64,000 bases of DNA from Cladorhizidae sp. MBARI D1340-BT2 (lineage: Eukaryota > Porifera > Demospongiae > Poecilosclerida > Cladorhizidae), in NCBI GenBank assembly GCA_028752905.1, contig JAQNBH010000009.1, positions 25,280,370 through 25,344,369 of the forward strand, written 5' to 3'. Position numbers and translations under genes: made by a program. Below are positions 1 through 64,000 of the stretch, in pieces. The stretch's first letter is position 1, and each line of letters opens with the position of its first letter. A model generated the notes under the pieces. The model was given only the letters and a program-made list of their open reading frames with translations. It did not search any database and was not told where the DNA came from.

Positions 1-689
1 ACTCAAGGTATAGTAACGTGGCTATAGATATATCTATGAAAAATATTTTAGTATTAAAAGAGAGCACATAGAGAGACCTATCTTTTGAGGTATATATTAA
101 AGCCATACATTAAGTTTACAGAATCTATGGAGCTCTAAAATGGTAACCATAAGTAAAAGGGGAAAAGAAGAAAAAAATACCGTTGCCCCCCCCCCCCCCC
201 CCTTAGTGATTGCAAACAATTTTTTGTGTTTTATTACAATTATATATTTGTAGCTATTACTTATTTCAATGTAAAACTTTAACAAAATTTAAGAAAAGGA
301 ATCCATTCACTAATGCCTCTTTCTCAGCAGTAAAAAAATGAGAAAAAGAATGTTCCTAGAAGCAGTCATGGTTGTTAAAAATTAAAAATAAAAAGTTTAA
401 TCTTGGTCATTTTTACTTTTATAATGATTTTCACACTGGACATGTACAGTTTTTAAAGATCTTGAGCTTTGTGGAGCATTTTTATAATTTTTGGTTGTTT
501 TGGAGAGCCTGCTTGCCTTCTTCCTGGCTATTGTACTTGTTAAAAATATCTCGGGGTATTTACTCCAATTCTTAATATTTCAGGATGGTTCACGTCATAT
601 TGTGAACCAGCCTTTAGAATAAAAACTATGGAGTATGAATATATCCTTAACAACCCATTGAGTGTGAGGTGCATGTAGGCACACTTAAC
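1..689. other. AT-rich stretch without a recognisable gene
   Basis: I see no exon or transposon signature here. The notable feature is a 17-base C run at 186-202. The short minus-strand reading frame across it (97-285) is a poly-glycine artefact of that run. Confidence 0.5.
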
Positions 690-960
690 ATACAGTATAG
701 GGGTGGGGCTAAACCTAGGGCTAGAGTTAGGGCTATGGCTAGTATTATAGTTAGGCTTAGGGCTAGAGATAAGGCTAAGGTTGGGGCTGAGGTAGGGCTA
801 AATCTAGGAGTATTGTTGGGCTTGGACTAGAATTGGGGTTAAGTCAGGGATAGAGTTAGGGCAAAGGCTAGTGCTAAAGTTAGGGCTAATACTAGAGCTA
901 GGCATGTTGCATGATCCCACTGTAGTATTTGTGGCAAGCCTTCTATAATAGTCCTAGTTC
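690..960. repeat. Degenerate GGGCTA / TTAGGG-like short repeat
   Basis: About 270 bases are built from imperfect variants of a six-base unit close to GGGCTA, GGGTTA and AGGGCT, broken by substitutions and small indels. The unit is one change from the animal telomere repeat TTAGGG. It could be an eroded interstitial telomeric tract or simply a G-rich minisatellite; the sequence does not decide. Confidence 0.6.
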
Positions 961-2178
961 TCTAGCCCTAGCCCTAGGCTATAAGACACAATGGTTGTCT
1001 GTCTGCATGCTAACGTATAGTTACAATTTTCTATGTGTATATGGTGCCCTCTATGAGACAAACAGAAATTCATCACTCCCACTCCCACCCCCACCCCCTC
1101 CCATCCACACACCCCTCCAGAGAATGCTTGATCCTGCCTCTCCCTAAGTTGACCATAATCTAAAACTCAGTTGAACCATGTATCTGCCTTAGTTTGGCTG
1201 TAATGTCTGTTTTAAAGTTTTGGGCCATTGACTAAGGACGCCCAGGGTCCAAAACCTTCCCAGTGTAGGGCAGTTCTAGACATGTGTATGGAGGCCAAAG
1301 ATGGCCAAGCCTATAAACTGCATGCATGCATGCTATACACACACAAAATGCAGATTCCTATGTATTGACCTAGGAAAATTTTCTATAAAAATTTACATCA
1401 AGCTATATTGTGTGTGTGAGTGTGTATTATATTTATATTTACTTCTGTATAGACCCCAACACAAGCTTCAGTGTTTCTAGAATTACAATAACTTTTCTCA
1501 ATAATCAACTACTCTCGTGTTTTGTGCTAGATGCTCTAGCATTCATCTATTGAGAAAGTTATTTAATTGCTTGTCAACAGAAAGTTCGTTGATTGCAAAT
1601 TAAATTTTTTTATCTCGAATTCATTTGGATTTCGCCATCCCAAAGAAACTAATAACTCTACTTCCTCTTGGAGCCTATACTCTCACATGGCATCTACTTG
1701 TGTATAATCCACAACGGTACTTTTCTACTTTGGTTAAGCATCAATCATGACTATATCTCCTCCTGTTCCACACCAAATATTTCTTCCATCGCTGATGAGT
1801 TGTCTACACATGACACCCTCCAGCTCCTCTATACAGCAGTTCAAACATCCTTCATCCCTTACCTAGCCCTCTACACATAATTATGATACATACATTCATG
1901 GATTGATTGCATCTGCAGTTGGGCACTGCTTCACAAGTGGTTGTATTCATTGTCCATATTCTTGCCCGCTAATGCTACAGGTACTCTATATAAGTACAGG
2001 TCCTCTATTGCAAAGTTGTAAAGCTGCAACTAAAGTTTCCTCTCCCACTCCCACTTTCCCTTCCTAGATTTGGGGATGTGTGTTTGGTTGGCAGTGTTTG
2101 TCTATTCTTGCCCCCATGCGGTACCTTCCTTGTATTGCTATTGTGATAAAGTCCTGCTTTTCTTTATTGTGATATTCA
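961..2178. other. Intergenic or intronic stretch, no gene recognised
   Basis: Holds a C-rich tract near 1075-1115, short TG/CA runs, and an imperfect inverted repeat (about 1486-1502 against 1549-1565) built on AATAACTTTCTCAATA. The reading frames at 929-1147 and 1668-1880 have no family features. The last ~40 bases before 2180 are pyrimidine-rich and end in a good acceptor (GATATTCAG). Confidence 0.4.
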
Positions 2179-2179
2179 G

Positions 2180-2569
2180 CATAATAATGAATGCATCGAC
2201 TCACACCACATGCAACTGATTCAGTGGATTGGCCCAAAAGGAGAGAGACAAGAATTACGACTTTATAATGAGCTAGCGGCAGATTGGAATAAAGCAGCAG
2301 AAATAATTAGTGTTACTGCGACGAGGCTAATAGCATCCATGTATATAGGCAACCCCGAGAAGTGCATGAGGGCCATCATGGAGAAATGGATGAAGAATAC
2401 ACCGAAAATGAATATCCAATGCACATGGAGGGGCCTGTGCAAATTGTTAGTATGCATGGAACTTAGTGAAGTCGGTAAAATTTTTAGAGAGGCACTTTAC
2501 GCTGACCTCACTGACTTGAAGGACAACTTTGAGACATCTGAAAGTGAGCTAGTATTATTGTGTTGTTGA
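2180..2569 (+). CDS. Exon encoding a Death-like domain (terminal exon)
   Basis: Death domains are six-helix adaptor modules of apoptosis and innate-immune signalling, very numerous in sponges and cnidarians. The frame is open from an acceptor (GATATTCAG ending at 2179) to the TGA at 2567. The ~129-residue translation shows the helical pattern of the fold: a tryptophan helix start (LAADWNKAAEIISV), then EKCMRAIMEKWMK, then CTWRGLCKLLVCMELSEVGK, where the TW pair and the alternating leucines match helices 5 and 6. The first ATG in the exon is at 2210, but the frame runs upstream to the acceptor, so I read this as an internal start and the exon as the last of a spliced gene whose 5' exons I cannot place. 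A minisatellite begins at the stop. A related helical fold is possible; no search was run. Confidence 0.55.
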   Translation, partial: HNNECIDSHHMQLIQWIGPKGERQELRLYNELAADWNKAAEIISVTATRLIASMYIGNPEKCMRAIMEKWMKNTPKMNIQCTWRGLCKLLVCMELSEVGKIFREALYADLTDLKDNFETSESELVLLCC

Positions 2570-3190
2570 TCTGTGCAGTAGAACCTTCCTTTCTCTTGGG
2601 CTTCTAACTATAGGAGCTAGTTATATTGTGTTGTTTATGTGTCAGTTCATCTCCCTTACCCTTGGGTTCCTAACTATGGGAGTTAGTGGTATTGTGTTAT
2701 TGATCTGTGCAGTGTAACCTCTCTTACACTTGGGCTCCTAACTATGGGGGCTAGTGGTATTGTGTTGTTGATGTGTCAGTGGACCTTGGGTTCCTAACTA
2801 TGGGAGCTAGTGGTAGTGTGTTGCTGATGTGTGCAGTGGAACCACCATTACACTGGGCTTCTAACTATTGGAGATAATACTAATGTGTTGTTGTGTGAGA
2901 AGAACCTCCCTTAGCATTGTGCTCCTAACTATGGGAGATAGTTGATGTGTGCAGTTGAACCTCCCTCACACTTGGGCTCCTAACTATGGAGGCTAGTAGT
3001 ATTGTGTTGTTGATGTGTGCAGTGGAAACTCCCTTACACTTGCGCTCCTAACTATGGGAGCTAGTTGATGTGTGCAGTGGAACCTCCCTTAGAATTGGGC
3101 TCTAACTATGGGAGCTAGTGGTATTGTGTTTTGATGTATACAATAGAACCTCCCTTACCTTGTGCTCCTAATCATAGGACCTAGTTCATA
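2540..3190. repeat. ~68-bp minisatellite, about nine copies
   Basis: Each unit contains CTCCTAACTATGGGAGCTAG, then TGGTATTGTGTTGTTGATGT, then GCAGTGGAACCTCCCTTACA. The core CTCC-TAACTAT-GGGAG is an imperfect hairpin in every copy. The first unit starts inside the last codons of the Death-like exon (GAGCTAGTATTATTGTGTTG), so the array grew from the exon's own 3' end. Confidence 0.85.
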
Positions 3191-3436
3191 TGGGATGTGG
3201 GTTTGGCAAGACCACTTTTTACAGAGAGAATGCCACACCCACAATCATGACCTACCAAGTTCATTTGCATTTTCCAATAGGGTAAAGATTGTAGCATTGA
3301 GTATGTTCCAGAAGACTTGGTACTCTTCATAGCGGAGGCTTCATTTTGAAGACAAGTGCACTGTCATTTTGCTTGAGAGCTACAGAAATGTCTACAAAGA
3401 GTGGAACCTCTGATACTACATTTTAAGCTAGCATAT
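3191..3436. other. Unassigned stretch before the segmental duplication
   Basis: No gene or repeat recognised. It separates the minisatellite from the first position (about 3437) that matches the paralogous segment at 38970. Confidence 0.4.
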
Positions 3437-4559
3437 ATTCTATATATATTGTAATTCCGGAGATGCAATAGTTGCCTTCTAGCAGTATAAAGAGAGAGGG
3501 TACCACAAGTGTTCTGTGGAGTATTATTCACTCAACCTGCTACAACATGCAATGCTTAGTCTGGGGCGGCACGGGCAAATTTGGAGTGATCTGGCTATTG
3601 TGGTAAGGAATATGATTAACACCGTGTGTTTACAGTTTGAAAATCAGTTATGTTGTCAATCTTCACAAAATTATCTGTGATCGTATTTGCTTACAAAATA
3701 ATTAGTCAATAGTCAATTGCATTATATTGTCTTGCTTCATGGTTAAAATACATTCTCCTCTATGTATATACTTAAAGACCATTCGCTGGGAGCATTGGTT
3801 GCAGACATCACAAAATCAACATTTGCATAATACTCTGTATCTTACAGGTCTCCAGCAATCCTTATACTCAAGCCATTATTTTCAATAGCTTATCCATACA
3901 TTGAGGACAGAAGTAGTGTTCTATTTTTTGGCAAGCCAGTATGCTTAATTCATCAATTATATCCTGAAAAAACTTATATCTTGGAATCATCCTTCCTCAT
4001 CAGCTTATAAAAATTTCTATCACTACTGGTCGTTGTGGCCACTGATTGCACATCCCGGTCTAGCAAAGAACTTGAGGCACGAAATGATTTTCAAAATATG
4101 GTGATGGTTAGTAGCCATTGCTATGACAGAGAACTGCTAAGTATCTCACTTACATTGTGTGTTGTTGTGAAGGTAGTTAGTAGTATTCCACAGAACTCTT
4201 GTGACACTGCCTCTGTTCATGCTGCTTGAAGGAAACGATTGCATATTTCAAATTACAGAAACCTTTGGATAGCTACTAGTATATTATTACCTACCAGACT
4301 GTATGTTTGCATAAAATTATCCAGTTAGCAATTTCATACTTACATCAGAGATTAAAGCCTCATAGATTTTCCTTGTCACAAGTTTCAAGCAAAGTTAACA
4401 ATGCACCCGACCTTCCAAATGAAGCCACCACTTCGAAGAGAACTGTCACCTGGAATGAACCTAACACTACTGTCTTTTCCATAAGGTTGCTTGGGAGAAA
4501 AAATTGCTTGGTTGCGAGGCTCATTAATTGAAAGGTTCATAGCCAGCCATACCAAAACA

Positions 4560-4695
4560 TGAACACACGATCTCAGACTGCTGGTACTTTTCATTGCACA
4601 GCGAAGCACTAAAGGTAGAGCAGTTCAATCGCGATTGTGGACTTCCCTGGCTGCTGGGTGACCACACTTGAGAGCCTAAATTTGAACCCATGAAA
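4560..4695 (+). mobile_element. Penelope-like element 3' end relic
   Basis: Resembles the sequence that follows the GIY-YIG domain at 53.95-54.09 kb: a tract around GACTTCCCTGGCTGCTGG followed by an ACC-rich and then an AT-rich tail. The same tail recurs at 45225-45375. No coding sequence survives. Confidence 0.5.
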
Positions 4696-5898
4696 CCATA
4701 ATTTTTCTATATTCATTTTTTATCACCTAAAAAATGGAAAAGAAAACAAAAATTTATATTTGTTATCAATAGCAACCTCTAGCCCTAGCCATCTACTACT
4801 CTAAAGCCCTAGCAGTTTTAGAACTTCTAACTCTTGACAACCATTACATGAATAATTGCCGAGAAATATATATATTGAATTTTGTTTTTTATCTCTCATT
4901 TTACTCAGCTAATGATTATTGTGTATTAGTGCAAAGTTATACAGAAACTTAGAGCTCTGGACTGATAGTGTATTAGGATGTAGGTGGTGAAAAATGGAAA
5001 TCATTGACCTCCTTTTAATATCATATAATTCTGACGTTCCACTCGTTCTTTATAATATGCACTACAATTTGCTATTTACAATACTATATACAGCTGTGAT
5101 TTGTTGTCCCTGCATAATATGAATGCATTCTTGGTATATTTCTTCAAACTTTAGTTCCTACAAGTGATGGTACAAAAATTGGAACATCAGCAGGTCTTCC
5201 ATTCAAAAGATCCACACAGGTGAGCTACTGTTGTGTTTGCTTGATTTAATGAATGTTTTATTTTTCAGACGCCATCCTTCCCAGAACAAGCCAGCCAGTC
5301 AGAATTCTGGTATGTGTAACTTAGTTCGGAATACTGGATTTTATTGAATGTGTTTTTTTCCATGTGGAAGGAATTGGTCCATACAATAAAAGTGCTCACA
5401 GCAAATTAATCAACAAACACAGATGATCAACAAACACAGAGGTTATATTTTTCATCGGGTTATCCAAGATAAAGGATCTACTTTTTAGGTCTATAATTTC
5501 AAAATGAAATATGTACCAAAGGAAGTGAAACATGAAATATCGTGTCTATTCATATCCTATTTTTCTCAGCTCATGTTCAAAGATGTAAGTCAAGAAAGTA
5601 GAGTGACTCTTACAATTTTAAGATATACTTTGCTGTTGTTTTAAATCTGTTTTAAATGCACACAGCACTCTTTTAACACCCGTTGGGGCAAAGTGGGTAT
5701 TAAAACTACACCACTCCAGTATGGCACCATACATTGATTGTATAGTATTACACAGTATGAATGCATTCTATGATCACACATATTTTTTATCCAGGAGTGC
5801 CTACAAGTGCTGTTCCAAAAGTTGGCCTATCAGGAGAAGGTCTTCCAGCCACACATGTGAGCCAACACTCTATTGTTGTGTTTGTTTGCTTAATTTAA

Positions 5899-6793
5899 CC
5901 CTTTCACCGCTGACTTTCCTGGACATTTTTCCTAAAGTATACAAGCTACCAAAAAAAATCATTATAAAATCAGCAATCCATTCATATCAGTTGTAATTTT
6001 GTCATGTGATAGCACCATTGTTTAAAAACAATGTGATCTCATTAGTTAACCGCATTATCAATCACAAAATATGAATATCATTATGCTAAATTTCTCTATC
6101 AATATCTAACATTTAATCAACAAAAATATATATAATATATTTACTCATTTAGTTGGCATTTAGTAAACATTAGTCATAATAATTTAGGCATATAGCAGTA
6201 TATAGCGGTAAGTTTTTGACAAAATTTGATCATATGATTCTATAGCCCAGTAATACAATGGTTTATTATGTTATTGAAATTCAACTATTTGAGAAAGAAC
6301 ATGCAAATACAAATATGTAGATACTTTAGCTAACCTGAGAAGGCTTCCTGATCAATTTCATTATAACTAGAGAGCTGGTCATAGCAAAAGGAAGAATCCT
6401 GAGGGTCTAAAATAGGGTCAACTACAGCGGCTAAAGAATGCACTGCTGCACGATCAGAACTTGCATTTCCAAGGTAGCCACATATTTCTTCACCTTCTTC
6501 TTCCTCTGAGTCATCCTCAGTGAGAGCAAAATCCTCGCTAGAAACCAGGGAAAGTACTTCTTTAAGCGTTATAAATCCACTCATTTTTAGGTCGTCAAAA
6601 CCGCGAACCGTCGGTAGTTGCACGTATTTTTCGCTAACTAATCGGGTGTTTTCGGATGTGATTTTTGGACGTTATATAGAGTAATAGTTTCTCTTTCCGG
6701 TGGTATGCAAATTATGACTATAGGCCAAGCGATCAATTTATTAGCGATTTTTAAAGTCCATTACGCCATATGGCGCTTACAGCGGTGAGAGGG
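5899..6793. mobile_element. Non-autonomous piggyBac-like element, TTAA target site
   Basis: Bounded by TTAA at 5895-5898 and 6794-6797. Ends are CCCTTTCACCGCTG on the left and, read inward from the right, CCCTCTCACCGCTG: imperfect terminal inverted repeats starting with CCC, as expected for piggyBac. The paralogous segment at 46583-46586 carries a single TTAA with no insert, which confirms both ends. The element is 895 bp and keeps one 5' coding exon on the minus strand but no catalytic region. Confidence 0.85.
6343..6623 (-). CDS. Orphan N-terminal exon of a piggyBac-like transposase
   Basis: The exon lies inside the 895-bp piggyBac derivative. It encodes about 94 residues before a donor-like site (TCAG|GTTAGC); without splicing the frame stops a few codons later, at 6330. 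Two starts are possible; the second ATG (MSGFITLKEVLSLVSSEDF) fits the short acidic N terminus of piggyBac transposases, and a run of Glu/Asp/Ser (EDDSEEEEGEE) follows. No DDD catalytic domain exists in the element, so any product would be a short acidic peptide. The same arrangement is seen at 44787-45043. The assignment rests on the element's ends plus the acidic N terminus, not on catalytic motifs. Confidence 0.55.
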
Positions 6794-7175
6794 TTAATGT
6801 AATATATTGTTAATCCTACAGGCTCAATCCTTTTCTGGTGAGCAAGCCTATGAAATTCCTGGTATGTGTTACTTACTTTGCAATACTGCAATACTGCTTG
6901 TTTTAGTTGTTTGTGGGATTTTAGGTACTGTTAAAAAGATCTTCTCAGAATAAATAAAGAAATTATGTAACATCCTTGACATAAGAAGCCTAACACTCCA
7001 AAGGTTTAGCTTAATTAGAAAACCTATGATTTTTTATATTAGTGTGATGAACACATGCCGATAATTATGTCATATTAAATGTTGTGTCTGTTCATGTCCC
7101 ATTTTTCGTGGCTTATGTCACATACATTAAAGTTTTCACTTCAGTCTGCCTTAAAGTCAGCACTTCCACATAGCA

Positions 7176-8160
7176 AGTGCCCATTATACAGTTTTCTCTG
7201 ATCTATGATTTGACTTGTTGCTTGAAGAAACTGCCCAGTGCATAATAGGATAGCAAAGATAGCAAAGATAGAAGGTAGGATAACAATGAAAATGCATTGC
7301 TAGACTTGGATGAAGCTAAAGTTGACAACCTGGAAGCAGTTGAAGCAGAGGCACTGGCTAGACTTTTGTTAAAACCATGAAATCCTCATCTAGAGCTAAC
7401 TAACCTCTAACTTCATTACAGTGGTAACACAGGGTGTCTATGTAAAATAACCGTGCAAATTACATAACGCAAGCACCCATCCATCAGATATTCAAGGTGA
7501 GTAGCTAGTTCAACTCCCTTTATGTCCTTTAGGGTAGATATTACTGAGTGGCACTGCAGTGGCATAAGTGCATGTGTGTACAGCCAGGTATTGCAATAGT
7601 ACTCTCCATATTGGCATATTTCAAAATAGGTTGGAAAAAATCGTGTCTTAGCTGAAACTTATTTAGGCAGTTTTTAACATCCTAAAGGTGGTTTCTTCTA
7701 TTTTTTGCTCCAAATAGAATTCCAGCTTACCATGAATTCACTATGGTAGTACCTAGCAGATATAAAAAATAAACGAATTAAAACCTGGATTAATTTTTAA
7801 AATATATTTTTACCATCTATAACAAACTGAAATTGGTAAAGAACTGAAATTGGTAAAGAACATCAAAACTATAATTGACTTGTTTATGTGTGCAATATTT
7901 AGCTAAACTGAGCTCAATTGGCAGCTACATATTGCATGCTTGTAACCAGCACCATTCTATGCTTGAATTGTTTGACTCATATTCTATTCTTGCTCGGTTG
8001 CAATGCAATAATTGTTTGTGCTCTATTAGAGTTTGATATGCTTTATTTGAGTTTCAGCTATACAATTAAAATATATTAGAGCTGTCAGAAACAGATTTAT
8101 TATCCCTACATATATAGTATGAATGCATTCTTGATTTATATTTAGATTACTGAACTTTAG
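7176..8160. other. Spacer between exon units, shared with copy 2
   Basis: No exon recognised. 7745-8090 matches 48580-48930. The copied integrase exon at 48194-48575 sits just upstream of that stretch in copy 2 and is absent here. Confidence 0.5.
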
Positions 8161-8932
8161 ACCCTGGATTGCCTACAAGTGCTCGTACAAAAATTGAGAC
8201 ATCAGGTCATCCAAGAAAAAGATCCACACAGGTGTGCCAATCCTCTATGGTTGTGTTTGCTAGATTTAATGAATGTTTTATTTTACACACTCTATCCTTC
8301 TCTGATAAACAAGCCAGAGATAATACTGGTATGTGTAAATTAGTTTGGAATACTGGATAATATTTATGTGGATAGTTTTACAAAAATTGGCCCACACAAT
8401 GAAAGTGCCCACATCATATAATCAAGAAACACAAGGGTTATTTTTAACCTTGTGTTATCAAGATAAAGGGATCCACTTTTTTAAAGTTCTATAATTTCAA
8501 AATGAAATATAATAATATCAATTCAAATGCAATATGATATAATGTGTCTATTCATATCCTATTTTCATCAGCTTAGTTCAAAGATGTAAGTCAAGAAGTG
8601 ATTTTTTGTTAATACTACAGGTTCAATCCTTTTCTGATGAGCAAGCATATGAAATTCCTGATATTGTGTTACTTACTTTGGATACTGTTTGGGTGTTTAT
8701 GGGATTTTAGGCATTGTTAACAAAACCTCTTGGAACAAATAAAGAAATTATGTTATGCCTTTGACATAAGAAGCCTAATAATCTATATGTCTAGCTAGTT
8801 TAGAACATCTGTTATTTTTTTACATCAATATGAAGACATGCAGAGAAATATGTCAAGAAAAGTTGTGTATTGATAACCCATTTTTCTCAGCTAATGTCGT
8901 GAAATTATATTTTATTTTCAGTTGGCTTGTGA
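8161..8932 (+). pseudogene. Exon unit 2 of the A/B array (copy 1), with splice-site lesions
   Basis: Exons: A 8161-8231 (71 bases, open), B 8289-8328, B 8621-8660, terminal exon 8922-8932 ending in TGA. Against its partner at 50094-51200 this unit has lost three things: the acceptor before B (AC at 8287-8288, where copy 2 has AG), the donor after the second B (AT at 8661, where copy 2 has GT), and the whole second A exon (deletion near 8597). The exons themselves are still open. This looks like a gene unit decaying through splicing rather than through stop codons. Confidence 0.55.
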
Positions 8933-9017
8933 TCATAGTCGGCACCATCTACAAAGCAAATACCAACTTTGCAAGTTTTCTGTGATGATTTGACTGGGTA
9001 GATATAGCCAAAAATAT

Positions 9018-9415
9018 AACATGTAACAATTATGTCAAATAACAATAACAATATGCCAAATAACATTAATAACATGTAATAATATACCAAATAACAATAT
9101 AAACAATATGCCAAATAACAATAATAACATGTAACAGTATACCAAATACAGTAACAATATACCAAATAACAATAATAACATTTAACAATATGCCAAATAA
9201 CAATAATAACATGTAACAATATGCCAAATAACAATAATAACATGTAACAATATACCAAATAACAATAATTACATGTAACAATATGCCAAATAACAATAAT
9301 AACATGTAACAATATGCCAAATAACAATAATAACATGTAACAATATAACAATTTGCCAAATACCAATAATAACATGTAACAATATGCCAAATAACAATAA
9401 TAACATGTAACAATA
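9018..9415. repeat. 31-bp satellite array, left part (copy 1)
   Basis: Tandem units of 31 bases, for example TGCCAAATAACAATAATAAC followed by ATGTAACAATA. The period is measured between TGCC at 9191 and at 9222. Because 31 is not a multiple of three and the unit lacks stops on the minus strand, long overlapping minus-strand frames rich in Tyr, Cys, Leu and Ile appear (8905-9390, 9066-9422); these are artefacts. The array resumes at 10186 beyond an inserted element. Confidence 0.95.
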
Positions 9416-10173
9416 GTGACACGGCATAGGGACTTTATAGAAAAAAGTAAAACGCGAGAAAATTGAACTTTTAGTTGGGACGGTTAATTTTTAACGGCAT
9501 GACATAATAATCGCTATTTTTATACCTTAAATTGAATTCTTACGTCATCATAGTGGCATGCACTAAAAAGAGTATGGAAAAATCTAAAAGTTGGTCTATG
9601 TTTCTAGTTGATTGAGTACGTATTGTGGAAGTTACAGCAAGTTAAACTGAAGGTAGTCTTTTTCTATTTTAGCTGGTCTTTCCAGAGAAGCGTGTGGAAT
9701 AAACTTTAGCTACAATGGCAGAGGAGACTCCTACCTCTCCATCTAATTTCACTCTAGATAACATCTCTCCAGTCACTGAGCTAGATGGCAGTCATGAGGA
9801 CAATAATGAGAAGGAAACAGTGGACGAGTTCTTCTCCACAGGTTGTGGCTGTTAGCTTGGTCCTGGCTGCTCAAGTCTTCTCTGTGGGGAGTTAGCAGTG
9901 AGCAGTTAGCATTGACTACAAGAAATGTGTTTAGTTGCCATCTCTTTTTCTGTTTTCACTACTCACCTAGAGCCTTCAAAACCAGTAAAATCTGGATTAT
10001 TACATCATTGTTTATTATTAACACCATTAATAAATTTTATATCTTAAGAATGGTAATGTATTGACCTATAATATTTTGAGAAAACATTCTTCATTATCTA
10101 AGGAATATATTAAAAAAGTAAAAATAAATTGAAAAAAAAATCAAAGTCCCTTGAGCATCCTATGTCATGTCAC
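9416..10173. mobile_element. 758-bp TIR element inserted in the 31-bp satellite
   Basis: The left end GTGACACGGCATAGG (9416-9430) matches the inverted right end GTGACATGACATAGG (10159-10173) at 13 of 15 bases. It interrupts the satellite; copy 2 (51290-51992) has no such insert. Flanks share ATA on both sides, a possible short target duplication that AT-rich satellite could also give by chance. It contains one clean N-terminal reading frame (9715-9855) and no transposase motifs. Superfamily unknown; the ends are not those of the piggyBac elements in the window. Confidence 0.7.
9715..9855 (+). CDS. Short N-terminal exon inside the TIR element
   Basis: ATG at 9715 starts an acidic, Ser/Thr-rich frame (MAEETPTSPSNFTL at the N terminus, NNEKETVDEFFST near the end). 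After codon 42 a donor-like ACAG|GTTGTG occurs at 9841, and unspliced reading stops at TAG 9853. A pyrimidine tract and AG precede the ATG. I do not recognise a family. As in the piggyBac derivatives, only a 5' coding exon is kept between transposon ends. Confidence 0.4.
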   Translation: MAEETPTSPSNFTLDNISPVTELDGSHEDNNEKETVDEFFSTGCGC

Positions 10174-10185
10174 ATATTTTATTAT

Positions 10186-10262
10186 AATTATACCAAATAA
10201 CAATAATAACGTAACAATATGCCAAATAGCAATAATAATATGTAACAATATACCAAATAACA
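10186..10262. repeat. 31-bp satellite array, right part (copy 1)
   Basis: Continuation of the 31-bp array after the inserted element. It ends abruptly against truncated gag sequence; the same junction (AAATAACACCGTAGG) occurs in copy 2 at about 51992. Confidence 0.9.
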
Positions 10263-10263
10263 C

Positions 10264-10812
10264 CGTAGGTCTCACAGGAGATGTGGTATTCACATAAGAG
10301 CTCAGTTCTTACTTTTGGGTAGTCTTTCTGCTGATCTGCAGGCATGGAGGCGACAGCAGTTAGACCTGCACCGGAGAGGGAGCTGCGTAAGATGATGGCC
10401 CACTGATTACGTGAGCCTCAGCCATAGCCTCAAATGCCTCCAGGTAGGCCCCCATACCGTCCGTTCCTTCAGTAAACTTAGGGATGGATAGCTTTGGCAT
10501 CGGAGGGGGTCGAGGTGCAGTAGGGAGAGGTTTGGACAACTCAGCCAACATCTGCAGGAACCTCTGCTGCTCTCTCTCCTCCTGCCTAGCCTGGGCCTCC
10601 TCCCGCCTCTGGGCTTCTCGAGTCTCTCTCTCTTCCTGTTTAGCCTGGGCCTCCTCCCATTTATGTGCCTCTTGATCTGACCGAGTCTGGTCAATTTGGA
10701 TCCACTGCTGGAATAATCTGTCCATGGGATCGATAGGAAAGTTGGCCTCTGTGGTGCCCCCATGACCTCGATGGGATTCTTGGAGCATCCTTCTCTCCTT
10801 CTCCTCTGACAT
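10264..10812 (-). pseudogene. LTR retrotransposon gag fragment, SCAN-like capsid (copy 1)
   Basis: ATG at 10812 opens an N-terminal region with a long charged coiled coil (repeats such as EEAQAKQEERETREAQ), then PKLSIPKFTEGTDGM, then the start of a capsid-like domain. A 10-base deletion relative to copy 2 shifts the frame near 10415. In the shifted frame the domain continues through QWAIILRSSLSGAG and DYPKVRTELLCEYHIS, the pattern of the SCAN/Gmr1-type Ty3-gypsy capsid. The frame is then cut by the 31-bp satellite. No protease, RT, RNase H or integrase follows. Both duplicated copies are truncated at the same base, so the loss predates the duplication. Confidence 0.75.
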
Positions 10813-10995
10813 GTCAAGTCAGGGCGATTGGGAAGAGAGGGAAAAAATTAAATCAATACAAACTACAAAACCTCTTCCTGGCTACTGAAGGGTCGGTTTT
10901 CAACCCACAAGGCCATGCCCTGGGTGGTCTCCAGCTAGCTAAGCAACTCCTCTTCGCTAGCTAATGGCTGGTCCAGGATCTCTTTTTTACAAGAG

Positions 10996-11013
10996 ATCCC
11001 ACTGCTGCCGCCA
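10996..11013 (-). promoter_or_regulatory. Primer binding site, tRNA-Leu type
   Basis: Read on the minus strand, 18 bases starting TGGCGGCAGCAGTGGGAT lie one base after an LTR-like end (CCCCGACA). They are complementary, with about two mismatches, to the 3' end of animal tRNA-Leu(AAG) as I remember it. The copy at 52720-52737 and the unrelated gag at 29765-29783 show the same specificity. Confidence 0.6.
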
Positions 11014-11014
11014 C

Positions 11015-11430
11015 TGTCGGGGAAATTTCACCCTTATCTAAAACCTTTCTTCCTCAATAAGAAAATGGTACTGCTGTAGCCCGAGCGGTTAGCTACCTCT
11101 GGGTGAATACCCCGCGATGCCTAGGTACTCCAGGCATTGGCTACTCCATCAATCACCCTACCTAGACCACTGATCTCCGTGACCCAAGTCTCAGTCCGCT
11201 CTACTTAGGACCTTACTCCAATGTCACCCCTCAGGTTGACTCTCTCTATCTCTTTGTCCCTGTCAGGGTAGTAAGCATACACCATGCAACTATCAGACAA
11301 AACTCCAGTGTCCCACTCTGGTGCCTTACAATACAGGTATTTCTTAACAGTCACCTGATATGCATATTGCTCTAGAACAGTTATCACAATGCCTTCTTGG
11401 GATTGTGGTGGTGTAGTCATCCATTAGCTG
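11015..11430 (-). mobile_element. 5' LTR of the gag fragment (outer edge approximate)
   Basis: On the minus strand this region ends in ...TTTCCCCGACA just before the primer binding site. It matches 52739-53150 closely. The outer boundary cannot be fixed because both copies continue into the Penelope-like fragment. No 3' LTR is present. Confidence 0.5.
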
Positions 11431-11436
11431 TTGGTT

Positions 11437-11850
11437 GTGGTTTCTGTGGTTATGGTGGGTTATTGTTTGAAAAGTCAGGGAGTGGTCCTGTTGATTTCCC
11501 TGAGAGTAGCAATACAGTATACAGGATCCCATCCAAAGACCCATCCATAGATGAGGCAGTTGAAGTAATTTTTGTAATGTTGACGAAAGATGAGAGCTTG
11601 AGGGAGAGGACTACACTAGGAGCTGACAGGATTTCTGAAATGTTGGAATTGTGCCTGAAATCCACCTACTTCAGCTTTCAAGAAAAAATACTACGAGCAA
11701 CAAGAGGGTGTAGCAATGAGCTCTCCAGTATCTGCAGTAGTAGACAACCTTTATGTGGAATTCTTTGAGGAATTGGCGCTCACAACTGCCCCACTAAAGC
11801 CAAGAGATACGTGGATGATACCTTCTGCATTTTGAAGAAGGGAGTGAGCA
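11437..11850 (+). pseudogene. Penelope-like RT fragment (copy 1)
   Basis: Nearly identical to 53170-53575. The frame encodes the region before and through the RT palm, but a run of six A (five in copy 2) near 11683 shifts the frame just before the VAMGSPVSAVV-type motif. The YVDD catalytic motif is readable in another frame near 11810. The element is cut at about 11850, where the 170-bp satellite begins. Confidence 0.7.
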
Positions 11851-11851
11851 G

Positions 11852-12820
11852 GAACGTCCCAATTAGAGCAAAATAGAGCTTGTTTCGGATAAAAAGGTGA
11901 GATTTGTCACAAAAAGACATTCTCTGTCGTTTAAAGAGTAGAAACAGTTCCATAATGTTGAAAAGGAATCTAATGTGCCTATTTTGACAAGATTGAATGA
12001 TTACAGAGTTTTTCCTCAAAACGCTCATAAAAGTCCTAAATGGAGTTAAATAGAGCTTCTTTCGGTTAAAAAGTGGAGATTTCTCACCAAAAGAAATTTT
12101 CTGATGTTTAAAGAGTAGAAACAGTTCGATAATGTTGAAATGGAAGCTAATGTGCCCATTTTGACAAGAATGAGCGATTTCAGACAGTTTTTCCTCAAAA
12201 TGCTTAAATTTTTTTCCCAAATGGAGTAAAATACAGTTAAAAATTCGAGATTTCTCACTAAAAGACGTTTTCTTACATTTAAAGAGTAGAAATAGTTCCA
12301 TAATGTTGAAAAGGAAGCTAATTTGCCATTTTTACAAAATTGGGCTATTTCAGGCAGTTTTTCCTCTAAAATGTCCCAATTGGAGCAAAATAAAAACTGA
12401 ATATTTCTCACCAAAAGACATTTACTGTCGTTTAAAGAGTAGTAACAGTTCCATAAATGTTGAAAAGTACCCATTTTTACAAGAATGACCGATTTCAGAC
12501 AGTTTTTCCTCAAAACGCCAAAAAAAGTCCCAATTGGAGCAAAATATAGCGTTCAAAATGGAAGATTTCTCACTAAAAGAAATTTACTATCGTTTAATGA
12601 GCCACTGTTCCAATGTTGAAAAGGAAGCTCATGTGACCATTTTGACAAGAATGACCGATTTCAGACAGTTTTTCCTCAAAACGCTCAAAAACGTCCTAAT
12701 TTAAGCAAAATAGAGCTTCTTTCGGTTAAAAAGGGGAGATTTGTCACCAAAAGAAATTTTCTGACGTTTAAAGATTAGAAACAGTTTTATAATGTTGAAA
12801 TGGAAGCTAATTGTGTAGGA
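11852..12820. repeat. ~170-bp satellite, 5-6 units (copy 1)
   Basis: Diverged units of 145-182 bases, spaced by the marker TTTTCCTCAAAACGCT at about 12008, 12190, 12358, 12503 and 12671. Conserved boxes: TTTTCTGTCGTTTAAAGAGT, ATGTTGAAAAGGAAGCTAAT, GAGCGATTTCAGACAG. The same satellite forms 55765-59222, and both arrays end in the same flank (AAGCTAATTGTGTAGGA). Minus-strand frames of 155-173 codons (12046-12513, 11780-12301) reflect a ~57-codon period and are not conserved as coding. Confidence 0.9.
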
Positions 12821-15577
12821 GCTTACAAAAACAGCAGGATAACCCATAAAGAGTCCTTCGAGCACAGTGGTTGTGATCAGCCATTGCCACTAACAACCTT
12901 TTTCCTGTCCAACCAGGCTTGTTAATAGCAACTTCCCTCTCAATTGAAAACAACCTTCAAAATAAATGACAGGTAGATGGAATGAAATAAATATTAGCCC
13001 CAGTTGCTATTAGAAAATGCATAGAAATTGTCATAGCCACCTTTCCTTAAGGTAAGTTTGGGTATTTTCATATAACATCCTCTCTCTATAAATTATTGCA
13101 AATTTAAGTTATGATCTTAAAGCCTGTTAAGACTATTTCAAATAAGTTGTTGTAAGATACTAGATTCATGTAGACTAATAGGCAGCTGTGCATACTCCAC
13201 CCCCTAATGCTGCAGTGATATCTCACGTTGTTTTAACAGTTGCTGGTACAGAGAAGCCACCATATTTAAAAGCTGCTTGGGTATTGGAATAACAATCCCA
13301 TTGAAGTGACCCCTCCCACCCACATGCGACTATCCAATGCGGAACATTCTATTAAATAGCAGCTTTGTGGGGCAAACTTCTCCCAGTTAAGTCTGTGAAA
13401 TATATTTTAGATTCCGTAAACTCTGGTCATTAAGCCTCTCATGTTTAGTTTGACTAAAGTTGTTAATTAAATGTCCATCTTATCCTTAACAAAAACAACA
13501 TTATTCTGCATCATTATGGTATCTTGTTCTGAAATTATGATCTGGAAATGTTCCAAATAAATATCAATTTATGACATGTGAACAAGTGTCAACATTATAA
13601 TGTGTTTGACAGAACATTGAGCAAGAATATTATTAGCATAACCATGGCTGCAATTGTCTGTAGCTGTTCACAGTTTCCTAAAGAGTATTTTGCTGCTCCA
13701 ATGCAGGGCACTTGTAACCTTTCCCCAGTGATCTAGCAGCACAGGTCTCCTGCATGGCCTCTAAGGTACCAAATCACTTTCTATGTACCCTGTGATGAGA
13801 CACCTAAACCTTAACGGATGCCAACATTGCACCTGTCACAAGAATTATTTTCTTCTTTGGCTAATATTAATTGTTGAAGTTCACATAGTTTTGTAGATAA
13901 ATATACTTCTCTGAGTATGCAAAGAATGTATGAGAGACCATTTCTAGCTTGTTGTAATCTTAGGGGCCTTGCTCCTGCATTTAATATGGTTTGGGAGTCT
14001 GGATATTTCTTATTGTACCATCGAGAGGATAACTCATTCTTCAACCGGCTCGCTAGAGTAATTCCTCAGTTAATCAAGTGTAAAAATTGTTTATGCTAAG
14101 TATTTCATAAATTTTTCTGTGAGTGTGATATTTTCAAATGTGTTTAGTGGCCCATATTTGCAGATCAGTGGCTGTATTTCTTGTATGTTGAGGTTAGAAG
14201 TGAAGCTCTAAACAGACAGGATTTATGGCATGAAGCTCGCTTATCACAAGAAATAAAGAACAGAACCAAACAGACATTGGTTATTGGCAAACATAACAAT
14301 GACCTCTAATAGCAACATAGTCCATGCTTTCTACAGTGGTAAGGTGAAGATTTCTTGCATTTGGTGAGAACTAGTTAATATTGACCATAACTTGATAGGT
14401 AATAATAAGTGGTAATTTCCAACAACCCAGTATATATATCTAGAAGCACTCCACAAGACTCTACAAACACTAAACGTAAAATTGACCTTAACTTGCAACA
14501 ATAATTTGTTGTTTAATTGCATAACTACAAGTGTGTTTTCTATTATCATTTTTATTGGGTGGTGAGACTGAGGCACTGAAATTCTGGGCCTGCTGCTGTA
14601 CTTTAACACCAGGTTCATATAATCACTTACAAGAAGCCGAGTGCTAAGCCTGCAAATGGTGTGCCTTGCAATGTGGCCCAGCATTGGCTGTAGTGTGCTC
14701 ATGCACTAGACTCTTGGTCCATGCTTGTGCATCACATATCTGTAGTAATCACAGAGGGTGTTTAATTGCCATTAGGAGTTTGATATAATAAAGTGATGTG
14801 CATATTTAGAGGTTGTTGTTGGGATTCTCCCACCAGCTGGTGGATCTGAAAAGACTTTAGGGATACACAGCTTAACTTAACTATTTATTTATATTAACGT
14901 GTCTCTCATCTCTCTCTGTGCTTACTTTATAGACGGTGAGTTACAGTATTCTATGGCCCGGATGACATGATTTTGATCAACTTCAATTTATTTAAACTTG
15001 GCCCTTGGTTCTCTGTGTCTGACTTTCTTCATGAAACCATCATAGCCGGTGAGTTAGAGTATTACATGTCTAGGATGACAATTGTTCACTGATTAATGTC
15101 ATGTCACTTTTTCTTGGTGTTATATTAACATAGTTTGATAGTTACATATATACATTGCTGGAGCAATGCAAGAACTAAAGTCAATTCAACTTGACTTGTA
15201 AGATGCCCAATCATGCATTGAGCAGCAAGATAATAGTCACTAGAAGCACGTGTGTAAAAGGGCAAGTAGTAGCCACTAATGGAGCTAACTAATCTGCAAG
15301 GTGGCAATGAAGGCAGTCAAAGAAATATTTGCATTAAATGTTTTGAGGGTAGTCCAAAAAATAAATGTATTTTATTTACCAACATGCCTTTAGCCACACC
15401 TGAGGTGGAGAAAGGGATAAACACCTTGTGTTGATTTAGTGGCTATTTGATTAGGAAGAGGTCTAGTTTGTGCTAAAAAGGTCTATAAACTGCCTTCACC
15501 AGTAGGCTGACCTTTACCCCCTGCATCCTTGTTGCAGCTACATGTGTTTAGTGAGGTCACCTAACTCTTACACTGCG
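12821..15577. other. Diverged repeat-bearing segment, no confirmed gene
   Basis: The first ~80 bases match the flank after the large satellite at 59222. A minus-strand frame at 13811-14044 has ordinary amino-acid composition (contains KLCELQQLILAKEENN) and could be an exon, but I recognise no family. 14930-15120 holds two units of the ~115-bp tandem repeat also found at 22.7, 24.6 and 55.1 kb. The other frames look random. Confidence 0.4.
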
Positions 15578-15578
15578 T

Positions 15579-15686
15579 TTGTCACGGCGTTGTGACAAAA
15601 TAATCCACCCCACATATGCGTGTGTCACAGCTCCCGTGACAAGCAATTTACTGCTGGAAGTGCGTGTGTCACAGCCTCTGTGACAT
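15579..15686. repeat. Three palindromic TGTCAC...GTGACA sites, ~43-bp spacing
   Basis: Hairpin-capable cores at about 15579-15598 (GTCAC ggcgtt GTGAC), 15622-15641 (GTCAC agctccc GTGAC) and 15667-15685 (GTCAC agcctct GTGAC). Arms are kept while loops vary. Regular arrays of palindromes near transposon ends often bind a transposase; the position at the left edge of the candidate insertion fits that, by inference. Confidence 0.7.
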
Positions 15687-15893
15687 GATATTTCTTGTTG
15701 CATAGCTCCGTGGATTGTCTGTTTTATACTCTGTACTTACTAGGTAAGGTTGATGGGTTTATAATCAAACTTGGGAATGCATCATCATCTCCATGAATAA
15801 AAATAATTTAAAAAAGGCGTTTTATTTCTTGGTTCATTGACAGCTGCAAATAAGAAAATTGGTGTGTATTTTTATCCAAAACAAACACAAATA

Positions 15894-16478
15894 TGGATTT
15901 GCAGGCAGTATTGGAGGCTCTTTCTGATATTGAGAATGACTTTGAAATTGACAGTGAACTAGATGATGTGGAAGAAGATGAACTAGATGATATTGGAAGA
16001 AGATGAACTAGATGATGTGGAAGAAGATGGCCTGGAGGATGCGCTCCCTGAAGAAATGGAAGATGCTAATGGCAGCAGTAGTGTAGATGAGACTGATGGG
16101 GAAAAGGAAGTGGAAACTGGCCATATGAGTGGAAATTCTACAAGAGGGCTTGTCAGGTGGAAAGAAGTTGACAACATTATGAGCCCCACCGAGGGTTTGT
16201 ACACAGACACTCCTGGTTCAAATTTGCCAGATGATGATGTTGAGCACAAGGATTTCTTCACCCTGTTCTTTGCAGATGAGGTTTTTGACCAAGTAGTGCA
16301 TGAAACAAATATTTATGCACAAATTCTTATTGTAAATATGCCACTTACGGTTCTCTCAGGCTCAGTGTACTACTGTCAGACTTGCTCACCACCCACCTCT
16401 ACATCCAGAAGAGTGCTTCAAATAGTACCACACAGCCAAGATCCTGAAGAAACCAAGAGCAAGACAGTGAACTCATGA
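15894..16478 (+). pseudogene. Truncated piggyBac-like transposase relic
   Basis: ATG at 15894 starts an acidic N terminus (MDLQAVLEALSDIENDFEID). A 24-base repeat encoding ELDDVEED is tandemly triplicated; the middle copy has one extra base and shifts the frame, so the longer reading frame now begins at 15987. Downstream, DFFTLFFADEVFDQVVHETN matches the start of the piggyBac catalytic region. It is soon followed by what looks like a jump to a C-terminal Cys-containing tail (YYCQTCS), so nearly all of the DDD domain is deleted. Confidence 0.65.
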
Positions 16479-17050
16479 CTATATTGTTCTATATTGTTAT
16501 TCAATTATCTTCTTACAAAACATTGTACTTGATCTAGCAAGGTATTCAAATGGATTTTTGCTGTTATTGTTGCTGACAATCTTGTTCTTGTAGCTAGATA
16601 GATAGTATTTAGCCAGGTAAAGTTTAGTTGACAATGTAAAAAAATAGCTCCGACCAACCTAAATTGCCAATCATATAGCTACAACACAGCATAGAGACAA
16701 ATCTAGCATACTTTGCATAGTCTAAGCAGCCGACTAACATACAAAAATTGCGAGAAAGTAGTAGAAGAAAGACTAGTTTCTAAACAAAGGTATAAAATAC
16801 CAATACAATCAATACGATTTTTTTTCTGGCAATCGAATACTTACAGTTTGCTGAGATAACCAATGTTCCCTGGATGTGTCTCTGTTGTTTGATCAATTTT
16901 AGAGTAGTAAATATGCCGTACGAGCAGCTAACAACAGACCATTTCTTCCCCAGCACAAGGTTTAAAAAAACAATGCTGCACCCAGTTGATTGCTTCTGGT
17001 TTGAGTATAACGCATGTACGATTATTGTGACATTTTCAATTGACACTGCG

Positions 17051-17435
17051 TAAGTGCTAACAGGTGATGAGCTACAGCTGCAGCAAAGTGCATACATGTG
17101 AATATGTACACAATGCTGGGTAGTTTACTCTTGGCTGTGGCTCTCCTCTCCATGATTGATTCTACCCAACCTCAAATAGCATCCCTGTTTCTCATGCCAC
17201 ATCCGAGGAGCTAGTTGTCTAATAGTTGCCCCTTTTTAAAGCCCTCACAGAACCTCTTGTAGCTAGCAAGTCCTTCCTTAGAGAGACTTTACAGAGTAGC
17301 TTGGCAAGCCTTTCCTTAGAAAGTTTGAAGATTTGACATCGCAGGACTCGCCTTAGAAAACTTAACTTCTAGAAACCCTTAGCTAAGCTTTTCTATCTAA
17401 CAGGCCATGTGTAACTATTAAGCCTCACATCAAAC
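17051..17435. other. Stretch shared with 23.39-23.6 kb, no gene
   Basis: Contains the sequence around GTGGCTCTCCTCTCCATGAT and CTACCCAACCTCA, also present near 23480-23520. No open exon recognised. Confidence 0.45.
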
Positions 17436-17957
17436 ATGTATAGAGCCAAAAGAGCTGATATATTTACGCATTGTCTAATGGAGAACTCTCTGTCAATGGT
17501 GCCCCTAAGTCCAGTGGAGGATGGTCATGTGTTTGGTGATAGGTTTACTGTAAGAGTAGAAAACTTTGGTCAGGAGTGTAACATTTCTGCAATGCATTAC
17601 TCTTATTACATAGTGGATGTCTCTGTTGTACATGCAACAGGACTTCAGATATCTATGGTTTAGTTAGAGGATGAGTTTGTGCTTGATGGCCCCATCAATG
17701 CACACATACTAGTCTATATCTCCACTACATTCGCTGATTCCAACTACTTACCTCTTCATGAATTTGAGCTTGGTGTTTGGAGTCGATCGAGCAAACACAA
17801 CTATTTATGCTCGCAAAATAGCAACGACCTGGAAAACGTTTATAGTGTTAGTTTTGTAACTGACAGTCATCTTTTATTATTTGAAGATGTCTTAATAACT
17901 TACTACAAGGCAAGTTCATCTGCTTCACACAAAAATTTTCAAATGTCAGAGAAATAG
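17436..17957 (+). pseudogene. Unrecognised 173-codon frame interrupted by one TAG
   Basis: One reading frame runs from ATG 17436 to TAG 17955, broken only by TAG at 17661-17663. Both halves have normal amino-acid composition with alternating hydrophobic stretches (first half DRFTVRVENFGQECNISA, second half GPINAHILVYISTTFADS), suggestive of a beta-rich extracellular domain. Neither repeats nor transposon motifs are present. It may be a host exon with a single nonsense change, or the TAG may lie in a splice acceptor (GGTTTAG). No family recognised. Confidence 0.4.
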
Positions 17958-18731
17958 TGTCACACTGAGACACACAAACACTTGGTTGTAGCTTTCAACC
18001 ATGCTTCACACCAAAAATGTTTCCTGCCAGTTGGGTAATCTTGGTTGTGAAAGCCAACCATAACACAAGCCTTGCATGATACTGTGTTAATTGTCATGAA
18101 AGTTCATTGATGATAGTTAATTGCTGAATGATTATGGTAACTTTACTACCAGGGAACAAAACATATAGCAAGTTTGTATTATTATGTGCATGAACTACCA
18201 GTGAATAATTACAGCAACAATCAATACCCAGTTGCTGCTCCTTGTAGTTCAATGATACTTGGAAGAATTGAGTGCAGTCTATGGATCTCAACTTTGACTG
18301 CATCAGTCCAAGTCACCTCCCCAATAAAATGCCAGATGTACTCCAATGTTAAGTGAGGAAGAGATAAAAATATAACAAATAATGGAACTAACTGACAATC
18401 ACAAATTGCCATCACAAACAGTCTCTTCTTTATCTTTACTGCTGTTTCTGCAAGCCAATGAAAGCTCTATAGGCACCTGGCTAGCCTGAAATCTCTCAGA
18501 ATCTCTTCATTCCAGAGAATAAAATGCACTCCCCTATGAAATACTACATCAGCATCTAGGATTTTTGGCATTGTAGGCTAGCTAATATCATGAGGGAAAG
18601 AGTTACCCTGTAGGTTTCTCCTGGGATGGTTGGGCATTAGTAGAAGCATTGGTAGGATCTAGTAGCTGTTCAGACACCAGTTAGGGTATCAATACCTTTA
18701 CAATATAACAGGATAACATCCAAGGGGAACA

Positions 18732-18905
18732 ATGTCAATTGACAGTTACCGCATACTTGATCTCAATGATAGCAAGTCAGCGTTCTTCTCCATAACCAGT
18801 GATTATTTATCAACAGACTTACTTGAGCCAAGAATTGATTGTAAAATATTTACTAATACCCACAGTGATCAGAATGCTCACTTGACTGGGTGTGTGGCTG
18901 GGTAA
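18732..18905 (+). CDS. Short exon of a locally duplicated family (member 1)
   Basis: 57 codons from ATG 18732 to TAA 18903. Paralogous copies occur at 24378-24494 and about 54908-55060. Members share a core close to SKSAFFSITSDYLSTDLL. Differences are largely substitutions that keep the frame, but the 24.4-kb copy reaches an early TGA and the 54.9-kb copy has a 14-base loss and no ATG. Read in frame, the region after the core gives QNAHLHTIELKCTVSATSIH in the 24.5-kb copy, so the ancestral protein was longer. Function unknown. Confidence 0.4.
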   Translation: MSIDSYRILDLNDSKSAFFSITSDYLSTDLLEPRIDCKIFTNTHSDQNAHLTGCVAG

Positions 18906-18975
18906 GGATGAGGGAGGTGGCTGGGTAAGGATGAGGGACGTGGCTGGGTAAGGATGATGAGGGAGGTGTAGGTGA
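18885..18975. repeat. 23-bp tandem repeat, three to four copies
   Basis: Unit close to GGCTGGGTAAGGATGAGGGA plus GGT. It starts inside the last codons of the short exon at 18732-18905 and supplies its stop codon. Confidence 0.8.
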
Positions 18976-19019
18976 TGTAACTGGTGCATGTGTATATATG
19001 TACAAAATCCTATTAGAGA

Positions 19020-19601
19020 ATGTGAATATTGTACTACTTGCCATACAATAGCTATCTTCTTGTGGCTCACTTATCCAGGAATGATTCTATCCATACTCAT
19101 GTTGGTTTTGCTGATTCTCATGCCACACCTAGGAAGCTTCTCCTTCTATCTTAGAGTATTATCTCGTACTTATCTTCCTGGATCATTCTTAGAGCAACTA
19201 GCTCCTATCTAACCCCCATACTACATAACCCCATAGAAGGAAGTTTGAGAGGCTGCCTTTTAGGGGATCAACCTCAGTGCTCAAGCAAGGCTGACAATTT
19301 GCATAACCTTTTTAATCTAGCAGTAGAGAAGTTTGAATATATGGCTGGTGATGTTCCCAGAAAGATATATTCATCTGTTCTCAATTTTTATGACAAGGTG
19401 GAGCTTAGGTGCAGGTGCTGGATGCAGATTGTCTTACTTGTCCTTATTGAAGTAGTGAATCAGAGCCGTGGGAAAGATATCGCCAGCTAAGGCCCAGCCA
19501 ATTTTTATTGTGTGGTAACTGAGGGCAATCAAATTTTGTTTATCTTAAGTTATATGCATATTTAGAGATTATTGTTGTGAATTTCCCACCAGCCAGGTTA
19601 A
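19020..19601 (+). repeat. ~657-bp tandem duplication, unit 1 (split by piggyBac)
   Basis: Unit 1 is 19020-19601 plus 22004-22077; unit 2 is 22078-22735. The two differ by scattered substitutions and a nine-base in-frame indel (19398 against about 22460). The piggyBac element sits at the TTAA inside unit 1. Confidence 0.85.
19245..19490 (+). CDS. Unrecognised frame in tandem unit 1
   Basis: 81 codons, paralogous to the last part of 22085-22555. Composition is protein-like (QPQCSSKADNLHN, VEKFEYMAGDVPRKIYSS) with a hydrophobic segment near the end (MQIVLLVLIEVV). The nine-base difference between units is in frame, consistent with coding. The upstream part of the longer frame in unit 2 is interrupted here. 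Function unknown. Confidence 0.35.
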   Translation: MRGCLLGDQPQCSSKADNLHNLFNLAVEKFEYMAGDVPRKIYSSVLNFYDKVELRCRCWMQIVLLVLIEVVNQSRGKDIAS

Positions 19602-22003
19602 CCCTTTGTCATGCAATAGCCAATATAGTGGTTTGACCCCCTATCATGCAGAAACATTATAGTTTAAACTTTGCCCTCATGCACTTGTCTATCAATACTA
19701 TATACTATCTTATGAACTTTCTTATGTAAAAATGCAAATTATCTTGATGCATACTCATAATATTATATATATGTTTGAAATTACAACATTTTAATAAATG
19801 AATTTTATTGATATTTGTAAACTGTCCGACAATTTCATTACGCAAAGAGATAGAGTATCACTTGGTATGATAAAGACGAAAGCATGGAACTACGCATAAG
19901 GGCACAGGCTCACTAGTATTACAATCTTTGCAGCAAAATCTTGTGCGACGTCTCTCTTTGCTTCTACTACAGATTCGACACTGGAGTTGTTTCGACAACT
20001 TGCCAGGATAGTGTTGTTCAGTAAACATCAGAGAGGGGGATCCATCCATTGTGGTGCGTCCTCTTTTACGATGTTTTCGTGAGTTATGTGAAGATATTCT
20101 CTGGCGAGTTCCAAACGAAAACTTTTTTGATCCAATTGAGGTTGATGGGGAGTTGCAGATTGAATTATGTATGCATTCACAATGCACACATCTAAAATGA
20201 AATAAAACAGTCTAGGCCACCATTTCTTTGACCTTCTGCTACAAGAATACACTTTCCTTTTAGCATCGGCCAGATCAACTCCACCCATACCAGAATTATA
20301 GCCCTTTACTGCAAGGGGGCACTCAACTGTAGCTTGAGTGCCATCTTTGTTCCTTCGTAAAACTACAGTTTTCTTTGTAGGTTCAAATGTAGTGTCGATG
20401 AAGTACACCAGCTTCTTATCTTGCCATGCAATACAATGGACTGTTGAATTTTCGACAAGTTCACTATTGGAGACGCCTCTGGCTAGCTTGACCTTTTTCA
20501 GACACTCAGGAAACTTCTTGCGATTACACCTAGCAGTACCACAGGAATAAGTGCTGTAGTGCTCTAAAAGGTCACGTGCAAGATCAACACTTGTAAAGAA
20601 ATTATCATAAAATACAAAATGACCCAAACCTTGGAATGGTTCCACCAGTTTCTTGACTACAGCTGCACCTAACCCATCACCATCACGCACACCCCCACTA
20701 GAAGCACCAGTGTATATATCAAAATTGCACATGTATCCAGTAGCAGCATCACATAAGCACCACACCTTATACCCACGCTTGGTGGGCTTCATAGGCATGT
20801 ATTGTTTGAGAGAACTCCTCCCTTTGAAGCCAACCATAGCTTCATCAACACTCACTTCACGGGAGGGCTTGTACACACGCATAAAATTTTCTCGTGCTAT
20901 AGTGAGAAGTGGTCGAATTTTATGTAGCCTGTCATATTCTGGATCACTTCTTGGCTTCACTGTCAAATTATCATTCAAGTGTAAGCAGCTCAATATGAGT
21001 TTGAAACGATTTATTGGCATTCCATCCACAATGCCAGGAACTTTCAAAAGAACATCGGAACACCAATAATCTTCCATCTGAGGAAGTTGATGTAACCCCA
21101 TTGCTATGATTATACCCAAAAATAATTTAATTTCACTCACACATGTATCAACCCAAGGATATCGATCACTTGGTGGATTTTGAGCTGCATAGAGGTTAGT
21201 TTGATCCACTATCAGCTTGAAAATGTTATCAAAAACTATCATAAAGAAATCGAGTGGAGTGGCGTCAGAATGAAGGAGCACAGAAGGTCCCGTTTGAGCA
21301 GTAAACGGTGAAGGATTGAAAGGGATATCTCTACTTCGAGCAGGAATAGCTGTAGAAGGAGGTGCAGTTGTAGAAGGGCTTGTAGCTGTAGGTTGGGGGG
21401 AAGGGGTACGATTCACATCAGAATTTAGTGAAGATGGTGGTGATTGATTCATGCTTGGAGGCGAAAGAGGTGGAGGTGAAGGAGGCAAAGCTGAAGTACC
21501 AGGTTTATCAGAGACTGTACTACGTTGAACATTATCAAGGGGGTTGATTTGAGAAGTAAAGTCTTCCAAATCACTCAGGTCATCTTCATCAGAGTTGTCC
21601 CAGTCAATGTCCTTATCAAACATAGCAAGGACTTGTTCACAAGAGTAAACAGCCATTCTAGATGGGGAAAGGGAGAGGGAAATGACTTTGTGAAGTCATA
21701 AAAAGTATAGCTACGCATTTAGCTGTATTATTTATACTCAAAATCTCGAAGAACTTACCTCGAAACAGAACTTTTTCAAATGGATGTCTCACACTTGTGA
21801 GCGCTGTATCTCAGCCCAGGAACAAGCTACAAAGACTGTCTTACGCTTAGACTGTCCTCTTGAGTTGCACTTTCACGTGATACTATAATCATTCAAATAT
21901 TGCTGAGTCATGACTAGTTACTGAGCATGTGCAGTGAGAGCCAAATTAGTGGCTTTTGCACTTGAAAAGGTCAAAGTAATTGCGTGAGCTGCATGATAAA
22001 AGG
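19602..22003 (-). mobile_element. piggyBac transposon, 2402 bp, TTAA duplication
   Basis: TTAA flanks at 19598-19601 and 22004-22007. Ends are CCCTTTGTCATGCA on the left and, inverted, CCTTTTATCATGCA on the right. The empty site survives in the tandem sister copy as a single TTAA at 22663-22666 inside identical context (CCAGCCAGGTTAATGTGAAA), which fixes both ends. It carries one transposase gene on the minus strand and appears young: ends and most of the coding region are preserved. Confidence 0.95.
19858..21656 (-). pseudogene. piggyBac transposase, near-complete, one frameshift
   Basis: Cut-and-paste transposase (PGBD4-like) that would act on its own TTAA-flanked ends. ATG at 21656 opens 542 codons. 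Residues 1-40 are acidic and 50-120 Pro/Ser-rich; the catalytic domain starts near residue 130. The three aspartates are present: D271 (SVDEAMVGFKGR), D351 (FYDNFFTS), D461 with D464 (GGVDLAD). The frame stops at 20028, but a second frame (20187-19858) continues with a basic stretch (RKHRKRGRTT) and a Cys-rich C terminus (CRICSRS, FCCKDC, VPLCVVPCFRLYHT), the zinc-binding domain expected there. One indel between about 20090 and 20130 therefore separates catalytic and Cys-rich parts. Otherwise no stops. A sequencing error cannot be excluded. Confidence 0.9.
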
Positions 22004-22077
22004 TTAATGTGAAAAGGCTTTAGGAATACACAGCTTAACTTTACTATACATTTATGTCTCTCATCTCTGTCTGTCCT

Positions 22078-22735
22078 GTGAATATTGTACTACTTGCCAT
22101 ACAATAGCTATCTTCTTGTGGCTCACTTCTCCAGAAATCATTCTATCCATACTCATGTTGGTTTTGCTGATTCTCATGCCACACCTAGGAAGCTTCTCCT
22201 TCTATCTTATAGTATTATCTCTTACTTATCTTCCTGGATCACTCTTAGAGCAACTAGCTCCTATCTAACCCCCATACTACATAACCCCATAGAAGGAAGT
22301 TTGAGAGGCTGCCTTTTAGGGGATCAACCTCAGTGCTCAAGCAAGGCTGACAATTTGCATAACCGTTTTAATCTAGCAGTAGAGAAGTTTGAATATATGG
22401 CTGGTGATGTTCCCAGAAATATATATTCATCTGTTCTCTATTTTTATGACAAGGTGGAGTACCAATTGCTTAGGTGCAGGTGCTGGATGCAGATTGCCTT
22501 ACTTGTCCTTATTGAAGTAGTGAATCAGGGCCGTGGGAAAGATATCGCCAGCTAAGGCCCAGCCAAATTTTATTGTGTGGTAACTGAGGGCAATCAAATT
22601 TTGTTTATCTTAAGTGATGTGCATATTTAGAGATTATTGTTGTGAATTTCCCACCAGCCAGGTTAATGTGAAAAGGCTTTAGGAATACACAGTTTAACTT
22701 TACTATACATTTATGTCTCTCATCTCTGACTGTCC
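22078..22735 (+). repeat. ~657-bp tandem duplication, unit 2 (empty piggyBac site)
   Basis: Sister of 19020-19601 plus 22004-22077. It carries an unoccupied TTAA at 22663-22666 matching the piggyBac target. Confidence 0.85.
22085..22555 (+). CDS. Unrecognised 156-codon frame in tandem unit 2
   Basis: The longer version of 19245-19490. It starts at an ATG soon after the unit boundary and includes SIHTHVGFADSHATPRKL, a hydrophobic stretch and the shared C-terminal half with its hydrophobic segment (MQIALLVLIEVV). The N-terminal half is not open in unit 1, which weakens the coding case for that half. No family recognised. Confidence 0.35.
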   Translation: MYYLPYNSYLLVAHFSRNHSIHTHVGFADSHATPRKLLLLSYSIISYLSSWITLRATSSYLTPILHNPIEGSLRGCLLGDQPQCSSKADNLHNRFNLAVEKFEYMAGDVPRNIYSSVLYFYDKVEYQLLRCRCWMQIALLVLIEVVNQGRGKDIAS

Positions 22736-22990
22736 TTACTTTATATTAGGTGAGTTACAGTATTCTATGGCTAGGATGTGACAAGATTTTACTAATTGCT
22801 AAACTTCAATTTATTTGAACATGTCCCTCTGGCTCTATGTGTCCAATCTACTTCATGAAACTATCATAGGAGGTGAGTTAGAATATTCTGTCTAGGATGA
22901 CAAGTTTTGACTGCTCTAATAAATCTGAACATGTCTGCCAGCTCTCTGTGTCCAACTTACTGATGTTATTTCAACATAGTTTGATAGTGC
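22735..22990. repeat. ~115-bp tandem repeat, two to three units
   Basis: Units start with GGTGAGTTACAGTATTCTAT and end near CTTCATGAAACCATCATAGG. Same family at 14930-15120, 24600-24930 and 55125-55430. Each unit boundary resembles a joined acceptor and donor (TAGGAGGTGAGT), so the repeats could affect splicing, but the frames are not open. Confidence 0.75.
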
Positions 22991-24377
22991 TAGAGTATTG
23001 CAAGAACTAAAGTCTATTCACCTTGAATTGCAGTGGAAGTAATATGCCCAATCATGTACTGAGCAGCAAGATAAAAGTCACTAGAAGCATGTGTGTAAAA
23101 GGGCATGAAATATCCACTGATTGAGCTAACTAATGTGTAATAAAATATCTAAACATTAAATATATTTTATTTGCCATCATGCACTAAGCCGCACCAAAGG
23201 TGGAGAAATGGTTAAAGTCAGATAAACACCTGTCTGTTGCTTTACAGCAGCTGTCAGAAGTTGTATCTGATTATGTATAGGCCTAGCTTGTGCTAAAAAG
23301 CTCAGTTGGTCTTTAAGCTGCTTACACCAGTTTTTTCTGACCTTTACCCCCTGCACCCTTGTTGCTATTGCCTGTGGTTAGGGAAGTGAAGTAACAGGTG
23401 ATTAGTTGCAGCTGGAGCAAAGTGCATGCATGTGTATATGGACACAATTCTTGATTTAGTAGTTTACTGGTTGCTATGGCTCTCCTCTCCATTATCAATT
23501 CTACCCAACCTCATCTAGCATCCCTGTTTATCATGCTACATCTGTGTATCCAGTTGCTTAGTGCCTCTACCTTATCATCCTGCATATCTCTGTTAAGGAC
23601 TTCTTACTAAGTTGGTTTGAGAGACATCTCCCTGGCCCAGCTGGTTCTGAGTGGTGATCTTGCTTGTAGAGTAAATGTTAAACTAACAGTTGACCCCTCC
23701 ATATCTGATGATGCTTACATTTTGTAAGAATAATTCCATCTCAGCTTAAGTGTTGTGATATAATAATTTTTTTTTATGTATGTAATCGTCTCATTTAACA
23801 TGGTCTTTGTTGGAGGATGGAAAATTATGCTCTCAATTTTGAATGTAATAACAAATTTCGTTTCGTTTACATATCTTCAAATTGGAACATTAGTCAAAAT
23901 GTTTTGTAAGACATGTGCTAAAAACCAGATTTTTACCTGTAAATATGCAGAAGGCTACAGCATTATTATATTAAAACTTTATTTCTTGTTCTGGTTTATG
24001 TGAGTGGGCGGAAGAAGTGATAAAAATATAAAACTTACTGACAATCACAAATTGTCATCATAAACAGTCTCTTCCTTACCTTTACTGCTGTCTCTGCAAG
24101 CCAATAACAGCTGTATAGGTACCATGCTAGCCTGAAATCCCTCAGAATTCACTCTTGAGAATAAAATGAACTCCGATTTACAGTATTACTGTATCAGCAT
24201 CTAGGATTGTTTGGTATTGTAGGTGCTAGCTAATATCAGGAGGGAAAGAGTTACCTGTAGATTTCTCCTGGCATGGTTGGGCATTACTAGGAGTATTAGT
24301 AGGAGCTAGCTGTCCTGACACCAGTAAGGGTAGCATTACTTTTACTAGAGTATACAGGATCCAATCCAAAGATAACA
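22991..24377. other. Diverged duplicate of 15.1-15.5 and 18.3-18.7 kb
   Basis: Matches parts of 15.15-15.55 kb, then 17.05-17.2 kb, then 18.35-18.7 kb, without the 15578-17042 insertion. 23930-24300 also matches 55430-55720. The short frame at 23776-24003 shows no family features. Confidence 0.45.
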
Positions 24378-24494
24378 ATGTCAACTAACAGGTGGAGCAT
24401 ACTTAATCTCAATGGAAGCAAGTCTGTGTTCTACTCCGTAACTAGTGATCATTTATCAACAGACTTACTGCAGACTTACTTGAACAAGAATTGA
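24378..24494 (+). CDS. Short exon of a locally duplicated family (member 2)
   Basis: 38 codons from ATG to TGA, paralogous to 18732-18905 (shared core SVTSDHLSTDLL). An indel after the core brings an early stop, so the copy is probably non-functional. Confidence 0.3.
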   Translation: MSTNRWSILNLNGSKSVFYSVTSDHLSTDLLQTYLNKN

Positions 24495-24599
24495 TGGTAA
24501 AATATTTACTAATAACCACGAGATCAGAATGCTCACTTGCATACCATTGAGCTCAAGTGCACTGTCTCTGCGACATCCATCCATGTGTCTGTCCTTACT

Positions 24600-24930
24600 T
24601 TATAGGAGGTGAGTTAAAGTGCTCTATGGCTAGGATGGCATGATTTGATCAACTTCAATTTATTTGAACATGTCTCTTGGCTCTCTGTTTCGAACCTACT
24701 TCACGAAAACATCATAGATGGTGAGTTACAGTATATCTAAATCTAGGATTACATGCCTTGATCAACTTTAATGACCTTTGGCTCTCTGTGTCCAACCTAC
24801 TTACATGAAACCTTCATAGGCGATGAATCAGTGTATTCTATATCTAGGAAAACATGTGTTGACTGATTGATCAATTATAATTTATTTGAACATGTGTCTT
24901 TGCTCTCCCTGTCCAACCTAATGAAACATA
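24600..24930. repeat. ~115-bp tandem repeat, three units
   Basis: Three diverged copies of the GGTGAGTTACAG...CATCATAG unit, directly upstream of the PHD exon. Confidence 0.75.
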
Positions 24931-25046
24931 GTTTCATAGTTACAAACATTGCTACAATATTGCAAGAACTAAAGTCTATTCACCTTGGCTTGCTGTGTAA
25001 GTTCGATGATCAATCATGCGCTGACCAGCAAGAAAATTTTCACTAG

Positions 25047-25184
25047 AAGAACATGGATGGAAATAAAATGGTCTCATGTGACAGCTGCTTGGAATTGTTC
25101 CATGACACTTGTCAAACCGTCCCTCAAGATGTGTGGAGTGATCCAGACTATAAATGGTGCTGTAGTCAATGTAGTCATAATTAA
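25047..25184 (+). CDS. Terminal exon encoding the second half of a PHD finger
   Basis: PHD fingers are C4HC3 zinc modules that usually read histone tails. The exon follows an acceptor (TTTTCACTAG) and is open for 45 codons to TAA at 25182. It supplies the later zinc ligands: CDSC, then LFHDTC, then the WCCSQC ending, with SDPDYKW before the last pair, the usual W-x-C-x2-C arrangement. The first Cys pair must lie on an upstream exon that I cannot place. Paralogous segments at 15.23 and 23.08 kb match up to the CACTAG acceptor and then diverge, so this exon is unique to the 25-kb copy. Confidence 0.6.
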   Translation, partial: KNMDGNKMVSCDSCLELFHDTCQTVPQDVWSDPDYKWCCSQCSHN

Positions 25185-25399
25185 CACTGTAACTGTTCTA
25201 TAAACATCTATTATATCAATGTATGGGACTGGGGTACTAAATATACTGGCTTTGCATAGTTATAATCTATCTATTTATAAATATAACTGATTCAGATTGT
25301 ATTTGTCATGATATAAATTGATCGATGCCAATGATTTCATAAGCCTCCAATGACAAGCAGGATGTATTGCTTGAGGCCATGACATTAATGTTGGACATC

Positions 25400-25835
25400 A
25401 ATGTCAGAAGCTATGGTTATGCTGTGCCTTCCACCCTATAAAACACACTGTATTCAGACCCTTACTGTTAGTTTTTTAAGTCTCTCAAAGCTCATTGATT
25501 AGCCTGTCATTGCCATAAATTATGGTAAAAAATCCTGGTCGGGTCATGACAAATTTCACTTTTCTTCTCTCTTTAGAGAAGTCTGGTTTAAGGCTTGAGA
25601 GATTCTAACCTTATCTTATAAAGGGCATTCTTTTATTGGAACGGATTCAGAGAAGATCTACCAAGTACATTTTGTCAGACTAGATTATAGTCCAGATTGA
25701 AGGCCCTCCATCCTCTTCCCTTGATCACAGAACCTCTAACATCAATGTGGACAACATTTGACATTTAGCAATTAGTTGAACTTGAGCTAGCTGATGCTTT
25801 CTGACTGTCCACTTGGGTACACTAATGCTAATGCT
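25400..25835 (+). pseudogene. LINE reverse-transcriptase C-terminal relic
   Basis: The stretch LERIQRRSTKYILSD at about 25640-25685 matches the region after the RT domain of Jockey/CR1-type LINEs (usually L-E-x-I-Q-R-R-A/S-T-K). Readable coding follows on both sides in shifted frames. Several stops are present; 5' part absent. Confidence 0.5.
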
Positions 25836-26888
25836 ACTCATTGGAATCACAAAGATAGCCAAACTAACTATTAAAAAAAAAAAGTGAGAGAGAAGGGAGA
25901 GAAAAAAACCCCCGGGATTACAAATTTCCTAGGATATTAGGAATAGGGGTGCCAAATTTCCTGGCGGGATTCCATATTTCCTAGGATATCTGGAATGGGG
26001 GTGCAAATTTCCTGGGATGCCAGATTTCCTGTGACACCCGCTCAGGCTAGGGTGGGGCTAGCTATTTCTTTCCTTCAGAATGCATTCCTGAGCATGCGAT
26101 CATAATTGCTCTCCAATTCCCAATGTGCTCGAGTGACAATACTTCAGAAGGTCCGGCTCGGGTGACTACTTCAGAAGATCGGATTTTCCTCGACCCAGGT
26201 GACTATTCTTCAATGGATCCTTACTTTTTTTTCTTGTTTTTATCTTTTTCTGCTTTTAATCGTGGACTGTGACTAGGAAAAGAAAATGGGGAAAATGTCC
26301 GCCTTCAAAGGCTCATAACTTCTAAACCGTACCCCCTATGACAGTGCTTTTATTATCTTAGAGCTTTAAAATATTGGAGTTAGGTAGGGTTAGATAATAC
26401 ATACAGGTCGTAGTACTAAGTAGGCTCAAGTAGACATGTTTTTGGGGGGTAGGGCTACTCTTGGCAGACTTCATTACAAAACATCAAATTAACTACTAAA
26501 GTGGTTCTTGTTGTTCAATAAGCTTCAATGGGTGCAGTAAAACTTTGTAATTGGCCAACTAAGTGGCATTACATTTTTATGACAGTTTTTAGAGTAGTGG
26601 TCAGAATTTTTCATGAGGTACACTCATTCATTGTATTATAATTTGACCATTATTATATATTTTATTTTTCAAACTTAGAGTTTTATTGCACGGAAGAAAG
26701 GGCCAAAATACTGAAAGTTTGAGACAAAAATAAAAATTACAGAGGTAGGCACGCCAAGAAAAATAGAACAACAAATAAAAAAGAGAAAAAAATTGCAGGA
26801 CTCTCAAGTTGAGGTTTGTTTTAGAACTTTATTACTAGTTGTCCAGACAAATTCTTGACTGTTCTTTCTTTTTGTCTCTTTAGGTCCT
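25836..26888. other. Unassigned stretch with two short repeats
   Basis: 25915-26035 has three to four copies of a ~37-base motif around CAAATTTCCTAGGATAT. 26110-26210 has three variants of CGGGTGACTACTTCAGAAGA. The remainder to 26888 shows no gene. Confidence 0.5.
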
Positions 26889-27562
26889 TTACATTACAGG
26901 GTCGATGTCCCGTAATCTGTGCAGGTTAGTAGGGGCAGACAAATAACTTGACAGAGCCTCCTTTTCAGAACACTTGCTCAGTATGTTATGGTCCTGAAAG
27001 CTCAGTGGCAAAATAGACTGAACTCTTGAAGGTTGCTTCCCATGCCACAAACCGTTGCAGACATGACGCTCCTGGTATTCATAGACCTATATTCACATAT
27101 GCCAGACAAATTGTCACAAATGTCACAAGGCAACTAAATTCTCACATACATCTCTAGGTTCATCAGGTTTGTCTTGACAACCAGAGCACTCCCACAACGA
27201 CACTGTCACGTCCTCACAGCCTCCACGAGACTCCGGTCCTTGATCAAGCGGAACTCTCCAGTGAAGTCAGCTCTCTCAGAACCAGACCCATAGAACTGCT
27301 CAGTATGCGCTGAAGTTGATGAGGACGTCCCAGAAGTTAATAGCATAAAAAGCGCTAGCCTACATTTTTCATTATTTGTCGACACAAGAATTGATGTCTC
27401 GCGAGCCGAGAGCCCTTCTTCAGAAGCGACCGCTTTGTCTGACTTGCTTGCTGTGGCATTCTGCAACTCTTTCTGGGATCCCCAACAGGTGCGTTTCTTA
27501 TGCCTAGCTTGCCTGAACTTCTTCTAAGTGCCAGCTGAGCATGAACTTAGTTCGCGAGACAT
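26889..27562 (-). pseudogene. Decayed minus-strand gene of unknown family
   Basis: From ATG 27562 the frame reads a basic N terminus, a TAG at codon 13, then a long protein-like stretch (KSDKAVASEEGLSARETS, LALFMLLTSGTSSSTSAH, ADFTGEFRLIKDRSLVEAV). Just after that, restoring one base would continue into SLWECSGCQDKPDEPRDVCE, with three Cys. A further frame ends in SAPTNLHRLRDIDPVM and TAA at 26889. The constant composition across three frames argues for one decayed coding sequence, perhaps the 5' exon of a mobile-element gene. I cannot name the family. Confidence 0.45.
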
Positions 27563-28109
27563 TCGAATTTTTGTAGAATTGGCCGCCCAAATAAAAAGCA
27601 GCTGGCGCGCCTGCGTATATATACCTATTTTTTTATTTTAGGTTATCAAAAATCAATGTTTTATTACATAGTTTCATATAATGTACAAGCTACTAAAAGT
27701 TCCAACACACAAACGAAACAACAGTAACAAAAAGACAGCAGTAAAAAAAAAAAAAGCAAGACAAAAACCGCAAAAACCATAAACAACAACAATAAAAGTC
27801 CGAAATCAAGCGACACCATCCACTGCTGGAGAACGGATGGCCAACCTTCTTAGCCAAAGCCCGGCATTACCATGCCAGAGGTTGATGGAGAGGCATTGAA
27901 AGAGATGGCAGATGGAATACCCAGAGACTGCATGCATACTGTGGTTTTGTTTGTTTTGCTGCTGTAAAAAAATATATAGCCCGGAGGTATGTGCAATGAT
28001 GTGGAAAACATAGCCAGAAGAATGCGAAGGTTTGTTTGAAGTCGGGGTGGGGGGGATGGGGAGTGGGGGGTCAGGGGGGGGGCGGTCGCGTAGCTATGCA
28101 GGTGTCGTG
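27563..28109. other. Stretch with A-rich and G-rich runs
   Basis: A-rich region near 27745-27800 and long G runs at 28045-28085. A minus-strand frame ending at 27850 follows an acceptor-like TTTTTTACAG near 27963 and could be a last exon, but shows no recognisable domain. Confidence 0.35.
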
Positions 28110-28265
28110 CCATATTAGTCCCGCTGCCATATTTGTCCCACTCAGAAAATGTTCGCGATAACGGGACAAATATAGTGCCATATAGTGCCATAATTATTAG
28201 TCCCGCCTGCCATATTAGTCCCGCCTGTGCCATATTGCTCACCTGAGCTGCCATATTAGTCATAC
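28110..28265. repeat. ~19-bp minisatellite GCCATATTAGTCCCGCCTG, left block
   Basis: Variants of the unit repeat six to eight times with small gaps. The same unit, as CATATTAGTCTCACCTGA, recurs at 30236-30366, on the other side of the gag/hAT insertion. Confidence 0.8.
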
Positions 28266-28667
28266 AGGTGGGTGTTTTGGGGGTTTAACCCCCCCCCACC
28301 CATTTAAATTTATACAACTGCAACTTGACTCACCTTAGTAGTGATACCAAACCCCCCTTACTGATACCCTAGATCTGCCCCTGTGAAATGCCTCATTGTC
28401 CCACCATATTAGTAGGCCCTGGCGGATTATGCTCGAATTTCTACATATTTTTCTTTCCTTTTATGCTCCTAATATTCACCAATTTTTCTTTTCTTTCTAC
28501 CTATTTTTCTTTCCTTTTATGAAATTATGCTCCTAATATTCACCTATTTTTCTTTTCAATATACCTCTTTTTCTCAATGCTTAGACAAACAATTGTTACA
28601 TCATTTAAAAAGAGAATATAGGCAATCAAGGATTCAAGATTCGAGACATTTTAACAGTTACAATTAT

Positions 28668-29726
28668 CTATAGACTATAGTTGTACTGTAACATAACAGA
28701 AAGTTGTAAGTAATCCTTCAAAGAAGTTTCTTGCTTCGTAGAAAAGGTATTGCTCAAAATTGAGAATGCACGTTCAGCTGCAGCTGACGAAGGCTGCACA
28801 AATAAGACTAATCTACATGTGTGAGTCCAGTTAGGCAATCTACCATTCTCCTCATGGCACTTCCACCACTCAATGGGGTCTACGCTATCTAAAACATCCT
28901 CAGCTGCTGCAAGATATTCAGGTAACTCAGACTTTAAGCCATTAATCACTTCTGTATTCAAGAATAGGAAGACAGTAAGTGAATCAATATCAGCTGCAGT
29001 GCTGGGTTTCTTGTCAGACACAAACTGTGCTACATGTCTAGGCATAAGCTTCATTGCAGTATCAACTGCACACAAATCATTTACCTGCTGGATTGTTTTG
29101 CAGCCTTCTGTCCATCGTATGGTGAGGACAGCACGACCCAACAGAGCCTCCCATCCTTCGTCTGGTTTCCGTTTGAGATTGTCCAATCTTTGTCGGTAAG
29201 CTTTTCTGGTCACACGGTAGAGTCGCAAGAGTGCTAGTTTGACTTGATCATAGTCTTCCTTTACATCCGGCTGCATTGCCAGATATACTCTGTTGGCATC
29301 CGGTCGGAATTCCGGAGCCAAATATCTCATCCAATCCTTCTTGAGGACCTTGTATGCAGCCATATGGCTCTCTAAAACGTTAAATATTCCAGGGGGTCTT
29401 CGTCTTCCTTCATTTCTCTGAACCGGGGTGCTTTGATTTGGCTGGGGGTAGGAACAGAGTCCGATTCTTCTATCCTGCCAGTGCCCCCTCCGCTTATCAC
29501 TGTCATCAGCAATCTTTCCCATCTTTGATCTCTTTTCTCCTCGGCTTCCGCTCGTTCGGTCACCCGTCTTTTCTCGTCTTCCTTTTGCTTCTCTGACTAG
29601 AGTTTAAACATTCGGAGCATATCAGACATTGTCACTCTTTCCCCAATATCTTCTGAGTCCATTAGCGGTGAAGTACTCCACCTTTCTCCTTCTGTAGTGT
29701 CCTTTGCCTTACTTCTGGTATCCATT
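28668..29726 (-). pseudogene. gag (SCAN-like capsid) joined in frame to a hAT dimerisation domain
   Basis: From ATG 29726 the N-terminal gag region is readable with a TAG at codon 41 and a frameshift near 29372. A 284-codon frame (29522-28668) then holds the capsid core (LAPEFRPDANRVYLAM, EGWEALLGRAVL, KLMPRHVAQFVSDKKPST). At about residue 180 (near 28982) it passes without a stop into the C-terminal part of a hAT transposase: DPIEWWKCHEENGRLPNW and FVQPSSAAAERAFSILSN, the hATC dimerisation motif including the conserved Glu. The frame ends in a normal hAT C terminus. No integrase lies between. The join looks like a hAT fragment inserted in, or recombined with, a retrotransposon gag. Whether it is expressed is unknown. 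Confidence 0.75.
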
Positions 29727-29764
29727 CATGTCAAGGGTAGTAGCTATCTCTCTAGTTAAAAAAA

Positions 29765-29783
29765 AATCCCACCACTGCAACCA
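29765..29783 (-). promoter_or_regulatory. Primer binding site, tRNA-Leu type
   Basis: On the minus strand TGGTTGCAGTGGTGGGATT, complementary to the remembered 3' end of tRNA-Leu(AAG) with about two mismatches, lies just after an LTR-like end (CCTGTCACA) and 39 bases before the gag ATG. Confidence 0.6.
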
Positions 29784-29785
29784 GT

Positions 29786-30160
29786 TGTGACAGGACCAAA
29801 TCTGATATTACCCACAGACTCTGAGCCAGTCACTAAGTGTTGGTATGCTGCCACCACTCTACCTTTAAGCTATACACTAGGCTAGCAAGGTTAAGTAGAG
29901 CAACCTTAATAATTCAATATAGGACACTTACAAGACTCAGCTAACTCCCTGAGCAGTAACAACTCCTCCCTTAACTAGGCTGGAGCCCCCACTTCTGGTT
30001 TCTGCCCATACATGGTAATCTTACACTCATCATCGACCTATGACATTTGCCCAACATAAACACATAACACACAAACACACTAAGCTGCAGACCATATTAT
30101 CAACACTTCCAATTCATAATTAGTTACTCACTACTGGGTTCACTCCACATCCATAGTTAT
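29786..30160 (-). mobile_element. Probable 5' LTR remnant of the gag/hAT locus
   Basis: Placed by its position directly upstream of the primer binding site. The outer edge is not defined because no second LTR is present in the window. Confidence 0.4.
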
Positions 30161-30235
30161 GCATTGGGAACAGTCTTGTTTTTATGTCGTCCTGCGTTAG
30201 CCAGGTAAACTATTCCATATTCATATTCCGTATTA

Positions 30236-30366
30236 GTCTCACCTGACATATTAGTATCACCTGACATATTAGTCTCACCTGCCATATTAGTCACCTGCAG
30301 ACACCTGCCATATTTGTCTCACCTGACATATTAGTCCCACCTGCCATATAAATCTCACCTGTCATA
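30236..30366. repeat. ~19-bp minisatellite, right block
   Basis: Seven variants of CATATTAGTCTCACCTGA, the same repeat as at 28110-28265. Confidence 0.85.
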
Positions 30367-30627
30367 GCTGAATATGAATGTGTTGCGTGTGTATATATAT
30401 ATACACAAGCTATATATAAATTGCAGTAAAAACATGGGAGGAGTATCTAATATGGCAAGTAACTTGCCAACCCTCATTTCTCTCACAAATTTGTTTTTGT
30501 TTTTTTATATTAAATTTTACTCTCTAGCTATAGAAATAAATTGTTTTAGCAACAAATCTATCATCATGGGAGAAGTAATATGACAAGTGAGAATACTTGC
30601 CATTTACTATAATCACAATTAGATGAA

Positions 30628-30718
30628 CAATTTTTCTTTTGTTTTGCTTCTCTGGATGATGGAGTGATAGGAACAATTTTTCTTTTGTTTTGCTTCTCTG
30701 GATGATGGAGTGATAGAA
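30628..30718. repeat. Perfect 45-bp tandem duplication
   Basis: Two adjacent identical copies of a sequence beginning GAACAATTTTTCTTTTGTTT and ending GGAGTGATAG. Recent by its identity. Confidence 0.9.
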
Positions 30719-30970
30719 GGACAGGGTCAGAGCATATATATGTGGTTCCTCAGCACCATCCTACAATTTAACTTGTGCAAAACTTGAATTAAACAATAAA
30801 CATATTTCCAGGTCAACCATGATATCCTAGGAAGACCACCAGAAAGTTTAGGATCTCCCAGTATTTCACAGATTGGAGAAAACTAAGACAGTTTATTGCA
30901 TGAAAATGAGACATTCATAATTACCCAGAAAAAAATCCCAACAAGAACAAACAGATTCAGTCTTAATTAT

Positions 30971-33900
30971 TTAAGTGGCACCCAATTCCCTGTCCCAACA
31001 ACTGCCACATTTCCACTCCTCCTCCCGGTTGATGATGGCTGATGGTGGAATCTCTGTACATGATTGTTGGAACCATTTACTAAACTTGCTGCACTGTGCC
31101 ACTGTGAGGGCACAGTCATGGGGTTGTCTGCAAACACAGATCAATGGTTCCCTGAGAACAATTTTGAGCTTCTTGCTTGTGGCTTCTCGTCGGCATCCTT
31201 GAACAGGGAATAGTTTGATGTGATATGTCTGGAATGATCTCATCAGGTGGGACCGCATCTTTGTTTGATCAAATGTTATTGTTGATAGGTCCACACCATT
31301 GCATAATGCGGTTGCTACAGCAATGGCGAATAAACCACAGGCATCTCCAACCTGTTGATGCATGTATGGTTGCTGTATGGTCAGGTGGCTTCCTTGATAT
31401 AATTCCATCCATGCCAGGCATTTTAGTGTATCCAGTTCTGCAATGATCCAACAACAGTAAGAACAAACAAACGAAACAACTATTAATTGTTTGTCGTGTA
31501 TAACTACTATTTATTTCACAAGAATTGATTGAATGGTAACACGTACTGTACCTATTTGAGTGGGTTCATTGTTGTACCATACGTGGGCATCTTGCCATTA
31601 ATATTCAGCTGTGAATCATATTTAGGTGAAATTGACACTCTTGAAAGGCCCTGGTTCTTAATGTGATGCTTGAGTTGAGATACTATGCAAGTAAAAAATT
31701 GAGTATAGATTTCTAAGCTCACAACAGTAGTTATCAAGGAGCCCAATTTTTTAATCGAGAGGATTAAAATATAACAACACTGTTGGATCCAATGACATTA
31801 TTCAATTTCCAATGCATGTCATAAAAGTTGTTGGAAATTGACAACAGTTAATTCTTGATCCACCTAATCAGAATGTGTAATTTTTTTTTTAAGTTTAGCA
31901 TGTAAAATATTATCATTCAAGTTATTTCTTACTAGTTCCTGCATAGAGGCTGTCATACACCCGCACAGTCCCCTTGGGCATTCCTATGCTGGACACACAG
32001 ACCCAGTGGCCGCCAGTATTCATGATTTGGATATAATCCCAAACCGGAGTTCCAGTTATTGAGCCTCCACTTCCTGGTGCCACATACCCAATGGACTGGA
32101 AGCCACCCATCTTTGGAAACTGATTGCGAAGTAGATCCTGCGCCTCATCTATGTGTGTGTCCTCTAGCCATGCTTCAGACAGCAGAATTATTAAAAAGTC
32201 ACCAGGAAATTTTCTGTAATGGACAGGTGGTTTGCAAGGCAAGGGTTTTCCAAGCATTCTAGGCACAACTTGTGTAACACTGGTTACAACACAGTCTGAT
32301 GTTGGCTCACTAGAGAGAGGTGTGTTTCTATCAGGTGGTGGAAGGACTAGACTATCTTTCTTAGTCTGTCGAATGATTAGGCACTGCCTCTTATCTGGAC
32401 TCCCAGGGGAGGAAGCTGTATCACTCAACTCATCAGATGGTCCAGGGTTGTTCGAACTGGTGTTGTGTGACTGGATGGAAGTTGGTATCTCATGTTGAAC
32501 TGGTATCTCTCTAGTTAAGTAAGGCTTCAAGAGCCAGACATTAAACTTAACCTTCATAATGTTTTGGTTGTTATCCTGCAGTGTGCAGAGTCCTTTGGGT
32601 GAGACATGAACGATTACATAGGGTTCCAACCAGTCCTGCACCAGCCTGTCTCCTTTTCTGGATACCTTCCTTGCATTCCTCTTTTAAGGACATAATCATC
32701 TATGATGGTCAACAGGTTAATAATATAAAATAAAAAACATCCAGTAAAGGTCGAGCTATAGATAAAAAATATATCACAAAAAAACAGACAAGGACATTCT
32801 AACATTTATCAAAACTCGGAAATACATATATCCAGAAAATTTTATTATTCTTAGCCTTTCGATTTTTTCTCAGAAACAACAATGGGACTCTAATTTGATT
32901 CAGCTTATATAAAGGCACACATTAAAGGTACACATTAATTCATAAAAACATACCTATTGCCGTTTTTAGCCTCTTTTTTGCTTGGAATCGAAATAAGCTT
33001 TATGCTTTGCTTTAGCTTCTTCAATTTTCAACCGTATCTTCTCATATGTACCTATGTGATTACAAAATAAAACAGATCTGTAACATGATTTTTGGGGAGT
33101 GCATCAAACATTTTCATTAAACTATTTGTCCACCATTTTTTGTTTTGTTACAAAAAAGTGTCAGCAATTTCATGTCATATATTTATGTTTGCCAGTCAGT
33201 TTTGTTCTTACATCTGCCACATGCTTCTCCAAATTATATTGTATGTCTTCAGGAGACATAGTGAGTGAGATGTTTTCATAGAGAAGCTCCTGCTCATTCT
33301 CATGTTCTGCATTATTGATGGCTATGGAACCCCTAGCTGTTCGGTAGAACATCAACACAAATGTCTGTTGCTTTGTTGAAGACTGGACACTTGTATTGAT
33401 ACCATAAGTTGTGGGGAGTACATATCTACATAAGTACAAAACATCATACATAGAAATCATAACTACAAGCAGCACATTCAAGGTATATGCATCCTTTAGC
33501 TGAAGGCTTACACCAAAAACCATGTTTATATTTTTATTGTATAAGAATTTGGAAAATAATATACCGTATTGCTACAATGTGCAATTTAGAGATTTTGAGC
33601 TCCATAAATGTATAATGCGCTCTTAGTTTTGCGTTTTATAATAAGTACCACTAATTATAACAAGATCGGTTGGCACTTTTCTGCGCACTATCCTGACCAT
33701 CCAGTACCCTCTGCACATTTTCGTTTGCTCTCCTGATACATCTGATCGATTCCTGCATCTTCACTAGTAGGCAAGGATTGTTTGAAGCACATTCGAATGG
33801 TCACACTGTAGTCAGCTTCTTTCTCGCTAGTAAACCGTCTGGCTTTTGGCTGCAATATGCACGCGGAATGTTTTGTGCGATAAAAAAGATTGCGAGATGT

Positions 33901-34841
33901 TTTACGAATAACAATGCACTCGCAAAACTTAATCAAATTTTGTAGCAATACGGTAGCAATAACTACTATTTTTTATGCCTTTTCATAATTTTATATGTGT
34001 GTGTGTGTGAGTGGGTTGGTGTTTCAGTGTGAGAGGATTCATTGGAGAGATTCTGGTGAGATTTTCTGGGGTAATCACAGATTAGCATGAAATGTGATAT
34101 TGCCATCTACTGGAAGGTGGTGGTAATGGTAATAGTAGAAATCTCTCTATTAACAAACTGTCAATCTTGAAAAATAATTATTAAATATTGGTAGCTTACT
34201 TGTTCCAGTCAGATTGAGTATCGTTTGTATACTTGGACAGTGCCCTCTTAAGAGTTTGATTAGTCCGCTCATCTTGGCCATTGCTCTGAGGGTGATATAC
34301 CGAACATACCATCTGCTTCACTCCAAAAGCAGTCAAGACAACATCATTGAGCTGAGTTATCAAATAAGTTCACACAAACAGAACATTACTCTACATGAAT
34401 ATTTATCAAAAGGAAGCAGGAGGAAATTTCCAGATAATCAAGACTGAAGTTGCTAATAAAGTTATCTTAAATTGTGTTAAGTCTGCCTTGTACTCAATAG
34501 TCTAACTTTGCTCTTGTAAACAAATCCAACACATTTTCCTTGATTAATTTTCACTTCTCAGACCACATACATGTCATTTCATGAACACAGATGGCAACAG
34601 TTTTATTAAGTTAGTTACCTGGTTTATAAATTCATGCCCCTGATCCATTATAATTTTTTTGGGAGGACCATAACTGTAGATGAGCTCGAGTAGAATGCTT
34701 GCAACATCACCAGCTGACTTGGACTTGATTGGCCGAGCAAATACCCACTTGGTAAAGAGATCTGTAACAGTGCAGACATATATATGGCCTTCGTCTGTGG
34801 CCGCAAATTGACCAATGAGGTCTATACCCAAAATCTCCCAT
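30971..34841 (-). CDS. Integrase - GPY/F - Ulp1-like protease - PHD-like finger gene (mobile element)
   Basis: Seven minus-strand exons with GT-AG introns: 34841-34619, 34351-34200, 33425-33212, 33051-32954, ~32680-31933, 31682-31552, 31437-30971. Exon 1 begins inside an integrase core (WEILGIDLIGQF, first Asp; IMDQGHEFINQ, second Asp) and exon 2 supplies the catalytic Glu (HPQSNGQDERTNQTLK). Exon 3 ends the core (TYGINTSVQSS). Exon 5 starts with a GPY/F-like module (GDRLVQDWLEPYVIV, FNVWLLKPYL), then a Ser/Pro linker, then Ulp1-like protease: His in TGGHWVCVSSIG, Asp in VRVYDSLYAG; exon 7 gives Gln and Cys in MHQQVGDACGLFA. The C terminus has a degenerate PHD pattern (CVCRQPHD, SKWFQQSC, WKCGSC). 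No zinc-binding N-terminal exon is seen. Two exons (4 and 6) end in TAG immediately before the donor, and exon 4 also has a TAA, so the copy is probably not fully functional. Closest to GIN/Ginger-type integrase elements. Confidence 0.75.
33564..33953. mobile_element. 390-bp MITE with perfect 14-bp TIRs, TA target
   Basis: Both ends read CCGTATTGCTACAA inward and are flanked by TA (33562-33563, 33954-33955), the Tc1/mariner target. It lies in the intron between exons 2 and 3 of the integrase-Ulp1 gene. A minus-strand frame inside (33688-33948) could be a leftover of the parent element's coding sequence but shows no diagnostic motif. Confidence 0.85.
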
Positions 34842-36289
34842 CTGTAAGTATTTGCTACATAATTTTAAGAAAATTAGATGTGCCTGTAATTACCTGATTT
34901 TAAGCATTTTAATTATTATATAGTGCATAAGATTTGGATTGGTAAAGGATTATCTAACCTGTTTATTAAAATTAACCCAAAAATTATTCTATTTAATCGG
35001 TGTATATATGTAGCATCAAAATTCCCCTAAGTACTAACTTGTCCAATATCAGACCTATTCATGCAGCCTAAAAGTTTAGGCTTCTCTTGCCAGCAATTTA
35101 ATATGCGTTAGCACTCTCATGTAGGCACTCTCATGTAGGTTTGGCAGGTCAGAGATCATTCAGCAACAAACTAAAACTTGCCATATACTCGATTCTATAC
35201 CTATACAGACCCTAAAAAAAGTATGTCGCAAAAAGCGTTCCAACAATATAGCACACAGAAGCACAGTTCTCCAAACTAAAAAAAAGGTCGGAAAAATGAC
35301 ACGTAAAATCATCATCATCATCATCATTATTATAATCATCATCATCATCATATTATTGGCTGCATAGATTTCATTTATTTTTATGCCATTTTGTAGAGCG
35401 CTATCTGGGAAGGTGCCTTTTGGTGTCGCTTTAGAGAGCTAATAAAAAAAAGTTGATTTTTGCATATATAGTTCGTCTAAGATGCCATCTTTGAACGGCG
35501 TGCGCAACCCAAATTGCTCGATCCTTTACCAAATCGGTGTGTTAGATGCAGTGGATTGAGGGTATGGCTTTTGCAGTGAAGAATCAAAGAAGGATTGCTG
35601 AATGTAGTTACTGATGGGGGAAGCATTTTAGGATTGTTCCTTATGGCATTCTAAACCACTGGACCAATCTGTCCCAAACTTGTCATGCATGCATACAAAC
35701 TTGACCTGGGAAGTAACCTGGGCTAGGTCTGACCAGGACACTCCTCTTCGTGTGGGCATTGCAGGCATATATAGCATCAAAACAGTATTCCAATTCACGA
35801 AAGCTTTAAAATATATTGGGAACAAGTAATATGTAAAAAAAATTTAATAAATTAAAGGACATATAAGGTTGGCTTTGATATTGTGCTGTCGTAACAATCA
35901 CTCCATAACTGTCTCCACACCACCATAAACTTCAGCAATAATATATTCTTGGATAACAATCCCTACATTACTGCGGACAGCAAAATTGTGATAAATAACT
36001 GATGCTATATAGCAGCACATTTTCTTAGCTATAAATCTCTTCATACCTTATGTTAGAGTAATCTGGATTTTATCATATTTGTGACGTCCCTTGTGGTTGT
36101 GGAGGTAGTAATATAGTACAAGAATATATTATTATTGCTGAAGTTTATAATTATTTGTGAGGTCATTGTGGTTGTGTGGAGGCAGTAATGGAATGATTGT
36201 TATGACAGTCTAGCAATCTTATATTTCCCCAGTTGGGACTAACATATTTCCAATGGGCATCTTTTCTATCATTTGCACATCATTGCTCA
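34842..36289. other. Interval between the two integrase genes
   Basis: No N-terminal integrase exon recognised. 35308-35351 is an ATC/ATT microsatellite that creates a poly-Met minus-strand frame. The rest shows no gene. Confidence 0.45.
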
Positions 36290-38884
36290 GTACTGACCCT
36301 GGATTAGAAATATTAAAAGGTCTAAAACTGTTTTACTTTGCTTATTTCTGATATCACTCTCTGTGCAATGAGGTTCACTACAGTGAGGGACAGATGGTGA
36401 GGAGTGTTCAGCAGAGCTTGGATCATCTGAACAAGGTAGAGGAGTAGAACTTTTGTCTGCTGATACATGTTCCATAGGCTCAGTTTCATTGATCAAGTCT
36501 GCGATATCTTCCCTGTCCGTACCCCAATTCGTATGGACTACACTTCATCGTTTCATGAACACATGTATTCAGTTGATCTAGTAGTATACACACACACACA
36601 AAGCAGAGATGACCAAGTATGTGAAGTTCATGCTGCCATCAGGATGCCAGTATTAGGCATATTAGTACTACAATGGCTGTACTAAACACTCGTCCATAAC
36701 CTATCAATAACCATTACCATGAAAAGTTCAGCTATATTACATATTTATGGTATCTTCTTTTATAGTATCATACAGTCACCAATTATAGTTGTTTATGATC
36801 ACTATTGTTTATGAATCACTATTATGAAAATCAAACTTACACTGAATTTCTGGTAACCAATGTGACCATGCCATATCACATTCATTCTTTTCAAACCGAC
36901 ATGCAAGAAGTTCTTCAACTTTAGCATTTGCACGTTCCACTAGACCCTGTGATTGAGGGTGTCTTGGTCGACCGTTTATGATGGTGGCTTTCCCCGGCCA
37001 GGTCTTCACCAGTTTGTCTATGATATGATTGACAAATTCTCTTCCGTTATCAGATTGGAATATCTATACATAGGAACACTCAAGCATGCTGTAACCATTA
37101 ATAATCAATTATGGGTCACACAACCTTGGGAACACCGAAATATGCAAAAACATGACTGGACAAGTTTTTAGCCACCTCAATTGCACTCTTGTGCTCAAGA
37201 GCAAACAGTACATGGAATTTGGACCAATGATCCATGTAGTGGCCAATCCAGTTATGGCGGTCGTCTGGTCTATGTCGCATGTCAATCAAATCCATCTAAC
37301 TAAGACGATGCTAAATACCAACATATTTGGTACTAATAATATTACCTATCCTCGAGTCATAAATCCAGAAGAAATGATAGGTTTAAGTGTGGGGCACTGT
37401 TGGTTTGTGGCTTCTGAAGGTTAATCACACTACATAATTGAACGTACTTCTCCACAACAGATCTTGGTAGACACGCATAGTTCGAAGAAATCTAGAGGGA
37501 GTATGGTGAAGACAGAGAATTGAATTACCTTTGATATCCAAAACAGATCACTATTATAAAATGTCGCTGGTTGTTTACCACATACTAAAACAACAGGATT
37601 AACCCATGGGTAATTAAATATTCACATTAAAAAGCTGAGAGGTGGATGCTTGCTGTATCTAGTGGATGAATCAGACACACCCATGTTTTTGCTAGTATTA
37701 GAAGGATGTAGGTCAAACCGATATAAAATAGGAAATAGGTGAAACATAAGGATTCATAACATCCAAACGTCAACATACTTCATATCGAGTGTTTTATGTT
37801 GTGTCCAAAATGTAACTTGCTGTGTGTTCCAATTTTTCAATAAAAGTGAATTGGAGGTTACTACTTTTACTCATATGCTGCGCTGCACTGTCCTTGGACT
37901 CAATTGAATTTGGATATGACAAATTGTATGTTTGCACTTACCAAAACCATATAAAAGTTAGAGATAGCAACCTTATGTCAGGACCTCAATTCAAATATTC
38001 ATGGTCACCTGATTAAAAACATTTTATGGTTGACATGAGCTATACCCATATTATGCACAGCTTATATAACTGACAGTCAGTCACAATTTTCAATCTCACG
38101 TGCAATCTTTAGGTGTTCAACCAGTAGAGCTACACTGTACCTACAATATTTGAGTGCCAAAATGAGAGCATGCATCAAGGGCTACATTTCAAACACAAGA
38201 TCACATGCATAGAATCTGTTTTTATATAGAAATGATAGACATTCTGTACCTCGGCTAGAGCCTTTTATAGCCCATATGACCTTGAACATCACAGTGCACT
38301 CTATTCAAAATAGTATGAAACTCTTCAATGTAAGCCACTCTCCGATAATGACCAAGGATGGAGGAGTCATTCTCATCCTGAAAAAAAGATTAGATTAAAA
38401 TGACACCGTATAACTGCGATTCAGTAAAGCGTCTGGCTCATGAAGCGAATGGCTACTGGATTTCAATCAATTAAACAAAGTTTTGTCTTTGTTATTATCA
38501 TCCATGCCTATAGATTGGCACTTGACTTGTGGCTTTAAACTTATAAAATAAGGAGACCTGTCTAACAACAAAATATGTCTCACTAAATATATCACTGGCT
38601 ATATGGGTTTAATCACCTTTTTCTTTGCTGGTGTATATACAAAGTACATCCTTAAGCCCAAGAGCAGGGTACTCCAAAAGTTAAAAACATTTTTGTTTCA
38701 CCCAAAAATTGAATTTAGGATCACTGTTCGCCATCTCCCCTTTCAGAAATTTGACAACAGCTTGTCCCTTTGTTCTTGATATGGTTTTGCTTCCAAGGTT
38801 CCTTCCAGAAAGAAAGGTTTGCTGAACATTAATCATCATAGGCATTCTCTCCTTCCATTTCTCCTTCCTACAACCTCTTCCCAT
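36290..38884 (-). pseudogene. KRBA2-like integrase gene, decayed
   Basis: Six exons: 38884 to ~38612, 38377-38250, 37491-37346, 37295-37125, 37065-36841, and ~36540-36290. Exon 1 includes DPKFNFWVKQKCF, then an in-frame TAA before LLEYPALGLKDVLC. Exon 2 holds the His/Cys region (HTILNRVHCDVQGHMGYKR), with a frame break at its end. Exon 3 continues the zinc region (YVQLCSVINLQKPQ); it has a two-base insertion and ends in TAG before the donor. Exon 4 begins the core (MDLIDMRHRPDDRHNWIG, first Asp), exon 5 has the second Asp (FQSDNGREF) and Glu (SQGLVERANAKVEELL). Exon 6 is a Ser-rich linker (NWGTDREDIADLINE). Resembles the integrase family related to vertebrate KRBA2, known to me as abundant in sponges. 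Decay is mostly C-to-T type. Confidence 0.75.
38408..38475 (+). ncRNA. tRNA-like fragment, probable SINE head
   Basis: The sequence around TCAGTAAAGCGTCTGGCTCA then TGAAGCGAATGG resembles the D-arm and anticodon arm (CAT loop) of a tRNA-derived SINE. GGATTTCAATC is a poor match to the Pol III B box. No acceptor stem pairs well, so it is not a functional tRNA. It lies in intron 1 of the KRBA2-like gene. Confidence 0.3.
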
Positions 38885-38970
38885 GTGGGAGCAAACTTGT
38901 TTTGATCTAATTGGTGATCAGGTATTGGCTTTCGCGATCCTAGGATTGAGCAAATTCCAGGTTTGCGGGT

Positions 38971-40036
38971 AACATATATATTGTAATTGGCGAGATGCAA
39001 CAATTGCCTTCAAGCAGTATATAGAAAGGCAGTGCCACAAGTGTTCTGTGGAGTAGTACTGACACAATGGTCCGGGCATTGTGGTAATAAATATTATTAA
39101 CCCTGTGCATTTATACTTTGAGACATCAGCAAAACGTTGTCTCAATGTTTACAAAAATGCCTATGATCATATTTTTTTATAAAATATAATACTCTCTTGC
39201 TTTATGGTTAGTATAGGTAGATCTTCATTATCTTTCATGCAATTAAAGATAGTTTTTGTAGCATTGGTTACACATATCACAAGAATCAATATTTGCATAA
39301 TACTTACAGGTCCCCAGCATCCTTCTCTGTATACTGAAGTCATTATTCTCAATAGCTCATCCAAACACTGATGACGGATGTAGTGTTCTATTTTTTACAA
39401 GCTAGCATGCTGAATTATAATTTTTTTACTGCATATATCTTGGAATCATCTTCCCTCATAAACTTCAGCAACTTATAAGAATTCCTATCACTATGGTCGT
39501 TGTTGCTGCTGATTCCAAATCCCTGTCTTGGAAAGAATTCGAGGAATGTTGGTTTAGTAGCCATTGCTAAGAACTGCTAAGCATCTCACTTAAATTGCGT
39601 GTTGTTGTGCAGGTAGCTAATACTACACAGAATGCTTGTGATACTGCATCTGTTTATGCTGCTTGTAGGAAACTATTGCATATTTCCATATACATAACTA
39701 CAAGTAATAATTACCTACCTGACTGTATGCTTGCATAAAGATATAAATATTATCCAGTTAGCAATTCCATTCTTATTTACAGAGCATTAGAGATTCAAGC
39801 CTTCATGGACTATCCTTGTCACAACTGTCTAGCAAAGATAACAGGGCACTCGACCTTCAAAATTAAGCCACTGCTACGAAAGGAACTAAGTCGTCTGGAA
39901 TGATCCTAACACTGTCTTTTTCAAAAAGGTTGCTTGGGCAAAAAAATTAACTTGGTTGTGAGGCTCATTATGGAAAGGCAAGGATCCAGATCTAGTAGAA
40001 GCACTAGAAACATGTTAAGCAATATTGCCAGCCATA
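38971..40036. other. Copy 2 sequence matching 3437-4545
   Basis: Diverged duplicate of copy 1 with no confirmed exon. The related frame in copy 1 (4035-4229) is not maintained here, which argues against coding. Confidence 0.5.
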
Positions 40037-40650
40037 TTAACCCTTTCACCGTCGACTTCATTTTGAGATTTTGATCTATTTTTACTTTAATTTTTGTATC
40101 TGATCATTGGTTCAGAAAAGTCCCCAGCAACCGCATATCACATGATTGACAAAGAGTTACTGATCAACTTGGTGATAAATGTGTTGCCTAGCAACCAAAC
40201 CACAAACCATTTTTGGATTAGAATACTTTTTATCACTGCATTTATCGACTATTACAAGTATATTTTATGGTTTTTCAGATCAAATACTAAAATATGGTCG
40301 CTTATCGAACTGCAAACAGCATATAATCTGAAAAATGTACATTTTTTGGCATAATTTATGAATATTGAATGCCCTAATTTTTCTATTTTGCAGGATATAG
40401 CCATGTTTGTCAGTCTATAAGAGTATTGACTGTTGTCAAGCACCACGAGGAAGGTCTGGCTGTATTGAAAGTTGAAAATTTCAAGATGTTGCAGAAAGGC
40501 ACAATAAAGCAAAGACTCATCAAGAAAACATACGTGTACTACACATGTCTGCATGCATAAATGATAAAGAAAAGAAGTATACATGTACATGCCTAACACA
40601 TGTACATACTACAAAAGCAATACAAACAAAATCTCGAAGAGAAAAGGAAG

Positions 40651-40765
40651 CTAGTGCGAGTAGTCAGAGAGTGTGTGGAATTCCCTGAAGCATGTCCTTC
40701 CACGCACAGCACAAAGGCTAATACCACAAAGAGAGCAGTGACAAAAGGTCTTGTGCCTCTTACCT
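40651..40765 (-). pseudogene. C-terminal Cys-rich domain remnant of piggyBac transposase
   Basis: Follows in frame from a Lys/Glu/Ala repeat (40775-40870) and reads RGKRHKTFCHCSLCGIS, then CFREFHTLSDYSH and TAG at 40651. The CxxC pairs with CF-x-x-[FY]HT match the zinc-binding C terminus seen in the intact piggyBac at 19858. No catalytic domain joins it to the N-terminal exon at 45025. Confidence 0.5.
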
Positions 40766-40774
40766 CTGGCCTCG

Positions 40775-40980
40775 ACTTCTTCCTTGGCCTTTTCCTCTTC
40801 CTTGGCCTTTTCCTCTTCCTTGGCTTTTTCCTCTTCCTTGGCCTTTTCCTCTTCCTTGGCCTTCCTTGGCCTTTACCTCTTCCTTGGCTTTTTCCTCTTC
40901 CTTGGCCTTTTCCTCTTCCTTGGCCTTTTCCGCTTCCTTGGCTTTTTCCTCTTCCTTGGCCTTTTCCTCGGCCTCGGCAT
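40775..40980. repeat. 18-bp minisatellite CTTCCTTGGCCTTTTCCT
   Basis: About eleven units. On the minus strand one frame reads KAKEEE and another GQGRGK; a 12-base partial unit in the middle shifts from one to the other. On the plus strand it makes a Phe/Leu-rich frame (40600-41268) that I regard as spurious. Confidence 0.9.
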
Positions 40981-41785
40981 CCAACACGCCCCCTGTCTCA
41001 GCGATCAGAAGGTAACAGTGATACTTCTGAGTCAGAAGATGGAACTACATCAAATGAAGGAGAAGATGGTAGGAGAAGCAATTGGGGGCGAGTTTGCAGG
41101 ACCACTCCAGGGTTGTATACAGAAATTTTGCAAAGGGGGGGCGAACTTGAGATATGGAAAAATAAGGGGGGGGCGGAGAGCCTGGATGGTGCGGAAAGGG
41201 GACGTGCACCCTGGGCTTCCGCGTGGAGTACGAAAGTGTTTTACACACAGGTATTTTTGCAGTACTAACTGTATATATAGCTGCTACTTATGATGGCATG
41301 CACCTTTTCTAAAACTTTAGTACAACATTCCATCTTAAATATTTGCTGAAGTTGCATGCTACGGCAATCAGCATATATAGATTAGATATAGTCACTTGTC
41401 ACTCGTATAATGGAGGTGGGCTTTTGTGAAATCGAATTATGTTGCATTCCATGCATTTTCTTACAAAATCATGGACAACAGGTTTCATACACAATTTTTC
41501 TCTAGTTCTCTAGGGGGGGGGGGGGGGGTGGAAATGGTTGGTCACTTGGTGCCCTAATTTTTGTTAATATTTTCTTAACATGTTCATAAGTCGTAAAAGG
41601 GGGGTCTGGGGGGAAGAGCCCCCCATATTTTTGGGGGCTTTTACAATGTCTGAGGATAGCTATTTTGACTGACTACCAATGGCATTATGCTATACCGAAC
41701 TATGGCTAGACTGTATATATTTCTCATGATATTGTAGCTGCTTGGAAAAAGGAAAGCATGTGTCATGACACGATGACATCACACA

Positions 41786-42157
41786 CCACCACGTGCTCTC
41801 CTTTGTAGGTTTGTCACTTCTTTTGTTTCTCCTTCTTTCCCACTCCCTCTCTCTCAGTATTTTTAACTCAGTCCATTATGTCATGGTCTTCAAGTCTAAT
41901 CTTAGACATGATGTCATCACACGCCACCACGTGTTCTCCTTTGTAGGTTTGTCACTTCTTCAGTTCCCTCCTTCTTTCCCACTCTCTCTCAGTATTTTTA
42001 ACTCAGTCCATTATGTCATGGTCTTAAAGTCATCACACACCACCACGTGTTCTCCTTTGTAGGTTTGTCACTTCTTCAGTTCCCTCCTTCTTTCCCACTC
42101 TCTCTCAGTATTTTTAACTCAGTCCATTATGTCATGGTCTTAAAGTCTCTATAAAAG
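41786..42157 (+). promoter_or_regulatory. Triplicated leader repeat with CACGTG sites and TATA box
   Basis: Three tandem copies of a ~116-138-bp unit, each with an E-box CACGTG (41790, 41928, 42044), then TCTCCTTTGTAGG and a CTTCTTTCCC tract. A TATAAAAG at 42150-42157 lies 34 bases before the transposase ATG. The layout looks like a compact promoter with repeated upstream elements. Confidence 0.65.
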
Positions 42158-42190
42158 AAACCTTACTAGCTGATTTCTCTTCATATTAAT

Positions 42191-44377
42191 ATGGATATTC
42201 GCTCATACTTTGCAAGTACTTCTCAAGCCTCTTCTCATGCTAATAGCAGCGATAGCGAAGATAGCAGAACAGATAGCTCTGAGCATGTCGAGGCATCTAG
42301 TCCTAGCCTTAGTCCTCCACCTTCAAAGAAAAGCAAGCAAAACAAACACCGCTCTTCTGTATCCACGAAGAGAAAATACTCTAAGAGCTGGGAGAAAGAT
42401 TTCAGTTGGCTCTATTATGACGAGGATAGCGATGGTGCCTTTTGCAAGGTTTGCAAGCAATCTGGTCTGCAGCGTACTGGAGGAGTGTGGGTCACACAAC
42501 CTTGCAGAAATTGGAAGAAAGCTGTTGAAAAAATGAAAGCTCATGCGAGAAGTGACTTCCATATCCATGCAACTCAAGCTCTTTTTGCAGCTAAAGGAGC
42601 AGCCAAAGGTGGAACAGTTGTACAGCAACTCCAGAATGTTTTAGCTCGCAAAAGAGCTCAGAACAGAGCTGCAGTGAAGTGCCTGATCCTACTCACTCAT
42701 TTTCTTACGAAAGAACAAGTTGCACATTCGACAAAATTTGAGAAGCTGGTTGACGTGGTGGTTCGATGTGGCAGCCAACATTTGAAGCAATTCTTAGAAA
42801 CTGCACCAAGAAATGCTGTGTACACATCAAGAGTGGCTGTGGTTGAATTCATCGAATCATTGGGGACATGGGTGGAGGAGTCGATTCTGAAGCGACTTCA
42901 AAAGGCACCTATGTACAGCCTCATGGCAGATGAGTGCACAGATGTCACCAACGTAGAAGAATTGTCTGTGTTTTGCCGCTGGGAGGAAGATGGTGTACCA
43001 GTAGAGTGCTTTCTGGAGCTTATTCCATTGAAGAAGGCTGATGCAGAGACCATCTATTCTAATCTCATCGATTGTTTAAAGAAGAAAGGTCTACAAGTCG
43101 GAAGAATAGTTGGATTGGGATTTGATGGAGCTGCAACTTTTTCTGGACGAAAGACCGGGGTTCAGGCACGTATCAAGAAACATACTCCTCACGCTCTGTT
43201 TATACACTGCCACTGTCACTTACTGCAGTTGGCTTGTGTGCAAGCTGCCAATAAAACTCCTGGAATTGCTCATGTTTACAGAACATTGACTACTCTTTGG
43301 AAGCATTTTCGCAATTCCCCCAAGCGAGCAGAGTGTCTGAAGGAGGTACAGCACGTTCTTGAACTTCCAGAAATGAAAGTGATCAAGCCATCTGACACAC
43401 GCTGGCTGGCACATGAAAGGTGTGTCAAAGCTGTCAAAGCAAGTTATTCTGCAATTGTAATCACCATTGGGAACATCTACGAGACGTCCCACGAGCCAGA
43501 AGCTCTTGGAATCCATGGTGCCCTCTGCAAATTGTCTACGATTGCAGCTATATATTTGCTTGATTTCACTCTACCACAAGTAGCCAAGCTCAGCAAAGCA
43601 CTTCAGGCAGAGCAGCTTGACCTCTCGTTGATATCATTCCTTGTTGATGCTACTGTTAAATCCTTGGATGATGCAGTTTTGCCTGGAGCGAACTGGGTGT
43701 TGGAGCTTCTTGAAAACGTTGAAGACTTGAAGTCATCTACAAAGGTGTCTATTGACGCTGATAAAATACTTTCGTTCCAGAATGTTGTTGGTAAGCCTTT
43801 TGTTGCTGATTTAAAGGCCAACATAACAAGCCGATTTTCTTCATCCAACGCTGTTGTATCAGTATTGTCTATATTCGATCCACGGAAAGTTCCAAAACCA
43901 GATTCAGTATCTTTTCCCACTTATGGAGACACGTCTGTTGAGAAACTGATTGCTCACTACGGAGAAGATAGAGATGCAGAAACATTGGATGGAGAAGAAA
44001 CAGTGAAGACAGCCATGATTTCCACTGAAATACTTACAGAGTGGAAAACATTCCGCCAGCTGTTAGTCAAGCAACCACGGGATACTACTGCATCACAGCT
44101 GAAAGAACTTGTTTCAAACGACATGCTCAAGGCCATGTTTCCCAATTTGCACAAGATTGCCTCCATCTGCTTATCGATTCCAGTTTCTACTGCTTCTGTG
44201 GAGAGAAGCTTCTCACAGATGAAGATGATCAAGACTCGTTTGCGTAATTCTCTAAGTGACTGCAGCCTTTCTCACCTTATGAGGATTGCTATAGAGGCAC
44301 CAGAAGTACTCTCTAAGAGCGACCTTGAAGAGATTGTGGACGTATGGCAGAGAAAACCAAGAAGAACCTCAGTTTGA
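42191..44377 (+). CDS. hAT transposase, apparently intact (728 aa)
   Basis: Cut-and-paste transposase of the hAT superfamily, similar to ZNF862/KIAA1586-type proteins. One uninterrupted frame. Residues 1-65 are Ser-rich with a basic patch; 70-128 form a BED/TTF-like zinc region (FCKVC at 84-88, HIH at 124-126). RNase-H-like core: D247 (MADECTDVTNVEEL), D312 (GLGFDGAATFSG), the HCHCHLLQLAC segment at 339-349, SDTRWLAHER at 401, and E671 in the C-terminal dimerisation motif (PVSTASVERSFSQMK). The ATG at 42191 follows a TATA box, and the next codons (MDIRSYF) match the typical short hAT N terminus. Full-length frame, all three acidic residues and matching ends make it a candidate active element. 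Confidence 0.92.
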   Translation: MDIRSYFASTSQASSHANSSDSEDSRTDSSEHVEASSPSLSPPPSKKSKQNKHRSSVSTKRKYSKSWEKDFSWLYYDEDSDGAFCKVCKQSGLQRTGGVWVTQPCRNWKKAVEKMKAHARSDFHIHATQALFAAKGAAKGGTVVQQLQNVLARKRAQNRAAVKCLILLTHFLTKEQVAHSTKFEKLVDVVVRCGSQHLKQFLETAPRNAVYTSRVAVVEFIESLGTWVEESILKRLQKAPMYSLMADECTDVTNVEELSVFCRWEEDGVPVECFLELIPLKKADAETIYSNLIDCLKKKGLQVGRIVGLGFDGAATFSGRKTGVQARIKKHTPHALFIHCHCHLLQLACVQAANKTPGIAHVYRTLTTLWKHFRNSPKRAECLKEVQHVLELPEMKVIKPSDTRWLAHERCVKAVKASYSAIVITIGNIYETSHEPEALGIHGALCKLSTIAAIYLLDFTLPQVAKLSKALQAEQLDLSLISFLVDATVKSLDDAVLPGANWVLELLENVEDLKSSTKVSIDADKILSFQNVVGKPFVADLKANITSRFSSSNAVVSVLSIFDPRKVPKPDSVSFPTYGDTSVEKLIAHYGEDRDAETLDGEETVKTAMISTEILTEWKTFRQLLVKQPRDTTASQLKELVSNDMLKAMFPNLHKIASICLSIPVSTASVERSFSQMKMIKTRLRNSLSDCSLSHLMRIAIEAPEVLSKSDLEEIVDVWQRKPRRTSV

Positions 44378-44785
44378 CATTCCTATCATTTGAACATGAT
44401 ATCATATATCATAAGCTTATTACACCTTTCTTGTATTACACCTTTCTTGACATTATTTAAAAAAATATCTCTAATTTCAAGGGGGGGGGGCGAGAATGAT
44501 ACAAGGGGGGGCGAATGCCCCCCCCCCCCCGCCCCCCCTAAATACACCCCTGCACTCGGAGGAGAGTTTGCAGGATCACTCAGAGATTCAGCAGATTCAA
44601 GATCAGTGGCTAAACCTATATAAAAGATTATTATTATGAACTTTACAACCTAGTGAACTTTATAACTAGGAACTTTATAACCTAGTGATATATATTTCTG
44701 GCTTATTATGTCTCTTGATAGCTCAAATATTATATTCCATTCTATAGATATCTACTCATACTTACCAAGCAACTCATACTCTTCA

Positions 44786-45043
44786 TCAGGAGTCATAAAA
44801 CTCCATCAGAAGCACTGGCACTTGAAGTGTTTGGTCCAACATCCTGAGGAGTTGAAGTTGAAGCTCTGGACAAAAAGCTGCCAACTCCTTAGGGTCTAAT
44901 ACCTCATCACCAAGGAAGGAAGACACTTGACCTTCATCATCTTCATCTCTATCATAGTCAGAGAGGTCGAAACCGCCATCAAACAACAGCTCTAACACGC
45001 GAGCACGATCAAATATTTCAGCCATTATTTTGCTTGAATTCAA
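44786..45043 (-). CDS. Orphan N-terminal exon of a piggyBac-like transposase
   Basis: The exon lies at the right end of the 5.2-kb piggyBac derivative. The second Met (45025) is the likelier start: MAEIFDRARVLELLFDG, then acidic FDLSDYDRDEDDEGQV, as in piggyBac N termini. The frame ends at 44786 with no catalytic domain. Parallels 6343-6623. Confidence 0.55.
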   Translation of the reverse strand: MNSSKIMAEIFDRARVLELLFDGGFDLSDYDRDEDDEGQVSSFLGDEVLDPKELAAFCPELQLQLLRMLDQTLQVPVLLMEFYDS

Positions 45044-45224
45044 AATTGTTTGACGTCACAGTTACCTACGTGCTACGGTTCTTAAATTTTTTGGTGAAAT
45101 AGAACAGTCCATCGTGCACATTTACGGTAAGTTTTGAATATGTAGAGTCAACGGTTGATTTTTAATAATTATTAACGCGACGGTCACTCAATCTCGCGCT
45201 TCTATGCGGTGAAGCGGTTAAAAC

Positions 45225-45375
45225 ACAAACACAGAATCTCCGACTACTTGTACTTTTCATTGCGCTGCCTGGCACCAGAATGTTAGCAGTTGAATCGGAA
45301 TGGACTTCCCTGGCTGCTGGGGAGCCACTCTCGAGAACCTGAACTGAAGCCAAGACCACCAAGATCACCATATTT
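45225..45375 (+). mobile_element. Penelope-like 3' end relic (copy 2)
   Basis: Partner of 4560-4695: contains GACTTCCCTGGCTGCTGG and the ACC-rich tail also seen after the GIY-YIG domain near 54050. Confidence 0.5.
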
Positions 45376-45836
45376 TTTCTGTATTCAGTTATTTATCACA
45401 ACCTTTTTGAAATAGAAAGCCAAAGTTTGTACTTGTCATCAATAGGAGCCTCTAGCCCTAGATGCCTACTACTCTAACGCCCTAGCAGTTTTAGAACTTC
45501 TATAACTTTTGACAAACATCAGATGAAGAATTGCCAAGAAATATATATATACCATGAGATGTGTTTTTTATCTCTCATTTTTCTCAGCTAATGTTCATTG
45601 TGTATCAGTGTCAAGTTAAACAGAAACTTGGAGCTCTGGAGACTGATAATGTATTTAGGTTGTATGTGGTGAAAAATGGAAATCATTGACTTCTTTTAAT
45701 ATCATGTAATTCTGACAGTTTGTCCACCTGCACGCAATTTATTATTTAGAGGATCACGATACAGCTGTGATTTATTATCCCTACATATATAGTATGAATG
45801 CATTCTTGATTTATATTTTTATTACTGTAACTTTAG

Positions 45837-46910
45837 ACCCTGGATTGCCTACAAGTGCTGGTAGAAATATTGGGACATTAGAGGTGTTCCATTCAAAAGA
45901 TCCATACAGGTGTATACTCTATTGTTGTATTTTCTTGATTTAATGAATGTTTTATTTTTGAGACTCCATCCTTCCCTGATGAGCAAGCCAGTGAAAATCT
46001 CGGTAGGTGTAACTTACTTTGGAATACTGGATTTATTCAATCTGTTTATTTTTCCATGTGGATAATTTTTACATAAATTGATCCATACAATAAACGTGCT
46101 TTCATTAAATTAATCAACAAGCACGAAGGATTAAGAAGCACGAAGGTTATATTTTTCCTCAGGTTATCCAAGATAAAGGGAATTAATTTAGAAGTTCTAT
46201 AATTTCAAGATGAAATATATGCCAAAGGAAATGCAACATGAAATATTGTGTTCATATCCTATTTTTCTCAGCTCATGTTCAAAGATGTCAGTCAAGAAAG
46301 TAGGATTACTCTGACAATTTTTACATTTGCTCTACAAAAACATGGGCAAGCATTCTTTTAAAACACAATGGGAAAAGTAGGTCCTAAAACTACACCACTC
46401 TAGTATGGCACCAAACATTGATTGTATTATCTTGTATGCACACAGTATAAACGCATTCTAAAATGTCCCATTTTTTATCCAGGATTGCCTACAAATGATG
46501 TTCCTACTTTTGGCCTCTCAGGAGATGGTCTTCCAGCCATACTTGTGAGCCAATACTCTATTATATTGTTTTCTTGCCTATTTTAATGTGTTGCTTTGTT
46601 AATCCTACAGGCTCTATCCTTGACTGGTGAGCAAGCCTATGAAATTCCGGTTTGTTTGGAATACTGTTTAGATGAGGTGTTTATGACAAAATTCTCTCGG
46701 AACAAATAAAGAAATTTTGTAATCTCATTGTCATAAGAACCCTAATATTGTATAGGATAGCTTGATTAGAACATCTGTGAGATTTACATCAATATGAATA
46801 CATGCTGAGAAAAATGTCATATGAAAGATTGTGTCTATTGATAACCTATTTTTCTCAAATCATGTCTCAAACATTAAATTTGCACTTCAGTTTGCATAGG
46901 AACATAGTCA
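45837..46910 (+). pseudogene. Exon unit 1 of the A/B array (copy 2)
   Basis: A 45837-45909 (73 bases, frame broken by an indel), B 45963-46002 (40), A 46483-46544 (62, open), B 46611-46649 (39, one short), terminal exon from about 46887 ending in TAG after a few codons. The intron before the second B contains the empty TTAA (46583-46586) matching the piggyBac insertion of copy 1. Confidence 0.5.
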
Positions 46911-48040
46911 GCACCTTCCACATTACAAGTATCCACTATGCAATTTTCTCTGATGACTGGATGCTTGTAGCGACCGCCCAGTGCATCATAGTAATGTGAC
47001 AGATAGCAAAGATATAAGGAAAGTTAGCAATAAAAATCCATTGGTAGACTTTGTTGAACCTGAAGTCGACTACTTGATAGTTTTAATCAATGAGGGGATC
47101 AATAACGCCTTAGCTAAAGTAGAGGCACCAGCTAGACATTGAAACAACCAGCAAATCCTCACCTAGGGCTAACTAACCTCTAACTTTATTGCAATGGTAA
47201 AACACAACCAGCAAATCCTCACCTAGATCTAACTAACTTCTATCTTCATTGCAATGGTAACACAGGGTGTGCATTTTACAATCAACATTCAAATTTCATA
47301 ATTCAAGCACCCACCTTAGATGTTCAAGGCGAGTGAGTAGTTCGACTCCCTTTATTTCCCTTAGGGTAGGTATGTATTTTTATAGCCAGGTATTGCAATG
47401 GTACTCTCTATATTCAATGGAGGTTGATATTAAAAAAATCATGTCTTAGCTCTAACTTATTTAAGCAGTTTCTTAGCATCCTGATGGTAGTTTCTTCCAT
47501 CTTTAGTTCAAAAAGGAATTCCAGCTTACCATGATACTTCACTATGGTAGTGCCTGGTGGACATTAAAAAAAATCAATGAAATTTATTTTAAGTCTATCC
47601 ATTACAAACTAAAATTGGTAAAGAACATAAACACAATAATTGAATTGTATGTGTGGAGCTAATCTGAGAGCTGAATCAGCAGCTACATGCTCTAGCCTCC
47701 TACTGCTCTACAGCTGTAGCATTTTAGAACTTGTATAATTTTTTCCAACATTCTGATGAAGAAGTTCCGATAAATATAGTGTATAAGATGTAGTCAGCTT
47801 GTGTTCATTGTGTATTGGTGTAAAGTTAAAACAGCTCTGGGCAGAGAGTGTGTTACAATGGAGGTAGGTGAAAGTTGGAAGACATTCATCTCCTTTCAAA
47901 GTCTTATAATATTGACAGTTTTTCCACTTATTCTTTATAAATGCACTGTACTTTGTTGATTATTGTGCCACCAAGGATAAGCTCTGATTTATTGTCCTTA
48001 CATAGTATGAATACATTCTTGATATATACTCAAACTTTAG
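46911..48040. other. Spacer between exon units, copy 2
   Basis: Matches 7200-7900 in copy 1 with local rearrangement. The frames at 47267-47449 and 47708-47899 show no family features. Confidence 0.45.
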
Positions 48041-48111
48041 ATCCTGGATTGCCTATAAGTGGTGGTCCAAAACTTAGGACATCAGGTCTTCCATCACAAC
48101 CATCCAGACAT
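48041..48111 (+). CDS. Single A exon, extra unit, copy 2
   Basis: 71 bases, 2 + 3n, open (contains RTSGLPSQPSRH), with a CTTTAG acceptor and GTGAGC donor. Its partner B exon at about 48175 (ACTCAATCCTTA) is cut by the copied integrase exon segment. Confidence 0.45.
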
Positions 48112-48193
48112 GTGAGCCAATAATAATCTATCGTATTGTTTGCTTGCTTAATTTTACAGTGATTGTTTTAACTTTCAAACTCAATCCTTATAA

Positions 48194-48575
48194 TAAGACG
48201 ATGCTAAATACCAACATATTTGGTACTATTAATATTACCTGTCCTCGAGTCATAAACCCAGAAGAAATGATAGGTTTAAGTGGGGCACTGTTGGTTTGTG
48301 GCTTCTGAAGGTTAATCACACTACATAATTGAACGAACTTCTCCACAACAGATCTTGGTAGACACGCATAGTTCGAAGAAATCTAGAGGGAGTATGGTGA
48401 AGACAGAGAATTGAATTACCTTTGATAACCAAAACAGATCACTATTATAAAATGTCGCTGGTTGTTTACCACATTCTAAAACAACAGGATTAACCCATGG
48501 GTATTTAGATATTCACATTAAAAAGCTGAGAGGTGGATGCTTGCTGTATCTAGTGGATGAAACGGACACACCCAT
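48194..48575 (-). mobile_element. Copied exon 3 of the KRBA2-like integrase gene with flanking introns
   Basis: 382 bases matching 37301-37684 (384 bases) and spanning the whole exon plus parts of both introns, so it came from genomic DNA and not from a spliced RNA. Unlike the source as it stands now, the frame is intact: it lacks the two-base insertion and its last codon is CAG where the source has TAG (reverse complement of 48239-48241 against 37346-37348). It ends abruptly in A/B array sequence on both sides. Confidence 0.85.
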
Positions 48576-48930
48576 CCTAGCAGATATAAAAAATTAACGA
48601 ATTAAAATCTGGATTCATTAAAAAAATATATTTTTAGGTCCATCTATAACAAACTGAAATTGGTAAAGAACTGAAATTGGTAAGGAACATCAACACTATA
48701 ATTGACTTGTTTATGTGTGCAATATTTAGCTAAACTGAGCTCAATTGGCACCTACATGTTGCATGCTTGCAACCAGCACCATTCTATGCTTGAATTGCTT
48801 GACTCATATTCTATTCTTGCTCGGTTGCAATGCATCGACTGCTATAATTGTTTGTGCTCTATTAGAGTTTGATATGCTTTATTTGAGTTTCAGCTATAGA
48901 ATTAAAATTTATTAGAGCTGTCAGAAACTG

Positions 48931-49446
48931 CCCTTGCATGTAGGAGGTGTAAATGCCTCCAGCTCGTGAATGAGTCAAACTAATCTTCCTCCACATCATT
49001 ATAAGATGCATCTGGGTGAGTTCCATACATATTCAATTCGCTCAATACATGGAATTATGAACTCCTCCGGAACTTTAAACCTGAAATTATTAACTAAGCT
49101 CACTCTCTAACAATAGATAGTGAAGATGATGGTCATTTCTACTCCAATGATGAGAAACTCAACCAGCATTTGCTTTTAGTATGAGGAAGAGAGCAACATG
49201 TGGAGATTTTGTCTTTTGGGGGCATAGATTACAGTTAGCTATATGGATCAGTCCCACAACTTCTCCATGTATGTAGACACCTTCCGAACACAAGAAAATT
49301 TATAACAGCCTCAATCATCCATTCAGTAAAAACAAAAGCACATCAAACTCAAATAAAATATGCCAAATATTTTGCAAACAAAAATTTGCAGCTGTTCTGC
49401 TATGACAAGTACATTCTGTTGTAAACTGTGATTATATAAAATTTAG
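48931..49446. other. Unassigned stretch, copy 2 only
   Basis: Does not match copy 1. No exon or transposon ends recognised. Confidence 0.4.
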
Positions 49447-49620
49447 TTCCTGGATTGCCTACAAGTACTATACAAAAAGGAAGGACATGAGGAGGAGGGC
49501 TTCCACTCAAGACACCCGCACAAGTGACTATTATTGTATGAGGTTGTTTATTATAATAATGATTGTTCTCTTCTTCAGCTTTAACCTTTTTCTGTTGAGT
49601 AAACTGATGAATATCCTGGT
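49447..49620 (+). pseudogene. Degenerate A/B exon pair
   Basis: A-like 49447-49523 (an in-frame TGA arises from a GA-rich expansion) and B-like about 49580-49619 (CTGTTGAGTAAACTGATGAA) with a good donor. An older, decayed copy of the unit. Confidence 0.4.
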
Positions 49621-50093
49621 ATGTGTAAGTTACTGTGGAACACTGCTATGGATTTTTGTTTTTACCATATGAATTATGCAAAAGAATTATGCAAAATAAA
49701 TCGATTTTTTTTATCAAAAGGAGCCACTAGCCCTCATTCTAACCCATGCTGCCTACAGTTCTAGCGCTCTAGTATTTTAGAACTTGTATAATTTTTTTCA
49801 ACAATCTGATGATGAAGTACCGAGAAATATGTACTATAAGATGGTGTCAGATTATGTTCATTGTGTATTAGTGATTTGGTGTAAAGTTTAATAGCTCTGG
49901 ACAGATGTTGTATTTCCATATATCTAGGTGAAAAGAATGCTATCACCTCCATTTAAGGTCATGTAATTATGACGTTATGTCCACTTGTTCTTAGTAATGC
50001 ACTGCAATTTACTATAATACAGGTCAGATTTATTATCCCTACATATATAGTATGAATGCATTCTTGATTTATATTTAGATTACTGAACTTTAG

Positions 50094-51205
50094 ACCCTCG
50101 ATTGCCTACAAGTGCTGGTACAAAAATTGAGACATCAGGTCATCCAATTAAAAGATCCACACAGGTGTGCCAATCTTCTATGGTTGTGTTTGCTAGATTT
50201 AATGAATGTTTTATTTTACAGACTCTATCCTTCTCTGATAAACAAGCCAGAGATAATACTGGTATGTGTAAATTAGTTTGGAATACTGGATAATATTTAT
50301 GTGGATAGTTTTACAAAAATTGGCCCACACAATGAAAGTGTCCACATCAAATTACAAGAAACACAAGGGTTATTTTTAACCTTGTGTTATCAAGATAAAG
50401 GGATCCACTTTTTAATTAGTAAAGATGCTATGATTAGAAATGTGAAGGCCCAGCTACTATTTGAAAAGAGGTCTTGAAGTTCTATAATTTCAAAATGAAT
50501 TATAATAATATCAATTGAAATGCAATATGAAATAATGTATCTATTCATATCCTATTTTCATCAGCTTAGTTCAAAGATGTAAGTCAAGAAAGTAGGGTGA
50601 CTATTACAATTTTAACATGTGCTCTAAAAAAATATGGTTTTAAATTATCACAGAAAATGTGAAAAGTGGGTTTTAAAAGTACACCACTCTAGTATGGCAC
50701 CAAACATTGATTGTATTAGCATAGCAGCCACCACTATGCAGTATGAGTGCATTCTCTGATTAAACATATATTTTATCCAGGATTTCCTACAAGTGCTGTT
50801 CCAAAATTTGACCTATCAGAAGGTCTTCATCCACACATGTGAGCTAATACTCTTTGATTGCTTATTTTAATGTGATTTTTTGTTAATACTACAGGTTCAA
50901 TCCTTTTCTGATCAGCAAGCATATGAAATTCCTGGTATGTGTTACTTACTTTGGAATACTGTTTGGGTATTTATGGGATTTTAGGCATTCTTAACAAAAC
51001 CTCTTGGAACAAATAAAGAAATTATGTTATGCCTCTGACATAAGAAGCCTAATAATCTATATGTCTAGCTGGTTTAGAACATCTGTTATTTTTTTACATC
51101 AATATGAAGACATGCAGAGAAATATGTCATGAAAAGTTGTGTATTGATAACCCATTTTTCTCAGCTAATGTCGTGAAATTAAATTTTATTTTCAGTTAGC
51201 TTATG
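50094..51205 (+). CDS. Exon unit 2 of the A/B array (copy 2)
   Basis: A 50094-50164 (71), B 50222-50261 (40), A 50781-50838 (58; one base short, frame broken), B 50895-50934 (40), terminal exon starting after ATTTTCAG near 51195 and stopping at once (TTAGCTTATGA). The splice sites lost in copy 1 (AG before B, GT after the last B) are intact here, so this is the better preserved unit. Its one visible lesion is the deletion in the second A. Confidence 0.5.
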
Positions 51206-51289
51206 ATCATAGTCGGCACCATCTACAATGCAAGTACCAACTTTGCAGTTTTCTGTGATGAATTGACTGGGTGGATATAGCAACAAATA

Positions 51290-51992
51290 TAACATGTAAC
51301 AATTATGTCAAATAACAATAACAATATGCCAAATAACATTAATAACACGTAACAATATACCAAATAAAAATATAAACAATATGCCAAATAACAGTAATAA
51401 CATGTAACAATATGCCAAATAACAATAATAGCATGCAACAATATACGCCAAAATAACAATAATAACATGTAACAATATACCAAATAACAATAATTACATG
51501 TAACAATATACCTAACAACAATAATAACATGTAACAATATACTAAATAACAATAATAACATGTAACAGTATACCAAATTACAGTAACAATAATTATACCA
51601 AATAACAATAATAACATTTAACAATTATGCCAAATAACAATAATAACATGTAACAATATGCCAAATAACAATAATAACATGTAACAATATACCAAACAAC
51701 AATAATTACATGTAACAATTTGCCAAATAACAATAATAACATGTAACAATATGCCAAATAACAATAATAACATGTAACAATAATTATTATAACAATTTTC
51801 CAAATAACAATAATAAAATGTAACAATATGCCAAATAACAATAATAACATGTAACAATATATCAAATAACAATAATAACATGTAACAATATGCCAAATAA
51901 CAATAATAACATGTAACAATATATCAAATAACAATAATAACATGTAACAATATGCCAAATAACAATATTAATATGTAACAATATATCAAATA
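51290..51992. repeat. 31-bp satellite array (copy 2), about 22 units
   Basis: Same unit as 9018-9415. Uninterrupted here. Produces long, spurious minus-strand frames (51593-51958, 51223-51624). Confidence 0.95.
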
Positions 51993-52542
51993 ACACCGTA
52001 GGTCTCACAGGAGATGTGGTATTCATGTAAGATCTCAGTTCTTACTTTTGGGTAGTCTTTCTGCTGATCTGCAGGCATGGAGATGACAGCAGTGAGACCT
52101 TCACCGGAGAGGGAGCTGCGTAAGATGATGGCCCACTGATTACGTGGCCATTAGCCAGCCTCAGCCGTAGCCTCAAATGCCTCCAGGTTGGTCCCCATAC
52201 CATCCGTCCCTTCAGTAAACTAAGGGATGGATAGCTAAGGCAGCGGAGGGGGTCGAGGTGCAGTAGGGAGAGGTCTGGCCAACATCTGCAGGAACCTCTG
52301 CTGCTGCAGAGCCTCTCTCTCCTCCTGCCTAGCCTGGGCTTCTCGAGTCTCTCTCTCTTCCTGTTTAGCCTGGGCCTCCTCCCATTTCTGTGCCTCTCGA
52401 TCTGACCGAGTCTGGTCGATTTAGATCCACTGCTGGAGGAGTCTGTCCATGGGATCGATAGGAAAGTTGGCCACTGGGGTGCTCCCATGACCTCGACGGG
52501 ATTCTTGGAGCATCCTTCTCTCCTTCTCCTCTGACGTGTCAA
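51993..52542 (-). pseudogene. gag fragment, SCAN-like capsid (copy 2)
   Basis: Partner of 10264-10812. The coiled coil is shortened, the frame is shifted by small indels, and the ATG has become ACG. It is truncated by the satellite at the same position as copy 1. It keeps the stretch lost in copy 1 by the 10-base deletion. Confidence 0.7.
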
Positions 52543-52719
52543 GTCAGGGTGATTGGGAAGAGAGGAAAAAAATTAAATCAATACAAACTACAAAACCTCT
52601 TCCTGGCTACTGAAGGGTCGGTTTTCAAACCACAAGGCCATGCCCTGGGTGTCTCCAGCTAGCTAAGCAACTCCTCTTCGCTAGCTACTGGCTGGTCCAG
52701 AATTTCCTTTTTACAAGAG

Positions 52720-52737
52720 ATCCCACCGCTGACGCCA
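52720..52737 (-). promoter_or_regulatory. Primer binding site, tRNA-Leu type (copy 2)
   Basis: On the minus strand TGGCGTCAGCGGTGGGAT, one base after the LTR-like end CCCCGACA. Confidence 0.55.
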
Positions 52738-52738
52738 C

Positions 52739-53150
52739 TGTCGGGGAAATTTCACCCTTATCTAAAACCTTTGTTCCTCAATAAGAAAATGGTACTGCTG
52801 TAGCCCGAGCGGTTAGCTACCTCTGGGTTAATACACCGCGATGCCTAGGTATTCCAGGCATTGCCTACTCCATCAATCAACCTTACCTAGACCACTGATC
52901 TCTGTGACCCAAGTCTAAGTCCTCTCTACTTAGGACCTTACTCCAATGTCACCCCTCAGGTTGACTCACTCTATCTCTTTGTCCCTGTCAGGGAAGTAAG
53001 CATACACCTTGATATACTTACAACTACCAGACAAAACTCCAGAGTCCCACTCTGGTGCCTTACAATACAGGTATTTCTTAACAGTCACCTGATATGCATA
53101 TTGCTCTAGAACAGTTATCACAATGCCTCCTTGGGATTGTGGTGGTGTAG
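52739..53150 (-). mobile_element. 5' LTR of the gag fragment (copy 2)
   Basis: Matches 11015-11430. Outer edge approximate. Confidence 0.5.
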
Positions 53151-53164
53151 TCATCCATTAGCTG

Positions 53165-54085
53165 TTGGTTGTGTTTTGTGGTTATGGTGGGTTATTGTTT
53201 GAAAAGTCAGGGAGTGGTCCTGTTGATTTCCCTGACAGTAGCAATACAGTATACAGGATCCCATCCAAAGACCCATCCATAGATGAGGCAGTTGAAGTAA
53301 TTTTTGTAATGTTGACGAAAGATGAGAGCTTGAGGGAGAAGACTACACTAGTGGCTGACAGGATTTCTGAAATGTTGGAATTGTGCCTGAAATCCACCTA
53401 CATCAGATTTCAAGAAAAATACTACGAGCAACAAGAGGGTGTAGCAATGGGCTCTCCAGTATCTGCAGTAGTAGACAACCTTTATGTGGAATTCTTTGAG
53501 GAATTGTCGCTCACAACTGCCCCACTAAAGCCAACAGATACGTGGATGATACCTTCTGCATTTTGAAGAAGTGAAGTGAGCAGGACTTGTAGACCATCTC
53601 AACAACAACAAGCCATCCATAAAGCAGGGATGAGTGAAGACATCAGGAGGGTCTGCAGGAAGTTTAACATAAAAGTCGTCTTCAGATCAGGAAGACCTCT
53701 GAGGACACAACTGAGCAGAGTGAAGGATGTTTTACCAGCTAGAATGCACTCACGTGTTGTGTACTGCATTCCTTGTAGCTGTGGGAAATACTACATAGGG
53801 GGGACCATCTGAAGACTGGAGACCTGAGTGAAAGAACATCAAGATGCCTGTAGAAATTGTCATAAAGAGAAGTCTGCAATTGCTGAGCATGCATGGGATA
53901 ATGGACATCCTATTTTCTGGGAGGAAGCCACCATCTTTGACCAGGCCAGAAGACAGAAGGAACTGCTAGTGAAGGTGGCATTGCACATTGGCCTAGCACC
54001 AAAGTGTGAGTGTTTCAATTGAGACTGTGGAATGGACTTGCCTGGCTGCTGGAGAACTACCCTGAACTTGAAGCCACGACCACCA
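53165..54085 (+). pseudogene. Penelope-like element: RT fragment and GIY-YIG endonuclease
   Basis: Penelope-like elements encode an RT followed by a GIY-YIG nuclease that nicks target DNA. 53165-53566 reads the RT region (QQEGVAMGSPVSAVVDNLYV) with a frame break before the YVDD motif near 53540. A deletion then removes the rest of the RT. 53576-54022 reads the end of the RT, then the endonuclease: VVYCIPCSCGKYYIGGTI, KEHQDACRN, then AEHAWDNGHPIFWEE. The frame has two TGA codons (53810, 53825), each where family members have Arg CGA: C-to-T changes at CpG. The coding part ends near 54020 with a tail shared with 4560 and 45225. Confidence 0.85.
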
Positions 54086-54122
54086 TAATTACATTTATAT
54101 AAATTTTTTAATAATTTTTATA

Positions 54123-54575
<453 letters not shown>

Positions 54576-54719
54576 ATTTTATATATGGATTTGTTGTTTT
54601 ATTTATTTGTTTATTTATGTATGTACATTTTTATTTGTTGTTGATTTAATTTTATTTATATATTATTTTTTTTTTTCATTTATTTATTTTATTTATTTAA
54701 TTTTTTTAATTTTTTTTAC

Positions 54720-54905
54720 ATCCGCTGCACGTGCTAGGTGCGTGTACTGCCACGTGGTGGATAGGTAGCTACTGGTATAAAACAGGCTCACATGAGCCTT
54801 AGTGTCACATTATTCCTGATGAAGACGAACATCTAGTCGAAATGTCGAGAATGAAAATTGAAGTTGATTAACTGAGAAGGTGATTTTAATGTCACCTAAC
54901 AGGTA
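54720..54905 (+). mobile_element. Penelope terminal-repeat-like stretch with hammerhead-like motif
   Basis: Contains a TATAAAA box (54777), an imperfect palindrome GGCTCACATGAGCC, then CTGATGAAGAC ... GTCGAAATGTC at about 54815-54848. CUGAUGA plus GAAA are the two conserved hammerhead strands, separated by a GAC/GTC stem. One extra A after CTGATGA departs from the strict core. Penelope-like elements are reported to carry hammerhead motifs in their terminal repeats, so the location fits. Confidence 0.35.
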
Positions 54906-55764
54906 TATCATGGAAGCAAGTCAGCGTTCTTCTCTGTAACTAGCGATCATTTATACTTGAGCCAAGAATTGATTGTAAAATATTTACTATACCCACAGAG
55001 ATCAGAATGCTCACTTGGCTTCCATTAAGCTCAAGTGCACTGTCCCTGCGACATCCATACATGTGAACGAACTCTAGGGATACACATACAATATATTTGT
55101 TTCAACATGTCCTTCATCTCTGTCTGTCCTTACTTTATAGGAGGTGAGTTACAGTATTCTATGGCTAGGATGCCAGACTTCAATTTAATTGAACATGTCT
55201 CTTGGCTCTCTGTGTCCAACCTTCTTCATGAAATCATCATAGTATGTAAGTTACAGATCTAGGATTACATGCCTTGATCAACTTTAATTAATTTACATGT
55301 CTCTTGGCTCTCTGTGTCCAACCTACATGTATTTCATGAAACCATCATAGTATGTAAGTTACAGTATATCTTAATCTAGGATTACATGTCTTGATCAACT
55401 TTAATTAATTTTCATGTCTCTTGGCAGAAGGCTACATATTATTATTATATAAAACTTTATTTCTTGTTCTGCTTTATGTGAGTGGGCGGAGGAAGTGATA
55501 AAAATTTATATAACAAATAATAAAACTTACTGACAATCACAAATTGCCATCATAAACAGACTCTTCCTTACCTTTACTGCTGTCTCTGCAAGCCAATGAA
55601 AGCACCTGGCTAGCCTGAAATCCCTCCACTATTTATAAAATATCCACTCCTGCTTGGATTTATGCAGCGGCATCTAGGAGGACATGGCATTGTAGGTGCT
55701 AGCTAACATCAGGAGAGAAAGAGTTAAGCTGTACATGCTTCTTCTGTGATGGTTTGGCATTTGT
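54906..55764. repeat. Third copy of the 18.7 / 24.4-kb segment family
   Basis: 54908-55060 matches 18740-18880 and 24400-24590 with a 14-base loss that breaks the frame. 55125-55430 holds three ~115-bp repeat units. 55430-55720 matches 23950-24260. Confidence 0.7.
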
Positions 55765-58700
55765 AACTATCGTTTAATGAGTAGTATCAGTTCCAATGTT
55801 GAAAAGAAGCTAATGAGCCCATTTTGAAAAGAATGAGGGATTCCAGAGTGTTTTTCCTCAAAACGCTCCCAATTGGAGCCAAATAGAACTTCTTTCGGTT
55901 AAAAAGTGGAGATTTATCACCATAAGACGTTTTCTGTTGTTTAAAGAGTAGAAATAGCTCCATAATGTTGAAAAGAAAGCTAATGTACCCATTTTTACAA
56001 GATTGAGCGATTTCAGACGGTTTTTCCTCAAAACGTTCATAAAAGTCCCAAATGGAGTAAAATAGAGCTTTTTGTTAAAAAGTGGAGATTTCTCAACAAA
56101 AGAAATTTTCTGTCGTTTAAGTGTAGAAACAGTTATATAATGTTGAAATGCCCATTTCGACAAGAATGAGCGATTTCAGACATTTTTTTCCCGATTGAAA
56201 TCGCTCAAAAACGTCCCCATTGGGCAAAATAGAGCTTCATTCGTTAAATACGGAGATTTCTCACCAAAACATGTTTTCTGTCGTTTAAAGAGTAGAAACA
56301 GTTCCATAATGTTGAAAAGCAATCTGTGCCACTATTGAGACCGTTTTTCCTCAAAACGCTCAAAAACGTCCCTATTGGAGCAAAATAGAGCTTCTTTCGG
56401 TTAAAAAGTGGAGGTTCCTCAATAAAAGACATTTTCTGTCATTTAAAGAGTAGAAACAGTTCCATATAGTTGCTATGTTCCCATTTAGACAAGAATGACC
56501 AATTTCAGACAGTTTGTCTTAAAAACTCTCAAAAACATCCCAATAGGAGAGGTTAAATATGGAAGATTTCTCACCAAAAGACGTTTTCTGTCCTTTAAAG
56601 AGTAGAAACACTTTGATATTATTGAAAAGGAAGCTAATATGACAATGTTTACAAGATTGAGACCGTTTTTCCTCAAAACGCTCAAAAACGTCGACAGGTT
56701 AAAAATGGAAGATTTCTCACCAAAAGACGTTTTCTGTCATAAAGAATAGAAAGTTGAGTCAACCGCTGATGTGCATAATTTTGACAGAGTTTTTCCTCAA
56801 TACGATTAAAAACCTCCCAAATGGAGTAAAATACAGCTTTTTTTAGACGTTTTCTGACATTTAAAGAGAAATAGTGCTAATTTGCTATTTTGACAAAATT
56901 CAGGCAGTTTTTCCTCAAAACCATCTAAAACAGGCAAAATAGAGTTTCTTTCGGTTAAAAACGTAAGATTTCTGAACAAAAGATATTTTCTGTCGTTTAA
57001 AGAGTAGAAAAAGTTCTATAATGTTAAAAAGGAAGCTAATGTGCCCATTTTTACAAGATTGACCGATTTCTGACGGTTTTTCCTCAAAACACAAAAATAT
57101 CCAAAATGGAGATGGAGATTTCTAGCCAAAAGATATTTTCTCTCATTTAAAGAGTGAAAACAGTCCCATAATGTTGAAAAGGAAGCTAATGTGCCCATTT
57201 CGATGAGAATAAGCGATTTCAGACAGTTTTTTCTCAAACTCCCTCCCAATAATAGCTTAAAGGGGAGATTTCTCACAAAATATGTTTTCTGTAATTTATA
57301 GAGTAGAAACAGTTCCATAATATTGAAGTGGAAGCTATGTGCCATTTTGAAGAGATTGAGGGATTTCAGACAGGTTTTCCTCAAAACGCTAAAAAACATT
57401 GCAGCTTCTTTCGGTTAAAAAGTGAAGATTTGTCACCAAAATATGTTTTCTGTCGTTTACAGAGTAGGAACAGTTATATAATGTTGAAAAGGAAGCTAAT
57501 GTGCCCATTTTGACCAGAACGAGCGATTTCAGAGTTTTTTCTCAGAACGCTCAAATACGTCGACAAAAAGACCTTATATCGGTTAAACAGGGAAATTTCT
57601 CGCGAAAATACATTTTCTGTTATTTAAAGTGTACCTTAAAGTGTACCAAAAAACATTTACTGTCATTTAAAGAGTAGTAACAGTTCCACATATTTGAAAA
57701 ATACCCATTTTTTTAATAATGACCGATTTCAGACCGTTTTTCCTCAAAACGCAAAAAAAAGGCCCAATTGGACCTTATTTTGATTAAAACGGGGAGATTT
57801 CTCACCAAAAGATGTTTTCTGTCGTTGAGAGTAAACAGTTCCATAATATTGAAAAGGAAGCTAATGTGCCCCTTCTTACAAGATTGAGCGATTTCAGACA
57901 GTTTTTCCTCCAAACACTCAAAAACGTCCCAATTGAGAAAAATCGAGCTTCTTTCGCTTAAAAAGTGGAGATATCTCAATAAATGACATTTTCTGTCGTT
58001 TAAAGGGTATAAAGTTCCATTATGTTGAAATGGAAGCTAATTGCCTATTTTGACAAGAATGAGCTATTTCAGACTTAAAATGCTAAAAAACCTCCCAAAT
58101 GGAGCAAACTAGAGCTTGTTTCGTTAAAATAATGGAAGATTTCTACGTTTACTGTCGTTTAAAGAGTAGAAACAGTTCTATAATGTTGAAAAGGAAGCTA
58201 ATGTGCCAATTTTGAGAATGAGCGATGTCAGTTTATCTCAAACGCTTTAAAAAGTCCCAAATTGAGTAAAATAGAGCTTTTTCTGTTTTAATGATTTATT
58301 TTCATCAAAATATGTTTTCTGTCATTTAAAGAATAGAAACAGTGCTTTAATGTTGAAAAGGAAGCTAATGTCCCAATTTTGATGAGAATGAGCGATTTCA
58401 GACAGTTTTTTTCTCAAAACCCTAAAAAAGAAAAAAAAATTAGCGATTTAAGACAGTTTTTCCCCAAATGTCTAAAAATGTCTCAATTGGAGCCAAATCG
58501 TCGGTTAAAAAGTGGAGATTTCTCAACAAAAGATGTTTTCTGTTATTTAAAGAGTAGAAACTGTTGCGTAATGTTGAAGAGGAAGCTAATGTGTCATTTT
58601 GAAAAAATTGAGCGATTTCACACAGTTTTTCCTCAAAATGCTCCAACGTCCTAATTGAGCAAAATAGAGCTACTTTCGGTTAAAAACGGAAGAGTTCTCA

Positions 58701-59222
58701 CTAAAAGAATAGAAACAGTCCTATAATGTTGAAAAGGAAGCTAATGTGACCATTTTGTTGAGAATGGACATTTGTTTCTCAAAACACTCCAAAAAACGTC
58801 CCAATTGGAGGTTCTTTGGTAAAAAAGTGGTGATTTCTCACCAAAAGATGTTTTCTGTAATTTAAAGTGTAGAAACAGTTCGATAATGCTGAAGTGGGAG
58901 CTAAGTGCTATTTTGACAATTCAGACCGTTTTTCCTCAAAACATTATAAAATGTCCCAATTGGAGCAAAATATAGCGTTAAAAAGGAAGATTTCTCACTA
59001 AAAGAAATTAACTATCGTTTAATGACCAATATTGAAAAGGAAGCCATTTTTGACAAGAATGACCGATTTCAGACAGTTTTTCCTCAAAACGCTAAAAAAA
59101 CGTCCCAATTTGAGCAAATTAGAGCTACTTTCAGTTAAATAGGGGAGATTTATCACTAAAAGAATTTTACTGATGTTTAAAGATTAGAAACAGTTCTATA
59201 ATGTTGAAAAGGAAGCTAATTG
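55765..59222. repeat. ~170-bp satellite, about 20 units (main array)
   Basis: Same family as 11852-12820. Units vary from about 110 to 185 bases through internal deletions, yet the same boxes recur: TTTTCTGTCGTTTAAAGAGT, GTAGAAACAGTTCCATAATG, GAAAAGGAAGCTAATGTGCC, GCGATTTCAGACAGTTTTTC. No higher-order order is evident by eye. Minus-strand frames of 60-127 codons come from the ~57-codon period and are interrupted in most units. Confidence 0.9.
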
Positions 59223-59640
59223 TGTAGGATCTTGCAAAAATAGCAGGATCACCCCTAAAGAATCCTTCGAGCACAGTAGTTGTGATCAGCCATTGATCTT
59301 CCAGTAGTTCAACTCGGTAAGATAACTTCTGTACGGCATTACCCAGCATGCTCTCACATCCTGCTTAATTAGCAGATAAGTGTGCACCACTTGCCCCGCC
59401 AGCCTCAGTAGTGTTACATGCTCTTTATTATTATAAGAGAAATGTGTGCGTGTCTTATTGGGATCTAGGATCATCATATTACCTTCTTGCACCAATTCAT
59501 TACAACTATTTTGACCTAAATCTAATCATCTTACTGAATACAGTAGCTATGTACCTCCTAATTCATATCACATTGGCCTGTTCTCTTATCTGAAAGAAAC
59601 TTGCGCTACGGGCAAAGTAATAATAATGTATCACTTTAAC
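59223..59640. other. Satellite flank and unassigned sequence
   Basis: The first 80 bases match the flank of the copy 1 satellite (12815-12890), then diverge. No gene recognised. Confidence 0.45.
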
Positions 59641-61380
59641 TTCACTGATATCAACTGAGCCTCACTTACCAATCCGTCCATGAATTCTTCGATGTTCTGT
59701 GACCTCAGTCTATAACTGTACACTACGTCTGTTTATAACTAGCCCTACTCAAACTGGCAACATCCTTGATTTTGTCATTGCCAAACCATCCTGAGCTCAT
59801 CCTTTATTCCACTTTCTGGTCAAGTTGGACCAATTCAAGTTACCTTATTTATAACTACTGCCATTCCCACACAACCTCTTCATGCAAGATTTTTTTATCT
59901 CTCTCTCTAAAGCTGACATGGATGGCCTGAATGTGACTTCTATTAGATTTTTGGTTTTCACCCACTTACTTTCTCTAAATGATACAGAATATGTATGCTT
60001 AGCACTAAAACCAGTAATCACCAATATACTGTGTCAGTATTAAAAAATCGTCACCAGCGACCGATATATTTTTCTCCAATAATAAAGTATTCTCTCAACT
60101 GCATTCACTCAAGCAGAACAGAGTACAGGATGGCTCCTTCCACCTCCAACTATGAGCAACTACTCTCCATGATCCACCAACTTCAGTTCCAAATGTCCAA
60201 AGTAAAAAGATCATATGAATATTGTGAAAGACAACTGCATTAACAACCCAGCCAGAATATACATATGATAATATTACAGGAGGACTCCTTCCACCTACAA
60301 CTATATATGAGCAATTACTCTCCTTAATCCAACAACTTCAGATCCAAATGTTCGAATCATAAAGAATATCATGAAAGACAACTGCATTAACAGCCTAGCC
60401 AGAATAAACATAGTATACACATTCCGATCATAGCTCTGGAACTACCTGTACTCACTATGAAAGGGACAGTCTGCAAAACAGCTGCTTCAATTAAGTTTTC
60501 ACTAGGAGCCCACTCATCCTTCCACAGCAGTACTTATGCCTAGTTCCTCGGAAATCCAGGCCACCTTTACCATCTCTGCAGAGGAACTGTATGGATATCC
60601 TTAGTAAAACTTGTCCAAAACCAAGGTAAAGAAATTGATGGAATGCATCCAAGACTACACTGCTTTGGCTGTCTACAAATTCTGTTCTCCCTGAGCATCA
60701 TGGACCAGTACATTGCATCTGATTGGTACATACACAACATTATTCCAATTTATAAATCAGGTAATAAGCCCTTGGGCGCCAACTACAGACCAATAGCTCG
60801 TCTCTAAAATTATAGAGAAACTGGTCTATGACTAGATAATCAGCTTTGCTACTTGTTCAATCTAAACCAGATTGCAGAAAAATAGTTTCACCCTTCAACT
60901 GCTGTTGCTATTCATGAGAACTAACTATTTATTGTAATGACTATCACAACTCAAAAGTTGAACCATCTACCGAGGCTTTTGATAGTGTCCCCCATGGTGA
61001 ACTTCTATTCAAGTAGTCCTGCATTGTAATTACTAGAGTCATATGGAACTGGTTTAGGTCATATCTGTCTTCTGGTACCTACTGTGTCTCTCTCGGACTG
61101 CCCCAAGGAAGTATCTTTAAATCTCTATTATTAATTACTACATTAAAGTTTGTACTAAGTTCTACAACATCTTCATCATTGCTCATCCCACCCAATGCAT
61201 CAAACTGGTATGGAATGTGAACGACTGCTACCAATTTCAACATGACTTAGACTCCCTGCGTAGCTGGAGTTCAAATAAAAAACTCAACTTCAATATTAAA
61301 ATATGTGTATAGTGCAGGAAGTCATTAATGTCCACGCGAACCTTGTACTGTAACTTACCAACACTTACTTTTTGCCCAAA
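59640..61380 (+). pseudogene. Non-LTR retrotransposon (LINE) relic
   Basis: Multiple frames, all interrupted. 59740-59800 reads an endonuclease-end-like stretch (NILDFVIAKPS in one frame). From about 60710 the RT is recognisable: HNIIPIYKSGNKPLGANYRP, then TEAFDSVPHGELLF near 60980, then SLGLPQGSIFKSLLL near 61095, then DLDSLRSWSSNKKLNFNIK near 61245. The catalytic FADD box has been lost or is unreadable. Jockey/CR1-like by these motifs. Confidence 0.65.
60128..60420 (+). repeat. ~150-bp tandem duplication within the LINE relic
   Basis: Two diverged copies (CTCCTTCCACCTCCAACTAT and CTCCTTCCACCTACAACTAT) each followed by GAGCAA, CTACTCTCC and AAAGACAACTGCATTAACA. The first is open from ATG 60130 for 37 codons. 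Confidence 0.75.
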
Positions 61381-61560
61381 ATTTCTTGCACCATAATGCT
61401 CAGCTCATGATACCACTTTTAGCTGCACCTGGTGCATTTAGAAACTCTATGGGATTTTAGTACAATACAACAGTGGGCGTGGCATGTTTCCATGACAACT
61501 CCTGCGACTGAATCAGTTGGGCTTCTTTCTCTAAAGTATAGCAAGTTTTGGTGGGTAACT

Positions 61561-63110
61561 ATGAGTGAGAATGGACCCCCAAAAAGTCCCAATGGTCCAA
61601 GGAACCACCATGCTGACAAAGCAGCTGTAGCAAGAGCTGCTAAACAGCAGAGGGAGGAGGTTCACTTACATTCAAGCAGTCTTGGTGAGCTTGATGAATT
61701 GTTTGCTTTCCCTCGGATACTGCCATCATCTGAAGATGAGTTTGAGCCAGAGAACGAATTTCCTTTCTCAGAAGATGCACAAGAGGCATATAGTGAGTGG
61801 ATGCATTGCCAGCCAAAGGACACTGTTAGAATGATTGCCATTACCATAATGGATATATTTCGAAAGCGTTTTGGCCTAACTTATGTTGCTACAGCTACTG
61901 AAGCTGGTTTAGTGGTTGGTTTCAATGAAAAGACAATCACAGGCTGGATGAAAGATTTCTACCAGTGCAAGGGAGAGTTTACTGGATCAGTACAAGGCAA
62001 GCACATTCGGCCATATGTTGTGGATGATGAACACTGCAGATTGAAAGCATTGGCATGGTTATGTAAAGGAAAAGTGAGCCAGTTATGACTGATGCAAAAT
62101 TTGCAACCTGGGTAAATTCAGAGATGTTACCAAATTCTCACTTACCACCTGGTTTTTCTCGTTCCATCACTCCACAAACAGCCAGAAATTAGCTGTATGA
62201 TCTTGATTTCTCACCTACATCTCTAAAGAAAGCCATATACTTTGACGGTCTTGAGCATGATGATGGGAGAGAATATCGTCGCATGTATCTGCGGAAAATT
62301 GAAATCTTGGAGTTAACTCACTTGCCACCTCCTTTATGTGTAGATGGAGTGACCGAGGAAACAATTGGCAATCCAGATGCACTGCGATGCTTGGTGTTAT
62401 TATACCATGATGAATCAAGCTTTCATTCCAATGAAGGCCAGTCATGGTAATGGGGAGAGGAGGGAAAGTTGGCTATTCATCCCAAAGGTGCTCTTCGTGG
62501 TTGATGATCAGTGACTTCATTGATGAACACAATGGCTTTTTCGTCTAACCCCACACGAACATGATGAAGCTAAGGAAACACACCCAGATATTCCTATGGC
62601 AGCAAGAGTTGTTTTTAAGTTCGGAGCACTTGGTCAATGATAATGGAGCAGGTTGAATTTTCCGTAACTGGAAGTGGTAAACAGAACGGCCTGCTAAAAG
62701 TGCTCCAAGAAAACAATGTTAACACTACTGGCATGTTGAAAGCAGACATGATCAAGAAGCTTGAGACAATGGATGACTTTCAAACCAAAAAATCGAAGGT
62801 GGAAGAGCTTTTCACAAGCAGGGAGTACAGAGCAATATTTCTGCCAAAATTCCACTGCTAACTAAATCCCATTGAACATGTGTGTGGTCAAGCAAAACAG
62901 TATACATGTGATTACTCGTTTAATGGTTTGGAGAAATTATACATACTGCAATGGATTCAGTTAGTATTCAGCAGACAGAAAAATACGTGAGTACACAGAG
63001 CATACAGAGAAGAGATAACAGTTGGAAAAGAAATGCAAGGTGCTTATAAAAAGTACAAAAGTCATCGTCATGTCCCTGAAACTGAACTAAATTATTGTCC
63101 ATTTATCTGT
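61561..63110 (+). pseudogene. Decayed DDE transposase (IS630/Tc1-like, DDE_3 type)
   Basis: From ATG 61561 the first frame (to 62088) gives an acidic N terminus and a helical region (MIAITIMDIFRKRFGLTYVA, NEKTITGWMKDFY). A +1 shift continues through HDDGREYRRMYLRKIE to HDESSFHSNEGQSW, the first catalytic Asp, with TAG and TAA stops. A third frame gives LMISDFIDEHNGF and HDEAKETHPDIPMAARVVFK. A deletion then removes the segment expected to hold the second Asp, and the sequence resumes at VEFSVTGSGKQNG, ending with RAIFLPKFHC, a stop, then LNPIEHVCGQAK, where LNPIE holds the third acidic residue. At least three frameshifts, several stops and one deletion: dead. Ends not identified. Confidence 0.75.
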
Positions 63111-64000
63111 AAAAAAAAATTCTTGAAATCTGTTTTAACAGTTTTACCGATGACTAAATGCACCATACATAACCTCACTTGCAAGAAAATTTACCTCATG
63201 GAAAGGGTCATTTGTGAGGTCAAAGTTCAATTATCATGTTTTTCCATCTCCTTCCAGTTGTCCTCGTCATTTATTGCTTGCATATACTTAGTGAGGGCCT
63301 ATCCCAAGGCTCAACAGAACAACACAAATGACATTAGCGGTTTGACTGAGAAGGGACTTTGGAGCTGCTTGACCACAACATCACCTTCTTTATGGCGAGA
63401 GCAGTGACAAAGAAAATACAGTGATGCACATACATAGAAGATAATGCTGTGAAGCACGTATACATAGAAGATGATGCTGTGAAGCAGATATACATAGCTG
63501 TGAAGCAGGTATACATAGATTATGATTCTGTGTACCCGTAGATGATAGTGATTCAGATCAGTTGCCAGGCGAGTGAGATGAAGTCAGTACATATTGATAG
63601 CTAAACAGTGAAAGAATTGCAATAACTATATACTCTATATAATAACAAAGTTGATAACTTGAACATTATACCAGCTGTAGCTCTTATCATTTTGTATATT
63701 ATATTGCTAGCTAAATTATCTGGTAATAAAATATGGTATCTCTCTTTAACAAGTTTTCTGCCGCACACTTAAGATCTACATTCCCAACTAACTTTCCTCC
63801 ATCTCCAAAAGGTTCTTATCCTACCTGGTACTCTCCTCTACTGCTACCTTCCTCTCGTCCAACCTATTGCTTAGATATTGAAGTAACAAGCGAAAGAACA
63901 TCTTCTAAATGATTATTATCAGGTGACATGAATATTTCTATTTCAATCAACTGTTTTGTTTTTAGTGCTAATGTTTCTAGTGAAATACGTTTGTCTCCAT
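63111..64000. other. Window end: short repeat and no gene
   Basis: 63420-63535 has about four copies of a ~29-base motif around ATACATAGAAGATGATGCTG followed by TGAAGCA. The rest is AT-rich; the frames at 63033-63407 and 63334-63516 are not convincing. Confidence 0.5.

What the first reader, a model, noticed from the sequence alone, without database searches (positions are those of the whole stretch)
30971..34841. Integrase fused to Ulp1-like protease and PHD-like finger in one spliced gene
Seven minus-strand exons join a retroviral-type integrase core (all three acidic residues seen), a GPY/F module, a cysteine protease with the Ulp1 His-Asp-Gln-Cys set, and a C-terminal Cys pattern like a PHD finger. 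I know GIN/Ginger-type elements combine integrases with added domains such as Ulp1-like or OTU-like proteases and PHD fingers, so the class has precedent; this exact order and the missing zinc N terminus deserve study. A SUMO-type protease on an integrase suggests the element alters or evades host SUMO regulation of chromatin, which is inference.
Basis: partly seen in the sequence, partly recalled or inferred. Interest (0 to 1): 0.75.

Follow-up and report, generated by a model that had tools for sequence, protein, structure and literature searches.

The report
Broken Ginger1-type transposase with SUMO-protease tail
This is a damaged animal jumping-gene copy that joins a DNA-inserting enzyme to a SUMO-type protease and the remains of a zinc finger; elements of this kind were described in 2010, so it is a further, probably dead, example.

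Summary
On the minus strand, 34841 down to 30971, exon-like stretches encode a DD35E integrase core (Pfam rve, E 1.3e-14), a GPY/F-like module, a Ulp1-type protease with the His, Asp, Gln, Cys set, and a PHD-like tail. The fusion is real: database proteins carry the same parts in the same order, among them two Ephydatia-style models (integrase plus Peptidase_C48) and two proteins with integrase tail, GPY/F, Ulp1 and PHD. The order is not new: Bao et al. 2010 list a hydra Ginger1 element with Ulp1 plus PHD. The integrase groups with GIN1-like proteins, apart from Gypsy pol. This copy looks dead or crippled: no zinc-finger N terminus was found in the window; no tested GT-AG splice path keeps the linker exon's peptide (paths with GC donors can keep most of it); the PHD lacks two of eight zinc ligands that 13 of 13 compared relatives keep; no Ginger1-type terminal repeats or target duplications were found. 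Copy number in the host genome is unknown, because that search did not complete, and the host was not identified. Verdict: decayed, 5'-truncated transposase relic of Ginger1/GIN type.

The parts
34619..34841 (-). E1: integrase core, first part, with D (34822) and D (34645)
   Evidence: rve E 1.5e-12 for the ORF 34577-34864; splice contexts; triad; 50% over 74 residues to P0026
34200..34351 (-). E2: integrase core, second part, with E (34270)
   Evidence: 72% over 47 residues to GIN1-like P0026; triad
33212..33425 (-). E3: end of integrase core and linker
   Evidence: homology to lobster GIN1-like P0031, 40.7% over 59 columns, E 6e-7; GT-AG contexts
32954..33051 (-). E4: linker exon with broken frame
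   Evidence: stop in each of three frames; none of 12 open GT-AG paths keeps its peptide; GC-donor paths can keep most of it
31933..32683 (-). E5: GPY/F-like module (GPY glycine replaced by E), linker, first half of Ulp1 with His (32008) and Asp (31954); homologous frame open only from 32683
   Evidence: P0001 matches it at 54% over 142 residues
30971..31437 (-). E6: second half of Ulp1 with Cys (31339) and PHD-like tail (31138 to 31000) lacking two zinc ligands, then stop
33562..33955 (.). 16-nt perfect inverted repeats with 362 nt between, MITE-like, inside the E2/E3 intron
   Evidence: inverted repeat I14

Best explanation
A decayed, 5'-truncated copy of a cut-and-paste transposase of the Ginger1/GIN type. 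In intact relatives the DDE integrase would cut and join element ends, the GPY/F module would help it multimerise (role as stated by Bao et al.), and the Ulp1 domain would remove SUMO or a related modifier from proteins at the excision or insertion site. The PHD would bind histone H3 tails; its relatives resemble PHF2/PHF8/DIDO, known readers of H3K4me3. Shown here: domain composition, order, fold of a relative's Ulp1 part, kinship of the integrase core, lesions. Inferred: every biochemical role. This copy itself probably makes no working transposase.
Against: No terminal inverted repeats or CCGG/CCGT duplications were found, so mobility of this copy is not shown. In the integrase tree the window sits with GIN-like rows, not with the four Ulp1-fusion rows, which form one side of a weak branch (69/81); of the other five GIN-like rows, the three scanned with Pfam (P0026, P0031, P0035) had no Ulp1 match. 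E5 and E6 are still open and all four protease residues persist, which could mean residual selection. With GC donors, spliced paths can keep most of E4. Named Ginger1 consensus proteins were not in the tree. Sequencing or assembly errors could mimic the frame breaks.
Confidence: 0.8

Rival explanations
1. A domesticated host gene of the GIN1/GIN2/Imagin sort: a Ginger1 copy without terminal repeats kept by the host, perhaps as a protease or chromatin protein.
For: No TIRs found; E5 and E6 open; GT-AG paths that skip E4, and GC-donor paths that keep most of it, stay open; closest integrase rows are GIN1-like; Ginger1 domestication is in print.
Against: No zinc-finger N terminus found, E4 broken for GT-AG splicing, two PHD ligands lost. 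The intact DDE triad differs from Imagin, which lost it (passages), but does not exclude domestication. MITE-like repeats in an intron are weak evidence either way.
Confidence: 0.14
2. Two neighbouring genes: an integrase relic and an independent Ulp1-PHD gene.
For: Several database relatives are predicted as Ulp1-PHD alone, e.g. P0003 and P0004; the E3 to E5 join has no clean GT-AG frame with E4.
Against: The GPY/F module and the first half of Ulp1 lie in one 253-codon open frame, and P0002, P0029, P0030, P0033 and P0034 join integrase-derived and Ulp1 or Ulp1-like parts in one chain. Ulp1-PHD models alone may be gene-model pieces.
Confidence: 0.03
3. Part of a Gypsy LTR retrotransposon, a Polinton/Maverick or a virus.
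For: The integrase core resembles retroviral and Ty3 integrases; Ulp1-like folds are also found in viruses (ASFV and MPXV rows).
Against: Five Gypsy pol cores fall apart from it (100/99); a scan of viral contigs with A2 gave 35 pattern matches, none confirmed by tblastn; the protease is fused to the integrase. Reverse transcriptase and capsid genes beside it were not searched for by profile, and no Polinton row was in the tree.
Confidence: 0.03

Closest known systems
Ginger1-9_HM, Hydra (Bao et al. 2010, PMC2836005; parts 1 and 2 of 5 and passages seen)
   Same: Integrase-type transposase with C-terminal Ulp1 and PHD; 2 introns listed.
   Different: That family has 120-bp TIRs and more than 22 copies; in the window copy no N terminus or TIR was found and two PHD ligands are lost. 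Sequences not compared: its protein was not available here.
Gene models Em0001g3172a and Em0006g230a (P0029, P0030; Ephydatia by my reading of the prefix)
   Same: Integrase core plus Ulp1 on one chain; best alignment to P0029 covers 89% of the joined window protein at 27%.
   Different: No PHD matched by Pfam; P0030 has the H2C2 zinc finger.
P0002 and P0033 (database proteins without organism names)
   Same: Integrase tail, GPY/F, Ulp1 and PHD in the same order.
   Different: All eight PHD ligand positions filled; both predicted chains start within the integrase core.
GIN1-like proteins (P0026 carp; P0031 lobster)
   Same: Closest integrase cores: 49.7% over 173 and 44.0% over 184 columns.
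   Different: H2C2 present; no Ulp1 or PHD matched by Pfam.

Membership tests
Ginger1 DNA transposon (features from Bao et al. 2010) | DDE integrase core of the Ginger1/GIN lineage | tested here: met
   rve E 1.3e-14, DD35E, GIN-like group 84/96; no named Ginger1 row in the tree
Ginger1 DNA transposon (features from Bao et al. 2010) | GPY/F motif | tested here: inconclusive
   module aligns to P0026 (E 5e-11) but the glycine is replaced (WLEPY) and Pfam SH3_Tf2-1 is not hit
Ginger1 DNA transposon (features from Bao et al. 2010) | C-terminal OTU or Ulp1 domain | tested here: met
   catalytic residues in 16 of 16; fold of relative P0004; window alone below the Pfam cut-off
Ginger1 DNA transposon (features from Bao et al. 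2010) | YPYY motif and H2C2 zinc finger at the N terminus | tested here: not met
   no credible match to five H2C2-bearing N termini in the window (best E 0.34); YPYY was not searched as a separate motif
Ginger1 DNA transposon (features from Bao et al. 2010) | TIRs of 40 to 270 bp, TGTNR ends, CCGG or CCGT/ACGG target duplications | tested here: not met
   no TSD+TGT site in the window; best 40-bp arm pair between 22000-31000 and 34841-43000 has 25 of 40 matches; one search showed 25 of its 47 inverted pairs, none fitting
Domesticated GIN-type host gene | single copy, conserved position, purifying selection | not testable with these tools
   own-genome search did not complete; no orthologous locus available
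Ulp1/SENP (C48) protease | His, Asp, Gln and Cys in order, and the fold | tested here: met
   for residues; fold only for relative P0004; in alignment A1 the Gln-to-Cys loop is shorter by at least one residue than in the other 15 rows
PHD finger | Cys4-His-Cys3 zinc ligands | tested here: not met
   6 of 8 kept; C4 is F and H5 is Q, each kept in 13 of 13 relatives aligned

The most novel reading that the evidence does not exclude
In the wider family the PHD is an H3K4me3 reader working beside the deSUMOylase: the aligned relatives keep an aromatic residue just before the first Cys (12 of 13) and the Trp two places before the zinc His (11 of 13), as the PHF2-type fingers they resemble do, so such transposases would choose active chromatin and strip SUMO there. 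The window copy, having lost that aromatic residue and two zinc ligands, would be a relic or a re-purposed protease.
Probability: 0.2. Interest if true: 0.5.

Novelty: new member of a known kind. Interest (0 to 1): 0.17.

Why it matters
It adds a further example of an integrase-Ulp1-PHD transposase and shows that the PHD ligands can be lost while the protease residues stay. The open question, why transposases carry SUMO or ubiquitin proteases, was already posed in 2010; intact relatives such as P0002 would be better material than this copy.

Tried and rejected
Own-genome copy search: not answered in ten tries, so copy number is unknown; the host was not identified. Viral-contig scan with the Ulp1-PHD alignment A2: 35 pattern matches, none confirmed by tblastn. 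TIR search: nothing credible. N-terminal zinc finger: weak hits only, best E 0.34 at 41476-41405, taken as chance. First tree (19 rows) held long-branch or fragment rows P0043, win_int2 and P0040, which I left out of the second (16 rows); in the first tree the window paired with the same lobster protein (93/95) but no starred set held it. The tree groups were labelled by me after the first tree. PHD ligand counts use 13 relatives that I chose for a visible PHD tail; P0021 has a partial tail and was not counted; among the 13, P0009 departs at C1 and P0024 at C8, and P0008 is cut before C8. Of the 44 proteins returned I ran Pfam on 21. In one search only the 7995 candidates sharing most words were scored. 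Literature: six searches. PMC12863088: passages seen. PMC3424704: listing only. Marin 2010 on GIN elements is cited within, not read. The cage-residue roles in PHF2-type readers are recalled; the tools showed the sequence alignment to PHF2 chains and fold matches to H3K4me3-bound PHD entries. After checking the calls I lowered the main confidence from 0.83 to 0.8 and raised domestication from 0.11 to 0.14, because GC-donor splice paths can keep most of E4.

Full report
What is there. On the minus strand, reading from 34841 down to 30971, six exon-like stretches can be placed: E1 34841-34619, E2 34351-34200, E3 33425-33212, E4 33051-32954, E5 (homologous frame open from 32683) to 31933, E6 31437-30971 ending in TAA. 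E1-E3 read as one open frame of 196 residues and E5-E6 as one of 405 residues. A possible extra exon from 31681 has one frame open for 42 codons; it is not excluded, but the direct E5-E6 join keeps frame and matches the relatives in length.

Integrase. E1-E3 match Pfam rve at E 1.3e-14 and solved retroviral and Ty3 integrases (21 distinct PDB sequences at E up to 0.001). The acidic residues sit at codons 34822, 34645 and 34270, with 35 residues between the second D and the E.

GPY/F. The start of E5 aligns to a carp GIN1-like protein (P0026 residues 347-411) at 44.6% and E 5e-11. The GPY glycine is replaced (WLEPY), and Pfam's SH3_Tf2-1 is not hit in the window protein.

PHD. The tail aligns to solved PHD fingers (best E 0.002) but Pfam PHD gives only E 0.87. 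Against 13 relatives that I chose for a visible PHD tail, the fourth Cys is F and the His is Q in the window, while 13 of 13 relatives keep each. Among those 13, P0009 departs at C1 and P0024 at C8, and P0008 is cut before C8. The residue just before the first Cys is aromatic in 12 of 13 relatives and I in the window; the Trp two places before the His is kept in the window and in 11 of 13 relatives. The finger of P0004 is closest in sequence to PHF2 and PHF8.

One gene or two. The GPY/F module and half the Ulp1 domain share one uninterrupted 253-codon frame. Proteins from elsewhere carry the parts on one chain. P0029 and P0030, named Em0001g3172a and Em0006g230a by the source (Ephydatia is my reading of the prefix), have rve and Peptidase_C48 above cut-off. 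P0002 has SH3_Tf2-1, Peptidase_C48 and PHD above cut-off and an integrase tail by alignment (E 1.3e-4). P0033 shows the same parts at weaker Pfam scores. P0034 (Paramuricea) has rve and a Ulp1-like tail that no Pfam model recognised. P0029 and P0030 are 97.8% identical over 372 residues, as expected of a recently mobile family. The closest match to E5 alone is P0001, a 177-residue database protein, at 54%.

Kinship. In a tree of 16 integrase cores, five Gypsy pol rows are apart (100/99). The window lies in the GIN-like group (84/96) beside a lobster GIN1-like protein (97/96). The four Ulp1-fusion rows form one side of a weak branch (69/81), so the window's integrase does not group with them. 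The first tree of 19 rows, with three long-branch or fragment rows included, placed the window beside the same lobster protein (93/95) but no starred set held it. No named Ginger1 consensus and no Polinton row was in either tree.

State of this copy. It appears dead or crippled. No credible match to the zinc-finger N termini of five relatives exists in the 64 kb (best E 0.34). E4 has a stop in each frame. Within the ranges tested, 12 GT-AG paths were open, 4 reached the E5 frame, and all 4 skip E4. With GC donors allowed, 56 of 135 open paths reach the E5 frame; none keeps the whole E4 test peptide, but some of the 12 printed keep most of it. MITE-like inverted repeats lie in the E2/E3 intron. 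Neither terminal inverted repeats nor Ginger1-type target duplications were found. BLASTN found no second copy of 30960-34860 in the window at E up to 1e-5. Copy number in the genome is unknown because that search did not complete.

How it would work. In intact relatives the integrase would excise and insert the element, with GPY/F for multimerisation as Bao et al. state. Ulp1 would strip SUMO or a related modifier at the site; those authors suggested that such domains could help activate repair. The PHD would tether the complex to histone H3. The roles are inferred, not shown here.

What is known. Bao et al. 2010 (PMC2836005; parts 1 and 2 of 5 and passages seen) define Ginger1 with YPYY, H2C2, DDE, GPY/F, a C-terminal OTU or Ulp1 domain (absent in one listed family), TIRs and CCGG/CCGT duplications, and list Ginger1-9_HM with Ulp1 and PHD. 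Imagin (PMC12863088; passages seen) shows that Ginger1 genes can be domesticated, there with loss of the DDE triad and of the repeats. The window protein is of this kind. I do not file the locus as a Ginger1 element, because the N terminus and the repeats were sought and not found.

Verdict. A real fusion, correctly spotted, of a kind already described; this copy is most likely a relic. Interest is low; the family-level question of reader plus deSUMOylase is more interesting and better asked with intact relatives.

Noticed in passing
window 36290-37295, minus strand: A second, different integrase-like relic just upstream (segments 37295-37119 and 37063-36812; rve_3 E 0.0081 for the latter, no integrase family for the former); long branch in the tree, not close to the finding.
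   Followed up: partly
window 25047-25181, plus strand: A separate PHD-like fragment resembling the PHD of P0002 (E 4e-4), with no credible Ulp1 match beside it.
   Followed up: partly
window 20028-21695 minus; 28668-29603 minus; 42170-44377 plus: Other transposase frames: DDE_Tnp_1_7 (piggyBac type, E 5e-88) and two with hAT dimerisation domains; the window is rich in transposons.
   Followed up: partly
window 35886-36208: 43-nt inverted repeats, 86% complementary, with 237 nt between: another MITE-like unit.
   Followed up: no
introns E1/E2, E2/E3, E5/E6: The three cleanly spliced introns (267, 774 and 495 nt from the coordinates) are all multiples of three, so these exons share one absolute frame; unexplained, perhaps chance.
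   Followed up: no
proteins P0014, P0016, P0019: Relatives joining a HIRAN domain to the same kind of Ulp1 domain (HIRAN above cut-off in P0016 and P0019; C48 above cut-off only in P0014); whether they are mobile elements was not studied.
   Followed up: no
window 54121-54571: A nearly perfect TAT triplet array of about 150 copies.
   Followed up: no
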